DNA from: Phycisphaerae bacterium
Lineage (GTDB): Bacteria > Planctomycetota > Phycisphaerae > UBA1845
Assembly (NCBI GenBank): GCA_029260215.1
Contig: JAJDDQ010000011.1
Coordinates: forward strand, 1 to 46,395
DNA length: 46,395 bases
Direction of reading: 5' to 3'
A model generated the notes under the pieces. It saw only the letters and a program-made list of their open reading frames with translations. It was not told the origin of the DNA and made no database searches. A program made the position numbers and the translations under genes. Below are positions 1 to 46,395 of this stretch, in pieces. The first letter of the stretch is position 1; the number at the start of each line of letters is the position of its first letter.

Positions 1-1
1 G

Positions 2-223
2 TGCGATCAGGCTGGTATCAACCCCACCCTGTTCTATCGCTGGCAGAAAGAGCTGTTCGAGAATGGGGCGGCGGCGTTTGGCCGGCGGAGCAATGAAGGC
101 CCGAACCGCCGACTCGAAGCCAAGGTCGAAGCCCTGGAGAAGAGGCTGGCTGACAAGGACGAGGTGATCGGCGAGATCATGGAATCCCATGTCCGGCTAA
201 AAAAAAGTCTTGGCGAAACCTGA
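2..223 (+). CDS. IS3-family transposase OrfA, C-terminal part
   Basis: Partial: the open frame enters from the left edge and stops at 221-223. It begins with the end of a helix-turn-helix (QAGINPTLFYRWQKELFENG), which in OrfA proteins recognises the terminal inverted repeats. It continues into a charged heptad-like helix (residues about 38-70, LEAKVEALEKRLADKDEVI), the leucine-zipper-like part used for OrfA/OrfAB multimerisation. The last codons run over the A8 frameshift site. The N-terminal half is missing only because of the window edge. Confidence 0.8.
   Translation, partial: CDQAGINPTLFYRWQKELFENGAAAFGRRSNEGPNRRLEAKVEALEKRLADKDEVIGEIMESHVRLKKSLGET
199..207 (+). promoter_or_regulatory. 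Candidate programmed -1 frameshift site (A8G)
   Basis: A run of eight A followed by G lies near the end of orfA. The orfA frame reads CTA AAA AAA AGT, and slipping back one base gives AAA AAA AAG TCT. From here the -1 frame is open without a stop through the whole of orfB to 1431. This is the standard IS3-family arrangement for making the OrfAB transposase. A downstream stimulatory structure was not worked out. Confidence 0.7.
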
Positions 224-1431
224 AACGCGGCTGGGCGGAGCCGGACACACGCGATGCGGTCGTCGATTACGTCGGTTATTGGACCGGTCGCACGGGGCTT
301 CCGACGGACCGTTTGGTCCGTTGGCTGAGCATCGGCCGGAGCAAGTATCACGCCTGGAAGTGTCGCTATGGCAAGGTTAATGAGCACAATGCGACAGCGC
401 CGCGCGATCATTGGCTCGATGATTCAGAAAAGCGAGCCATCGTGGACTACGCCGGAGAGCATCCCGGCGAGGGGTATCGACGTTTGACTTACATGATGAT
501 GGATGCCGACGTCGTCGCAGTCAGTCCGGCCAGTGTGTACCGCGTGCTCAAGAGTGCCGGACTGATGGCATCGTGGAATCGCAAACCCTCGAAGAAGGGA
601 ACCGGTTTCCATCAGCCGATCAAGGCCCACGAACACTGGCATGTGGACGTTTCGTACATCAATGTCTGTGGCACGTTCTACTACCTGTGCAGTGTTTTGG
701 ACGGTTTCAGCCGGCACATCGTGCATTGGGAGATTCGTGAAGCGATGAAGGAGCGGGACATCGAAATCATCCTGCAGCGCGGGCGCGAGGCTTTCCCGGG
801 TACGCATCCGAGGATCATTTCGGATAACGGCCCGCAGTTCATCGCCAAGGATTTCAAAGAGTTCATCCGCGTATCGGGCATGACTCATGTACGAACTTCG
901 CCGTATTATCCGCAAAGCAACGGAAAGATCGAGCGTTGGCATAAGTCGTTGAAGACGGAGTGCGTTCGGCGTCAGACGCCCTTGACGCTTGATGACGCCC
1001 GGCGTGCCGTCTCTGGTTTCGTGACACACTACAATACAGAGCGATTGCACAGTGCGATCGGTTACGTCGCGCCGCGCGACAAACTCGAAGGTCGAGCCGA
1101 GACGATTCACGCCGAGCGCGATCGCAAGCTCGCCGCCGCTCGTGAAGCGCGTCGCAAGCGTCGCCAAGCCATGCGTGCGTCGTGCGCATCGGAGTCGGGC
1201 AGTCGCCCTCAAACGTGCGAAGTGGAAAGCCCCTGTAGTTCCGTCGCCTCGGCGTCGCCTCACCCAGTGCCGGGTGGCGTCGAGGCGACGGGACGGAAGG
1301 GGCGGCCCCCGGTAGTTCCCGACCCGAGGCCGAGCACGCCCGCCGGAGGCAATGATGAAAACCGAGAATCCCGTCACGCGTGTGCCGGGGAGTTGCTTAA
1401 CACAATGGACGGATTGTCCAATTCACGCTGA
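199..1431 (+). CDS. IS3-family transposase OrfB (DDE integrase core), expressed by frameshift
   Basis: Catalytic half of the IS3 transposase, which cuts and joins the element ends. The retroviral-type integrase core is clear: first Asp in HWHVDVSYIN, second Asp in IISDNGPQF, and the Glu in SNGKIERWHKSLKTE, 35 residues beyond the second Asp as expected for D,D(35)E. A TTG at 313 could start a shorter frame, but the frame is open back to the A8 site, so a fused OrfAB product is more likely. After the core the protein carries about 100 extra residues, first Arg/Ala rich and then Pro/Ser/Gly rich. That tail overlaps a DNA hairpin at 1253-1290 and looks like read-through to the IS end rather than a domain. 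Confidence 0.85.
   Translation, partial: KKKSWRNLKRGWAEPDTRDAVVDYVGYWTGRTGLPTDRLVRWLSIGRSKYHAWKCRYGKVNEHNATAPRDHWLDDSEKRAIVDYAGEHPGEGYRRLTYMMMDADVVAVSPASVYRVLKSAGLMASWNRKPSKKGTGFHQPIKAHEHWHVDVSYINVCGTFYYLCSVLDGFSRHIVHWEIREAMKERDIEIILQRGREAFPGTHPRIISDNGPQFIAKDFKEFIRVSGMTHVRTSPYYPQSNGKIERWHKSLKTECVRRQTPLTLDDARRAVSGFVTHYNTERLHSAIGYVAPRDKLEGRAETIHAERDRKLAAAREARRKRRQAMRASCASESGSRPQTCEVESPCSSVASASPHPVPGGVEATGRKGRPPVVPDPRPSTPAGGNDENRESRHACAGELLNTMDGLSNSR
1253..1290. repeat. Inverted repeat inside the orfB tail
   Basis: CGTCGCCTC at 1253-1261 pairs with GAGGCGACG at 1282-1290, with an inner ACCC/GGGT pair around AGTGCC. The hairpin lies in the part of orfB that codes for the atypical tail, between the transposase core and the right IS end. 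It may act as a transcription stop inside the IS or be a sequence picked up by it. Confidence 0.5.
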
Positions 1432-1440
1432 ACCAGTACA

Positions 1441-1750
1441 GGTCGTACGCTTGAGATCACGCGTCAGCCCATTCCGCCTTTCAATTGAGAGGAACGACTT
1501 CCTGTTATCGCCCCTTCGCAAGAACGAAAAGAAGAAGCCCAGATCACAATTGCAGCAACCCATCGCTCACAACCGTCGGTAAGAAACGACGTTGCGACGG
1601 AATTCAATATCACCTCACAGTTACCATCGGTTCCCGCTTGATTCCACCGTTTGACGCTGTCATCACCGGTTCTACGATAGCGAGAATCGCGTCGCGCGCG
1701 TCAATCGCAACGGGAATCAATATCCACCCGCTCAGCAGGTTCAAAACGAA
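1441..1750. other. Intergenic stretch before dnaE
   Basis: About 310 bases between the IS right end and the dnaE start. No open frame with protein-like composition, no tRNA and no convincing terminator were seen. It should hold the dnaE promoter, but I could not point to a good -35/-10 pair. Confidence 0.5.
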
Positions 1751-4700
1751 ATGTCCGATCGCCAATTCGTACACATTCACGTTCACACGCACTACAGCCT
1801 GCTCGACGGGGCTACGCGCATCAAGCCGCTGATCGAGACGGCCAAGAAAATGAACATGCCCGCCGTCGCCATCACCGACCACGGCAACATGTTCGGGGCC
1901 GTCGAATTCTACAACGCCGCAGTCGCCGCTGGCGTCAAGCCGATCATCGGGTGCGAAACCTACCTCGCCCCCAACGATCGCCGCGTGAAACAGGGCAAGC
2001 AATCCGAATCCAACTTCCACCTGCTTCTGCTGGCTATGAACAATGTCGGCTACCAGAACCTGCTCAAGCTATCGAGCATCGGCTACCTCGAAGGATTCTA
2101 CTACAAGCCGCGTATCGACAAGGAAGTGCTCCGCGAATTCTCCGAAGGCCTGCTCTGCACCAGTACCTGTCTTGGGGCAGAAGTGCCTCAGGCCCTGCTC
2201 AAAAAGGACCGTGCCGCCGCAGAAGAACTGGCGAAATCCTATCTCGAAATCTTCGGCCCCGATCGATTCTTCATGGAGATTCAGGACCACGGCATGGACG
2301 AGCAGCGGATGATCAATCCGGAGTTGCTGGACATCGCCAACCGTCTCGGCGTCCCCGTGATCGCCTCGAACGACGTGCATTACCTCGAACATTCAGACAC
2401 CGAAGCCCACGACGTTCTCTGCTGCATCAGCACGCGGGCACTCGTTTCGGACGAAAATCGCTTCAAGTTTCCGACCGACCAGTTCTACTTCAAATCCGGC
2501 CAGGAAATGGCGGACCTTTTCCCGAACTGCCCCGAAGCCATCGACAACACGCTCCGCGTGGCAGACCTGTGCAACGTCGAGTTGGATTTTTCGAAGCGTC
2601 ATTCGCCGGTCTACAAACTCCCCAAGGGTCGCGAGGAGGACGAGTACCTTCGCGGGCTGGTCTACGACGGTGCCATGGAACGCTACGAGAAAATCACCAA
2701 TGAAGTCAGCGAGCGTATCGACTACGAGTTGGGCGTCATTTCGAGCAAAGGCTTCAGTGGCTACTTCCTGATCGTCTGGGATTTCATGAACTACGCCCGT
2801 GCCCAGGGCATTCCCTGCGGCGCACGCGGCAGCGGTTGCAGTTCCGTGGTCAGCTATTGTCTAGGCATTAGCGCTCCCGATCCGCTGCGTTACGAGCTTT
2901 ACTTTGAGCGTTTCATGGACCCCGATCGCGACGAAATGCCCGACATCGACGTCGATATGTGTCAAACGCATCGCGCTGATGTGATCAATTTCGTACGCAA
3001 GAAATATGGCCACGTCGCCCAGATCATCACCTTCGGAACGCTCAAAGCCAAGGCAGCCGTCAAGGACGTCGCCCGCGTGATGGGTCTGGACTTCAACAGC
3101 GCGACGCAGTTGACCAATCTGATACCAGCCGAGCTGAACATTACGATCGACAAAGCCCTCGAGAGCGAACCGGAGCTGAAAAAACGCTACGAGACCGATG
3201 ACGAGATCCACCGCATCATCGACATCGCCCGCAAGCTCGAAGGCCTCTCGCGGCACGCGGGCGTTCACGCCGCCGGCATCGTGGTGGCCGACACTCCGCT
3301 CGACCAATTCCTCCCCCTCTACAAACCCGCCAACGACGACCAGATCGTCACGCAATACGACGGGCCGACGGTCGAAAGCGTCGGCCTGCTGAAGTTCGAC
3401 TTCCTCGGCTTGCGTACGCTGACCACGCTCGAACGCGCTCGAATGTTGGCCCAAAAAACCGCCGACCACAAAATCGATCTGGACAAGCTCGACCTGACCG
3501 ATCAGCGCGTGTACCAGTTGTTCTCACGCGGCGAGACCAAGGGCGTGTTCCAGTTTGAATCGGGCGGCATGCGCGACGTCATCATGCGCATGAAACCAAA
3601 CCGCATCGAAGACCTCATCGCCGCCAACGCCCTCTTCCGCCCAGGCCCTATGCAGTACATCGATTCCTACGTCGCGCGCAAGCACGGCGAATCCTGGACC
3701 ACGCCGCACCCCATCATGACCGAAGTGCTGGCTGAAACGTACGGCATCATGGTCTATCAGGAGCAGGTTTCGCGTATGGTCAATCGCCTGGGCGGGATCG
3801 AACTCAAACGCGCCTTCCGGCTGGCCAAAGCGATCAGCAAAAAGAAAACCAAAATGATCGAAGCCGAGCGCGAGCCTTTCCTCGAAGGCGCAGCCGTCAA
3901 CGGCGTCGATCGTAAGGTGGCCGACGAAGTCTTTGAGGATATTCTCAAATTCGGCGGCTACGCGTTCAACAAAGCCCACTCCACCGGCTACGCGCTCGTC
4001 GCCTTTCAGACGGCCTACGTGAAAGTCTACCACCCGGTCGAATTCATGGCCGCCGTCATGACCTTCGAAATGTCCAGCACGGACAAAATTCTCGAATACT
4101 TCGACGAGTGCAAGCGTATCGGCATCACCGTCCTGCCACCCGACGTCAACGAATCCGACAACGACTTCACCGTCGTCACCATCGAACGCGAAGGCAAAAA
4201 ACGCAAAGCCATCCGCTTCGGCTTGGCCGCTGTGAAGGGCGTCGGTGGGAAAGCGGTCACCGCCATCACAGACGCACGCGCGGAGGGAGGCACATTCACC
4301 GACATCTACGAATTCTGCGAGCGCGTCGACTTAAGTGCCTGCAACCGCGCCGCCATCGAATCACTGCTCAGTTGCGGCGCGTTTGATTCCACCGGGGCGA
4401 TGCGCAAAGCACTCTCCACCGTTCTCGAAGCCGCGTTCGACCACGGCGGCCGAACGCAACAAGACAAAAAATCCGGACAAATGGGATTGTTCGGCGAAAG
4501 CTCCGACAGCAAGACCGAGCATCCCCCGCTCCCGTCCGACGAATGGACCGAAGCCGAAATGCTCGCCCGCGAGAAGGCCGCCCTCGGATTCTTCGTCACG
4601 CGGCACCCCCTCACCCACGCCGAAAAACTCATCGAATCCTGCGTGACCGCCTACACCGTGGACCTGCCCGCGCTGCCACCCGAAGCACAGGTCACGCTCG

Positions 4701-5251
4701 GCGGCATGGTCTCCGCCCTCCGCACCGTCCCAACCCGCCAAGGCAAGAAGCTGGGCATCATCATGCTCGAAGATCTCAAAGGCCACGTCGAAGGCATCGT
4801 CTTCCCCAAGAGCCTGCCCGAGTTTCAACCCATGCTCAGCCCCGACAGCCTCGTATTCCTTTCGGGCAAGGTCGATAAGAAGCGTGAGGAACCGTGTTTG
4901 CGCGTTGAGAGTGTCATTCCAGCGGCACAGGCCTACCGACTGCTGAGTGAAAACGTCCTCATCACGCTGCCACGGGACATCGACACCGACCGCCTCGAAC
5001 GGTTGAAGAACCTGCTCTTGCAGCATCACGGCGACAAGCCGCCCTATCTCCAGTTCCACACCGATGACGGCTTCACCGCGACCATCAAGTGCTCCTCCAC
5101 GTTCGCCATCGACATCACCGCCGCCTTCATCCACGCCGTGAACGAATTCCTGGGCCACCCCTCCGTCACCGTCCTGAGTCGCAACAGCCGCCCTATCCCA
5201 CTCGACACCATTGCCGACGAAACCCAAGCCCCCGCCTTGGCCCAAGTCTAA
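1751..5251 (+). CDS. dnaE: DNA polymerase III alpha subunit
   Basis: Replicative polymerase of the chromosome, 1166 residues, the normal DnaE length (E. coli 1160). The N-terminal PHP domain (about 1-210) keeps its metal-binding motifs HVHTHYS and AITDHGNMFG, so it is probably not degenerate. The palm carries GARGSGCSSVVSY near residue 360 and the catalytic aspartates in PDIDVDM near 400. Later come the fingers (FQFESGGMRDVI), the YGIMVYQEQ and FNKAHSTGYALVA motifs, a helix-hairpin-helix region, and an OB fold near residue 985 (VTLGGMVSALRT). The ATG at 1751 fits the usual start just before the PHP motif. It is the only clearly housekeeping protein gene in the window and marks the left flank as chromosomal. 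Confidence 0.97.
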   Translation: MSDRQFVHIHVHTHYSLLDGATRIKPLIETAKKMNMPAVAITDHGNMFGAVEFYNAAVAAGVKPIIGCETYLAPNDRRVKQGKQSESNFHLLLLAMNNVGYQNLLKLSSIGYLEGFYYKPRIDKEVLREFSEGLLCTSTCLGAEVPQALLKKDRAAAEELAKSYLEIFGPDRFFMEIQDHGMDEQRMINPELLDIANRLGVPVIASNDVHYLEHSDTEAHDVLCCISTRALVSDENRFKFPTDQFYFKSGQEMADLFPNCPEAIDNTLRVADLCNVELDFSKRHSPVYKLPKGREEDEYLRGLVYDGAMERYEKITNEVSERIDYELGVISSKGFSGYFLIVWDFMNYARAQGIPCGARGSGCSSVVSYCLGISAPDPLRYELYFERFMDPDRDEMPDIDVDMCQTHRADVINFVRKKYGHVAQIITFGTLKAKAAVKDVARVMGLDFNSATQLTNLIPAELNITIDKALESEPELKKRYETDDEIHRIIDIARKLEGLSRHAGVHAAGIVVADTPLDQFLPLYKPANDDQIVTQYDGPTVESVGLLKFDFLGLRTLTTLERARMLAQKTADHKIDLDKLDLTDQRVYQLFSRGETKGVFQFESGGMRDVIMRMKPNRIEDLIAANALFRPGPMQYIDSYVARKHGESWTTPHPIMTEVLAETYGIMVYQEQVSRMVNRLGGIELKRAFRLAKAISKKKTKMIEAEREPFLEGAAVNGVDRKVADEVFEDILKFGGYAFNKAHSTGYALVAFQTAYVKVYHPVEFMAAVMTFEMSSTDKILEYFDECKRIGITVLPPDVNESDNDFTVVTIEREGKKRKAIRFGLAAVKGVGGKAVTAITDARAEGGTFTDIYEFCERVDLSACNRAAIESLLSCGAFDSTGAMRKALSTVLEAAFDHGGRTQQDKKSGQMGLFGESSDSKTEHPPLPSDEWTEAEMLAREKAALGFFVTRHPLTHAEKLIESCVTAYTVDLPALPPEAQVTLGGMVSALRTVPTRQGKKLGIIMLEDLKGHVEGIVFPKSLPEFQPMLSPDSLVFLSGKVDKKREEPCLRVESVIPAAQAYRLLSENVLITLPRDIDTDRLERLKNLLLQHHGDKPPYLQFHTDDGFTATIKCSSTFAIDITAAFIHAVNEFLGHPSVTVLSRNSRPIPLDTIADETQAPALAQV

Positions 5252-5657
5252 TGCTCAGTCAACCATCGCCCGAAGTGAACAGACAGACGAAGCCAAGCCC
5301 ATAAGAGACCATGAAAACCGGGGTGCCATTGGCCTGAAAATAGACGAACCGACTCTTACAACAGCTGGTACATAAAACGGAGGTAGATCACTTACCAGTG
5401 CAAACGCTGGCCCGACACGCTGACGATGGACCGATACACTCACACGCTTCACGGTGAGCAAAGCGACGCCTTCGCAGCCACTTCTTGGTTTGTCGCGTCC
5501 GGGTGGCCGCGAAATCGCCAAGGCAACAGGCACATACAACGCAAAAACCGACGCGAAGAACTTGGCGTCCTGCTTGGCGCCAAATCAGCAACTCACAGGG
5601 AATTCAGCGCTCATCTGTGGACCGGGCCAATCGAAGTGTCAGCAGCGTGTCACAAAC
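5252..5657. other. Intergenic stretch between dnaE and the tRNA terminator
   Basis: About 400 bases. Several frames are open here but none has a ribosome binding site or a recognisable product, and the frame that reads into the integrase passes through the tRNA gene. Nothing else was recognised. Confidence 0.5.
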
Positions 5658-5699
5658 CAAAAATCCCGCCAAACGCGAAGAAAACGCGGTCTTAGCGGG
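5658..5699 (-). terminator. Probable Rho-independent terminator of tRNA-Ser
   Basis: Read on the minus strand just beyond the tRNA 3' end: CCCGC, then an inner CGCG/CGCG pair around TTTTCTT, then GCGGG, followed by ATTTTTGG. The stem plus T run directly downstream of the tRNA supports termination of that transcript. Confidence 0.6.
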
Positions 5700-5704
5700 A
5701 ATAA

Positions 5705-5795
<91 letters not shown>

Positions 5796-5936
5796 AAGTG
5801 CTTTTTTCATAACAACTTACGCAGCTGTCGCCGATCAGGCGATTCGCAGACGACAACCTTGACGACAACCGACACCGCTTGTACGCTCTTCCCGGTGCTT
5901 GGTTGGAACAACGTCGAATCATCGCGGTACGTCGTC

Positions 5937-7124
5937 ATGGCGAATCCAAAAACAAAGCCGAAAAAACCGTATCCATCGTTTCCGTTGACTCCACACGCGA
6001 ACGGCCAATTCTGCAAGAAAATTCGCGGCAAGGTGCATTTCTTCGGTGTCTGGAGTGAACCACAAGCTGCCTTGGATCGATACCACGACGTTGCAGGCGA
6101 CTTGCACGCGGGTCGTTCACCCCAGAAAGGGAACGTAGCAACAGGTGAGATAACGGTCAAGGATGCGTGCAACGCTTTCTTGACCTGGCAAAAAGATAAA
6201 CTGGACGTGGGTGAGATTGGCGCACGCTGGTTTGAGGACTGCCGCAGCGTTCTTACAGAGTTTGCTCGGGGCGTTGGCAAAGAGCGTATCGTTTCCGATC
6301 TTGAAGCGATGGATTTTCAACGCCACCGGACAGGGCTTGCGAAGCGTCTCGGCGTCCACGCTTTGCGACGCCATATCACCGCCATTAAGAGCGTTTTTAA
6401 GTATGCGTACGACATGGGCTTGATTGAACAACCGGTACGTTTTGGCCGTGGGCTCGAAATGCCGACAGCGGCCCAGCAGCGGAAAGCGAAACAGAATTCA
6501 GAGGCAATCAATGGCAAGAGGCTCTTCACGCCGGAAGAGATGCGTTGCTTGATCGATGCGAGCGATGGTTACATCAAGGCAGCGATTTTTCTGGGTGTCA
6601 ACGGTGGGTTCGGCAACACCGATGTCGCCACCCTTCCAAGGGCGGCCCTCGATCTCGAGAAAAACCTGGTCTCGTACGCAAGGCCCAAGACTGGGGTTCA
6701 GCGCGTGTTTCCATTATGGCCAGAAACGGTGGTTGCCCTCAACGAGTTTCTGACACATCGCCCAGCGCCGAAGAATGCCGAGGTGGCTCGCCTTGTTTTT
6801 CTTAATTCCCGAGGGAATCCGCTTGTGCGACAAATCGTCAGTACGGATACGTCGGGCCTGACGAAGGTGACGAACATAGATAAATTGCACGTTTGTTTTG
6901 CCAACTTGCTGCGATCGCTCGGCCTAAAGCGGCCAGGCATCGGTTTTTATACTCTGCGCCACACTTTTCGCACTTGGGCGGACGAAGTGCATGATCAGCA
7001 TGCAATCTTCAGAATCATGGGTCACGCCTTGCCTGGCATGTCAGGCGTATATGTCGAGGAAATCAGCCTGGACCGGCTACGTGTCGTCACCGAGCATGTT
7101 CGAGAGAAGATGTTTTCTATTTGA
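5937..7124 (+). CDS. int: Tyrosine recombinase / integrase, planctomycete-type
   Basis: Site-specific recombinase expected to integrate and excise the element, 395 residues from the ATG at 5937. The frame is open further upstream, but that part would run through the tRNA gene. The N-terminal half (about 70-180) fits a SAM-like core-binding domain. The catalytic half has Lys251 (RPKTG), His342 and Arg345 (RHTFR), His363 (MGHAL) and the Tyr372 nucleophile (GVYVEE). The box that normally gives the first catalytic Arg (GLRxSE) reads GFGNTD at 224-229, so the aligned position is Gly226. I recall the same box in other planctomycete integrases, so this is probably a family trait. The 3' end overlaps the convergent HTH gene by 8 bases. 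Confidence 0.9.
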   Translation: MANPKTKPKKPYPSFPLTPHANGQFCKKIRGKVHFFGVWSEPQAALDRYHDVAGDLHAGRSPQKGNVATGEITVKDACNAFLTWQKDKLDVGEIGARWFEDCRSVLTEFARGVGKERIVSDLEAMDFQRHRTGLAKRLGVHALRRHITAIKSVFKYAYDMGLIEQPVRFGRGLEMPTAAQQRKAKQNSEAINGKRLFTPEEMRCLIDASDGYIKAAIFLGVNGGFGNTDVATLPRAALDLEKNLVSYARPKTGVQRVFPLWPETVVALNEFLTHRPAPKNAEVARLVFLNSRGNPLVRQIVSTDTSGLTKVTNIDKLHVCFANLLRSLGLKRPGIGFYTLRHTFRTWADEVHDQHAIFRIMGHALPGMSGVYVEEISLDRLRVVTEHVREKMFSI

Positions 7125-7497
7125 TGAACTCATGGTACGACGGTGAGCGCCTTCTCTCGATTCGAGCGGTATGAGCCATGTTTGCGAGAAGAAACTTGTC
7201 GATCCATTCTGCGCGAATCCGATACCGATTTCTGAACCCGCGACCGGCTGGCGTGGTGATGACTGACGCCTTCAATTGACCAGAAGATATGAGACGATCA
7301 ATTGTCGTTTCGGAGACTTGTAGCAATTCGGATGTTTCCGTGACGGTTAGCCATTCTCTTGGAATTCGATTGTCTAGAATAGTCGCCAAACGATTTTCGA
7401 TACGTCCGAGTGTTTCCACAACCGCGACAATGAACTGGGCGTGCGCGCGTGCTATGGGATCGGAAATCATCTCGGGCTGATCGATGTGTTCGTTCAT
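7117..7497 (-). CDS. Excisionase-like helix-turn-helix protein
   Basis: 126 residues. An N-terminal helical stretch (about 10-45) is followed by a MerR/excisionase-type winged HTH (about 48-105): LTVTETSELLQVSETTIDRLISSG and then a wing ending in FRNRYRIRAEWI. Proteins of this class act as recombination directionality factors or small regulators. Position favours the first: it is the last gene of the conjugation operon and ends 8 bases inside the 3' end of int on the opposite strand. The ATG at 7497 overlaps the stop of the gene upstream (ATGA), so it should be translationally coupled to it. An alternative role is a plain transcription regulator of int or of the operon. Confidence 0.75.
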   Translation of the reverse strand: MNEHIDQPEMISDPIARAHAQFIVAVVETLGRIENRLATILDNRIPREWLTVTETSELLQVSETTIDRLISSGQLKASVITTPAGRGFRNRYRIRAEWIDKFLLANMAHTARIERRRSPSYHEFIK

Positions 7498-7721
7498 TTT
7501 TCAGATCGGCCGTAGGGCGGGTTCATCCAAACGGTTCCGGTCCAGCGCTGATTCAGGGCGTTGTCCTGTTGGGTGAAGTACCGTCGGCACTTGGCGTTGT
7601 CCCGCGATGCGCAGGCGTCGAGATCAAAATGGAAGATGTCGTTGAGTTCGTCGAAGAGGTCATCGAGCGTCGACCACTCTGGGCTGTCGCTCTTGAAGTG
7701 TACGTCGAGTCGTGACTGCAC
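7494..7721 (-). CDS. Dam-type N6-adenine methylase, C-terminally truncated
   Basis: 75 residues from a GTG at 7721. They match the N-terminal half of phage-type Dam methylases: SPEWSTLDDLFDELNDIF, then FDLDACASRDNAKCRRYF, and the catalytic motif at WMNPPYGR. Four residues later the frame stops. Family members usually run about 70-100 residues further, so the rest of the methylase fold is missing. Loss of that half probably abolishes activity. The ends are unusually neat: the start overlaps the stop upstream (TAGTG) and the stop overlaps the next start (ATGA). This suggests either a deletion that joined it precisely to the HTH gene or a retained short form. The downstream sequence codes for the HTH protein and not for the lost half. 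Confidence 0.7.
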   Translation of the reverse strand: MQSRLDVHFKSDSPEWSTLDDLFDELNDIFHFDLDACASRDNAKCRRYFTQQDNALNQRWTGTVWMNPPYGRSEK

Positions 7722-8041
7722 TATTCGGCGTCCCGATCCGGGCAAGGGGAAGTCTCTTGGTGGCTGCCTGATTTGTCTGACTGGACATGCGTTGTTTCTG
7801 CATTCGGCTTTGAACCGACGCGATGGTGCCACGGCTTGTTCTCTCTTGTCATCAGGAATTCTGTGCTGTCGCAGCGCGGGCAGGCATGTGGAGGCCGATC
7901 GCAGAACCACTTGGCCGTGCATCGCTGGCAGGCGCAGTAGATGCTCTTCGCATGTTGACCGGGAGTTTGCATTGAGCTCTCACACTTAAGTCGCAGGGTT
8001 GCGGAATCACAACACGAGTACGCGTTGCGCAATATCGACAC
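7721..8041 (-). CDS. Small zinc-ribbon-like protein
   Basis: 106 residues from a GTG at 8041, or 83 from the ATG at 7972. The only recognisable part is a pair of cysteine knuckles in the middle, CQRC and CPRC about 15 residues apart, typical of a zinc ribbon that binds nucleic acid or holds a fold. The C-terminal third is polar and probably disordered. It starts 2 bases after the DUF2274-type gene and its stop overlaps the start of the truncated methylase (TAGTG). It therefore belongs to the transfer operon. Function unknown. Confidence 0.55.
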   Translation of the reverse strand: MSILRNAYSCCDSATLRLKCESSMQTPGQHAKSIYCACQRCTAKWFCDRPPHACPRCDSTEFLMTRENKPWHHRVGSKPNAETTHVQSDKSGSHQETSPCPDRDAE

Positions 8042-8043
8042 TG

Positions 8044-8349
8044 TCAGCGCGCCGCCGGTCCGCGAGGGTCTGGCTTTCCGCCGCCACCTGGTGCGGTACG
8101 CAGTGCTGCAGGCGGCTTGCTCTGGGGCCGCCGTCGCTTTTGTCCGTGATTTTTGAACGCCCGGTCCTCGGCCATGAATTGGCGGCCCATCTCGCTAAGC
8201 AGATCCGCTTCGCTGACGGCCACACCGTAAGCGTCTTGGTAATACGCCTGGTAGCGACGAAGTGCTTGCGTGAGTTCATGGTCGGCCTCGACGGTGAACC
8301 GGGTCGTTTCCACGATGTGAAACGGCGGCAGTGCGATGTTGTTCTTCAT
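8044..8349 (-). CDS. DUF2274-type protein of the Trb operon
   Basis: 101 residues. The core (about 10-65), FTVEADHELTQALRRYQAYY then a helix ending in LLSEMGRQFMAEDRAF, resembles DUF2274 proteins, which are regularly encoded just after trbI in Trb-type ICE operons and have a ribbon-helix-helix-like look. The tail (KRRRPQSKPPAALRTAPGGG) is basic and low in complexity. It lies 29 bases after trbI and 2 bases before the zinc-ribbon gene. The role in transfer is not known. The assignment rests on position and on a short similarity that I recognise. Confidence 0.7.
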   Translation of the reverse strand: MKNNIALPPFHIVETTRFTVEADHELTQALRRYQAYYQDAYGVAVSEADLLSEMGRQFMAEDRAFKNHGQKRRRPQSKPPAALRTAPGGGGKPDPRGPAAR

Positions 8350-8378
8350 AACTGTCTCCTCACCCTACCAAACACGAT

Positions 8379-9623
8379 TCAACGAGTTTTCCTTACACGT
8401 TCGAACGGTGCGAGAATCAGATCCCTGGTGACCAGGACGTTGAACTCCATGCCGGCGCGGATGCGGATGGTGGGTTCGAGACTGAGTTCGCGATCGATGA
8501 TGCGTTGACCGAGACCCGAGGCCTGCTGCGCGACGGTCGTTCCGACAACGTCGAGCTGCCTGCGATCGGGACCGTTGGCGGCGAAGTTGCCACCGAGTGA
8601 GACGAACGTAGACAGGAGCGTGGCCGCGGCCAATCGACCGAGATGGTAATCGACGCGATCCGCCATACCCGCGATTCCGGCGGCGTCCGTACCGGGCATG
8701 GTTCCGACAACGATCGAGTTACCGTTGGGCAGGATCAGCCGACGCCAGGCGACGAGGATGCGGTTTTGGCCGTTGCGCACTTCGCTGTCGTACTGGCCGA
8801 TCAAGCGTGTGCCCTGCGGAATGAGCAGGTATCGTCCGGTGACCGAGTCGTACACGTTCGTGGTGACCTGACCGATGATATCGCCGGGCAGGTCACTGTT
8901 GATCGCAGTCACCAGTGCGGCGGGAACAACGGTCCCCGCTTTGATTTCGTACGGCGAGCGCGGAATCTCGAGGTGGCCACGCACGTACGTCCGGACGCCG
9001 GTACGATTCGCGAAGACGGAAGAATCTGTTGCGTTGTCGGACGGGACGAACGCAAGTCCGGGTGAGCCGGCATCCGCTGATGACGTGTCACCTGCGATCC
9101 GACCTAAATCGGCGTGTGCTGAAACTCCAGCCCGTGCATGACCGCTTCGCGGATCGTGGCTTCGCGCATTGTCGCTTCGCGAGCGGTTTCCCTGAAACTG
9201 TATGGGCGAGTCCAGGGCGAGTTCGTTTTCACGGCGGAGTTGCTCTCGGCGGCGAAGCTCGTCCGGGTCGGGGCCCGGCTCGACGATCGCCGGCGCTTCG
9301 ACTTGGACAATCGGTACCGGCGGAGGTGGTAACGGTGCGGGCTTCAGGAACGCGTAGTCTTGGGGCAAAAGGCCGATCGGACCGCGCTCGATCGCGTCTT
9401 CGGTCGGACGAAAATGCGACGCGTCCAAGCTGTTCCCGTGGTCGGACAGGGGGTTGTCTCCACCGATCTCGAGAATCATGCGTCCGGCGAGCACCGCGCC
9501 CACGATCCCGAGCAGAACGGAGACCGCTTTGGGGTTCAGTCTTTTGACGGACGGACTTGGCGCGTGCGCGCGCAGCGCTTGATCTACCGGTATCTTGGGC
9601 GGCGGCGTTGATTTCGGGTCCAT
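8379..9623 (-). CDS. trbI: TrbI/VirB10-type IV secretion protein
   Basis: 414 residues. VirB10 proteins span from the inner membrane to the outer-membrane core of the secretion channel. The N-terminus is cytoplasmic and followed by one membrane helix (about 34-52, AVSVLLGIVGAVLAGRMIL). Then comes a proline-rich periplasmic linker (FLKPAPLPPPPVPIVQVEAP) and the conserved C-terminal beta-barrel domain (about 225-400) with VVPAALVTAINSDLPG, LLIPQGTRLIGQYDS and ILPNG. Between linker and barrel is a repeat-coded stretch (DNARSHDPRSGHARAG) from a 15-base tandem repeat. It is 3 bases after trbG and 29 before the DUF2274-type gene. Confidence 0.9.
   Translation of the reverse strand: MDPKSTPPPKIPVDQALRAHAPSPSVKRLNPKAVSVLLGIVGAVLAGRMILEIGGDNPLSDHGNSLDASHFRPTEDAIERGPIGLLPQDYAFLKPAPLPPPPVPIVQVEAPAIVEPGPDPDELRRREQLRRENELALDSPIQFQGNRSRSDNARSHDPRSGHARAGVSAHADLGRIAGDTSSADAGSPGLAFVPSDNATDSSVFANRTGVRTYVRGHLEIPRSPYEIKAGTVVPAALVTAINSDLPGDIIGQVTTNVYDSVTGRYLLIPQGTRLIGQYDSEVRNGQNRILVAWRRLILPNGNSIVVGTMPGTDAAGIAGMADRVDYHLGRLAAATLLSTFVSLGGNFAANGPDRRQLDVVGTTVAQQASGLGQRIIDRELSLEPTIRIRAGMEFNVLVTRDLILAPFERVRKTR
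9144..9188. repeat. 15-base tandem repeat in trbI (GCTTCGCG + 7)
   Basis: GCTTCGCG occurs at 9144, 9159 and 9174, exactly 15 bases apart, each followed by seven variable bases. On the coding (minus) strand the unit is CGCGAAGC. The trbI frame reads it as NARSH DPRSG HARAG. In another frame the same unit would read REAxx, which is the reading used in trbB (18191-18295). Confidence 0.8.
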
Positions 9624-9626
9624 GAT

Positions 9627-10880
9627 CTATTCTCCGCGGCCGATCGCACGGATCATCCGCACAATCGGGTTCTTCGATTTGGATCGTCTCCTGTCGATGA
9701 CCACGCGTTCGTAGCCAAGACGCAATTCCGCGCGATCAAAGAGCTCGTGTACGACATAGGACGCGCCGTCGACGTGGTAATTCACCAGACGCACCGCACC
9801 GTCGCGCCCGACGATAAAGAGCGGCGGGCGACGGAGATCATCGATGCCCTCCGGGAAGCGCACGTGAACGCGATGACCGTCGTCGAAGACGCTGATCGGA
9901 GACCACTTGGGTGCCGGACCGGGAGGCACCTTGATGTCATAAGCATAATTGCGCGTTCCGTCGTCGCGCCGACGCGCACGCACCGCAGAATTCGTCGAAA
10001 CACTGATCGAAAATGCACGGGGATAGGTCCACGCGACGACCGAGTGGTAGGCCGTCGCCTCGACGCTCTTGAGATCGATCAGATAGGTGCGCTGGTTGGT
10101 GGCAATCACTAGATTGGTCTCGAGGCGCGGACGACGCGGTTTGATAAGAATCGACACGCGCGTAGTGTCCGGCTGACGGCGTGGGGTCGGCAGTGTTTCG
10201 CTCAGTGTCGCGTGCGGATCGACGATGCCGGCGACAACCGTGTCGACCGTCCAGCGGCTCGTGTCCCCGGCGGCGAGGTGCAGGATCTCTTCACCTGCGC
10301 GCAGGCGCAGAAGCGTCAAGAATCCCGGCGTGGTGATGACCTCGTAGACCGATCCGGGCACGAAGTCGTAAATCTGAACCGCGTCCACGAAGTCTCCGAC
10401 CTGCGGCCGCTGCGTCGCCCGGCGACGGGCCTGTTCGAGAAGATCCTCCGGTGGGATATCGATCGCGATTGTCTCGGTCCGGATGGACGATCTTCGGGGC
10501 ACGTTGACTGGAGCCCGTACATCACCTGCTCCATCGGCCCGCAACGACACCTTCGATGACGCCTTCGGCGATGCCTCCGGCGATACCGTCGAAGACGCCG
10601 TCGGTGATACATTCGACGACACCTTCGGCGTTGCCTTTGGTGATACCGTTGACGGTGGCGCTAAGGGTGAATTTGAAGATACCGAAGGCGGTGAGGCTGA
10701 GGGTATCGAATACACGGCTTCGGCATCGTCGGACATGGGCTGCCGTTCGGTCATCGGTTCGATCATCTGCCAGGGCTGGCGATAGAGAACCAGATTCTCG
10801 GCAGGCTGAACAAAGAAGCAGCCGCCGCACGGCAGCAGCATCGACAGTGCATACGTCAATTCAAGCGTCGGGCGATTCAT
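9627..10880 (-). CDS. trbG: TrbG/VirB9-type IV secretion protein
   Basis: 417 residues from the ATG at 10880; frames reaching further upstream only overlap trbF. VirB9 proteins form the outer-membrane core ring with VirB10. The N-terminus is hydrophobic and Cys-containing (LTYALSMLLPCGGC), a signal sequence or a non-canonical lipoprotein signal. A Ser/Pro linker follows, with nine tetrapeptides of the type [VA]S[PS]x at 79-114. The C-terminal part is the VirB9 domain: GSVYEVITTPGFLTLLRLRAGE, ANQRTYLIDLKS with a nearby YHSVVAWTYP, then YAYDIK and FDRAELRLG. The start overlaps the trbF end by 20 bases. Confidence 0.85.
   Translation of the reverse strand: MNRPTLELTYALSMLLPCGGCFFVQPAENLVLYRQPWQMIEPMTERQPMSDDAEAVYSIPSASPPSVSSNSPLAPPSTVSPKATPKVSSNVSPTASSTVSPEASPKASSKVSLRADGAGDVRAPVNVPRRSSIRTETIAIDIPPEDLLEQARRRATQRPQVGDFVDAVQIYDFVPGSVYEVITTPGFLTLLRLRAGEEILHLAAGDTSRWTVDTVVAGIVDPHATLSETLPTPRRQPDTTRVSILIKPRRPRLETNLVIATNQRTYLIDLKSVEATAYHSVVAWTYPRAFSISVSTNSAVRARRRDDGTRNYAYDIKVPPGPAPKWSPISVFDDGHRVHVRFPEGIDDLRRPPLFIVGRDGAVRLVNYHVDGASYVVHELFDRAELRLGYERVVIDRRRSKSKNPIVRMIRAIGRGE
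10539..10646. repeat. 12-base repeat coding a [VA]S[PS]x linker in trbG
   Basis: Nine degenerate 12-base units lie in frame and give VSPK ATPK VSSN VSPT ASST VSPE ASPK ASSK VSLR. The best units on the plus strand look like ACGCCTTCGGCG. The stretch encodes a flexible linker between the signal region and the VirB9 domain. Confidence 0.7.
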
Positions 10881-11643
10881 GGTCGGGCTCCTTTTGGGTT
10901 TCGTTCGTTGTCTCGACGGGTGGTACGAGGTCGCTGTCGATCGGTCCGCTGAATTCTTTGCTCCAGCTGAAGTTGACCACGTAGATGCCAAGCGGATTGC
11001 GAAACAGGTCCGTCTCGTCGCGCGGCGGTTTCGTGTCAACGTGGAACAGTCCGGTGCGTTGCTCCGGTTGCCGCGGGACGCCGCCGACGTAGTCGGTCTC
11101 CCGCCAGCGCACCTGAAAAGCATCCGCAGCTTTCTGAAGAACGTTGGTAATCTCGACCACGCGGGTTAGGGGGCGTCCGTCAACGCTGTTGAGCGGCGGG
11201 TCGACGGCGGCGTAGGCGTTCATTGTGTGCACGGCATCGCCGGCGAGGAACGCGTAGGCGTGTTTCCAGTTCTCGCGCACGATCACGGGATCGAGCGGCC
11301 GACCACGGACCAGTCGAACGAGATGGCCGACGAAGTAGCCGATCTGTGCCGACGTCGGTTCGTATCGATCGCCGATGAGCGTGACACGCGCCGGGCGTCC
11401 CAGTTGGTCGGTCTCAACGACATAGGTGCGCACGTCCTTGCGCGCACTGACCACGGAGAGTGCCACGCCGAGGGCGATCATGCCGACCACCGAAAGCAGC
11501 GCCAGAATGCGCCAGTGAAGTGCCTGCACGCGTGCCGTGCCGAGTCGCTGATCCCACTCGCGTTTGGCACGATCGTACGGGGAAGTGCTGCCTTCCGCGT
11601 CCGGTCGGCGTCCGTAACATGTTGTTTGCTTGCTAAAAACCAT
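10861..11643 (-). CDS. trbF: TrbF/VirB8-type IV secretion protein
   Basis: 260 residues from the ATG at 11643, which has AAGGA about ten bases upstream; the open frame before it overlaps trbL. VirB8 proteins are bitopic inner-membrane proteins that organise the secretion complex. A short cytoplasmic part (SPYDRAKREWDQRLGTA) is followed by a membrane helix (about 42-65, ILALLSVVGMIALGVALSVV). The periplasmic NTF2-like domain has YVVETDQLGRPARVTLIGD, PTSAQIGYFVGHLVRLVRG and, near the end, FRNPLGIYVVNFSWSKEF. It sits in the conserved order trbL-trbF-trbG. Confidence 0.9.
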   Translation of the reverse strand: MVFSKQTTCYGRRPDAEGSTSPYDRAKREWDQRLGTARVQALHWRILALLSVVGMIALGVALSVVSARKDVRTYVVETDQLGRPARVTLIGDRYEPTSAQIGYFVGHLVRLVRGRPLDPVIVRENWKHAYAFLAGDAVHTMNAYAAVDPPLNSVDGRPLTRVVEITNVLQKAADAFQVRWRETDYVGGVPRQPEQRTGLFHVDTKPPRDETDLFRNPLGIYVVNFSWSKEFSGPIDSDLVPPVETTNETQKEPDHESPDA

Positions 11644-11674
11644 TTGGGTTTCGTCCTTGCGGTTGATTCCTGCG

Positions 11675-12637
11675 TTACTTCCCACTTCCAGACGGTGACT
11701 GTCCGGCTCCGCCGACATTGCTCGCGGCTTTGACGGCACTCAGTTTCGAGCCTCCCTCCAATGCCTTGGCGATGCTCATCGATTTGCGCACGACGTGGTT
11801 GGTGGCGTGGCCCGCGCCGACTACCGCCTGGCCGGCGTCGAGGGCGCTGAGACGTGGTGTTCCCGACGCCAGTTCACTGGCCAGACGTGACGCGGTGAGT
11901 GTGAGTGCCAGGAAGACCAGCGCACCCAGTGCGATTTCGAGCGCGGCGCGCAGGGTAATCGTCCGGTATCCCATTCGACGGATATCGAATACGTCTTGGC
12001 CGACGCCGACCACGAAGGTGAGCAGCATCAGGCGCACGCCGGCGCTGACGACCCAGCCGAGTGGACGCTCAGCCATGAACGACGTGTGTTTGATGAGGCT
12101 GAAGGGCAAGAGCACAAACACCACCAACGTGCCAATCTTGAACGTGAGGATGGCCATCACGACTTGGATTGCGATCAGGAAGAACGAGACAATGACGATG
12201 AGCGACGCAACGATGAGAATGATGATCTGTACGATATTGAAATAGAAGCCAACGGGGCCGGAGAGTTCGCCCGCGGCCAGGAGCATGGGAATCGCCGTAT
12301 CGATTCCGTGATCGGCGATTTGCGTTGGATTGAGCATGATGTCCAGAGAGAAGCGACCGCCACCCGCTTTGCCGCCTAGCTGCATGAAGGTGCTGGCGAG
12401 CGCGTTGGTGAGTTCGACCCAATTCTCGATGATCCAGGCGAAGATGCCGACGAAGAGAACCCTTCGTACTAGCTGGACAACGACCTGATCCTCGCTAAAT
12501 GCCCAGAACATCGCCGCCATGACGATGTTGATGACGACCAGCGTGTTGAACACCCAGCGGACGTCGCCATCGATCAACCCGAATCCCAAGTCGATCGCAT
12601 CGACGTACCGTTGGAGTGTGTCGTTGATAATGCTCAT
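11675..12637 (-). CDS. trbL: TrbL/VirB6-type IV secretion membrane protein
   Basis: 320 residues, a polytopic inner-membrane protein that forms part of the channel base. Hydrophobic segments are seen around 28-45 (WVFNTLVVINIVMAAMFWAF), 57-75, 120-165 (VQIIILIVASLIVIVSFFLI and a following segment), 170-185 and 225-245, with FMQLGGKAGGGRFSLDIMLNP between the second and third, typical of TrbL. The C-terminus is Ala/Ser/Gly rich, also usual for the family. It starts 9 bases after the first-listed trbJ and ends 31 bases before trbF. Confidence 0.9.
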   Translation of the reverse strand: MSIINDTLQRYVDAIDLGFGLIDGDVRWVFNTLVVINIVMAAMFWAFSEDQVVVQLVRRVLFVGIFAWIIENWVELTNALASTFMQLGGKAGGGRFSLDIMLNPTQIADHGIDTAIPMLLAAGELSGPVGFYFNIVQIIILIVASLIVIVSFFLIAIQVVMAILTFKIGTLVVFVLLPFSLIKHTSFMAERPLGWVVSAGVRLMLLTFVVGVGQDVFDIRRMGYRTITLRAALEIALGALVFLALTLTASRLASELASGTPRLSALDAGQAVVGAGHATNHVVRKSMSIAKALEGGSKLSAVKAASNVGGAGQSPSGSGK

Positions 12638-12646
12638 GAGTATTTC

Positions 12647-13354
12647 CTAGCGGATGCGCGCGAACGGATACCGTACCGGACGCGACGCAGCGGTTGTTCC
12701 CCAGTCACGCATCAGTACATCCAGGCGCTGGCGCTGAAACGTCGCCAACGCCTGCTGTCGGGCTACCTCCTCCAATTCGATGCGGATCGCGGTCAATTCC
12801 AACGCCTGGAGGCTCTGCACCTGCGCGGTGAGCGTCGCCAATGTTTCGTTTGAAGCCTGAAGAACCGCGGTCTGACCGGGTGCAATGCGGGCCTGTTCCA
12901 CATACTCTCCGACGCGTTGCTGTGTGGCGGGCATCTCAGCAATGACGCTTTCCTGGGTCGCTTGGGTCTGCCGCACGGCCTGTCGGCGTGACGCGATCCA
13001 GCCACGTCGCAGGTCGCGCATGGCTTCCGCGTCGCGATCGGTGTAAGCGCCCGGACTGATGGAGTACTCGCCGGCCAGGTCCAGGCCGGCAACGCCCTCA
13101 GTGCTCGCGCTGACGCGTTGCATCGATGCGAGCAGTTCGACGAGCCTGGTAAAATCCCAGTTTTGGAGCATCTGAATTTGATTGCGGATTTGCCCATCGA
13201 GTCGGGCGATGAGCGACACGTGGTGCGTGACCTGCTCGGCATTCACAATCAGGTTGGTCGGATCGAGGACGATCACCGAAGCGATGCCGCCGATGGACAA
13301 CAGCAGAACCGCGAAAACGGCAGCGGTCAGGATGGATTGATTTTTTTTCATCAC
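12647..13354 (-). CDS. trbJ: TrbJ/VirB5-type protein, downstream copy
   Basis: 235 residues. TrbJ/VirB5 proteins are secreted or pilus-tip-associated helical proteins. An N-terminal membrane or signal helix (MMKKNQSILTAAVFAVLLLS) is followed by VIVLDPTNLIVNAEQVTHHV, the usual start of TrbJ proteins, and long helices rich in Gln, Ala and Arg. It ends in MRDWG then RPVRYPF. Its neighbour upstream has the same plan and nearly the same ending (MSDWED then RPVRNPF), so the two are tandem paralogues. The start overlaps the stop of that neighbour (ATGA), so the pair is probably translated together. Confidence 0.8.
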   Translation of the reverse strand: MMKKNQSILTAAVFAVLLLSIGGIASVIVLDPTNLIVNAEQVTHHVSLIARLDGQIRNQIQMLQNWDFTRLVELLASMQRVSASTEGVAGLDLAGEYSISPGAYTDRDAEAMRDLRRGWIASRRQAVRQTQATQESVIAEMPATQQRVGEYVEQARIAPGQTAVLQASNETLATLTAQVQSLQALELTAIRIELEEVARQQALATFQRQRLDVLMRDWGTTAASRPVRYPFARIR

Positions 13355-14130
13355 GACTGGTCCTTTCGGTGCCCGCCGAATGGGTTGCGTACCGGGCGAA
13401 CGGATCGGGCGTAGCCGTCTTCCCAGTCGCTCATCAGCGACGCGCGGCGGCGGGCTTGGTACGCTTCGATCGCTGCGCGTCTGGCGTATCCAATGATTTT
13501 GCGCCGGGCGCGCAACGCCCGAAGCCCGATCAGCTTGTCCAATTCGCCGGAGTGCAGGGCCGTGAGTTCCTGTTGGGCCTGCAGGACAGCTTTGGGGCCT
13601 GGGAGTTCGTCAACGCCGAGATCGACACCGTTCGAGGCGCGGATTAATAGGGCCAGCCGATCGGTGGTCGGTGACATGGACCGCTGCACACGTTCACTCA
13701 ACGCGCGTTCGGTAGCGAGCGACGCGCGTTCGGACTGCGTCCAGTCGCGTCGCGCGGTGTCAAGCCATCCGGGTGCAACGTCGGCGTGGGTACCGGTGAT
13801 CGGGTACATTGCATCAACGTCGGGACCGTCTTCGAAGAGGATCTGGCGGACGACATCATTCGCGAGCGCCTGCTCGTGCGCCACACTGGCCGGCAGATCG
13901 GCCAGCGCCTGCACCTGCAACTGTATTTGCGTCGTCGCTCGGGTCACCTGCGTCCCCAACGCGGTAGCCTGCAGCACGTTCTTCGCAAGATTTGCGGGGT
14001 CAAGGATGATGCCGTCGAATCCGCAGAAGAACGCTACGGCACTCCCAGTCGAAATCGCGAGCGTGATGACTGCAAGCAATATCAGGCGTCGATTTGTCGA
14101 GCCATCGGTTCGTTCATGATGACGAATCAT
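13351..14130 (-). CDS. trbJ: TrbJ/VirB5-type protein, upstream copy
   Basis: 259 residues from the ATG at 14130, preceded by AAAGGAG at good distance; an earlier ATG at 14148 lacks this. N-terminal signal or membrane helix (RLILLAVITLAISTGSAVAF), then FDGIILDPANLAKNVLQATA, the TrbJ signature region, and a helical body. It closes with SDWEDGYARSVRPVRNPFGG, shared with the next gene. It overlaps the end of trbE by 17 bases. Most Trb operons have one trbJ, so a tandem pair is unusual; the two copies have diverged well beyond recent duplication. Confidence 0.8.
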   Translation of the reverse strand: MIRHHERTDGSTNRRLILLAVITLAISTGSAVAFFCGFDGIILDPANLAKNVLQATALGTQVTRATTQIQLQVQALADLPASVAHEQALANDVVRQILFEDGPDVDAMYPITGTHADVAPGWLDTARRDWTQSERASLATERALSERVQRSMSPTTDRLALLIRASNGVDLGVDELPGPKAVLQAQQELTALHSGELDKLIGLRALRARRKIIGYARRAAIEAYQARRRASLMSDWEDGYARSVRPVRNPFGGHRKDQS

Positions 14131-16573
14131 GATCACTCCTTTCGGCATTGGGGGACGAGTCGGCGAACGCGCGCAGGTAGGCCGTCGCGAATCCGTCGCG
14201 TCCGTGTTCGGACAGCAGGCGTGAGATCATCATCTGCACGCTGGACGATCCACCGCTGCACAGTGCCAGTGCAGTCCTTCCCAGCCCGAGTTCGAAGAGC
14301 CGATTGCCGGCGGGGCTTTGGAAGTAGTAATCGCGTTTGGGCGTCGCGGTCGCAAGAATGTCGATCTGCCGATCGTTGAGACCAAAGGACTGATAGAGTG
14401 ATCGTGTGCCTTGGTCATGGGCCGACTCATTGGGCAGGAGAATGCGCGTCGGACAGCTCTCGATGATGGCGTGGGCGATGGTCGAATCGGTGACGTCGGC
14501 CAGGGACTGCGTGGCGAAGACGACGGCGACGTTCTTTTTGCGCAGGGTTTTGAGCCATTCGCGGATCTTGGCGGCGAACAGCGAGTCGGTCAGGAACAGC
14601 CACGCTTCGTCCAGGAACAGGAATGTCGGGCGTGGTTTGGAAATACCTGTTTCCGGATTCGTAAACGGTGCGGCGAAGCGTTGTTCAAGACGGTGGAACA
14701 GATAGGTCAGCACCGGCACCATGGCCGGGCTGTGCATCAGGGCTTCCATCTCGAATGCCTGAAAATCTCCGTCGCGCAGGGCGTCGCGGTCGGCGTCCAG
14801 GAGGTGGCCGTGCGGCCCGTCGAGCGTGTAGCTCTTGAGCGCGTCGCGCACCGTGTTGCTCTGTGCCAATTCCAGGAGCGTGGTCAGCGTGCGATGTTGC
14901 GCAGGCATGGTGGCCAGGTTGGACAGCGCCGACCAAAGCTCCTGTTTCAGCGGCGGCGTGATCTCGACCCCCTCGCGGTGCAGCATGTCCACCAGCCATT
15001 CCTGCGCCCAGCTGAGCTCGCCCTCGCCGTCCAGTGCGGCCAGCGGTTGAAAGCTGATCGCAGCGGCGTCGGCGGCGAGATCGTAAAAATCCCCGCCCAT
15101 GGCCAGGGTCATGGGCAGGCAACTGCGCCCTTTGTCGAAAAAATAGACCTGAGCGCCTGGGTAGCGCCGGCTTTGTCCGGCGAGGAAGCTCAGCAGCGTC
15201 GATTTGCCCGACCCGGTGGGGCCAAGGACCAGCGTGTGGCCAACGTCACCGTGATGCAGATTCAATCGGAAGGGTGTCGAACCCGTCGTGTGTACGACCG
15301 CCAGGGGCGGACCGTCGAGATGGTCGTTGCGCGGTTCACCCGACCAGACGCTGCTGGCGGGAATGAGGTCGCAGAGACTGAGCGACGAAAAAATCGGCCG
15401 CCGCACATCCGCGTAGGCGTGACCGGGCAAACTCCCCAGCCAGGCCTCCACGGCGTTGAAGTCTTCGATGCGTGAGACCAGCCCCACCCCGTCACAAACG
15501 CGCTGCACGGTTTGCGCGGCTTTTTCGGCGGCGCGTTCGTCCGGGTCGCGGACCGTGATGGTCAGTGTGAAGTAGCCGAAAGAGGCACAATCAGCGCCGA
15601 GTGCTTCGAGGGCGTCGGTAATCTCCGCAGCCTTATTGAGGCTGTCGGTATCGAGGAGTTCGCTTTCGGTTTTGGTGATGAACTCCTTGAGCAGCGTTGC
15701 GATGCCCTTGCGGCGCGAGAACCAGTGACGGCGCAGGCGGTTGAATTCGGCCTCCGCTTCGGTCTTGTCCATGGGCAGGTAGCGTGCACACCACCGAAAC
15801 TCGATCGGGAGGTCCTCCAGTTCGTGCAACAACGAGGGAAGTGTCTCGTTGGCGTAGGCCCGAATCGAAACGACCTTAAGAAAACAGCGTCCGAGCTTCG
15901 GGCTCAGCCCCCCGGTCAACGGCGTGTCCGTCAGGAACGCATCCAGATAGCAGGGCGGATCGGGCATGCGCACAGTAATGCGTCGCTCCGAAACACAGTC
16001 GTGCAGGTAGCTGAGCGTCTCGTCTTCGGTCAGGCGATGCACCTCCGGCAGGAAGGCCGACAGCATGTTGACCATGCTGTCTACCTGACGTTGGAAGTGT
16101 TCCAGTTGTTCACGGTAGAAAGACGCGCCGCGATCGGGGGTGCGCTGCGGGTCGCTCATCAGCATGTCGGTCGCCCGTCGCACGCGATCCGCCGGCGGCA
16201 GGTAGGTGAAGGTAATGTACTGGGTCGACTCGAAGGCCGGCGTCGCGGTCGATGCCTTGCGGTGCTCCTCTTCGATTTGCCGGGCGATCGGGTTGGCCGA
16301 CGGCCGCGTCACGGGATCGGTGACCCTGCGCCGCATGCACTCGATATGCAGGCACCAGCCCGATCCGAGACGCCGAAAAGCGTTGTTGAGCCGGGCGCGA
16401 AACGCCATCAGCTCTTCGGGTGTGGCGCTGTCCACGTCCGAACCACGAAACAACACGGACGTGGACAGACTGCCGTCCTTGTTGAGCATGACCCCGGGCG
16501 TGACCAGTGCCACCCAGGGCAGGTGGTCAGACAGGCGCTGCGGGTGACGTCGGTATTCGCGAAGGTTCCACAT
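14114..16573 (-). CDS. trbE: TrbE/VirB4 ATPase of the type IV secretion system
   Basis: 819 residues, the usual TrbE length. VirB4 ATPases power pilus assembly and substrate transfer at the inner membrane. The N-terminus LREYRRHPQRLSDHLPW and GVMLNKDGS is the standard TrbE opening. The CagE/TrbE/VirB domain covers about 180-390. The C-terminal ATPase has Walker A GPTGSGKS at 451-458 and Walker B LFLDEAWLFL near 655, followed by KKNVAVVFATQSLAD. It starts 12 bases after trbD and overlaps trbJ. No frameshift or missing motif was seen. Confidence 0.95.
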   Translation of the reverse strand: MWNLREYRRHPQRLSDHLPWVALVTPGVMLNKDGSLSTSVLFRGSDVDSATPEELMAFRARLNNAFRRLGSGWCLHIECMRRRVTDPVTRPSANPIARQIEEEHRKASTATPAFESTQYITFTYLPPADRVRRATDMLMSDPQRTPDRGASFYREQLEHFQRQVDSMVNMLSAFLPEVHRLTEDETLSYLHDCVSERRITVRMPDPPCYLDAFLTDTPLTGGLSPKLGRCFLKVVSIRAYANETLPSLLHELEDLPIEFRWCARYLPMDKTEAEAEFNRLRRHWFSRRKGIATLLKEFITKTESELLDTDSLNKAAEITDALEALGADCASFGYFTLTITVRDPDERAAEKAAQTVQRVCDGVGLVSRIEDFNAVEAWLGSLPGHAYADVRRPIFSSLSLCDLIPASSVWSGEPRNDHLDGPPLAVVHTTGSTPFRLNLHHGDVGHTLVLGPTGSGKSTLLSFLAGQSRRYPGAQVYFFDKGRSCLPMTLAMGGDFYDLAADAAAISFQPLAALDGEGELSWAQEWLVDMLHREGVEITPPLKQELWSALSNLATMPAQHRTLTTLLELAQSNTVRDALKSYTLDGPHGHLLDADRDALRDGDFQAFEMEALMHSPAMVPVLTYLFHRLEQRFAAPFTNPETGISKPRPTFLFLDEAWLFLTDSLFAAKIREWLKTLRKKNVAVVFATQSLADVTDSTIAHAIIESCPTRILLPNESAHDQGTRSLYQSFGLNDRQIDILATATPKRDYYFQSPAGNRLFELGLGRTALALCSGGSSSVQMMISRLLSEHGRDGFATAYLRAFADSSPNAERSDHDSSS

Positions 16574-16585
16574 CGTATTGCTCGC

Positions 16586-16858
16586 CTACCAGTCAAGGAA
16601 TGTGGGTTGTTTCAAATGACGACGAAACACGGCGATCCAGTGGGCGTCGTGGCGGGTAAGCGCCACGGACACGCCGAAAAGCCCAAGCCCGAAGCCGAGA
16701 CCGATCAACCACAGGTGCAGCCCCAGCGTGAACACGAGCGTGGTGACCACGGTCAGGATGCCGAGCTCGCGCGGCACTCCGGCGAACAGCGGCGGCTGCG
16801 TCAGCGCGACGTACACGGGCAGCTTGAAGCCTTCCAGCGGCGGTTTCGAGTGCTTCAT
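16586..16858 (-). CDS. trbD: TrbD/VirB3-type membrane protein
   Basis: 90 residues from the ATG at 16858. VirB3 proteins are small inner-membrane partners of VirB4. The sequence has the typical opening PVYVALTQPPLFAGVPREL, then two close hydrophobic helices (about 32-62, ILTVVTTLVFTLGLHLWLIG and GFGLGLFGVSVAL), and a basic tail ending near FLDW. It lies 2 bases after trbC and 12 before trbE, matching the conserved trbC-trbD-trbE order. Confidence 0.88.
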   Translation of the reverse strand: MKHSKPPLEGFKLPVYVALTQPPLFAGVPRELGILTVVTTLVFTLGLHLWLIGLGFGLGLFGVSVALTRHDAHWIAVFRRHLKQPTFLDW

Positions 16859-16860
16859 GG

Positions 16861-17208
16861 TTAGAACGTTGCTCCGTTGGCAAGTCCGAAGAATTCCAGA
16901 ACGAAACTCCCTGCCGTCGCGGCGATGGCGCCTCCGAGCACGACGCCCAGTACGCGCCGCAGAATGGCCCCTTCCGAGAAAGCCAGCGCAAAGCCGAGCA
17001 GAACGATGGCCAGAATAAGCACCGCGCGCACAACGGGGCCGGTGATACTGGTGACCAGTCGCTCGAGCGGCTGTTCCCACGGCATGCCCGCACTCGCCGC
17101 GTGGGCGGATTGCGTCATCAGGAACAATGCGAGCAATGCGATCGGCGCAACCGATCGACGAAACGAACTTTTGAACAAGAATAAGAATGAGAATAAGAAC
17201 AAGATCAT
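16861..17208 (-). CDS. trbC: TrbC/VirB2-type major pilin
   Basis: 115 residues from the ATG at 17208, which has GGAG eight bases upstream. The long N-terminal signal (to about residue 37) ends in SAHA, a fitting signal peptidase site. The mature part has two membrane helices (about 57-75, VVRAVLILAIVLLGFALAF, and about 85-105, RVLGVVLGGAIAATAGSFVL), the pilin fold. The first dozen codons come from a purine-rich low-complexity run on the plus strand (17173-17204) and give FLFSFLFLFK. This makes the signal longer than usual; an internal start is possible. It begins 43 bases after trbB. Confidence 0.85.
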   Translation of the reverse strand: MILFLFSFLFLFKSSFRRSVAPIALLALFLMTQSAHAASAGMPWEQPLERLVTSITGPVVRAVLILAIVLLGFALAFSEGAILRRVLGVVLGGAIAATAGSFVLEFFGLANGATF

Positions 17209-17251
17209 GGACTCACTCCGTGGGTGAAGGGTTGAAACACAAATAGTCCGA

Positions 17252-18346
17252 CTAAACTTCGATATCCTCGAACAGGTATTCGCCGGCGGCGTCCATCCGC
17301 GGCCGGGTGATGGCCGCCACGCGGCGATGTGCGGCGTTGAAGGAACCACGCTCGATGAAGACGACGAGCCCGATGGCGGAGGCGATCGAACGGCGCGGGA
17401 TGGTCACGGTGGCCTCGCGCATCAGATCCTCAAGTCGATAGAGCGCATCGCGCGGCCCGTTGGCGTGCACGGAACAGAGACCGCCGGGATGACCCGTGCC
17501 CCACGCCTTGATCATGGACAAGGCCTCGCCGCCGCGTACCTCACCGATCACAATGCGATCGGGAAACAATCGCAGCGTGGTCTTCACGAGGTCGTCCATG
17601 GTGACCGACCTCAACGCGGGCGGTGCGATCAGGCGCACACAGTCGGCGGCACTGCATTGCAACTCGCGCGTGTCCTCGATGATGACGATGCGGTCGCGGG
17701 TGATGGCCGGTTCCGCCAGGCAGGCGTTGATCAGGGTTGTCTTGCCCGACCCGGTCCCGCCGGAGATGACGATGTTCTCTCGTGCGGTGATGGACGCACG
17801 GATGATCGTGGCGGCCTGTTGCGAAAGAACGCCATCCCGGACGAAATCGTCGAGCGTGTGTACAACTTCGGCCGCCTTGCGCAGTGCAAAGATGGGGCGC
17901 GGGGATACAGGAGGCAACACACCCTGAAAGCGCACCATGGTTCCGGGGAGCACACCCGAAACCGTCGGTCGCCGGCGCGTGGCGGACGCGCCCATGTGCG
18001 TGGCCAGCAGCCGGATCAGCGATTCGGCTCGATCGGGCGCCATCTCGCCCACGACGCGTACGCCCGAACCATGATCGATGACGCGAATTATCCCGTCGTC
18101 GTTGACGTGAATGTCGGTGACCGCAGGATTGCGCAACTCTTCTCCGATCACCGTGCCCAGTACATGGTCCATACTCGCCGTGCGGCGTGCATCAGACGCT
18201 TCGCGTGTGTACGCTTCGCGTGTGAATGCTTCACGTCCCTGAGCTTCGCGTTCGTGGACTTCGCGTCTATCGGTATCGCGGCAATGAGCCTCGCGTTGCT
18301 CTTCATCGCGTCGCCGGCGTTCGGATGCGGGTTCGGTATGCGTCAT
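17252..18346 (-). CDS. trbB: TrbB/VirB11 ATPase with a repeat-coded N-terminus
   Basis: 364 residues. VirB11-type hexameric ATPases switch type IV systems between pilus building and DNA transfer. Conserved parts: NPAVTDIHVNDDG (N-terminal domain), Walker A GGTGSGKT at 196-203, the Asp box EDTRELQ, Walker B GEVRGGEA, and the His box GHPGGLCSVHANG. Before these lies an extra segment of about 58 residues, very charged. It contains seven pentapeptides of the form REAxx (18-52), from REAHC to REASD, coded by a 15-base tandem repeat. A second ATG at residue 59 (MDHVLGTVIGEELR) would give a protein without it. The first ATG overlaps the stop of the gene upstream (ATGA), which favours the long form. 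Confidence 0.93.
   Translation of the reverse strand: MTHTEPASERRRRDEEQREAHCRDTDRREVHEREAQGREAFTREAYTREASDARRTASMDHVLGTVIGEELRNPAVTDIHVNDDGIIRVIDHGSGVRVVGEMAPDRAESLIRLLATHMGASATRRRPTVSGVLPGTMVRFQGVLPPVSPRPIFALRKAAEVVHTLDDFVRDGVLSQQAATIIRASITARENIVISGGTGSGKTTLINACLAEPAITRDRIVIIEDTRELQCSAADCVRLIAPPALRSVTMDDLVKTTLRLFPDRIVIGEVRGGEALSMIKAWGTGHPGGLCSVHANGPRDALYRLEDLMREATVTIPRRSIASAIGLVVFIERGSFNAAHRRVAAITRPRMDAAGEYLFEDIEV
18191..18295. repeat. 15-base tandem repeat at the 5' end of trbB
   Basis: Seven units of 15 bases built on GCTTCGCG (plus strand), with exact or near copies every 15 bases; coding strand unit CGCGAAGC plus seven. They encode REAHC, RDTDR, REVHE, REAQG, REAFT, REAYT and REASD. The same octamer with the same spacing occurs in trbI at 9144-9188 in another frame. 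Confidence 0.85.
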
Positions 18347-18768
18347 GCGTCGATCTCCGCGTCATCGAGAATGGAAACACCGTCGTGCAGGTTGCGGCGG
18401 GCCAGTGCAATGAGACGCTTGAAGCGCAGGCGTCCACTCATCGACGCGGCATCGCGGTCGCCGGGCACCAGTTCGGGCGTGTGATTCAAATAGGTACGCA
18501 CCGACAGGGCCAGCAACTCGCAGATCAGGGCTATGTCGCGCCCGAGCACCTGCTCGTGGGTGTTGAGCCGCGAGAGGACGAGCTTGCGGAATTCCTGCAT
18601 TTCGCTTTGCACGGAGGTGTCGGAATGAGATAGCAGGGACTCACGTGCCGCGTTGGCCAGAACCACCGCGCAGGGCAGGCCGATGCGCCGGCTGCGCTGC
18701 TCGGCGGCGCGTACCACATCCGTTTCGAAGCGCACGGTTTTTTGAAGTTTGCGTTGTCTGTGTGTCAT
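18343..18768 (-). CDS. CopG-like ribbon-helix-helix protein of the transfer operon
   Basis: 141 residues. The N-terminus (KTVRFETDVVRAAEQRSRRIGL to about residue 50) fits a CopG-type ribbon-helix-helix: a short strand starting with VRF, then two helices. The rest is helical without a known motif. A CopG-type gene between traG and trbB is standard in Trb-type ICEs, where it may regulate transfer genes or assist relaxosome formation. Both ends overlap neighbours by four bases (ATGA with traG and with trbB), so all three are coupled. Confidence 0.75.
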   Translation of the reverse strand: MTHRQRKLQKTVRFETDVVRAAEQRSRRIGLPCAVVLANAARESLLSHSDTSVQSEMQEFRKLVLSRLNTHEQVLGRDIALICELLALSVRTYLNHTPELVPGDRDAASMSGRLRFKRLIALARRNLHDGVSILDDAEIDA

Positions 18769-20669
18769 AGGGCGTAGTCGTCTCCGGTGGGTGATGTTGG
18801 GGTGTCCGGCGACGGATTGGGCGAGTCCGATTCATGCGCGCCGTGCATGCCGGGCAGCATCCATTCCTCATCATCGAGTTGGCTGTGGTCGAAAATCACC
18901 TCCGACGGGATGCGTTCTCCCTTGGGACGCTCGCCCAGCAAGTCGTGGGGAACGCCCAACTCGGGATGAAGATCGTCGCCATGCGGCGAGTCGATGCGCA
19001 CTGCCTGGTCCGGTGGAAGCAGGACGCGGTGTTTGAATACGGGGTCGGTGTAGTAGCGAATTTTTTGAAGGCGCATGGGTTTGTGGCCGGTCACGAAAAC
19101 AAGCTGTTGATCGCCGGAGAGGCAGCGTACTTCACCGGGTTGCACCAGCGGTCGTACCTGCTCGCCCTGATGCACCGAGTCGGGGCCGATGTGGGGCCAG
19201 CGACGATGTCCGTAACTGTCCCGGTATTCCACCGACTCGCCGCACATCTGACTGACGCGCTGCGCGGTGACGGTGTCCGCACAGGCGAAAACAGAGATGA
19301 CGTGGCAATTGTCGATGATGCTCTGATGCAGTCCGTAACGCTCGATCAGGTCGTTGAAGCTCTGCACGATGATGTGGGCCTTGATGCCGTAACCGGCCAT
19401 CTGGCGCAGACTGGTGCTCAGAAACTCAAGTCGTCCGAGTGAGACGAACTCATCGAGTTCGAAGAGCAGACGACGTCGTTTGGGGCGGCCACGATTGTCG
19501 TGGTCGAGTTGCTCCAGCAGCGCCCTTGATATCTGATTGAGCAGCAGGCGTGTCAGCGGTCGCAGCCTGGGGATGTCGGACGGCGGTGGTTGAATGTAGA
19601 GCGTTACGGGATGCTCGGCACACATCAGGTCGCCGACGGTGAAGTCGGACGCCGAGGTGTTGCGTACGATTAGTTCGTCGGCGAAGAGCGTGAGATAGGA
19701 CTGCGCCGTGGCCGCCACGCCGGCGACGAACTTCGGTGCCTGACGAAGCAGCTCTTTGGCCACCCGGGCGATTTCGGGATGGGATTCGAGCTTGCCCGTC
19801 GCCGGGTCGCACAAATGGGGTAGCTCGATCATGTCCTTGAGTGTGTTCTTGAGGTCCAGGACGCGTTCACGCACCCTGCCCAGATGCTTGCCCGAATCGG
19901 GTTCGGTGTGGAGTACGTGCAGCATCACCGCGGTCAGGAGTTGTTTGCTGTGCAGATCCCAGACGTCGAATTGCTCCTTTGCCCCGTCCGGATTGACCAG
20001 CATCTCACTGATGTTCTGCACATCGCGAATCTGGTTGACGCCCTTGCGCACCTCGGTGAGCGGGTTGTAGTGGGCGCTGTCGGTGCTGGTGGGATCAAAG
20101 TACAAACAGTGCGAAAACCGTGACCGCCAGCCGGCGGTGATCTTCCACAACTCCCCCTTGACGTCGTGAACCACCGCGCTGTCCAGCCACGACAGGAGTG
20201 TCGGAATGACCTGGCTGACGCCCTTGCCGGAGCGCGTGGCGCCGACGGTCAGCTGGTGCTCGGGGCCGTCGAAGATCAGAACACGTCTGCCGTGACGCGC
20301 GACCACCACGCCGTCTTTGGCGACCAGCCCCGCCCGTTTGATGTCGCGCAGTGTAGCCCAATGCCCCTTGCCGATCGGACGCACGCTCGGCGAAACGTTC
20401 TTCAGCACCGCAACCAACAGGGCTCCGCCGGCACCGTGCGCCGCGAGAATCGCCTCGGCGCTGCGAAACACGTCCGGTCGTGATCGGCCCCAGCGGTCGT
20501 GCCAGCGCAGCAGTGACCACGGTGGGTAAAGTCGATGGCTGCCGATGTGAAGATTCCAGCCCAAAGCCCGCTCGGGCAGGCGCGCCGCGGTCACCTGCGT
20601 TGCGACGACGACGCCGATCGACAGAGTGAGCGACAGAATTACCAACGATCTGATGCGTGTACCGTTCAT
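18765..20669 (-). CDS. traG: TraG/VirD4 type IV coupling protein
   Basis: 634 residues. Coupling proteins bring the relaxase-DNA complex to the secretion channel and are ATPases. Two N-terminal membrane segments (about 7-27 and 75-92) are followed by Walker A GATRSGKG at 143-150 and the TraG motif HDVKGELWKITAGWRS. Walker B lies in LLFELDEFVSLGRLEFL, followed by GYGIKAHIIVQSFNDL. The C-terminus is acidic and Pro/Ser rich, which in relatives contacts the relaxosome. It overlaps the relaxase stop and the CopG-like start by four bases each. Confidence 0.95.
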   Translation of the reverse strand: MNGTRIRSLVILSLTLSIGVVVATQVTAARLPERALGWNLHIGSHRLYPPWSLLRWHDRWGRSRPDVFRSAEAILAAHGAGGALLVAVLKNVSPSVRPIGKGHWATLRDIKRAGLVAKDGVVVARHGRRVLIFDGPEHQLTVGATRSGKGVSQVIPTLLSWLDSAVVHDVKGELWKITAGWRSRFSHCLYFDPTSTDSAHYNPLTEVRKGVNQIRDVQNISEMLVNPDGAKEQFDVWDLHSKQLLTAVMLHVLHTEPDSGKHLGRVRERVLDLKNTLKDMIELPHLCDPATGKLESHPEIARVAKELLRQAPKFVAGVAATAQSYLTLFADELIVRNTSASDFTVGDLMCAEHPVTLYIQPPPSDIPRLRPLTRLLLNQISRALLEQLDHDNRGRPKRRRLLFELDEFVSLGRLEFLSTSLRQMAGYGIKAHIIVQSFNDLIERYGLHQSIIDNCHVISVFACADTVTAQRVSQMCGESVEYRDSYGHRRWPHIGPDSVHQGEQVRPLVQPGEVRCLSGDQQLVFVTGHKPMRLQKIRYYTDPVFKHRVLLPPDQAVRIDSPHGDDLHPELGVPHDLLGERPKGERIPSEVIFDHSQLDDEEWMLPGMHGAHESDSPNPSPDTPTSPTGDDYAL

Positions 20670-22714
20670 CGGTCCATTCCTGTGCTTCGTTGCGGGTTGC
20701 GTGGTTCACGTCGCCCAAACGTTGAGTGACGACTGTTGACGACCTTGGCCGTGATCAGCGTTCCCCGTTCAATCCGCGGTGCGCTGGAAACCGGAGCACC
20801 GTAGAATCGCTCCCAGGTGGCCACCACCGCGTAGGTACCCTGGTGCAGATTCACCGTGCTGTGGTACACACCGGGAACTTCCCGCCGCGTGCTCAATATA
20901 GAAAACCCCTTGCCGTTCTTTTCCTTACACTGCTGCGCGAAATTCTTCAGCTCGACTGACCTTAGATGGTCGATCGCGCCGTAAGGGAATCGGACAGCAT
21001 GTTGGTCTTTGGAGCCCGGATCGCGCTCGGCGAATCCATGTTCGACAAGCCACGCGGCGCGTTCGCCCATCGCAGCGCGCACCGCCGGCATGTGCGTGAT
21101 ATCGTTTTGAGGCAGAGTCTCGGAGAGTCTGATTCGAATCATCTGGCGATCCAGCCAGGTGTACGCTTTGGCGGTTGTTTGCGACGACAAGGAGTGAGTC
21201 GCGTGGACACGGACATCCAGCCAGCGCGAGCGCCGTGCGGTGCATTGCTCCAACATCTTCGGGTTGATCGTTGCGACGTTTTTGCCGGAATGCGTGACAC
21301 CGCTTTCGGCCTGTCGGGCCAGACGAATGACCGATTTCGAGAATCGGCGGAGTCGGTGTTCCGCCTGATCACGGGTCAGATTCGTTCGATGACGTTGCAG
21401 CCATGCGCGATGGGCGGCGGTGCTGTAGGTGGACGTGTCGTTGCTTCTGGCAACCTCGATCACCTCACGCATCTGAGACCAGCGTCGCTGCGCTCCGCGT
21501 CCGATCTCGACCACGCCGCCGATGTCGACGGCGTCGAGTGCGGGGTCCGCCCAGACGCGGGCGTGACGTGGCTTGCCGTCGTGTCCTTCGACAATGACCA
21601 GGCGTTCGTCGCTCTGCTCATCCAACACATTTTTGGCAACCAGCAACCCACGCACCGGGGACGGCGGCTTGTCCTTGCGCGCAGTGTCGGAGGGCAGCCC
21701 GGTGATCGCGACGGCAGCATGCGCCGCGGTGCGCCCGAGGGCCTGGTGCAGGTGTTTGAGAATGTCGTTGCGCTCGCCCAGTTCTCGGAGCCTCGACTCG
21801 AAATCCGGCGCAACGTACCAGGTTTGCGACGTGCTTTGAGGCTGATGCGTGCGGCCTGCCTGCCGATTCGCCACGCCCATGCGGTTGAGCACGCCGAGTC
21901 GTTCCCGCAGAAGTTCCACGGTGGTCAGGCTGTGGCGACTGAGCCTGACGGCGCTGAGGTTGATGCGCAGCCCTTCAGGCGTCGGTTCGGCGGTGCGCAA
22001 GATGACCCGATCAAGGCTGGTGAAGCGTTCGGCCTGCGCTTCTCTGGCCAGCGCGGATCGCGCATCGTCGCGCGTGCGTTCACCCAACCATTCGGTGGCC
22101 ACTTCGGCTGCGCGCCCGCGAATGCCGCGGGCGATGTAGTCGCGTGGAATGACGAGATCGGAGCCGTCCGACGCGCGTCCCCGAATGAGAATGTGCGTGT
22201 GCGGATTGTTCGTGTTGGTGTGGTTGACGGCGATCCACTCGATATCGCCCAGGTCATGCTGAATACGCGTAAGCGTCTCGCGGACGTAGCCCTTCAGATC
22301 GTTGAGTTCGCGGGCATGCTCAGGGCTGACGACCACCCGGAAATGATGGCGATCTTCGCGCCATGCGCGTGATTCCTTCCCGGCATTGATGTCGTCTCGT
22401 GTGGCGTCGAAGAACCGCCCGCTGCCGACGTCGTGTGTGACCGCTTCGCGCGTCAGGTACCCGATGTGACGACGCAGAGACGCGCGGCTTTTTTGCGGTG
22501 TGTGATGGCGCACGACGCGCACCTTGGCGACGACGCGTTGAGGCAACCCCCCGTGTGTCGGTCGGGATCCATCGCGCCGCTGTGCGCGACCTGATGTGCC
22601 GCCTCGGCGGGATCGCGATACGCCCGAACGCACGCGATGCGCCTCTTCCCTGCCCTCGCGCGCGGCGCGACCGAAACGCTCCGGATCCAGGTCATCGTTG
22701 TGTTGCTTGGCCAT
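20666..22714 (-). CDS. MOBP/RlxS-like relaxase (DUF3363 type)
   Basis: 682 residues from the ATG at 22714, preceded by GGAG about ten bases upstream; an ATG at 22741 would add nine residues. Relaxases nick oriT and lead the strand into the recipient. The basic, disordered N-terminus (to about 58) precedes VAKVRVVRHH and HIGYLTREAV, where Tyr86 is a candidate nucleophile. Then come EDRHHFRVVVSPEHA and the metal-binding HUH-type motif NHTNTNNPHTHILIRG at 164-179. The C-terminal third has GTYAVVATWERF and SAPRIERGTLI near the end, as in DUF3363 relaxases linked to Trb systems. First gene of the transfer operon; the candidate oriT lies just upstream. Confidence 0.9.
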   Translation of the reverse strand: MAKQHNDDLDPERFGRAAREGREEAHRVRSGVSRSRRGGTSGRAQRRDGSRPTHGGLPQRVVAKVRVVRHHTPQKSRASLRRHIGYLTREAVTHDVGSGRFFDATRDDINAGKESRAWREDRHHFRVVVSPEHARELNDLKGYVRETLTRIQHDLGDIEWIAVNHTNTNNPHTHILIRGRASDGSDLVIPRDYIARGIRGRAAEVATEWLGERTRDDARSALAREAQAERFTSLDRVILRTAEPTPEGLRINLSAVRLSRHSLTTVELLRERLGVLNRMGVANRQAGRTHQPQSTSQTWYVAPDFESRLRELGERNDILKHLHQALGRTAAHAAVAITGLPSDTARKDKPPSPVRGLLVAKNVLDEQSDERLVIVEGHDGKPRHARVWADPALDAVDIGGVVEIGRGAQRRWSQMREVIEVARSNDTSTYSTAAHRAWLQRHRTNLTRDQAEHRLRRFSKSVIRLARQAESGVTHSGKNVATINPKMLEQCTARRSRWLDVRVHATHSLSSQTTAKAYTWLDRQMIRIRLSETLPQNDITHMPAVRAAMGERAAWLVEHGFAERDPGSKDQHAVRFPYGAIDHLRSVELKNFAQQCKEKNGKGFSILSTRREVPGVYHSTVNLHQGTYAVVATWERFYGAPVSSAPRIERGTLITAKVVNSRHSTFGRREPRNPQRSTGMDR

Positions 22715-22835
22715 GAGACTCTCTCCAAACCACGGGGCCATAAGGGGTTGCAGATTTGCAGACTCTCCATACTCCGGCAGAGTCTCTGTAAGCGCTGTGG
22801 AGCACGCTATTTAGGAGAGACAGGAGTCTCCCGTT
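22715..22835. other. Candidate oriT / operon leader with inverted repeats
   Basis: Directly upstream of the relaxase. AGACTCT (22760-22766) and AGAGTCT, twelve bases further on, form a seven-base inverted repeat. GAGAC-AGGA-GTCTC, about 45 bases further right, forms a second. The theme AGACTCTC also occurs at the ribosome binding site of the relaxase gene. Repeats of this kind beside a relaxase gene are where oriT is usually found. The nic site cannot be read from sequence alone. Confidence 0.4.
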
Positions 22836-23016
22836 TATCTTGCCTTCCGATTTTGACATGAATTCCATCATGATTCAGTCTTCTGTCTTTCCTTGAGAAA
22901 ACTGTCGCCGTTCGGTTTTCAACAACGGGTTTTTTCCACGTCACCGCCTCGGCCAGAATTGGTCAAAAAAAATTCGGCACAAGGTTTTCCAGTTCGACAA
23001 AAACTCGCGAATTGCA

Positions 23017-23045
23017 TTGACAACATAGGCCATTTGGACTACATT
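23017..23045 (+). promoter_or_regulatory. Sigma70-type promoter for the small XRE operon
   Basis: Perfect -35 TTGACA at 23017-23022, a 17-base spacer, and -10 TACATT at 23040-23045. Transcription should start near 23052, about 50 bases before the first gene at 23105. The preceding 150 bases are clearly more AT rich than the surroundings. Confidence 0.7.
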
Positions 23046-23064
23046 GAAATCGACAAGACAGTGA

Positions 23065-23081
23065 TTCACGACGTTCGTGAA
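23065..23081. promoter_or_regulatory. Candidate operator (TTCACGA-CGT-TCGTGAA)
   Basis: A perfect seven-base inverted repeat with a three-base centre, about 13-30 bases downstream of the predicted transcription start and before the first gene. The second gene of the operon encodes an XRE-type regulator, so autorepression by that protein is the simplest reading. Confidence 0.55.
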
Positions 23082-23104
23082 CGTTAAGAACCAATTGGAG
23101 GAAT

Positions 23105-23434
23105 ATGGAGAAGAAGCATGCGAACGCTTACAACGGTTGGAGCAACTACGAAACCTGGACAGTGAGTCTTTGGCTGGATAACGAGGAGTCGAGTTATCGT
23201 TACTGGAGAGAGCAAGCGCTAAGTTGTCGACACGAAGCGAGTCAATCATCCAACGATCTCCAGGGAAACTGGACCCCGCAAGAGATGGCGTTGACGAACT
23301 TGGCCGACCGACTCAAGTGCGCGGTCACCGAGCAGGCTCCGTTACAGGAGCCCGGCATGTACAGCGACTTGCTTGCGGCGGCACTCTCTGAAGTCAGCTG
23401 GACTGAGATCGCAGAACATTGGATTGACGAATGA
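23105..23434 (+). CDS. Small DUF7249-like protein (NYETW motif)
   Basis: 109 residues with a strong ribosome binding site (GGAGG, four bases before the ATG). The opening AYNGWSNYETWTVSLWLDNEE followed by YRYWREQA is a pattern I recognise from small uncharacterised proteins of phages, plasmids and planctomycetes, possibly the DUF7249 family. The C-terminal half is helical. The function is unknown. It is transcribed rightward, opposite to the transfer operon, from a clear promoter, and its stop overlaps the XRE start (ATGA). Confidence 0.8.
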   Translation: MEKKHANAYNGWSNYETWTVSLWLDNEESSYRYWREQALSCRHEASQSSNDLQGNWTPQEMALTNLADRLKCAVTEQAPLQEPGMYSDLLAAALSEVSWTEIAEHWIDE

Positions 23435-23676
23435 CAAGACGCATAAAACCGACGGACGTCACGGCGACACTTGGCGATCATATCCGTGACGCCGCGAAAG
23501 ACAGCGGGCTGAGTGTCAATCGTATCGCGCAGGAAACGGGACTCAATCAGTCTGCACTGAACCGCTTCTTGAACGGAACGCGCGAGAACGTTCGTCTCGA
23601 CGTCGCAGACCGTTTGTTCCGCTTTTTGGGACTTCGTGTACTCCCACCAAATCGTAAGCCGTTGTCGCCACGATGA
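23431..23676 (+). CDS. XRE-type helix-turn-helix regulator
   Basis: 81 residues with one HTH domain covering about 10-68: LGDHIRDAAKDSGLSVNRI and AQETGLNQSALNRFLNGTRE, the usual XRE helices 1-4, then LDVADRLFRFLGLRVLP. It is translationally coupled to the gene before it. A likely target is the inverted repeat 23065-23081 in its own leader. Because the transfer operon starts from the same intergenic region in the other direction, it may also control conjugation. Confidence 0.85.
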   Translation: MTRRIKPTDVTATLGDHIRDAAKDSGLSVNRIAQETGLNQSALNRFLNGTRENVRLDVADRLFRFLGLRVLPPNRKPLSPR

Positions 23677-23777
23677 CGTTTTGGTAGTGCTATGTATTCG
23701 CCGATTGATGCACATTCCAAGGCCTGACTCCGTGCCCTGTTGGTCTGCAATCGGGTTTTCGTGGCGGCGATAAATGT

Positions 23778-24350
23778 TCATCGGGGCTCACCCCATGTGA
23801 TGAGAGACTTGCGCACCGCGACGATATCGCGGTACAGAATCGGGCCGAAATAGCGCGAGTCGAACGAGTTCCACACCCGACCGCTGAACACAAAGAACTC
23901 ATCCGCCTCCAGTGCCCGGTCGGCCCGCCAGATGGGCATTGGCCGACTCTTGGAATCGTGCGTTTGGATGAGTGCGATCACGGCACCGTTGATGCGCAGG
24001 AAAGGCCCCGTCGTGTCGATATGATCGCCTTCGGTCGCGAGAACGTGCTTCAGAACGGTGATCGTGTTCTTGCCGCGTGAAGTGCGCGCAAAAACAGAAT
24101 CTCCCATCACGCGAGGCACGTGAAACTCGATCAGACTCCCGCGCCGGGGAGGTTTGTCGATCGCGACGTACAAACCCGGTGCAACGCTCGGCGAGACGTT
24201 TAGAACAACGTAGCGACCAGGGAGCACCAACGACAAAACCACCGTCAAGGCCGACAGTGTCAAGAGTACCGTCAACGCAATGTGTCGACGGGCGACGGTG
24301 CTCAGGAATTTCCGAGAACCGATCATCGATTGGAGCACCTTAAATCTCAC
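23778..24350 (-). CDS. traF: TraF conjugation signal peptidase (S26 family)
   Basis: 190 residues. TraF is a membrane-bound peptidase that matures (and in RP4 helps cyclise) the TrbC pilin. One N-terminal membrane helix (about 22-45) is followed by the catalytic Ser55 in NVSPSVAPGLY and Lys101 in TVLKHVLATEGD, the Ser-Lys dyad of the S26 family. The family signature SFDSRYFGPI lies at 162-171. It is separated from the trb operon by the small XRE operon. Its start overlaps the stop of an ECF sigma gene (ATGA), so pilin maturation is tied to a sigma-factor operon. Confidence 0.92.
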   Translation of the reverse strand: MRFKVLQSMIGSRKFLSTVARRHIALTVLLTLSALTVVLSLVLPGRYVVLNVSPSVAPGLYVAIDKPPRRGSLIEFHVPRVMGDSVFARTSRGKNTITVLKHVLATEGDHIDTTGPFLRINGAVIALIQTHDSKSRPMPIWRADRALEADEFFVFSGRVWNSFDSRYFGPILYRDIVAVRKSLITWGEPR

Positions 24351-24928
24351 GCTTCGACCTCCTCAATCAATCGGCGCAGGAGGATTCGGGCACGCCGCAA
24401 ACGGGTCCAGATCGCTCCAGGCGTCGTGCCCAAATATGTGGCGATTTGCGCGCAGTTCATGCCCTCGTAGTAGAACATCCTGACCGCGATCCGATCGTCG
24501 TTCGAAAGCCGTTCAAGGCAATCGCGCAGATGATCGATCCGGTCGACAAGATGGCGATCACCGACAGGGGCTCGCGACGTCGCATGCGCTTCGGTGGCGG
24601 CAGAGTCGGCGACCGGTCGTTTTCGCCGGCACGCGTTGAACATACGACAAATGGCGACCCTTCGGATCCAGCCGTACATGGCAGCCTCGCTGTAGTACAA
24701 TGGCGGTCGTCGCACCAGAATCAGCAGGCTCTCCTGCAGCGCGTCCTCGTCGAGACGAAGGCCGTATTGCCTGCCGAGCATGATCTGTCGAAGCGTCTCG
24801 AATGCAGCTGCGTCAAGTGTGTTGACGTCGGTTTGACCGGACGGCGTGCGCGTCAACAATGCGGGCGTTTTGGGGCCCTCATTACGATCTGCTTGGCAGT
24901 CCGCGTTGTCGCCGTTCATGTACGTCAT
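24347..24928 (-). CDS. ECF-type RNA polymerase sigma factor
   Basis: 193 residues from the ATG at 24928, which overlaps the stop of the preceding gene (ATGA); ATGs at 24937 and 24919 are alternatives. Region 2 is seen in LDEDALQESLLILVR and MYGWIRRVAICRMFNACRR, region 4 in LSNDDRIAVRMFYYEGMNCA and QIATYLGTTPGAIWTRLRRA. These are the two domains of a group 4 (ECF) sigma factor. It is co-transcribed with traF, so it may direct transfer genes. No anti-sigma gene with a zinc motif was found beside it; the hypothetical gene upstream or the kinase module to the right may take that part. Confidence 0.85.
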   Translation of the reverse strand: MTYMNGDNADCQADRNEGPKTPALLTRTPSGQTDVNTLDAAAFETLRQIMLGRQYGLRLDEDALQESLLILVRRPPLYYSEAAMYGWIRRVAICRMFNACRRKRPVADSAATEAHATSRAPVGDRHLVDRIDHLRDCLERLSNDDRIAVRMFYYEGMNCAQIATYLGTTPGAIWTRLRRARILLRRLIEEVEA

Positions 24929-25641
24929 TGGCCACACCGACCGATCCGAGACGGTGCATCACCAATCGTTGCGAGGGTCGTGCATTGTGCGGCAGGTGCC
25001 AGCCTGTTGAACGGAACGTGAAATGATCGAGAGAAGTCGATGTTGAACACCAGAAGCCAAACACGGCTGTCGGGCTGGTACTGCCAATGCAGTGTCGTTC
25101 CTGCGATGTCGGCCTCAACAAATACCGAAATCATGCTATGCTTGATGAAGTACAGATGACGTTGTCGCGACGTTCGGGATCGAGCTCGGTGTGCCGCACG
25201 GTTGACCGCCCATAGCGTGCTCGCGGCCAGTCGAAGAAACGCACGGAATTCGTAGCGGAGGGAACCGAGGCACGGAGTGCACGCAGTAGATCTTTGCGTT
25301 TCCTGCGGCCTCAACGGGTGGGCCGGCGCAGACAACGCCGCATAGGCCCAGTCACACGCTCGAGCGGCTTCCGGCACGAGATGACGAAACACGACCAACG
25401 CCGACGCCATGATTCTTGGGAGCGGTCGTTCGCGATATCGTCGACCGGACGGATGAGTGGACGACGCGAGCAAACGCATGGCCAGCCTGGCCTGCGCCAA
25501 TACGCGACACGCGTTGGACAGCCTGATTTCATGTAGGGTGTCGTTTAGAGCATTGTCCTCATTGCGTGCGATGCGGCGCGTGCGTGCCCGGGGATGAGGA
25601 CTTTCAACAAGTCGTCTCGTTGCGTCGGTTCCGGTCGTCAT
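24925..25641 (-). CDS. Hypothetical protein upstream of the ECF sigma gene
   Basis: 238 residues, not recognised. The first two thirds are Arg/Ala rich and helical (LSNACRVLAQARLAMRLLAS). The last third has a sequence that reads like a folded beta domain: LYFIKHSMISVFVEADIAG, TTLHWQYQPDSRVWLLVFNI. The case for it being real is the four-base ATGA overlap with the sigma start and its place at the head of that operon. It could modulate the sigma factor, but this is only a guess from position. The start is uncertain because its 5' end overlaps an open frame on the other strand. Confidence 0.5.
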   Translation of the reverse strand: MTTGTDATRRLVESPHPRARTRRIARNEDNALNDTLHEIRLSNACRVLAQARLAMRLLASSTHPSGRRYRERPLPRIMASALVVFRHLVPEAARACDWAYAALSAPAHPLRPQETQRSTACTPCLGSLRYEFRAFLRLAASTLWAVNRAAHRARSRTSRQRHLYFIKHSMISVFVEADIAGTTLHWQYQPDSRVWLLVFNIDFSRSFHVPFNRLAPAAQCTTLATIGDAPSRIGRCGQ

Positions 25642-26034
25642 GGCCTAGCCTCCGGTCGGGTTCGTCGTCATGGCCGGCAACAACTGCCAGCGACTCGATA
25701 CCCGTCGCGGGACACGGAACGGATCACCAATTTCGAGATTTATTTGGAGCACGTTTCGAAGGCGCTGGAATGTCTACACGAGGGCGTCGGCGCAGAGCGA
25801 GTATCTCGCCGGTGGCCCGGCTGGGCCGACGACGATCGATTGGAGGCGTTGAGTGTCCGGTTGATCAAGAGCGATGTGATGCACGCTGGCGTCTGGCCAC
25901 CACGGCGCATATTTGAACAATCGGCGCGTCTTGCCCTGACTCCTTTCAGAGGTTCGGTGTATGCAGTAGAATCCACGCGGTTCCTGGAGTTTTCAGTCGT
26001 CACGCCGCAGTTTTCGGGTCAGTCAACGAGGTAA
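25594..26034 (+). CDS. Possible small hypothetical protein before the sigma-kinase genes
   Basis: Open frame of up to 146 residues ending 6 bases before the next gene. The part after about residue 40 has protein-like composition (ITNFEIYLEHVSKALECLHE, RFLEFSVVTPQF), but the first 40 residues lie opposite the start of the gene on the other strand and are probably not coding. No good start with a ribosome binding site was found. It may equally be a leader region carrying the promoters of the two divergent operons. Confidence 0.3.
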   Translation: MRTFNKSSRCVGSGRHGLASGRVRRHGRQQLPATRYPSRDTERITNFEIYLEHVSKALECLHEGVGAERVSRRWPGWADDDRLEALSVRLIKSDVMHAGVWPPRRIFEQSARLALTPFRGSVYAVESTRFLEFSVVTPQFSGQSTR

Positions 26035-26040
26035 CGCCAC

Positions 26041-26667
26041 ATGATGAGCACTGGATTCACGGACGCCTTTGCCAAAGATCCGGTTGGTGAATTGGATCGA
26101 CTCTTTCGAATGGTGGCGGACCGCTATGAGCGCTGGCTGCGAAGTGGCCGAATGACGCAGCGCTTCGCTCGGAAACGCGTGTCGCTTGGCACGGTGAACC
26201 GCCGGGTTCTGCAATCAATTCAACGAAAAATCGACAACGGAGAGGAAATCAACGGATCCCTGGTCGAGGCCGTTGCAATGCGGTCCATCTACGACAAGCT
26301 GAGCGAACTGAACAGGCAGGAACAACGACGCGGTGATGATGGCCGCATGCCGCAACTGTCTCAGTTGGCAACTCCTTCATCCGAGCGCGCGATTGAGCCG
26401 GTCAACCCGGTTCAGCTGACGGAACAGGATCCGGCGGAACTCGCCTCGCGTTCGGAAATCCTTCAGGCCGTACGCGCACTGTTCGTTGATCCCGAGCTCA
26501 ACGAGCAGGAAGCGATGCTGCTGCGTCATCTGTTTGTACATCAAAAAACAAAGGCGGCGGCCGATCACGCCGGCATCCCCCACAGCACCGCCAAGCGCAA
26601 GTTTCGAGAATTGTTTGCCAAGTTGCGTCGCCACTTCGGTGATCTTGAAGATGCGTTGGAGGCGTGA
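26041..26667 (+). CDS. Sigma-70-like (ECF) factor paired with a Ser/Thr kinase
   Basis: 208 residues. The C-terminal part is a region 4-like HTH: LNEQEAMLLRHLFVHQKTKA then AADHAGIPHSTAKRKFREL. The N-terminal half (about 1-105) is helical and matches the general look of planctomycete sigma factors encoded beside protein kinases, though region 2 is hard to see, so a plain HTH regulator remains possible. Its stop overlaps the start of the kinase gene (TGATG), which strongly links the two. It is divergent from the traF-ECF operon. Confidence 0.65.
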   Translation: MMSTGFTDAFAKDPVGELDRLFRMVADRYERWLRSGRMTQRFARKRVSLGTVNRRVLQSIQRKIDNGEEINGSLVEAVAMRSIYDKLSELNRQEQRRGDDGRMPQLSQLATPSSERAIEPVNPVQLTEQDPAELASRSEILQAVRALFVDPELNEQEAMLLRHLFVHQKTKAAADHAGIPHSTAKRKFRELFAKLRRHFGDLEDALEA

Positions 26668-28280
26668 TGGGTTCATCTGACACGGCAAGATCCGACGTGA
26701 ACAAGCCCGTTCACGGCGAGACGCATGCAGACTGTGCCGCCATTGAGAGGGCCTGTGAGAAGCTGCGCTCGGCCTGCCGCGACGCCATTCCGGCGGTGGA
26801 ACGTATTGCTGATTTCGTACCGCCGACGCGTCATGCCAATGCCTGTGAACGAGCGGAAACACTGATCGACCTTGTCGGCGTCCATCTCCGCGCGCGTATC
26901 GAACGACTCGGCAATCCCGATCTGGGTGAATATTTGCAGCTGGCCGGCGACGACGCCGAACTGCAGCGGGAATTGCGAACGCTCTTTCGCAACGTTGTGG
27001 GGGCGTTTAAGCGTGAGCTTGATATCGAAGTCGTTCATTCCATTTACCCACTCACGCCAGGAGCACGGTCCGTCGTGTACGCGGCGCGAGACCGCGCTCC
27101 CGATCTCGACCAGGCCGCGGACGTGGCCGTAAAGGTTCTGCATCCCGAACTGCGCGACGACGTCGAATCACGTGAGCGATTCCATCAGGAGGTGGAATTG
27201 CTCAAACGTGCACGGATGCACACTGAGCGCGTCGTTCGTGTCTTCGAAGCGGGGCATTTGACGTATTTGCCGGACAACGTTCGGCGCTGCCCTGCGATTG
27301 TGATGGAGCATTGCCACGGAACACTGCATGACCGCATCGGCGATTATCGGGGTGACGCCGCGGCGGAATTGGTGTTACACATCGCGGTTGCCGTTCAAAA
27401 ACTCCACGACGACGGCATCGTGCTGCGCGACCTCAAGCCGAGCAATGTCTTGATGCGCCGGACGGCGGATGGAGACGTCCCCGTGCTCGCCGACCTGGGA
27501 ATCGCGAAAGATCAGTGGCAGCAACCGGACATTACCACCGACGAAATCGCGCCGCGCGGAACGCCCGGTCACCGATCACCGCAGGCCGTGCGGGGCGAAC
27601 GCCTCAATACCGATCATGACGAAAAAAGCGAGGATGTTTGGGGAATCGGAGCGCTTTTGTTTCAGATGCTGCATCCCGATCATCGCAGTTTCGTAGATCG
27701 TGAACACGATCTGGATGACCCAAGCCGCCTTCGCGAGATGATTGCTCAAGGACTTCCTCAGGTCGATGACGTGTTGCGTGCGATCATTAATGATTGCCTT
27801 TCGCCTCGTTGTGTGGATCGGCCGTCCATGGCCGACGTATCTGAACGACTCCGGCTCCACGCGTCTTTGCGAACGAAACATCCAAACAAAAAAAATCGCG
27901 ACGTGCGCATCGTTGCGACGTGCATGATCATCTTTGTCGCTGCGGCAATCTGGTTTACCGTTCGGACGAGTTTCCAAAACGGGGATGACGCTCCGGGAAA
28001 CTCGCATATCAACAAACACCCGATTCAGCTCCACCCCGCGTTGTGGGATACGAGATTTACCGACGCAGAGATCGTCCTGATCTATCGAATTGATCCTGAC
28101 AAGCGATCCGAGAGCCTGGACGTTATCCTCGGGCAATCTCTGGATTCGGACTCCCGGAGAGCCTTCGACAAGGCCAACATACCGCAAGACCAACGAGACA
28201 GGCTATTTCGAAAGCGAAGCGAAACGCCTCTTTTCGACGGCAAGGACGACCTCGTCGCGTACCGCTATTCGCTGCGTTAG
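26667..28280 (+). CDS. Membrane-anchored Ser/Thr protein kinase with a long N-terminal extension
   Basis: 537 residues from the ATG at 26667 (a GTG at 26664 is also possible). The kinase domain covers about 125-400: Lys156 in VAVKVL, catalytic loop LRDLKPSNVL with Asp255, and DLG (276-278) in place of DFG, followed by GTPGHRSPQA and VWGIGALLFQML. About 120 helical residues precede it, unlike typical PknB kinases, which begin with the kinase. One membrane helix (about 413-433, VRIVATCMIIFVAAAIWF) leads to a C-terminal domain of about 100 residues on the far side, without PASTA or other known repeats. It is coupled to the sigma-like gene and may control it by phosphorylation, as known for other planctomycete sigma-kinase pairs. 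Confidence 0.85.
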   Translation: MGSSDTARSDVNKPVHGETHADCAAIERACEKLRSACRDAIPAVERIADFVPPTRHANACERAETLIDLVGVHLRARIERLGNPDLGEYLQLAGDDAELQRELRTLFRNVVGAFKRELDIEVVHSIYPLTPGARSVVYAARDRAPDLDQAADVAVKVLHPELRDDVESRERFHQEVELLKRARMHTERVVRVFEAGHLTYLPDNVRRCPAIVMEHCHGTLHDRIGDYRGDAAAELVLHIAVAVQKLHDDGIVLRDLKPSNVLMRRTADGDVPVLADLGIAKDQWQQPDITTDEIAPRGTPGHRSPQAVRGERLNTDHDEKSEDVWGIGALLFQMLHPDHRSFVDREHDLDDPSRLREMIAQGLPQVDDVLRAIINDCLSPRCVDRPSMADVSERLRLHASLRTKHPNKKNRDVRIVATCMIIFVAAAIWFTVRTSFQNGDDAPGNSHINKHPIQLHPALWDTRFTDAEIVLIYRIDPDKRSESLDVILGQSLDSDSRRAFDKANIPQDQRDRLFRKRSETPLFDGKDDLVAYRYSLR

Positions 28281-29575
28281 CGTCCGTCCTCAGTTTGCGT
28301 GAGCATCGCCTCAGCCAGCGCGGCGCATGATCGGGCGATCGCCTCGGTGTAGTTCCGGTCCTGGGAATTCGCCAGTCCGAACCAGATCGGCCGGGACGTT
28401 TTCAGATCGATGATTCGAACACTCACCGCTCCCTGGAACGCTTGTACGTTGCGAACCAACCTTGTGTCCCGGTCCAGGAAAACGTCGTCGGGACTCTCAA
28501 AGAGCCGAACGGACTCCATGTCGACCGGCGCGGGTTGCGTTCCGGCAACGTTCGCAAGATTCGTCGCCGCACGAAGCGCACTAAGGTCGACATCGCCTGC
28601 CCCTGTGAACGAGGGCGCAAACGACATTGGGTTGACGAAACGATCCTCGCGTTCATCGTCCCACACGCGTCGCTCCTGCGTGCGCTTGCGGGCCACGTCC
28701 GGATGCGATTCAACGAAAGCCGTGAGCTCATCTTCCAATCCCGCAGACGCAGACGACGACTCATCGTCGTGTACAAATACGGTCGACTCGTCCGCCTTGG
28801 AAGCGAACGTGAGCAAATCGCTCTCGTATTCATGCACCCGTGTGTTGTAATTTGCCACATCACGCAGGTATTGGTCGCGAAGGTTTTCGTATGTGTCCCA
28901 GTCCTCAGGCGTAACCCGCCAGGGAATCTCGACCGTCACGGGGTTGTTGGGCACCTTTACCGCATGCACGACGATGTAGAATGACACCGCGTCCTGTTCT
29001 CCCTGTTCGATCTCCTCGCGCTGTAGCGGCGTCAGGTTAATGATGTCATTGCTGACGATGTCCGAGTATTCCGCCAGCTTCATGACGCGATAGTCACGAT
29101 CCGCCAGGCTGACGTCACGCTTTTGGAGTTCGGCGAACAGAAGGTCGCTCACGAACTGGCCCGCCGCGGACGATCCGCCGACCAGGCTTTCCCGACCGAT
29201 GACGGTAATCAGCTGAGCGTCACGCGGATCGAACGCACCGCCCTCCGAACTGCGCACTTCGGCCGGCGTGTTGGTCAGGAGGTCCGCGTCTTCCGGGGTC
29301 AGTCGCGGTGGTTGCGGCGGGATAGGTCGGATGGGTAGATCCAGACGGGTTTGGATCAACCCGCTTACGTCCAGTTCATTCCGGGCCGTTGAGCGCGATG
29401 CGCGACGCGAATTTCGGGCATAGGTTTGGCCGCTGGATCCGCTTCCGCCCCACCCATTCCGCAGCCCGCCAGCAATCCCTTTGTCGAGTTCACCGATCGT
29501 TTCGCATCCTGACAACAATGCGACGCCCAAAACGGACTGAAAAATGACGATGTAACGCTTTTGAAATCGGTTCAT
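28277..29575 (-). CDS. Large lipoprotein of unknown function
   Basis: 432 residues. The N-terminus is a clear lipoprotein signal (VIFQSVLGVALLSGC, Cys24 as lipid site), so it is anchored in a membrane facing the periplasm. After a Ser/Gly/Arg linker, the body has LITVIGRESLVGGSSAAGQF and VSDLLFAELQKRDVSLADRD, and near the end VRIIDLKTSRPIWFGLANSQ. These bring to mind FlgO/CsgG-like periplasmic domains; that likeness is weak and was not tested. An acidic middle part (HDDESSSASAGLEDELTAF) looks disordered. It faces the kinase gene tail to tail with overlapping stops, so it might be its sensor partner in the same compartment. Confidence 0.7.
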   Translation of the reverse strand: MNRFQKRYIVIFQSVLGVALLSGCETIGELDKGIAGGLRNGWGGSGSSGQTYARNSRRASRSTARNELDVSGLIQTRLDLPIRPIPPQPPRLTPEDADLLTNTPAEVRSSEGGAFDPRDAQLITVIGRESLVGGSSAAGQFVSDLLFAELQKRDVSLADRDYRVMKLAEYSDIVSNDIINLTPLQREEIEQGEQDAVSFYIVVHAVKVPNNPVTVEIPWRVTPEDWDTYENLRDQYLRDVANYNTRVHEYESDLLTFASKADESTVFVHDDESSSASAGLEDELTAFVESHPDVARKRTQERRVWDDEREDRFVNPMSFAPSFTGAGDVDLSALRAATNLANVAGTQPAPVDMESVRLFESPDDVFLDRDTRLVRNVQAFQGAVSVRIIDLKTSRPIWFGLANSQDRNYTEAIARSCAALAEAMLTQTEDGR

Positions 29576-29903
29576 TTGACGTTGTGCCCTTCAAGCTCTA
29601 CGAGTTGATATTCCATTGGTTTGTCAATTCTGCCTGTTCAAGCCAGCACACCGCCGGCCCTCGACGCCAACGATTAGCATCGCGCCGCGACCGTTCTCGC
29701 CGGGGCGTATCCCAACGATCGAAGTCAGAACAGTCAAGGTGTTTTTTCAAGAACGGGTGTGATTACACCAACGCCAGCTACTGGGCTGGCGCTTAACTTG
29801 GCGGCTCATCTCACCCGGACAGGCACGTAGAAAGCGGTAGTCAAGTAATTGGCCGGGATACGACATCGCATCGGCGATCTACGACACAAACGGCGGGGCA
29901 ACG
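29576..29903. other. Intergenic region with one strong hairpin
   Basis: About 330 bases between the lipoprotein start and the toxin end. No protein-like frame was seen. CGCCAGC at 29772-29778 and GCTGGCG at 29785-29791 form a seven-base hairpin with loop TACTGG, without a T run. It might end the toxin-antitoxin transcript. The promoter of the lipoprotein gene should lie at the left side. Confidence 0.45.
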
Positions 29904-30218
29904 TTACGTGGCGTCGTCGACAAGCCGGTTGGTTTCCTGAGCGGCGTGCCGAAAGTGGATCACATCAACACCTTGCCGCGCTTCGTCCACGCGATAGAAG
30001 ATCAGATAATTGCCGAACACGACCCTGCGGATCTCGGTGCCGACCTCAGCCGACGCTTTCTCGGCGATGGGGTGGCGGTGCGGCCAATGCGTCAGATCGT
30101 ACAAGTCGGCGAGCCAAGCGGTGACACGCTCCACGGAGGTGTAATGTTTCAGCAGGTATTCAACCTGTCGATCGATCGCCGCGACCACACGCGGCATGTA
30201 CCGAACGCGGTAGCTCAT
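29904..30218 (-). CDS. ParE/RelE-family toxin
   Basis: 104 residues with the compact ParE/RelE layout: YRVRYMPRVVAAIDRQVEYL at the start, a helix with RVTAWLADLYDLTHWPHRHP, and the strands EIRRVVFGNYLIFYRVDEAR and VDVIHFRHAAQE. ParE members poison DNA gyrase and RelE members cleave mRNA; the two cannot be told apart here, though the arrangement with a Phd/YefM antitoxin occurs with both. Its start overlaps the antitoxin stop by four bases (ATGA). It probably stabilises the element. Confidence 0.88.
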   Translation of the reverse strand: MSYRVRYMPRVVAAIDRQVEYLLKHYTSVERVTAWLADLYDLTHWPHRHPIAEKASAEVGTEIRRVVFGNYLIFYRVDEARQGVDVIHFRHAAQETNRLVDDAT

Positions 30219-30505
30219 CGATCGAGATTCAGATCGTGCTTGCGCGCGATTCCACGCAGCGCGTCGCTGGCGTCCTGACCAAGTCCCGCATCGGCGTCGG
30301 CCAGACCCTGCTTAATCGCCGCGATATCGCTGGCGAATTCAGCCTGACGCACGAGTTCGTCGTAAACGGCCGGGCTGAGTACGACCGCCGCCGGACGCCC
30401 GTTGTGGGTGATGACCATCGGCCGCCCGGTCTCCTGAATCTGGCGCAGGTGCTCGGTAAGGCGAGCGCGATGTTCGCTCATCGGGTGGATGTCTTCGGCG
30501 CGCAT
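30215..30505 (-). CDS. Phd/YefM-family antitoxin
   Basis: 96 residues from the ATG at 30505, with GAGG upstream. The N-terminal Phd/YefM DNA-binding fold is seen in HRARLTEHLRQIQETGRPMV and ITHNGRPAAVVLSPAVYDEL. The C-terminal helix (KQGLADADAGLGQDASDALR) would wrap the toxin. Antitoxins of this family repress their own promoter together with the toxin, and the repeats at 30541-30558 just upstream would suit that. Confidence 0.87.
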   Translation of the reverse strand: MRAEDIHPMSEHRARLTEHLRQIQETGRPMVITHNGRPAAVVLSPAVYDELVRQAEFASDIAAIKQGLADADAGLGQDASDALRGIARKHDLNLDR

Positions 30506-30540
30506 GCTCCAGTCCTCATCTTCTTGCGATGCTACAACAG

Positions 30541-30581
30541 ATTGTACAAGTAATTGTAACATAGAAAATTACGTAAGTCGA
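30541..30581 (-). promoter_or_regulatory. Candidate promoter/operator of the toxin-antitoxin operon
   Basis: On the minus strand -35 TCGACT (30576-30581), a 17-base spacer and -10 TACAAT (30553-30558), followed by a second TACAAT within the palindrome TTGTACAA. The duplicated element spanning the -10 region is where an antitoxin would bind. The -35 matches the consensus in four of six bases only. Confidence 0.45.
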
Positions 30582-30708
30582 GAAAAAAACACCCAAAGGC
30601 GCCCAACATGCATGCGTATCGCGGTCCATCGGCCGGCGGATGCCCCTTTTCCCAAGCCAGCAAGAACAGACCCGCCGCCGGGGACGGGCTTCGCATCGAT
30701 TCGGGACA

Positions 30709-30990
30709 TCAATGCTCCGAAGGCAGGTACAGCGTCCAGAACGTTCCATCGAATCCCGCCCAGACATCGACGGAATTCAGCGGAAAGTCTGTAAACGGAA
30801 TCGCCTGAGTGATGGCGGGTTTTTCACCGGAATCGGCCCGCATGGTAAGAACGGCGGATTGGCCCCCGCGGACCTTGAGATGCCAAAACTGTAGCGAACA
30901 CAGCCGGTCATCTTGCGCCATCGCCCTGTCCATTTTCGGATCACCGAAGTACGACGCGATCGCGTCGATCAGCCAATAAGCACCGCCGCG
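30709..30990 (-). pseudogene. DUF6876-like gene, N-terminal part lost
   Basis: The last 93 or so residues match the C-terminal part of small DUF6876-type proteins: GGAYWLIDAIASYFGDPKM, QFWHLKVRGGQSAVLTMRAD and the closing TDFPLNSVDVWAGF then LPSEH. The N-terminal portion of the family does not occur upstream. Instead, from about 30990 the other strand encodes the end of an IS4-type transposase. The frame continues open through that DNA to 31152, but those residues are not family-like. Insertion or rearrangement has probably removed the start of the gene. Confidence 0.65.
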
Positions 30991-31203
30991 GTGCAAGCGA
31001 TTGGTACAACCTGGCTTCTTATGGCTTTGGGCGACGACGCAATGGCCGCGCGACTCATCACCGCCGCCTTGGCGAGCATGGCAATGCACGTTGTGGGCAA
31101 CCGGCCAGGACGCGTGGAACCCCGCGCGATCAAGCGCCGCCCCAAAGAACATGCGTTACTCACCAAACCACCCGCCGAAGCCAAGGCCAAACTACGGAAA
31201 TGA
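30991..31203 (+). pseudogene. IS4-family transposase remnant, C-terminus only
   Basis: About 70 residues ending at 31203. The stretch AMHVVGNRPGRVEPRAIKRR followed by PKEHALLTKPPAEAKAKL is the ending I recognise from IS4-family transposases of planctomycetes. No DDE motifs are left. The fragment begins at the break point of the DUF6876-like gene, where a 15-base palindrome GCACCGC-C-GCGGTGC (30980-30994) sits. Confidence 0.65.
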
Positions 31204-31293
31204 AAATCGATGTAAGTCCTTGCTACATAACCAGCAGTGCCATTCGCGACTGACCCCTGTTTCCCCGTTTCGTCCCCCGTTTCCGTTTCGCTG

Positions 31294-33285
31294 CTATTTC
31301 TTCTCCTCGTACCATTCCTCTGGGATTAGCTTCTCGCCCCGGCGCCACTCCTCCACCTCGTGAACGCCGTCGATATCACTGTAGATGCTGCCGTCTGCAT
31401 GATCAAGTACTATCGCCTGCCATGCGCCGTCCGTACCGATGATTGAATCCGCAAGGGTTCTGAACATCTTCTTTACGGCTTGGACGTCCTCGTCTTCATA
31501 CTTATGATCGTCCTCTTCTTCTTCGCGTCCGCGTCGCACTTTCGGGAAATATACCTGGCTGGGCTGATCGAATATTACGAAACTGGGCACTGACGAGACG
31601 GCCTGCCCGATGAAGTGCTCTTGCAACGAGCAAAAGAGAGCCAGATGGAAGGACACCCAATTGGATGCACTCCCGACTTCCGCCAAGTAGTGCCAACTGT
31701 CATCGGTGCTGAGCACTGAAATGTTCAGATCCTCCACATCAAATCTCGGTGCGACTTCGCGGTATTTCCCTTCCACGTCCAACGTCTTGAGGTGATAGAG
31801 CATTCTCTGCGCGATCCGCACGGTAGCTGCTTTGAGCCTCTTCGTGACACCCCCTCGATCCACTATCCTGTTCAATCGCTCAGATTCAGATTGAAGCAAG
31901 GACACTTCGTCGTGGAACTCCCCGCCATCGCCGAGGCTCTCGAAGGTCTCCAGTGACGCTTTCAGGTGGCCCAAGAAAAAGAACATGTTCTTCCTTCTTT
32001 GGAACTCCTCCTGGGCCTTGGTGTCGCGAGCAAGCAAGATGTCATATCGGCCCTGGTGCGCCTTTTTAGCCTCAAGCAGCGACCCCAGCTCCACCTTTAG
32101 GCCATCCTCTTCCCTTGAGAACGATGTAGGTATTTCCTCGAGCAATTTGGATTCGCCCTCGTACGCTCGGAATGCATTCCCAATCTTGCGAAGCTCCGAC
32201 TTGCTGCGGGGATGCTCCGCACTACCACAAGCGGGGCAGCTGTTCGATCCCTTGGAAATATCCTCCAACCGTTGCGAAATGTGCAGCCTGTCAACTCGTC
32301 TTCTTACAGCGTTGCCATAGTCGGTAAAACTGCCCTTGAGACGATCAAGGGTGCTCAGCCTCTTCTTCACAAGGGCAATTTCTGTGCTGAGGCCGTTCTC
32401 CTCAGTCTCCAATCGAGCGAACTCATCGTTGGAACCACGAACGTCATCAGCGTCGGTATTTGTGTGATCCGGAACATTTTCAAGAATGCGCTTGGCCGCC
32501 AGCAGAAGATCCTCTGACGTCGCGGTCTCCGTGATCTTCTCGTCGAGCAACCCATATTCGACTGCCACCCTAAGATGGCCGACCATGTTGTTCATCCAGG
32601 ACAACGAGTGCGCCTTCGCCTTCTCGAGTTCCCGACTTAGGCGCTTCAGTTTCTGCTCCACCTCTTGGAGTCGCTGCCTTGCCTGCAATATTTCGATGGT
32701 CTCCGCACCCAGTATAAAAGGAAACCAGTTCCGAAGCCGTTCTCTGTGTACGTGCGCGTGTGTCTTATAGAAGAGGATGTTCTGATTAGCTACGATATCT
32801 TGACTTTGGAACACGAGCGCCATCAGATCCCGAAATCCAAGGCGAGCCTGATACCCCCTCTGGTTCTCATCGCCCTCGAGGCTGAAATAGGGGACGGACG
32901 ATATGGTGTTCAAGATATTCTTCACTCCGTCGAGTGTCTCATTCGCCTCACCGATGGCAGGCGGGATACTGACAGCCGACGCACGCAGGACAAAGAACGC
33001 ATTGGAAACCTTGTTGCCGGTGGAAACACATCTTGCAAGGAGCATCTCCTCTGAGTCGGTCTGCACGACAACTCCATACCATAATGCGTTGTCACGGATC
33101 GTATCGATTGGGACAAAGCAATCGCTGGAGGCCAGGCAATAATCGATGATTGGGATGATGGCGGATTTGCCGGTTCGAGATCCGCCTGTGATTACATTCA
33201 CAACCCCGGGAGTGAACTCGACAACTCGGGGTGCGAATTGCGGATCCTTCGGCCAAATGACCAGCCGCAGCAGTTGGAATCTCAT
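31294..33285 (-). CDS. ABC-3C-type SMC-like ATPase (DUF3732 type) with zinc hook
   Basis: 663 residues. Rad50/SMC-like layout: N-terminal ATPase half with Walker A GGSRTGKS at 34-41, long coiled-coil arms (about 195-345 and 365-430), a zinc hook CPAC at 350-353 between them, and the C-terminal ATPase half with FVIFDQPSQVYFP, where Gln takes the place of the usual Walker B Glu. As I recall this is normal for DUF3732 proteins. Such ATPases are the motor of ABC three-component conflict systems, thought to act against foreign DNA such as phages and plasmids. Start and stop of the middle gene overlap (TAATG). Third gene of the operon. Confidence 0.85.
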   Translation of the reverse strand: MRFQLLRLVIWPKDPQFAPRVVEFTPGVVNVITGGSRTGKSAIIPIIDYCLASSDCFVPIDTIRDNALWYGVVVQTDSEEMLLARCVSTGNKVSNAFFVLRASAVSIPPAIGEANETLDGVKNILNTISSVPYFSLEGDENQRGYQARLGFRDLMALVFQSQDIVANQNILFYKTHAHVHRERLRNWFPFILGAETIEILQARQRLQEVEQKLKRLSRELEKAKAHSLSWMNNMVGHLRVAVEYGLLDEKITETATSEDLLLAAKRILENVPDHTNTDADDVRGSNDEFARLETEENGLSTEIALVKKRLSTLDRLKGSFTDYGNAVRRRVDRLHISQRLEDISKGSNSCPACGSAEHPRSKSELRKIGNAFRAYEGESKLLEEIPTSFSREEDGLKVELGSLLEAKKAHQGRYDILLARDTKAQEEFQRRKNMFFFLGHLKASLETFESLGDGGEFHDEVSLLQSESERLNRIVDRGGVTKRLKAATVRIAQRMLYHLKTLDVEGKYREVAPRFDVEDLNISVLSTDDSWHYLAEVGSASNWVSFHLALFCSLQEHFIGQAVSSVPSFVIFDQPSQVYFPKVRRGREEEEDDHKYEDEDVQAVKKMFRTLADSIIGTDGAWQAIVLDHADGSIYSDIDGVHEVEEWRRGEKLIPEEWYEEKK

Positions 33286-33788
33286 TAGAGGACCACCTTT
33301 AGATAAGTTGCAATTGTTGCAATATGATGCTCCGAAAACCAGCGACCGAGAATTGCGGCTTTTTTGCCGTCTTTGACGAACTGAGCCTTCAGCGCTTTGC
33401 CCCGCCGTGCCTGTCTCATGTCCTCTCGGGGATGAAGCTTTCCGGCGTCAGTATCCCACACAAGCAACCCTGCTGAAACCGCGATATCGATCGCGGCCAT
33501 CGTGTAACTGCGCTCCTGTTTGATCCTATCTTGTATGCTCATCAATAAATCGGACTCTTTTAAGTCCTCAAAACTGCGAATATACGATTGCAACCCCTTC
33601 CGCTTGTCGCTAATGGGCGTAATTAGTCTCGTGCTTGTCAGTAGCGGCACGGCTATAAAGTGAAGCAACGCGACCGGGGCGTCGCCACTCCGGTGCGATT
33701 CGCAGTAACCTGATGTGAACTGCCACAAGAGAAATGCGCCTACGGATGGAGAATTCCACTGGCGCACTTCTTCGACTAGTGTCTCCAT
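33285..33788 (-). CDS. ABC-3C middle component
   Basis: 167 residues between the two larger genes. The opening VRQWNSPSVGAFLLWQFTSGY and APVALLHFIAVPLLTS resembles middle components of ABC three-component systems, small helical or winged-helix proteins that bridge the ATPase and the third protein. A second helical region follows (MAAIDIAVSAGLLVWDTDAG, GKKAAILGRWFSEHHIATIA). It overlaps the ATPase start and is 2 bases after the first gene, so all three are made together. The molecular role is not known. Confidence 0.75.
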   Translation of the reverse strand: METLVEEVRQWNSPSVGAFLLWQFTSGYCESHRSGDAPVALLHFIAVPLLTSTRLITPISDKRKGLQSYIRSFEDLKESDLLMSIQDRIKQERSYTMAAIDIAVSAGLLVWDTDAGKLHPREDMRQARRGKALKAQFVKDGKKAAILGRWFSEHHIATIATYLKVVL

Positions 33789-33790
33789 AA

Positions 33791-34948
33791 CTATTTGTCC
33801 TTACGATCGGTGAAATACTGTTTCCAGCTTGGGTGCCAACCCAAGACAGATGCATTGGCCAGCGCATGGTATGTTCCTGCAACTGTTGCGGATGGCGGGG
33901 GCATGTTTCGAATGGTCTCCTGCCGGACCTTGCATTCAAGCAATAGAATCTGGCCCCGGTCATTGGCAGGTGAGTCAGCGCGGGTCAGTTCTATGTGTTT
34001 CTGCCGGTTCGTCCAGTATTCGACTAATCTGCTGTGGAAGTCCTGCGCAACGTCCTCGTCGATAATCCCGAGCTCTATCCACTTGTCGCGATTGACTTTT
34101 GCTCGCAAGAACTCCGAGACCGCTTCAAGTTGTTCGTCCGCATTACATCCAATCACGTCCAACTGCTTCAGGTAACGTGGCCGTACCTTCGCTTGTTGCT
34201 GTATCTCATGCGTGCCGATAGGGGTTCGCAGCGTGAAGTCAATCAACTCCATTCGTCTAGCGCGCTCGAACATTACCAGGAAGCGCGTGTTGAATTCCTC
34301 CCACGTGATCGTGGCGTCCTGCTTTGCAACAATCCGGTCAAGGACCTTCTTCTGCAACCAGCCGCAGATGCTCTCTTGCACGAATTCAATTTGACTGTCG
34401 GGCAAGAGCTTTTTGACGAGTTCGGCTTCCACATCGCCATAGGAAGCACCCTCGCCAATTTGCAATGCGAAACGCTGGATCAGTTGATTCAATTGTTCTT
34501 CGTTCTGATTGACGACGTAATTATAATAGGGCCAGATGGCGTGCTCGGACGTCACGTCTGAGAGGAGCTCTTGCGCGTCGGCAATAGCCGCTGAGGCAGC
34601 ATCGCTCTTGGTTGCGGAATCAAACGAATTGACAATTCCAGGTCGGCCGGATTGATTGGAAAAGAGGACGAACGTCGTGCGAGCGATGTTGATCCTACCG
34701 GCATTGACTGCGGTGAGCCAATTGTAGAACGACTTCCAAAGATCGATTGATTTGTTTGTCAACGGATTGTTATTCAGAGAGGATTTATCTTCCTCGGTTA
34801 GCAAATGAGAGTCGGCCGAGAGAGTGGAAACGTCGCCCAAGACTTCTACGGAGACAGCGTCCCCAGGACCGGCTTTTAGGAGATGCACAACCGCGCGTGG
34901 GAGCTGAAGTCCGTATCCCAATAGTTGGCCTGGTGCATTCGAGTCCAT
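33791..34948 (-). CDS. ABC-3C third component (first gene of the operon)
   Basis: 385 residues from the ATG at 34948 with GAGG upstream. The N-terminal third, GQLLGYGLQLPRAVVHLLKA, DAVSVEVLGDVSTLSAD, then EDKSSLNNNPLTNKSIDLWK and FVLFSNQSGRPG, resembles proteins that accompany ABC-3C ATPases and that carry either an effector or a sensor domain. The acidic residues followed by a Lys in this part (VEVLGDV then EDKSS) would suit a nuclease-like or nucleic-acid-binding fold, but I cannot confirm it. The C-terminal two thirds are helical, with a Cys-containing end (ILLLECKVRQETI). Probably determines what the system recognises or cuts. Confidence 0.7.
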   Translation of the reverse strand: MDSNAPGQLLGYGLQLPRAVVHLLKAGPGDAVSVEVLGDVSTLSADSHLLTEEDKSSLNNNPLTNKSIDLWKSFYNWLTAVNAGRINIARTTFVLFSNQSGRPGIVNSFDSATKSDAASAAIADAQELLSDVTSEHAIWPYYNYVVNQNEEQLNQLIQRFALQIGEGASYGDVEAELVKKLLPDSQIEFVQESICGWLQKKVLDRIVAKQDATITWEEFNTRFLVMFERARRMELIDFTLRTPIGTHEIQQQAKVRPRYLKQLDVIGCNADEQLEAVSEFLRAKVNRDKWIELGIIDEDVAQDFHSRLVEYWTNRQKHIELTRADSPANDRGQILLLECKVRQETIRNMPPPSATVAGTYHALANASVLGWHPSWKQYFTDRKDK

Positions 34949-35263
34949 GGGTCCTCGTGGCGGATGAGAGTCGATCTATTTGAACATGCTGTCCGGATTC
35001 ATCGGGAAGCGGCCGTTGCAGCCAGTAAGGACGTGGCTCCTGCACGGTGTCAATCCATGGAATCGCAACGGTCGAGGATCAATATTGCCCTGGCCGACGG
35101 TTTGTGCGGTTTGCGATTGACCTGTGTGGCGTTTGTCCTCGCTGGCGGTGCTCTCGCCGCTTTGTGAGCTTGCTGCATTGAGTGTGAAGCCCGGCAACTG
35201 GCCGTTCACGTTTGTGATGAGATTTCTCCGTTCGATGCAAGGCCGATGTTCCGGTCGCAGCAT

Positions 35264-35278
35264 ATTGTCATTGACAAT
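35264..35278. promoter_or_regulatory. Palindrome ATTGTCA-T-TGACAAT upstream of the ABC-3C operon
   Basis: Perfect seven-base inverted repeat around a single T. It contains a TTGACA on the plus strand. It lies about 320 bases before the first ABC-3C gene and may be an operator; no matching regulator gene is adjacent. Confidence 0.35.
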
Positions 35279-35372
35279 TACAGCTTGCCCCTATTCGAGT
35301 TGACCCCGACAGCAGCATCCAGATCTCATTATCACCGTCCCAAGCGGCGGCTGTCAACGAGCATCGGCCCTG

Positions 35373-35395
35373 CCCCTCGGCTATTAGCCGAGGGG
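35373..35395. repeat. Strong hairpin CCCCTCGGCT-ATT-AGCCGAGGGG
   Basis: A ten-base perfect stem with a three-base loop, twelve bases beyond the stop of the small minus-strand frame 35407-35568. There is no T run on either side, so it is not a textbook terminator, although it could stabilise a transcript end. Hairpins of this kind also occur at ends of IS200/IS605-type elements, but no Y1 transposase gene is present. Confidence 0.6.
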
Positions 35396-35406
35396 TGCAT
35401 GACCGC

Positions 35407-35568
35407 TTAGGCGGCTTTTGAGTAGGGTGCTCTCGTGCTCCAGTAGCGATTCCAGCGATCGTCCTGCGAGAGCCAGAACGCTCGCAGGGCGAGGATGATC
35501 TCCATGCCGGCTTCGGTCATGCCCGAACAGATCGGCCAAACCTTCTGGCGATACTCCGGATTGTTCAT
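35407..35568 (-). CDS. Possible small hypothetical protein
   Basis: 53 residues from an ATG at 35568 (the frame is open to 35613). The sequence is compact and balanced in composition: NPEYRQKVWPICSGMTEAGM and EIILALRAFWLSQDDRWNRY. One amphipathic helix and several Trp residues stand out. No family recognised. The strong hairpin follows the stop. It is short and has no clear ribosome binding site. Confidence 0.35.
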   Translation of the reverse strand: MNNPEYRQKVWPICSGMTEAGMEIILALRAFWLSQDDRWNRYWSTRAPYSKAA

Positions 35569-35749
35569 GTGGTGCTTATGACGGGTGCCCGAATCCCACG
35601 TACGTTGTCTCACTGAATATGGCCGTCAGGCTTGCGCCGCTTGCCGCCGACACGGTAGTGTCTTCGCGCCGACATGCTGTTTGAGGTTGGAAACGGTTAA
35701 GTCTTGAATCGAAAGTTGATGTTCTTGAACTGAAAGGTAGGAATCCAAA

Positions 35750-35986
35750 ATGGCTGAATCACAAAAACCCATTCACGAAATTCGTTTCGGACGCATCAAG
35801 GCGACTATTTGGGCCAACGAATCCCACGACGGCATTCGTCACAACGTCCAGATTCGTCGCCTGTACAAGGACGGCGACGACTGGAAGTCGACCGACAGCT
35901 TCGATCGTGATGATTTGCTGCTGGTCGCCAAGGTCGCCGACCAGGCCCACACGTGGATACACGAGCGCCCCCGGGAAAAGTCGTAA
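35750..35986 (+). CDS. Small conserved protein of planctomycete type
   Basis: 78 residues. The pattern IHEIRFGRIKATIWANES, then VQIRRLYKDGDDWKSTDSFD and RDDLLLVAKVADQAHTWIHE, is one I recognise from many small uncharacterised planctomycete proteins. It predicts a beta sheet (four strands) followed by one helix, the outline of a small nucleic-acid-binding fold such as a single-strand binder. That function is a guess. AGG at 35736-35738 and AGGA at 35740-35743 precede the ATG. Confidence 0.75.
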   Translation: MAESQKPIHEIRFGRIKATIWANESHDGIRHNVQIRRLYKDGDDWKSTDSFDRDDLLLVAKVADQAHTWIHERPREKS

Positions 35987-36096
35987 CCACTTTTCGCCGG
36001 CACGGTTTTGTTCAGCATGTCGGCGTTCATTCGCACGGAACGCAACCCCGCGCGGCCACCAGTCGCACGTTGTTGAGACGCTGTATTCGGAACGAC

Positions 36097-36393
36097 TCAG
36101 GCGTTGGTCGGCGCAATGGATCCCGCACAAAACGCCCCACCGTGCATAATGTAGCTGGAATGAATCCCGAACGTGGACAGGAAATCGATGGCCTCGTTCG
36201 TGAGTTGTTCACGGTGACTTTCTTCGAGTTGGCATTCGCACCACTGAATTTGCAGCCGCACCGAATTGTGTTCAACGATGATCGCACCAATCCACCTGGG
36301 GAAGCGGTTGTGGACGACGAAAGTGCGCGTTTCGTCAATCAGCGTGTCGAGCGTCTCGCCGACAATCCACCGGGAAGAATCATCGTAATCCAT
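36097..36393 (-). CDS. Hypothetical protein beside the iteron region
   Basis: 98 residues with balanced composition: LDTLIDETRTFVVHNRFPRW and IGAIIVEHNSVRLQIQWCEC, probably strands, then helix LEESHREQLTNEAIDFL. No family recognised and no good ribosome binding site before the ATG at 36393. It reads away from the iteron-like repeats, so it may be controlled by the same region. Confidence 0.45.
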   Translation of the reverse strand: MDYDDSSRWIVGETLDTLIDETRTFVVHNRFPRWIGAIIVEHNSVRLQIQWCECQLEESHREQLTNEAIDFLSTFGIHSSYIMHGGAFCAGSIAPTNA

Positions 36394-36430
36394 GCAAACC
36401 AGATTGCCACAGATCCCAGGACGATGGCAA

Positions 36431-36634
36431 GTGTTGCACGCGATTTTAGATCCCGGATTTTGTTTCCGGCTGCCGCCCCGGCGTTTCGCGTCCGCCTTTG
36501 TGAGGGCTGCAACGCGCGGACAACGCGGCGGCGCGCTCTCTCGAACACGTGTCTCTTGCGTTGCACGGGAAACCGAGGATCACGTGTCTCCAGCGTTGCA
36601 ATCCACAGCCCAATGCGTGTCGCTTGCGTTGCAC
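36431..36634. repeat. Iteron-like repeats beside the replication initiator gene
   Basis: Three direct copies of a motif close to CGTGTCxCxxGCGTTGCA: the GCGTTGCA cores lie at 36558-36565, 36593-36600 and 36626-36633, that is 35 and 33 bases apart, each preceded by CGTGTC. An inverted core (TGCAACGC, 36508-36515) and a looser one (GTGTTGCA, 36431-36438) lie to the left. Spacing close to three helical turns next to a Rep gene is typical of plasmid origins. The whole gap 36394-36782 has no convincing gene. Confidence 0.6.
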
Positions 36635-36782
36635 TTTCGATGTCCTCGCGGATGTGGACAACCTCCCCAACCCACCTGAACAACTCGACTTTCCCTCGTC
36701 GATTCTCACGCATGGTCAACCAGACCAAAGTACTCTTTCAAGGTACCTATGGTACAACCAAAGGTGTCCTGCTTTTGAAGAG

Positions 36783-38060
36783 TCAGTGTTTGAGGTTCCC
36801 GATCACGCCGGCCAGGCTGGTGAGACCGGACTGATCGGCTTCGCTCCCCTGCCCCGCCGTGACGGCTTCGCCGAACACTTCGCCGCGAATGCGCTCGAAC
36901 AGATCGTGGCACTCCCGATCGTTGAGGTCTTTGGGAGTTTCAGCTTGCGCCAGCGCACGCCACCAGTCAGGCGGCGTGCGTATTCCCTTCGCAGCGTTGG
37001 CCACCGAATCGACAAAATACGCCATCGGACTCTTCTTGAAGAACGGCCGGCCGAAACGTTCGGCGGCGGCCTGCGTGATGTCGGCCCATTCAGCCAGAAG
37101 CCGGTGTGGATAGCGTCGGAGCAGTCGCTCCGCGGCCGCGGCGTCGAATCCGATGGTGCGCAGGGATTCACAAAGTGGGCCGTCACTCACTTGAGGCGGT
37201 TTTCCGTACTGACGATCCCGTACAAAATACGCCCCGCGTTCCATGGAAACGCGATATCGGCCCGGATGTGTTCTGACAACTTCAACCTCGCCAAGCACGC
37301 CGGCACGCTGCAGACTCTCGGTACATCGAAGGACTTTGATTTTCAGGTTACGCGTCGCGAGGCTGGGCGAGTAGCCCAGCAGATTGATCGCCAATTCTCG
37401 AAGTTCCACCGAATGCAGTTTTCTGCGTCGGGAAAAAATCTTGCCGGCGAACAGAAACAAGCGTCGCGACGCCGGGGACAGACGGCGATAGCAGTCGAGA
37501 TCAAACCGAAAGTGCCCAGCCGCCGCCTTCACCACGTCGTAGAACACCGGATCCCACGTGATACGCCACGCCCGATTCGAATCGGGGTCCAGCGGCAGGC
37601 TGTAGCTCAGAAAACCGAAGCTGACCCGGCGATGCTCGCGCCGCGCAGGATCGTAAAAGTGGTCGCACAGGTAACTGACGGTCGACAGCCGCGCGAGACT
37701 TTCGGCGAATCGGCGATATTGGCGTCCCCCGCGACGGGATTTCGGATCGATCAGGCCCAGCTGACGCAGGCACCAGTGCGGCGTCGCGTGTAACGCGCCC
37801 TCTTCATGAGCGTGTGTCATGGTTAGCGCCAGCAGGCCCCAGAGATAAAGCTCATCCGCGGACGTAAGCCCCAACGGACAGAGAATCCGAGCGTGGGCAG
37901 TCTGACGCTTTCCTTGGGCATCGCTGAATCGATAACCGGCTGAATGCACAAGATTTTGGGTGAGACCGGCGGCGGCATCGAGCGGACACAGGGCGTGTTC
38001 GACCAGGGTGAGTTGCCCGATCCCGGTGATGTTTCTGTGTATTTGCTGCGCAGCTGACAT
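36783..38060 (-). CDS. Plasmid-type replication initiator (RepA-like)
   Basis: 425 residues from the ATG at 38060; the frame is open to 38300 but that part runs opposite the parA start. The sequence has two winged-helix-like regions: CPLGLTSADELYLWGLLALT with LRQLGLIDPKSRRGGRQYRR, and RLSPASRRLFLFAGKIFSRR with ELAINLLGYSPSLATRN. This fits plasmid initiators that bind iterons. The C-terminal part (about 290-425) is helical with LLRRYPHRLLAEWADITQAA, seen in planctomycete plasmid Rep proteins. It is divergent from parAB, and the iteron-like repeats lie beyond its 3' end. The ATG has a weak ribosome binding site, so a GTG slightly upstream is possible. Confidence 0.75.
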   Translation of the reverse strand: MSAAQQIHRNITGIGQLTLVEHALCPLDAAAGLTQNLVHSAGYRFSDAQGKRQTAHARILCPLGLTSADELYLWGLLALTMTHAHEEGALHATPHWCLRQLGLIDPKSRRGGRQYRRFAESLARLSTVSYLCDHFYDPARREHRRVSFGFLSYSLPLDPDSNRAWRITWDPVFYDVVKAAAGHFRFDLDCYRRLSPASRRLFLFAGKIFSRRRKLHSVELRELAINLLGYSPSLATRNLKIKVLRCTESLQRAGVLGEVEVVRTHPGRYRVSMERGAYFVRDRQYGKPPQVSDGPLCESLRTIGFDAAAAERLLRRYPHRLLAEWADITQAAAERFGRPFFKKSPMAYFVDSVANAAKGIRTPPDWWRALAQAETPKDLNDRECHDLFERIRGEVFGEAVTAGQGSEADQSGLTSLAGVIGNLKH

Positions 38061-38117
38061 GGCGACCGTTGCTTCAAGTTGGTTGAACCTCACTATCACG
38101 CCACGCGCCTTCGCAAA

Positions 38118-38129
38118 AGTGGCAAATTC
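38118..38129. promoter_or_regulatory. Second half-site AGTGGCAAATTC near the rep start
   Basis: Differs by one base from the right arm (AGTGGCAATTTC) of the inverted repeat at 38247-38258. It lies about 60 bases before the rep start, so a protein bound to this motif could act on rep as well as on par. Confidence 0.4.
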
Positions 38130-38141
38130 AAACAAGTCATG

Positions 38142-38159
38142 CGCCCGCGATGGCGGGCG
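38142..38159. repeat. Hairpin CGCCCGC-GATG-GCGGGCG between rep and par
   Basis: Seven-base perfect GC stem with a four-base loop in the 233-base intergenic region. It may insulate the divergent transcripts or act in replication control; there is no T run. Confidence 0.45.
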
Positions 38160-38237
38160 GGAGCGGTGTGTCGATTTCGGTTGACGACCTTTGGCGGCCC
38201 GTGCGATGGTTTCCTCTGTGGTGACGGCGACTTGGAC

Positions 38238-38258
38238 GAAATTGCCAGTGGCAATTTC
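38238..38258. promoter_or_regulatory. Inverted repeat upstream of parA, candidate ParB site or operator
   Basis: GAAATTGCC-AGT-GGCAATTTC, a perfect nine-base inverted repeat ending 35 bases before the parA start. It does not match the common chromosomal parS (TGTTTCACGTGAAACA). Sites of this form in front of plasmid par operons bind ParA or ParB for autoregulation or serve as the centromere. Confidence 0.6.
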
Positions 38259-38293
38259 CAGGGCCGGGCCGATTTTGAGGAGAACAAGCGCGC

Positions 38294-39097
38294 ATGACAA
38301 CGATCTGTTTCGTCAATCAGAAGGGAGGCTGTGGCAAGAGTTCCACCTGCCTGCACCTGGCCGGCGCGCTTCAATCGACAGATCGACGAATCCTGCTGGT
38401 CGACGCCGACCCCCAGGGTTCGCTGAGCCAGGGATTCTTCGGATCGGAGGCCGTCGAAACGCTTGCCCCCGAGCAAACGCTGGCCGCGGTCTTCGACGAA
38501 TCGGTCTACGCACGTCCCGATGCGCTGCTCATGCCCACACGCTTCGACGGCATCACGGTCGTGCCGACCAATCATCATCTGGGGATCTTCAATCGACCGT
38601 CACCGGAGAAGGAGGGCATAACGCAATACGCATTGCGGAGTTTTCTTGAAGACGTCTCGGGGTTCGATTTTGTGCTTATCGACTGCCCGCCCAATCTCTA
38701 CAGTTGCACGTGGGCTGCACTGATCGCGGCGGACTATGTGGTTATTCCGGTACCGCCGGAGGATTTTGGAACGCAGGGCCTGCGTGCCGTGCGCCAGGCC
38801 ATCGAGCGGGCGCGGGAACTTAATCCTACGCTTCGGCAACTCGGTTTCCTGGTAACGCGATGCGATCGGCGTCTGTTGATCCACCGAGCTTACGAGCAGC
38901 GCCTGCGTAAGAACTATTCGAACTTGGTGCTCGACACCGTCGTGCCGGAAGCGGCGGCGTTCAAGGTGGCGACTGCCTCCCGAAAACCCGTCGAATACCA
39001 CGATGCAAAATCGCTTGCCGCATCGACGATGCGCGGGTTGGCGCGGGAGCTTTGCGCACGCATCGCCAAACGCGAACAACGCCAGAGGGCCGCGTAG
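38294..39097 (+). CDS. parA: ParA-type partition ATPase
   Basis: 267 residues. ParA ATPases move plasmid or chromosome copies apart by cycling on the nucleoid. The deviant Walker A KGGCGKSS lies at 10-17, with LLVDADPQGSLSQGF following and Walker B in FDFVLIDCPPNLYSCTW. It lacks an N-terminal HTH, so it is of the type Ib/small ParA kind in which ParB does the DNA binding. GGAG precedes the ATG. One base separates its stop from the parB start, so they form one operon, reading away from rep. Confidence 0.93.
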   Translation: MTTICFVNQKGGCGKSSTCLHLAGALQSTDRRILLVDADPQGSLSQGFFGSEAVETLAPEQTLAAVFDESVYARPDALLMPTRFDGITVVPTNHHLGIFNRPSPEKEGITQYALRSFLEDVSGFDFVLIDCPPNLYSCTWAALIAADYVVIPVPPEDFGTQGLRAVRQAIERARELNPTLRQLGFLVTRCDRRLLIHRAYEQRLRKNYSNLVLDTVVPEAAAFKVATASRKPVEYHDAKSLAASTMRGLARELCARIAKREQRQRAA

Positions 39098-39098
39098 T

Positions 39099-40004
39099 AT
39101 GTCGAACACCAGAGCAATGCTGGCACAACTGGAAAGCCATCTGGACGAGTCGATGGGTTTGCGCGCGAACGAGTCCATGCCGAGACTGGCTCCGATGCCC
39201 GCCAGGAAGGACGCGGGGCGACGCCCGCTTCGTGGGACGGGCACGATTGAGATCGACCGTGTCGTTCCCGATCCCGACCAGCCGCGTACGACGTTCAGCC
39301 AGGAGGCAATTGAGCAATTGGCGGCCAGCATCCGCGGGCGAGGACAGCTCATGCCGATTCACGTTCGATGGTCCGAGGAGATGGACAAGTGGGTGATCAT
39401 CTCGGGCGAGCGACGGTGGCGGGCCGTCCGCTGTGCGGGCCTGCCGACGATTAACTGTGTTTTCAAGGAGGAGCCGCTGAGCGCTTCCGAGGTTCGCGAG
39501 CACCAGCTTATCGAGAACCTGCTTCGTGAGGATCTCAAGCCGGTGGAGCAGGCCAGAGCGTTTGCGGAGTTGATGGCAATGAACGGCTGGAACGGCAAGC
39601 GCTTGGCCGACACTCTGAGGATCCCACCGTCTTCGGTCAGCCGAGCATTGGCGCTGCTCAAGTTGCCCACCGATCTCCAGAGCCAGGTGGACGGCGGCGA
39701 ACTCTCAAGCCGTTCGGCTTACGAATTGTCCAAACTCGGCGACGATGCGCAGCGCCGGAGTTTGGCCGCGAAGGCGGCCGCGGGGACGCTGACGCACGAT
39801 CAGGCGGCCAAGGCTGTTCGCCAGCGTCAGGGAAAGAAAAAACACCGGTCAGAAAATGTTCGCGTTGTGTTTTGCGGCGACGACGGATGCAGGGTCACGG
39901 TGCTTGCGGAACGAACGGTGACCTATCTTCAGATTCAGGAGGCACTGCTCTCGGCAGCGGAGGAGGCACGAATTCGGCACAGCAACGATGTTCCGATCAT
40001 CTGA
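39099..40004 (+). CDS. parB: ParB-type partition protein
   Basis: 301 residues from the ATG at 39099. The ParB/Srx (CTPase) domain has IDRVVPDPDQPRTTFSQEAI, GRGQLMPIHVRW and the motif ISGERRWRA, followed by REHQLIENLLREDLKPVEQA. The HTH domain is seen in WNGKRLADTLRIPPSSVSRA and LALLKLP. A basic linker (RQRQGKKKHRS) leads to a C-terminal dimerisation region of about 60 residues. It should bind a parS-like site, for which the inverted repeat before parA is the first candidate. Confidence 0.93.
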   Translation: MSNTRAMLAQLESHLDESMGLRANESMPRLAPMPARKDAGRRPLRGTGTIEIDRVVPDPDQPRTTFSQEAIEQLAASIRGRGQLMPIHVRWSEEMDKWVIISGERRWRAVRCAGLPTINCVFKEEPLSASEVREHQLIENLLREDLKPVEQARAFAELMAMNGWNGKRLADTLRIPPSSVSRALALLKLPTDLQSQVDGGELSSRSAYELSKLGDDAQRRSLAAKAAAGTLTHDQAAKAVRQRQGKKKHRSENVRVVFCGDDGCRVTVLAERTVTYLQIQEALLSAAEEARIRHSNDVPII

Positions 40005-40081
40005 TCAGGGAACCTGTGCGAATCCCCCATAATGCGCACCACGGTGCGACGTTCAGGCATCGACAGTAATTTGGAGATTGC

Positions 40082-40330
40082 CTACCGCTTTTTCTTGGGT
40101 TGTTTGCCGAGCAGTTTTTTGATCGCTTCGGGCGGCTTGTCCATGGTGGCACGCCCCTCGGCGATAGCCCGCGCCCACTCGCGGTAAAGCCACTGCGTGT
40201 CCGCGTCATACGAAAAATACATCAGGAACCCGGCGGCGCACGCGAGCTGCTTTTGCCCGTGTTCCAGTTGGAAATAGCGATCGTAGACCTCTTCGGGCAG
40301 TTGCGACGCGATTTTGACGTATCTGGCCAT
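40082..40330 (-). CDS. Small hypothetical protein, ribbon-helix-helix-like length
   Basis: 82 residues, convergent with parB. The sequence MARYVKIASQLPEEVYDRYF, then QLACAAGFLMYFSYDADTQW and LYREWARAIAEGRATMDKPP, is helical with a basic end (KKLLGKQPKKKR). No family recognised with confidence. A palindrome CTAGA-AATTA-TCTAG (40377-40391) lies 47 bases upstream of its start and may be its operator. Confidence 0.6.
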   Translation of the reverse strand: MARYVKIASQLPEEVYDRYFQLEHGQKQLACAAGFLMYFSYDADTQWLYREWARAIAEGRATMDKPPEAIKKLLGKQPKKKR

Positions 40331-40376
40331 GGGCTTATCTAATCATCAATCGCCACCGCTTAAAGCCAGATTTTAC

Positions 40377-40391
40377 CTAGAAATTATCTAG
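40377..40391. promoter_or_regulatory. Palindrome CTAGA-AATTA-TCTAG
   Basis: Five-base inverted repeat in an AT-rich patch between the divergent genes at 40330 (-) and 40522 (+). It is placed to control either one. The remaining intergenic sequence shows nothing else. Confidence 0.35.
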
Positions 40392-40521
40392 TATCTATCT
40401 GCGATGCTGGGTACACTGCCTCGGCAGCAGTTCCGGCTCACGCCTGTCCTTGCAATGGGGCGACGTCAACCGGGCTTGAACGCGTGGAGATCAATCGGTT
40501 TTCGGAAGGGTAAGGTGTAGC

Positions 40522-41142
40522 GTGCAGGCGTGGCGGTCAGGTTTTAGCGATGTCGTATTGGGTGAGATCGAATTGGACGCGGCCGACCCCATCCTCGGGT
40601 TTGTTTCCATGGCTAGGCGAACGCTGCTCGAAGAGTTCGCACCCCGGAAGCGCCACAGCGGGTGGGGCCTGGGCAGGCTTTCCGACGCCTCGGCGGTTCG
40701 CAAGCCGGCCAAAATCCCCTGCGAGTTGCATTCTCCGTTCGAGTCGTGCGCCATGATCGCCGGCGGCGTCGTGGGATGTTTTGACGACGACGCCCTGCTG
40801 AAACTTCGATTCGCTGCGGGCACGGTCGATCTGGCGATGCACACGCACCAGCACTCCCGGCGGGTGTTGATGGTCGTCGAGGGCAGCGGATTCTTCCATG
40901 TCTCAGCCGAAGCCCTGGTGACGTTCAGCGGACGCCGCGTACACTCCGTCGCCGTCCAACCGGGCGACATCGTGGCCTTCGACAGGGACCTCATGCATAC
41001 GTTCAGCGCGCCCACCGAAGCGTTGACGCTGCTGTCGTTCCACGCTCCGTTCATCCCGATCGATGATGAGCGGCAATACACTTTGCCTGAGTACCGGTGG
41101 TTTCCGCCGCTGATGATGCCGCCCATCGAGGCGCTTGCCTAA
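40522..41142 (+). CDS. Cupin-domain protein
   Basis: 206 residues from a GTG at 40522 with AAGG about eight bases upstream. The C-terminal half is a cupin barrel: LAMHTHQHSRRVLMVVEGSG, then VHSVAVQPGDIVAFDRDLMH and LLSFHAPF. The metal-binding residues expected in motif 1 (HTHQH, with Glu in VVEG) and motif 2 (His in RDLMH) are present. The N-terminal 100 residues have no known motif but could be a second, degenerate barrel or a DNA-binding part. The function is unknown. It overlaps the XRE gene tail to tail by four bases. Confidence 0.7.
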   Translation: MQAWRSGFSDVVLGEIELDAADPILGFVSMARRTLLEEFAPRKRHSGWGLGRLSDASAVRKPAKIPCELHSPFESCAMIAGGVVGCFDDDALLKLRFAAGTVDLAMHTHQHSRRVLMVVEGSGFFHVSAEALVTFSGRRVHSVAVQPGDIVAFDRDLMHTFSAPTEALTLLSFHAPFIPIDDERQYTLPEYRWFPPLMMPPIEALA

Positions 41143-41363
41143 CGGTGCCGATTGTCTCTGAGCGGCGGCATCAGGTCCTGGATTCGGCATTGAAAGACAT
41201 CGCACAGGTATTCCAACGTATCGAGCGTGACGTTTTGCTGAGCGTTTTCCAGACGATGAATCGTCGTACAGGACAGCCCCGTGCGCCGTGCGAATTCCCG
41301 GAGCGTTGAGGCTCCACGCTGGTGCCGCATGAAGCGCCCCAGTCGCTTGCGATAGTGTTCCAT
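41139..41363 (-). CDS. XRE-type helix-turn-helix regulator
   Basis: 74 residues, nearly all one HTH domain: RLGRFMRHQRGASTLREFAR, RTGLSCTTIHRLENAQQNVT and LDTLEYLCDVFQCRIQDLMP. It starts 77 bases from a divergent gene, and the region between holds repeated TGTTCC/GGAACA half-sites (41356-41404), one of them touching its own start codon, so autorepression is likely. Confidence 0.87.
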   Translation of the reverse strand: MEHYRKRLGRFMRHQRGASTLREFARRTGLSCTTIHRLENAQQNVTLDTLEYLCDVFQCRIQDLMPPLRDNRHR

Positions 41364-41404
41364 ATGTGGGACGGTAGATCAGATCGTGTTCCTCATGCGG
41401 AACA
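41356..41404. promoter_or_regulatory. Candidate XRE operator, TGTTCC/GGAACA half-sites
   Basis: TGTTCC at 41356-41361 and a perfect inverted repeat TGTTCC-TCATGC-GGAACA at 41387-41404, in the divergent region between the XRE gene and the gene at 41441. Three half-sites on this short stretch suggest cooperative binding by the XRE protein. Confidence 0.5.
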
Positions 41405-41440
41405 AATTACCAACGCGCACCGACATTCGACGACGGGCCG

Positions 41441-41683
41441 ATGGATATCGAAAAATTCCTGGTGGACTACGAACTCAGGGTCATCGGCGACGGGGTCGAC
41501 ATGCGTCTCGGTGCGTTCCTGGAGCATGCCACGCACTGCGCGTATTACGCCGGCTACTGCGCGGCAGTCGATGACAAAAAGCAAGGCCGCCCGCGCCGCC
41601 CCACCGCAAAGACGATTCAGCGCCGGCTGGAGAATTCCCCCCAATCATCCGTTCACATCATCGTGAAGCGCATTGCCGAATGA
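41441..41683 (+). CDS. Small hypothetical protein
   Basis: 80 residues: MDIEKFLVDYELRVIGDGVD, MRLGAFLEHATHCAYYAGYC, then a basic stretch (KKQGRPRRPTAKTIQRRLEN). No family recognised. Composition is protein-like, with probable helices and a basic middle that could bind nucleic acid. It is divergent from the XRE regulator and probably under its control. Confidence 0.6.
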   Translation: MDIEKFLVDYELRVIGDGVDMRLGAFLEHATHCAYYAGYCAAVDDKKQGRPRRPTAKTIQRRLENSPQSSVHIIVKRIAE

Positions 41684-41912
41684 GACAGCTCGTGAACTGA
41701 TGCATTTTTGGTGCGTGCTGATGCCCTGCGGCTCGGGACCCGGTCGGCCGTCGCACACCGGGAACGAGCGGAGCGAGCCGGCGACGGGTGATTGGGTGGG
41801 CCGAAGGGCAACCCCTGCGGACGGGTTTTCCGAGGCTTGAGCAGCGTCCGCCGGTCGAGCCGGGAACCGGCTCGACCTGTCGGAACGCGCCGCGTGCGCG
41901 GCCAGCCACCCG
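41684..41912. other. Hairpin-rich intergenic region
   Basis: About 230 bases between two genes that face each other. GTCGAGCCGG (41854-41863) and CCGGCTCGAC (41867-41876) form a perfect ten-base hairpin with loop GAA. Shorter GC pairings lie to the left, for example around GAGCGGAGCGAGC. There is no T run. It may be a bidirectional transcript end or a structured RNA. Confidence 0.4.
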
Positions 41913-42491
41913 TCAGGAATTTCTGTCTTCGCGGCAACGTTGGTAGTCGTAGTTCGCCAGGCCGAATCTCAGCATGACAATCACAATCGCAATGAGCCCT
42001 AGGTACGCACCGTACGCCGTCGTCGCGAGCGTCGCGGCGGCCTGCAATTGAAACAAGTACCAGCAGGCGGCCAGCATGGCGAGACACATCGTCATCAGCG
42101 CGAGCACGGTGCCCGAACCGGTTCGTCCGGCGATGGGTTGTCGCCGATTGGGATGTTGCGATTGAAACACCAGCAACTCCGCACCGCCCATCTGATTCAC
42201 CTCGCGTTCGATTTCGTCGATGCGGCGCAGGTGGTCTTCCTTGGCACGTGCGTGGCCAACGGTGGTGGCCATCAGCCAACCGATGGCTGCGGGCAGCATC
42301 AGCAGGAACGTAAGCCGAACGGGTGAGGGCAGGGAAGAGAGCGAGCCGAGCAGGAACAGGAAACCGCCGCCCACCAGCGGCAATCGCCGGTCCATCGCTT
42401 CGAGCCGAAACCTCAGCAGCCCATACAGCGCGTCGTACTCGCGTAGCAGGATTTCAATGCGATCGCGTACTGTAAGTGAATCCTGATTCAT
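41913..42491 (-). CDS. Membrane protein with two helix pairs, unknown function
   Basis: 192 residues. A coiled N-terminal segment (VRDRIEILLREYDALYGLLR) is followed by two close membrane helices (about 36-78: RLPLVGGGFLFLLGSLSSLP and RLTFLLMLPAAIGWLMATTV). A cytoplasmic coiled-coil-like loop (DHLRRIDEIEREVNQMGG) comes next, then two more helices (about 125-170: VLALMTMCLAMLAACWYLF, ATTAYGAYLGLIAIVIVMLR). The layout resembles small effector or holin-like membrane proteins, but no family is recognised. The start is followed upstream by a run of nine C before the intron region. Confidence 0.65.
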   Translation of the reverse strand: MNQDSLTVRDRIEILLREYDALYGLLRFRLEAMDRRLPLVGGGFLFLLGSLSSLPSPVRLTFLLMLPAAIGWLMATTVGHARAKEDHLRRIDEIEREVNQMGGAELLVFQSQHPNRRQPIAGRTGSGTVLALMTMCLAMLAACWYLFQLQAAATLATTAYGAYLGLIAIVIVMLRFGLANYDYQRCREDRNS

Positions 42492-42871
42492 CCCTTTTAA
42501 CCTGCGGTTTTGTGATTCCCCCCCCCGAAAATCTAGCAGGAAACGTCCCCAAGCGCAAAACGAAAGAGGGCGCGTGTGGCCAAGGCCCCGTGCAAACCCG
42601 CGCGCGTCAGCACGTACGTCGTGCGCCGTAATTCAAGTCGCATGAAGCATTGACGGGTGTTCGGCGCGTTGCCACGTGTGGTACCGCAGGTGCAGCGGAA
42701 TTGGCGTTCCGCAGCTATTCGTTACCACATCGTTGTTGTCGGTGGTGATGGGCGACCTCGCCCGGTAAACCGCGACTCACCATCGCGGCTAAGGGGATGG
42801 GCTTACCACCTGTCATGAACGGGTTTTTACTCGTTGTGAGGTCGATCCGTAGAGCGACGTGCCATGAGAGT
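42492..42871. other. Region upstream of the group II intron
   Basis: About 380 bases without a convincing gene. It contains a C9 run (42528-42536) and, at 42621, a second GTGCGCC that could be an alternative intron 5' end; there it pairs with CGGCGC 40 bases further on. A stem CCGCGA-CTCACCA-TCGCGG is also visible around 42770. Part of it may belong to intron domain I. Confidence 0.4.
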
Positions 42872-43404
42872 GTGCGCCGTGAAATGCGTTGTAGGAATTG
42901 CTGACATAGTCAGCCGGAGTTCAGGATGATGCTCCGAAATGAATCAGCTTACCTGAAGCGGAAACGTGGAGGGGACAAGAGCATGTTGATAAAGCGGGAG
43001 ACGTGATGAAGACGTGTAGCGCGTCGTCCCGCAACGTTTGAGTGATATGGTTAAAGTTAGACTACTTGAATCTGAATGCCCAGCGATGGAAACGGCACAT
43101 CCGTTGATACCACGTCTGTTGTCGACGCTGCCTGGACACGCGAATACCACTTCTCGTTCGCGTGAAATTCTGCCAGGCAGGCGGTGGGGAATGACCCCAC
43201 TAAAGGGCATGAGTCAGGAACCTACGTCACTCTATAACGTTCCACAGCGACGGAACACGGGATTGCCTAAGGGGCGAGAGCCCTATGGTAACGGAGTCCC
43301 CATAGTAGTCGTGGGAGTAACGACCCACCAAGGAGGACGGGAAAGCCGTCCACAGGGCAAAGGGGGACAGGTAGTTGTGATGGGAAGATGCGGAGGTACG
43401 CGAG

Positions 43405-45189
43405 ATGCGTAACGCCGAAGCAATCCTTACCATCATCAGTGAGCGTGGCCAACGTGGGTTGCCACTGGAACGGGTATACCGACTGCTGTTTCAGCAAGAC
43501 TTGTACCTCAGGGCCTACGCGAAGCTGTACGCGAACAAGGGTGCGATGACCCCTGGGAGTTCACCGGAGACGGTGGACGGAATGTCAGTTCGCAAAATCG
43601 ATACCATAATCGAAGCGTTACGCTACGAGCGGTATCGATGGACTCCGGTCAGGCGAACGTACATCCCGAAGAAGAACGGGAAGAAACGACCGCTCGGAAT
43701 GCCGACGTGGAGTGACAAGCTTCTGCAAGAAGTGATGCGCTCCATCTTGGAGGCCTACTTCGAGCCGCAGTTCTCTCCGCACTCCCACGGGTTTCGACCA
43801 AGTCGAGGATGCCACACGGCACTCCGAGACGTCTGGTCAAGAGGGAAAGGAACGAAGTGGTTCATTGAGGGAGACCTCTCAGCGTGCTTCGACAACATTG
43901 ACCATTCGGTGTTGCTCGACGTACTACGGGAGAATATTCACGATGGACGCTTCAACCGGTTAGTTGGCAGCTTGCTTGTTGCTGGCTACCTCGAAGACTG
44001 GACGTTCAACGCAACGTACAGCGGCGTGCCTCAGGGCGGGGTGATCAGCCCCATCCTGAGCAATTTGGTTCTGAACAGGCTTGACCGATTCGTAGAGACG
44101 GAGCTTGTTCCAGCGAACACACGTGGTCAGAACCGGAGAACGAATCCGGCATACGTCCGACGGACGGTTGCGGCGTGGCGTGCGAGGAAGTCCGGGCAAC
44201 CTGAGAGAGCAAAGGCTCTTCTCAAGGAAGCAAGGCAACTTCCCTCGCGAAATCCCAGAGACGAGAATTTCCGTCGTCTTTGGTATGTTCGCTACGCCGA
44301 TGACTTTCTGCTTGGGTTCATTGGTCCAAAGACCGAAGCGGAGGACATCAAGAGGAGGCTCGCGCGGTATTTGCGTGACGAGCTGAAGCTTGAACTCAAC
44401 GCTGAAAAGACGCTCATCACGCATGCGCGTGATGGTAAAGCGAACTTTCTCGGCTACGAGGTCCACGCACTCCACAGTGATAGCTGGCGCGATGGTCGTG
44501 GCCAGCGAAACATCAACGGTGGAATCGGGCTTCGGGTACCAAAACGTGTTGTTCGAGCACAATGTTCGATGTACATGCGCTTTGGAAAACCGATGCACCT
44601 GCCAGAGAGACTGAATGACGATGCTTACAGCATCATCGTTCAGTACCAAGCGGAGGTTCGGGGTGTCGTCCAATACTACCAGCTGGCGTACAACGTCCAC
44701 GAACTGCAACGGCTCAAATGGGTAGCCGAGCAGTCGTTGACCAAAACGCTGGCAAACAAGTGGAGGACGACACGGAACAAGGTCTACCAGCGTCTCAAGA
44801 CCGACTTGAAGACGGCTGATGGCACCTACAAGGTGCTTCAGGTAACGGTGGACCGACCCGGTAAGAAGCCATTGGAAGCGCACTTCGGTGCCATCCCGAT
44901 GAAACGGGAAAAATGGGCTTCTGTCACCGACGTCGAGACGAAAGTGTGGAGTGGAAGGTCCGAGCTACTCGACCGGCTCCTTGCAAACGAGTGCGAACTC
45001 TGTGGCGCGAAGCATGACATCGAAGTGCATCACGTTCGCAAGCTTGCTGACCTCAACCGCAAGGGACGATCGCCAAAGGCGGACTGGGAGAAAGTCATGG
45101 CTGGTCGAAGACGCAAGACACTTGTCGTCTGCGGAGGCTGCCACGACAACATCCACACTGGAACCCATGACGGCAGGGCGCTCGCATGA
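43405..45189 (+). CDS. ltrA: Group II intron reverse transcriptase/maturase with HNH endonuclease
   Basis: 594 residues with GGAGG before the ATG. Reverse transcriptase blocks: RTYIPKKNGKKRPLGMPT, HGFRPSRGCHTAL, FIEGDLSACFDNIDH, GVPQGGVISPILSNL and the active site YADD at 297-300, followed by TEAEDIKRRLARYLRDEL and the maturase domain X (about 400-500). The C-terminal HNH domain has CELCGAKHDIEVHHVRKL and VVCGGCHDNIHTG, which cuts the second strand during retrohoming. No frameshift is seen, so intron and protein are probably active. It lies in domain IV of the ribozyme. Confidence 0.95.
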   Translation: MRNAEAILTIISERGQRGLPLERVYRLLFQQDLYLRAYAKLYANKGAMTPGSSPETVDGMSVRKIDTIIEALRYERYRWTPVRRTYIPKKNGKKRPLGMPTWSDKLLQEVMRSILEAYFEPQFSPHSHGFRPSRGCHTALRDVWSRGKGTKWFIEGDLSACFDNIDHSVLLDVLRENIHDGRFNRLVGSLLVAGYLEDWTFNATYSGVPQGGVISPILSNLVLNRLDRFVETELVPANTRGQNRRTNPAYVRRTVAAWRARKSGQPERAKALLKEARQLPSRNPRDENFRRLWYVRYADDFLLGFIGPKTEAEDIKRRLARYLRDELKLELNAEKTLITHARDGKANFLGYEVHALHSDSWRDGRGQRNINGGIGLRVPKRVVRAQCSMYMRFGKPMHLPERLNDDAYSIIVQYQAEVRGVVQYYQLAYNVHELQRLKWVAEQSLTKTLANKWRTTRNKVYQRLKTDLKTADGTYKVLQVTVDRPGKKPLEAHFGAIPMKREKWASVTDVETKVWSGRSELLDRLLANECELCGAKHDIEVHHVRKLADLNRKGRSPKADWEKVMAGRRRKTLVVCGGCHDNIHTGTHDGRALA

Positions 45190-45203
45190 CTGCAACTACT
45201 GGA

Positions 45204-45328
45204 AAGCCGGATGACAAGGAAACTGTCACGTCCGGTTTGGGGGGGAGGTGTTGGAAAAGCATTCTTGAAGAAACTTGTGCCTCAGCTGAGTACAAGTCGA
45301 GAACGGGCTCGCTGGCTCCTTACCCTAC
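45204..45328 (+). ncRNA. Group II intron domains V and VI
   Basis: Domain V: the eight-base outer stem AAGCCGGA/TCCGGTTT includes the usual G-U pair of the catalytic triad region, with inner GAC/GTC pairing and a GAAA loop. Domain VI: GGGGGGGAG (45239-45247) pairs with CTCCTT-A-CCC (45316-45325), with A45322 bulged. The distal part of domain VI is about 68 bases, clearly longer than usual, and contains a separate hairpin ACTTGT-n-ACAAGT enclosing CTCAGCTGAG. Confidence 0.7.
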
Positions 45329-46262
45329 TGCTTGTCCGGTTCGAGGGAGGCTCCTGGAAGTAAACCGCTTCTGTCAAACGAAGTTCCAATCTCCAGGTTC
45401 GATCCCATACGCCATGCGTGAATGCGGGCGACCGGGACAGACCCGCCGAATGGCGGGCCGTCACGCCCAAAGCCGGTAATCAATCCGGTCCACGGGGCTC
45501 GTGACCTCTTTGGCCTCTGGCCTTTGGGGTTCGTTCAACGTGGCTGGCGTCGGGAGTCCTCGTCTGGTGACAGGCGGGGCCGGGCGGATGATAACGCTCG
45601 GCGATGGGAAGAAAAATCCCACGATGAATAGCTCAACGACGAAAGGGGCGTCAAGCCCTTGCCAGTAAACGCAATCGGAGACGGTGCCGAACCGCGTTAG
45701 AAAGACCTCTGCCGATGGGTAGCTGAGGAGCTTCTGTGTTCTGCCCGGCGAAATCGCTCTCGCCAACGCGAGTGCGGAAACTATGCCCGAGCGGGAGCTT
45801 GGGACATACGGTACAGGTCAAGCGACGTGACCGATTGTGTGATGGACGTGAATAACCGGGGAAGGGCTCATCCTTCCGGTGTGGTAGCCGGTGCCTGGCT
45901 TGTCGGCCTGGTGCTTCAAACGGGTGAGTCTGGGAGTGTGCTCTGAGTAGAAAGCGGGCGGGAGCCCGGCGGTGTCCGCTGCAAGGCAGTGGCGGTCCGT
46001 TTGCGTGCTAACGGGTGGTGCTGAGCACGATGCAACGACGAAAGGAGCGACGGGTTTTGACCCATTTCGATGACGTGGCCCACGGTGGGCGGGCGGAGCA
46101 TTGCTCCGTCTCCGCCTGCCGTACGGGCTTTCTGGGTAAGGACGATGCAGTGCGGTCAACCGAGACCGCTTCGGGAGAAGCGGCCTCGATTGGCGGCGTG
46201 ATGATGGCGGACAAGCGGAGTGCGCTCCGCGTCCGCCGGAGGTTGTCAAAGCGCTACTGTCA
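45329..46262. other. Structured region of unknown nature after the intron
   Basis: About 930 bases. No open frame has a ribosome binding site or protein-like composition. Hairpins are frequent: CCCGCC-GAAT-GGCGGG (45442-45457), GGAGC-ATT-GCTCC near 46100, and GCGGAC-AA-GCGGAG-TGCG-CTCCGC-GTCCGC (46207-46236). A 13-base exact repeat CAACGACGAAAGG occurs at 45634 and 46033. It may be the exon context of the intron, a degenerate second ribozyme or a non-coding RNA locus. Confidence 0.4.
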
Positions 46263-46269
46263 CCGGGCA

Positions 46270-46309
46270 GGTTAAAAGCAGCCACGTGCGGGCGGGTTAA
46301 AACCGGCCA
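46270..46309. repeat. Direct repeats resembling an IS21-family end
   Basis: GGTTAAAAGCAGCCA (46270-46284) and GGTTAAAACCGGCCA (46295-46309), 25 bases apart and matching at 12 of 15 positions. Multiple terminal repeats of this style are found at IS21-family ends. On the minus strand a frame with a C-terminus ADQADKKAEK stops at 46361-46363, where an istB-type gene would end, but ten residues cannot identify it. Confidence 0.4.
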
Positions 46310-46395
46310 ATGATGTTGGTTCCTTTGTACTTCATTTTCCAGTCTTCCTGCAAGCCTGTTTTACTTTTCTGCTTTCTTGTCGGCCTGATCCGCGG

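Follow-up and report, generated by a model that had tools for sequence, protein, structure and literature searches.

Sigma factor and Ser/Thr kinase genes beside traF as a probable transfer-regulation cassette of an IncP-like ICE in Phycisphaerae

The gene group around traF in the window (the whole stretch of 46,395 nucleotides analysed here) is probably a cassette for the regulation of transfer in an IncP-like (Trb/RlxS-like) ICE of Phycisphaerae. It has two divergent arms, one in which unk and an ECF sigma factor gene (ecf) lead into traF, and one in which a sigma-like gene (sigL) precedes the gene of a membrane Ser/Thr kinase (Table 1). The initial annotation had described this architecture, and its structural claims could be read directly from the sequence. 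ecf overlaps traF by 4 bp and unk by 13 bp, the latter provided that the GTG start of ecf at 24937 is correct; the TGA of sigL (26665-26667) shares its last base with the ATG of the kinase gene (26667), giving a TGATG coupling; and the stop codons of the kinase ORF and of the large lipoprotein ORF beside it overlap.

Table 1. Position and supporting evidence of the cassette genes and of their host element in the window
Feature	Position	Strand	Evidence
Tyrosine integrase ORF	5454..7124	+	Phage_integrase 1.6e-10
tRNA-Ser, adjoining the integrase ORF	5704-5796	-	tRNA detection
Trb-type mating-pair genes	8379..18346	-	Pfam families
TraG coupling protein	18765..20669	-	T4SS-DNA_transf 2.3e-83
RlxS-like relaxase (DUF3363), heading the traG-trb run	20666..22741	-	DUF3363 9e-45; tree
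Putative nic/oriT core GGAAGGCAAGATAAA	22834..22848	-	15-mer recurring upstream of the relaxase of related elements
traF, conjugative pilin-processing peptidase (S26 type)	23778..24350	-	Peptidase_S26 5.4e-19 (over cut-off)
ecf, ECF sigma factor gene	24347..24937	-	Sigma70_r4_2 1.6e-12; TIGR02937
unk, ORF of unknown function at the head of the ECF-traF group	24925..25641	-	no family accepted
Intergenic region between both arms, presumed promoters of each	25642..26040	.	sequence; 399 bp
sigL, very divergent sigma-like gene	26041..26667	+	profile match; gene position
Membrane Ser/Thr kinase, ~100 aa outside	26667..28280	+	Pkinase 2.7e-23; catalytic motifs; one membrane segment
Lipoprotein gene, convergent with the kinase	28277..29575	-	LSGC lipobox read by eye from the translation; no family accepted

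These genes are carried by an IncP-like (Trb) ICE of a Phycisphaerae MAG. It encodes an RlxS-like relaxase, which lies in one run with the TraG coupling protein and the Trb-type T4SS genes. Among the trb genes Pfam recognised TrbI, CagX (trbG), TrbL, a CagE/TrbE ATPase, a VirB3-like protein and a T2SSE ATPase (trbB), the remaining names of the run being given by position only. The relaxase passes the cut-off of DUF3363 and reaches 305 bits with the RlxS model, whose cut-off is 850, and it is therefore a relative of RlxS and no member of that family. Its plasmid relatives share only about 32-33% identity among the matches listed, and no confirmed match to it was found in IMG/VR. The putative nic/oriT core upstream of it presumably matches the IncP nic consensus. 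The real start of the integrase probably lies after the tRNA-Ser gene, and a search of the 46-kb contig for att repeats gave no exact repeat of at least 16 bp. A small XRE-type HTH gene (23431-23676) is located in the upstream region of the relaxase-traG-trb run and could be the real regulator of that run. A Lamassu-like system and a toxin-antitoxin pair are also found close by in the window.

The traF product matches TraF_Ti at 4.3e-19, yet under the curated cut-off of that equivalog; it is an S26 peptidase encoded with Trb and relaxase genes, as is characteristic of a conjugative peptidase, and six relatives share 32-48% identity with it. For the ecf product Pfam shows region 4, and the match to sigma70-ECF (TIGR02937), which is longer, scores 50.1 bits against a cut-off of 42.9. 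The codon bias of unk is weak and its true start may lie further inside the ORF; the G022 element has an ORF at the same position that matches its C-terminal part with 34% identity over 98 aa. Taken as a whole, unk-ecf-traF looks like a single transcription unit.

In related Phycisphaerae ICEs, the neighbourhood of traF repeatedly contains sigma genes, in many cases together with a kinase, although the modules differ. A sigma gene lies within ~2 kb of traF in all eight sampled Phycisphaerae loci in which this relaxase type has traF just upstream of it (the window, L037, L054, L057, L058, L059, L074 and L113), which correspond to about six distinct cases because the relaxases of L058 and L059 are identical and L074 is closely related to L113. 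In every one of them a sigma gene passes the Pfam cut-off (L054, L057 and L059 via the same contigs as L036, L039 and L052, and L058 as the same element), and a broken ninth copy, G013, retains a sigma region-4 fragment, just under cut-off, beside a traF fragment. The position of ecf holds a sigma gene in L037 (split frame), L039, L074 and L113, and a kinase occupies the divergent slot in four of the eight loci. The same-clade relaxase G352 (L044) has neither traF nor a sigma gene in the 2.9 kb available upstream.

As a control, 40 non-Phycisphaerae loci with the relaxase type and an upstream traF were searched (three of them with less than 3 kb in the upstream span), and none had a sigma or kinase gene there. 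The main sigma profile, which was trained partly on the ICE sigmas of the loci studied, and a profile without ICE sigmas each recovered 20/20 ECF genes, strong ones by TIGR02937, from genomes of the control kind. The profile without ICE sigmas found the sigma gene in the window, L037, L054, L057 and L074, and at E 0.001 none in L058, L059 and L113, where Pfam finds one. The chance expectation for a sigma gene beside traF was 2-6% per genome (six genomes); TIGR02937 across 40 genomes, used for the densities and the recall test, refers to the best matches listed. A Pfam control on ORFs covered 81 of 116 ORFs from 18 of the 40 loci, 35 being dropped (for the most part short ORFs, ORFs that extend into the relaxase, or ORFs of the opposite strand), and gave an S26 match in only 8 of the 81 although all 18 loci have traF; some opposite-strand ORFs had displaced real genes, and the profile control and the recall test were used instead. 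Judged from these gene neighbourhoods, the linkage of sigma genes to traF is not due to chance.

The slot divergent to traF looks like the regulatory position of the element, filled here by exchangeable sigma/kinase modules. In related elements it contains sigma-kinase, HTH-kinase or sigma/anti-sigma/caspase-like modules; one of them has an anti-sigma-like protein where the kinase would stand, and G124/G050 has a caspase-like gene. In sister Phycisphaerae genomes, a repressor-type gene with HTH and Peptidase_S24 (CI/LexA-like) occupies the divergent slot of 9 of 14 traF loci (the S24 type from a Pfam run on four of the nine genes). These traF loci share a contig with the sister relaxases only in G171:C146 and G177:C179, and we infer that they belong to the same elements. 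Since a gene of this type is present in so many sister loci, regulators of one kind or another tend to occupy the slot, and a role in transfer regulation is therefore the best reading.

Alternatively, the gap upstream of traF could be a cargo hot spot that tolerates insertions, with common chromosomal sigma-kinase pairs as passengers (for example in defence or stress) and no transfer role, which we regard as unlikely. Such pairs are ordinary in this genome, with a sigma gene directly upstream of 11 of the 19 other kinases and TGATG, GTGA or ATGA (by eye) at 5 of these 11 junctions. The variation of the modules from element to element also favours cargo, as do the matches of the kinases to generic defence-kinase models (e.g. 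PD-T4-6), the caspase-like gene of G124/G050 and the Lamassu-like and toxin-antitoxin genes near the slot of the window. However, ecf is codirectional with traF and leads into it in the divergent elements of the window, G151, OFTM12 and OFTM57, as well as in G022, where it is split over two frames, and the 4-bp overlap is common to the window and G151, whose relaxases are 40% identical. Furthermore, a hot spot would not keep picking regulators, as would be required by a sigma gene in 8/8 sampled loci and a repressor-type gene in 9/14 sister loci. The initial annotation's premise that these genes would not be found mostly away from ICEs held only in part: sigma-kinase pairs do lie mostly elsewhere in this genome, but the ones adjoining traF occur with a regularity that stray cargo would not show.

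On sequence comparison, sigL is a probable sigma factor only. A profile of three chromosomal sigma-type proteins (L002, L003 and L004) matched it at 1.7e-8 and ranked it first outside the profile members, a value that is flattered because all three were found with sigL as query; L002 alone matched it at 9.7e-4, with a best shuffle of 0.81. L002 exceeds the TIGR02937 cut-off, L004 carries Sigma70_r2, and the place, length and TGATG coupling of sigL equal those of chromosomal sigma-kinase pairs in the same genome. These observations argue against sigL being a different helical HTH protein that partners the kinase rather than a sigma factor, an alternative that we consider improbable and that is favoured by several negative results. 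No Pfam or NCBIfam model recognised the product as a sigma factor, there was no curated-model match for sigma-70 regions 2 and 4, with region 2 giving no reliable alignment, and a profile of 11 chromosomal sigmas did not recognise it (E 0.71). Likewise, a profile-profile comparison with seven ICE sigmas failed (probability 1.4%) and the single-sequence AlphaFold model was unreliable (pLDDT 43.5). A PDB sequence search gave no significant match for sigL or the lipoprotein. The best relative of sigL in its own genome was at E 0.1, two weak partial matches (2.9e-4 and 9.6e-4) were obtained in the family and class samples, and no close relatives were found in 346 other class genomes.

The kinase of the window has a single membrane segment near residue 411 and keeps the catalytic motifs VAVK, RDLKPSN and ADLG, and its TGATG coupling to sigL provides the coupled Ser/Thr kinase gene that marks kinase-regulated ECFs. 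The catalytic Asp is missing from the G151 kinase (ILRGLRPAS), and phosphotransfer can therefore not be the general mechanism in that case. No place in plasmids covered 80% of the kinase query. The kinase tree has long branches and is weak; the ICE kinases do not group together in it, and their descent as one inherited clade was not supported, although they may still share one origin. The lipoprotein had been put forward as a module partner, but it matched only itself, with no match in the 346 other class genomes and none found in the related elements, and its single-sequence AlphaFold model (pLDDT 34.5) was too poor for use; it is probably outside the core of the module and its membership is doubtful. 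A further possibility is that of two independent layers, with ecf (24347) as a real transfer regulator together with traF and sigL-kinase-lipoprotein as an unrelated envelope-sensing module, divergent by happenstance. Such an explanation, which is compatible with the best one for the ecf-traF arm, seems to us rather unlikely. The codirectional coupling of ecf and traF in the window, G022, G151, OFTM12 and OFTM57 is consistent with it, and so is the divergent module being the most variable part, its sigL and lipoprotein having no close relatives in the class sample. On the other hand, G134 and G124/G050 have no ECF gene before traF and the sigma gene on the divergent arm is the sole one adjacent to it, which suggests that the divergent arm may act alone as the regulator.

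The initial annotation had proposed looking for one promoter motif in front of 25641, of 26041 and of the relaxase gene; an exact spaced-dyad comparison found no dyad common to any pair of these regions. The comparison within L036, L037, L052 and L074 gave one or two dyads, and shuffles reached the level of L037 in 16/200 and that of L052 in 19/200. Palindromes are present in the gap of L052, and a nic-like sequence appears when the upstream regions of different relaxases are compared.

In RP4, the mating pilus of this type is not matured without TraF. If the region is a transfer-regulation cassette, the unk-ecf-traF arm would tie this pilin-processing peptidase to an ECF sigma factor and the divergent arm would make the second, sigma-like factor and the membrane kinase. 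An envelope or cell-state signal could then act on the kinase, phosphorylation would render its sigma partner active, and one or both sigma factors would raise transcription from the divergent region, TraF becoming available and pilus assembly being switched on. From the sequence we infer the control of transfer by the cassette, the direction of this control and the involvement of phosphorylation. The earlier idea that the island lets conjugation answer an envelope signal is thus retained as far as the sigma and kinase genes recurring beside traF are concerned, and loses the lipoprotein and the shared promoter.

These data suggest that, in this family of planctomycete elements, an exchangeable signalling module acts as the switch for transfer. 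More tentatively, and with less than even confidence, the slot may have received repressor-type switches and host-type sigma modules that replaced one another more than once, the partners being a kinase, a pseudokinase-like HTH-kinase, or an anti-sigma plus a caspase-like protein; the envelope or stress signal to which pilus maturation is tied would then differ from element to element, and phosphorylation-controlled element sigmas would govern conjugation. If true, sigma factor/kinase pairs would join the known ways of switching ICE transfer, with TraF, and hence pilin maturation, as one named control point, and the modules that nature has exchanged in one slot would form a series in which the signals that trigger conjugation in Planctomycetota become testable.

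S24 (CI/LexA-like) repressors regulate ICEs, for example SetR of SXT. As in the sister traF loci, SetR-type repressors are divergent regulators adjoining transfer genes, whereas the window has sigma factors and a kinase in the place of the repressor. Among the open PMC papers listed, we found no description of a sigma/kinase module beside traF in an ICE. In Tn4371-family ICEs, traR is a regulator conserved in position and studied for its role in transfer (PMC11448139), but it is of the LysR type and the regulators of the window are sigma factors. Plasmid pBS32 encodes a sigma factor, SigN, and is similar to the window in this respect; SigN leads to cell death after DNA damage, and the available text states no tie to conjugation genes (PMC6751061). 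The planctomycete groups ECF59, 61, 62 and 217, predicted to be kinase-regulated, have a sigma gene adjoining a Ser/Thr kinase, as here (PMC8999054), a likeness of gene neighbourhood; general sigma models do not recognise sigL. An ECF sigma gene also adjoins a Hanks-type kinase in two ECF43 pairs, EcfK-PknS of Xanthomonas citri and EcfP-PknT of Vibrio parahaemolyticus (PMC8999054). Unlike EcfK and EcfP, sigL fits no general sigma model, and the mark of ECF43, a missing DAED motif in region 2.2, falls where sigL has no reliable alignment. EcfK-PknS and EcfP-PknT control T6SS or polymyxin resistance, whereas the module of the window adjoins a conjugation gene in a mobile element. The EcfK pair is located in the T6SS region and switches the T6SS (PMC13147305; PMC8999054), and PknS-EcfK is a demonstrated case of kinase-sigma phosphorylation switching a neighbouring secretion system (PMC13147305).

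The gene layout claimed in the initial annotation is real, its overlaps and orientations being read directly in the sequence. The gene for TraF, which processes the pilin of IncP-type systems, overlaps an ECF sigma gene (ecf) by 4 bp, and ecf overlaps an unknown ORF (unk) by 13 bp; divergently, a sigma-like gene (sigL) is joined to a kinase gene by a TGATG junction, and the stops of the kinase and lipoprotein genes overlap tail to tail. Family models make the identities of traF, ecf and the kinase secure; the catalytic motifs of the kinase are intact, and it is anchored in the membrane. unk has poor codon bias, and its C-terminal part is homologous (34% over 98 aa) to an ORF at the same place in the element of a related genome, G022. 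The weak point of the layout is the identity of sigL, which matched zero curated models and did not match a profile built on 11 kinase-linked sigmas encoded elsewhere in the host genome (E 0.71). A match (1.7e-8) did come from a profile built on three sigma-type proteins of the chromosome, all of which had been found with sigL as query; together with its place and its coupling to the kinase, this makes sigL quite probably a sigma factor.

Positions of features in the window and in two related loci
Feature	Position	Strand
Integrase ORF, adjoining tRNA-Ser gene		
Trb-type gene run	8379-18346	
RlxS-like relaxase	20666-22741	
Putative nic/oriT	22834-22848	
DUF7249 and XRE-type HTH genes	23105-23676	
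traF	23778-24350	-
ecf	24347-24937	-
unk	24925-25641	-
sigL	26041-26667	+
Kinase	26667-28280	+
Lipoprotein	28277-29575	-
ParE and Phd/YefM	29904-30562	
Lamassu-type genes	31294-34948	
ParA and ParB	38294-40004	
Group II intron	43405-45328	
G124/G050 module, divergent from traF	L052:7454-11880	
507-aa protein (OFTM12)	L074:6358-7881	

The window element is an IncP-like integrative and conjugative element (ICE), because it carries an integrase ORF by a tRNA-Ser gene, a Trb-type run, TraG and an RlxS-like relaxase. The window is the entire length of a 46,395-base contig (C3), in a host genome of 4.97 Mb and 88 contigs, and no exact repeats of at least 16 bp able to mark the element ends were found on it. 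Among the named relatives, the closest elements are carried by Phycisphaerae MAGs. The 15-base GGAAGGCAAGATAAA is a putative nic/oriT, with a reverse complement resembling the IncP nic consensus. In most Phycisphaerae elements it occurs, exactly or with 1-2 changes, ~100-150 bp upstream of the relaxase, and some of the proteobacterial loci have it too. The DUF7249 gene and the small XRE-type HTH gene, which lie between the relaxase and traF on the strand opposite both, are a possible further regulator. The window also holds three genes matching the Lamassu defence proteins LmuB (5e-108), LmuC (1.7e-5) and LmuA (2.7e-45), where Pfam ABC-3C domains were also matched, a ParE toxin and Phd/YefM antitoxin pair adjoining the lipoprotein gene, partition genes that may fall inside the element (ParB relatives are also in the fetched stretches of two genomes, G134 and G013), and a group II intron with reverse transcriptase/maturase and HNH domain.

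A sigma-kinase pair as such is ordinary in the host genome, since a sigma gene directly precedes 11 of the 19 kinases outside the window (by coordinates, with ORFs checked), five of these pairs having TGATG, GTGA or ATGA junctions. This genome has 40 TIGR02937 matches, 36 over cut-off, and 20 kinase matches. What has to be explained is thus the place of the window pair, not its existence.

In this regard, a relaxase search matched 18 of 347 class, 7 of 114 order and 3 of 294 phylum genomes, the own genome being included in all three counts. Named genomes yielded 80 loci, and neighbourhoods were fetched and scanned; the main scan covered 88 loci, 15 of them from Phycisphaerae. traF lies just upstream of the relaxase in eight of these 15, and a sigma gene, confirmed by Pfam in these elements, adjoins traF in all eight. 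The modules are exchanged between elements. G022 has the window layout, with sigma-kinase divergent from unk-ecf-traF; G134 has sigma-kinase divergent from traF and no ecf between; G151 has HTH-kinase divergent from an ecf-traF pair overlapping by 4 bp; and one element found in two genomes (G124 and G050) has sigma, anti-sigma-like and caspase-like (Peptidase_C14 with Sel1 repeats) genes, the second named from place and look, with no Pfam match. In OFTM12 and OFTM57 ECF directly precedes traF, and G013 is a broken copy with fragments of both sigma gene and traF. Upstream of ecf-traF in OFTM12, the 507-aa protein appears by eye sigma-like in its first part and repeat-like in the rest, with no Pfam match. 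In the relaxase tree the window, G134, G022, G151, G124/G050 and G352 form one clade, with OFTM12/57 branching deeper; the short upstream stretch of G352 shows neither traF nor sigma. The sigma label changes three times on this tree, more clustered than in any of 500 shuffles. The five ICE kinases, G151 contributing a second, are ungrouped in a weak, long-branched tree; they may have a single origin.

Given the sigma densities of six genomes, 2-6% of traF genes would have a sigma gene within 2 kb by chance. In the 4.5 kb upstream of the relaxase, a profile trained partly on ICE sigmas found no sigma at any of 40 loci of other bacteria with the same relaxase type and upstream traF (three with <3 kb of DNA upstream), and the upstream 5.5 kb of these loci had no kinase; one (L131) has a sigma elsewhere in its locus. 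A sigma lies 3.2 kb upstream at an additional locus, L079, in which traF was not detected. The main profile and a chromosomal-sigma-only profile each recovered 20 of 20 ECF genes from such genomes, drawn from strong TIGR02937 matches. When Pfam was run on 81 ORFs taken from 18 of the 40 control loci, it gave 14 transglycosylases, S26 (8), RovC-type (8), DUF2840 (7) and RPA (7), and no sigma or kinase; this control was incomplete, because S26 was found in only eight ORFs though all 18 loci have traF.

Additionally, a TraF profile found 27 places in 22 of 397 class genomes. Seven have a sigma gene within the fetched flanks (~1.5 kb), all in elements already named. At nine of the 14 other strong places (L171-L179, L187-L191), an HTH and Peptidase_S24 type gene is divergent from traF; Pfam S24 was found in all four of these nine that were run, and a DUF2840-like gene lies in between in both loci tested, over cut-off in one. 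The 14 places belong to nine genomes, seven with a relaxase match; the relaxases of five, put in the tree, all fall in a sister clade. traF and relaxase share a contig in two cases (G171:C146 and G177:C179), and the traF and relaxase of these genomes probably belong to one element. A regulator thus tends to occupy the slot beside traF, with sigma-based modules in one group and a CI/LexA-like gene in the other; the case that the window module would regulate transfer rests chiefly on this.

The proposal of a regulatory island had rested on one element; its direction stands, and the comparison recasts it, suggesting a recurrent, exchangeable regulatory slot beside traF in Phycisphaerae ICEs, with a putative function in transfer. 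The lipoprotein, previously placed in the module, is not counted as core, because searches of 346 other class genomes and of the fetched ICE neighbourhoods gave no match, and because its gene converges on that of the kinase instead of sharing a transcript with it. The upstream regions of unk, sigL and the relaxase gene gave no promoter in common. A signal would act through the kinase on the sigma factor, which would in turn act on unk-ecf-traF and perhaps also on the relaxase-traG-trb run. Since the catalytic Asp is missing from the kinase-like protein of G151, that protein may work through binding alone. Precedents come from other bacteria: in PknS-EcfK, phosphorylation of the ECF sigma factor by its membrane kinase turns on a secretion system (PMC13147305), and EcfP-PknT is likewise a case of ECF sigma factor phosphorylation by a kinase (PMC8999054).
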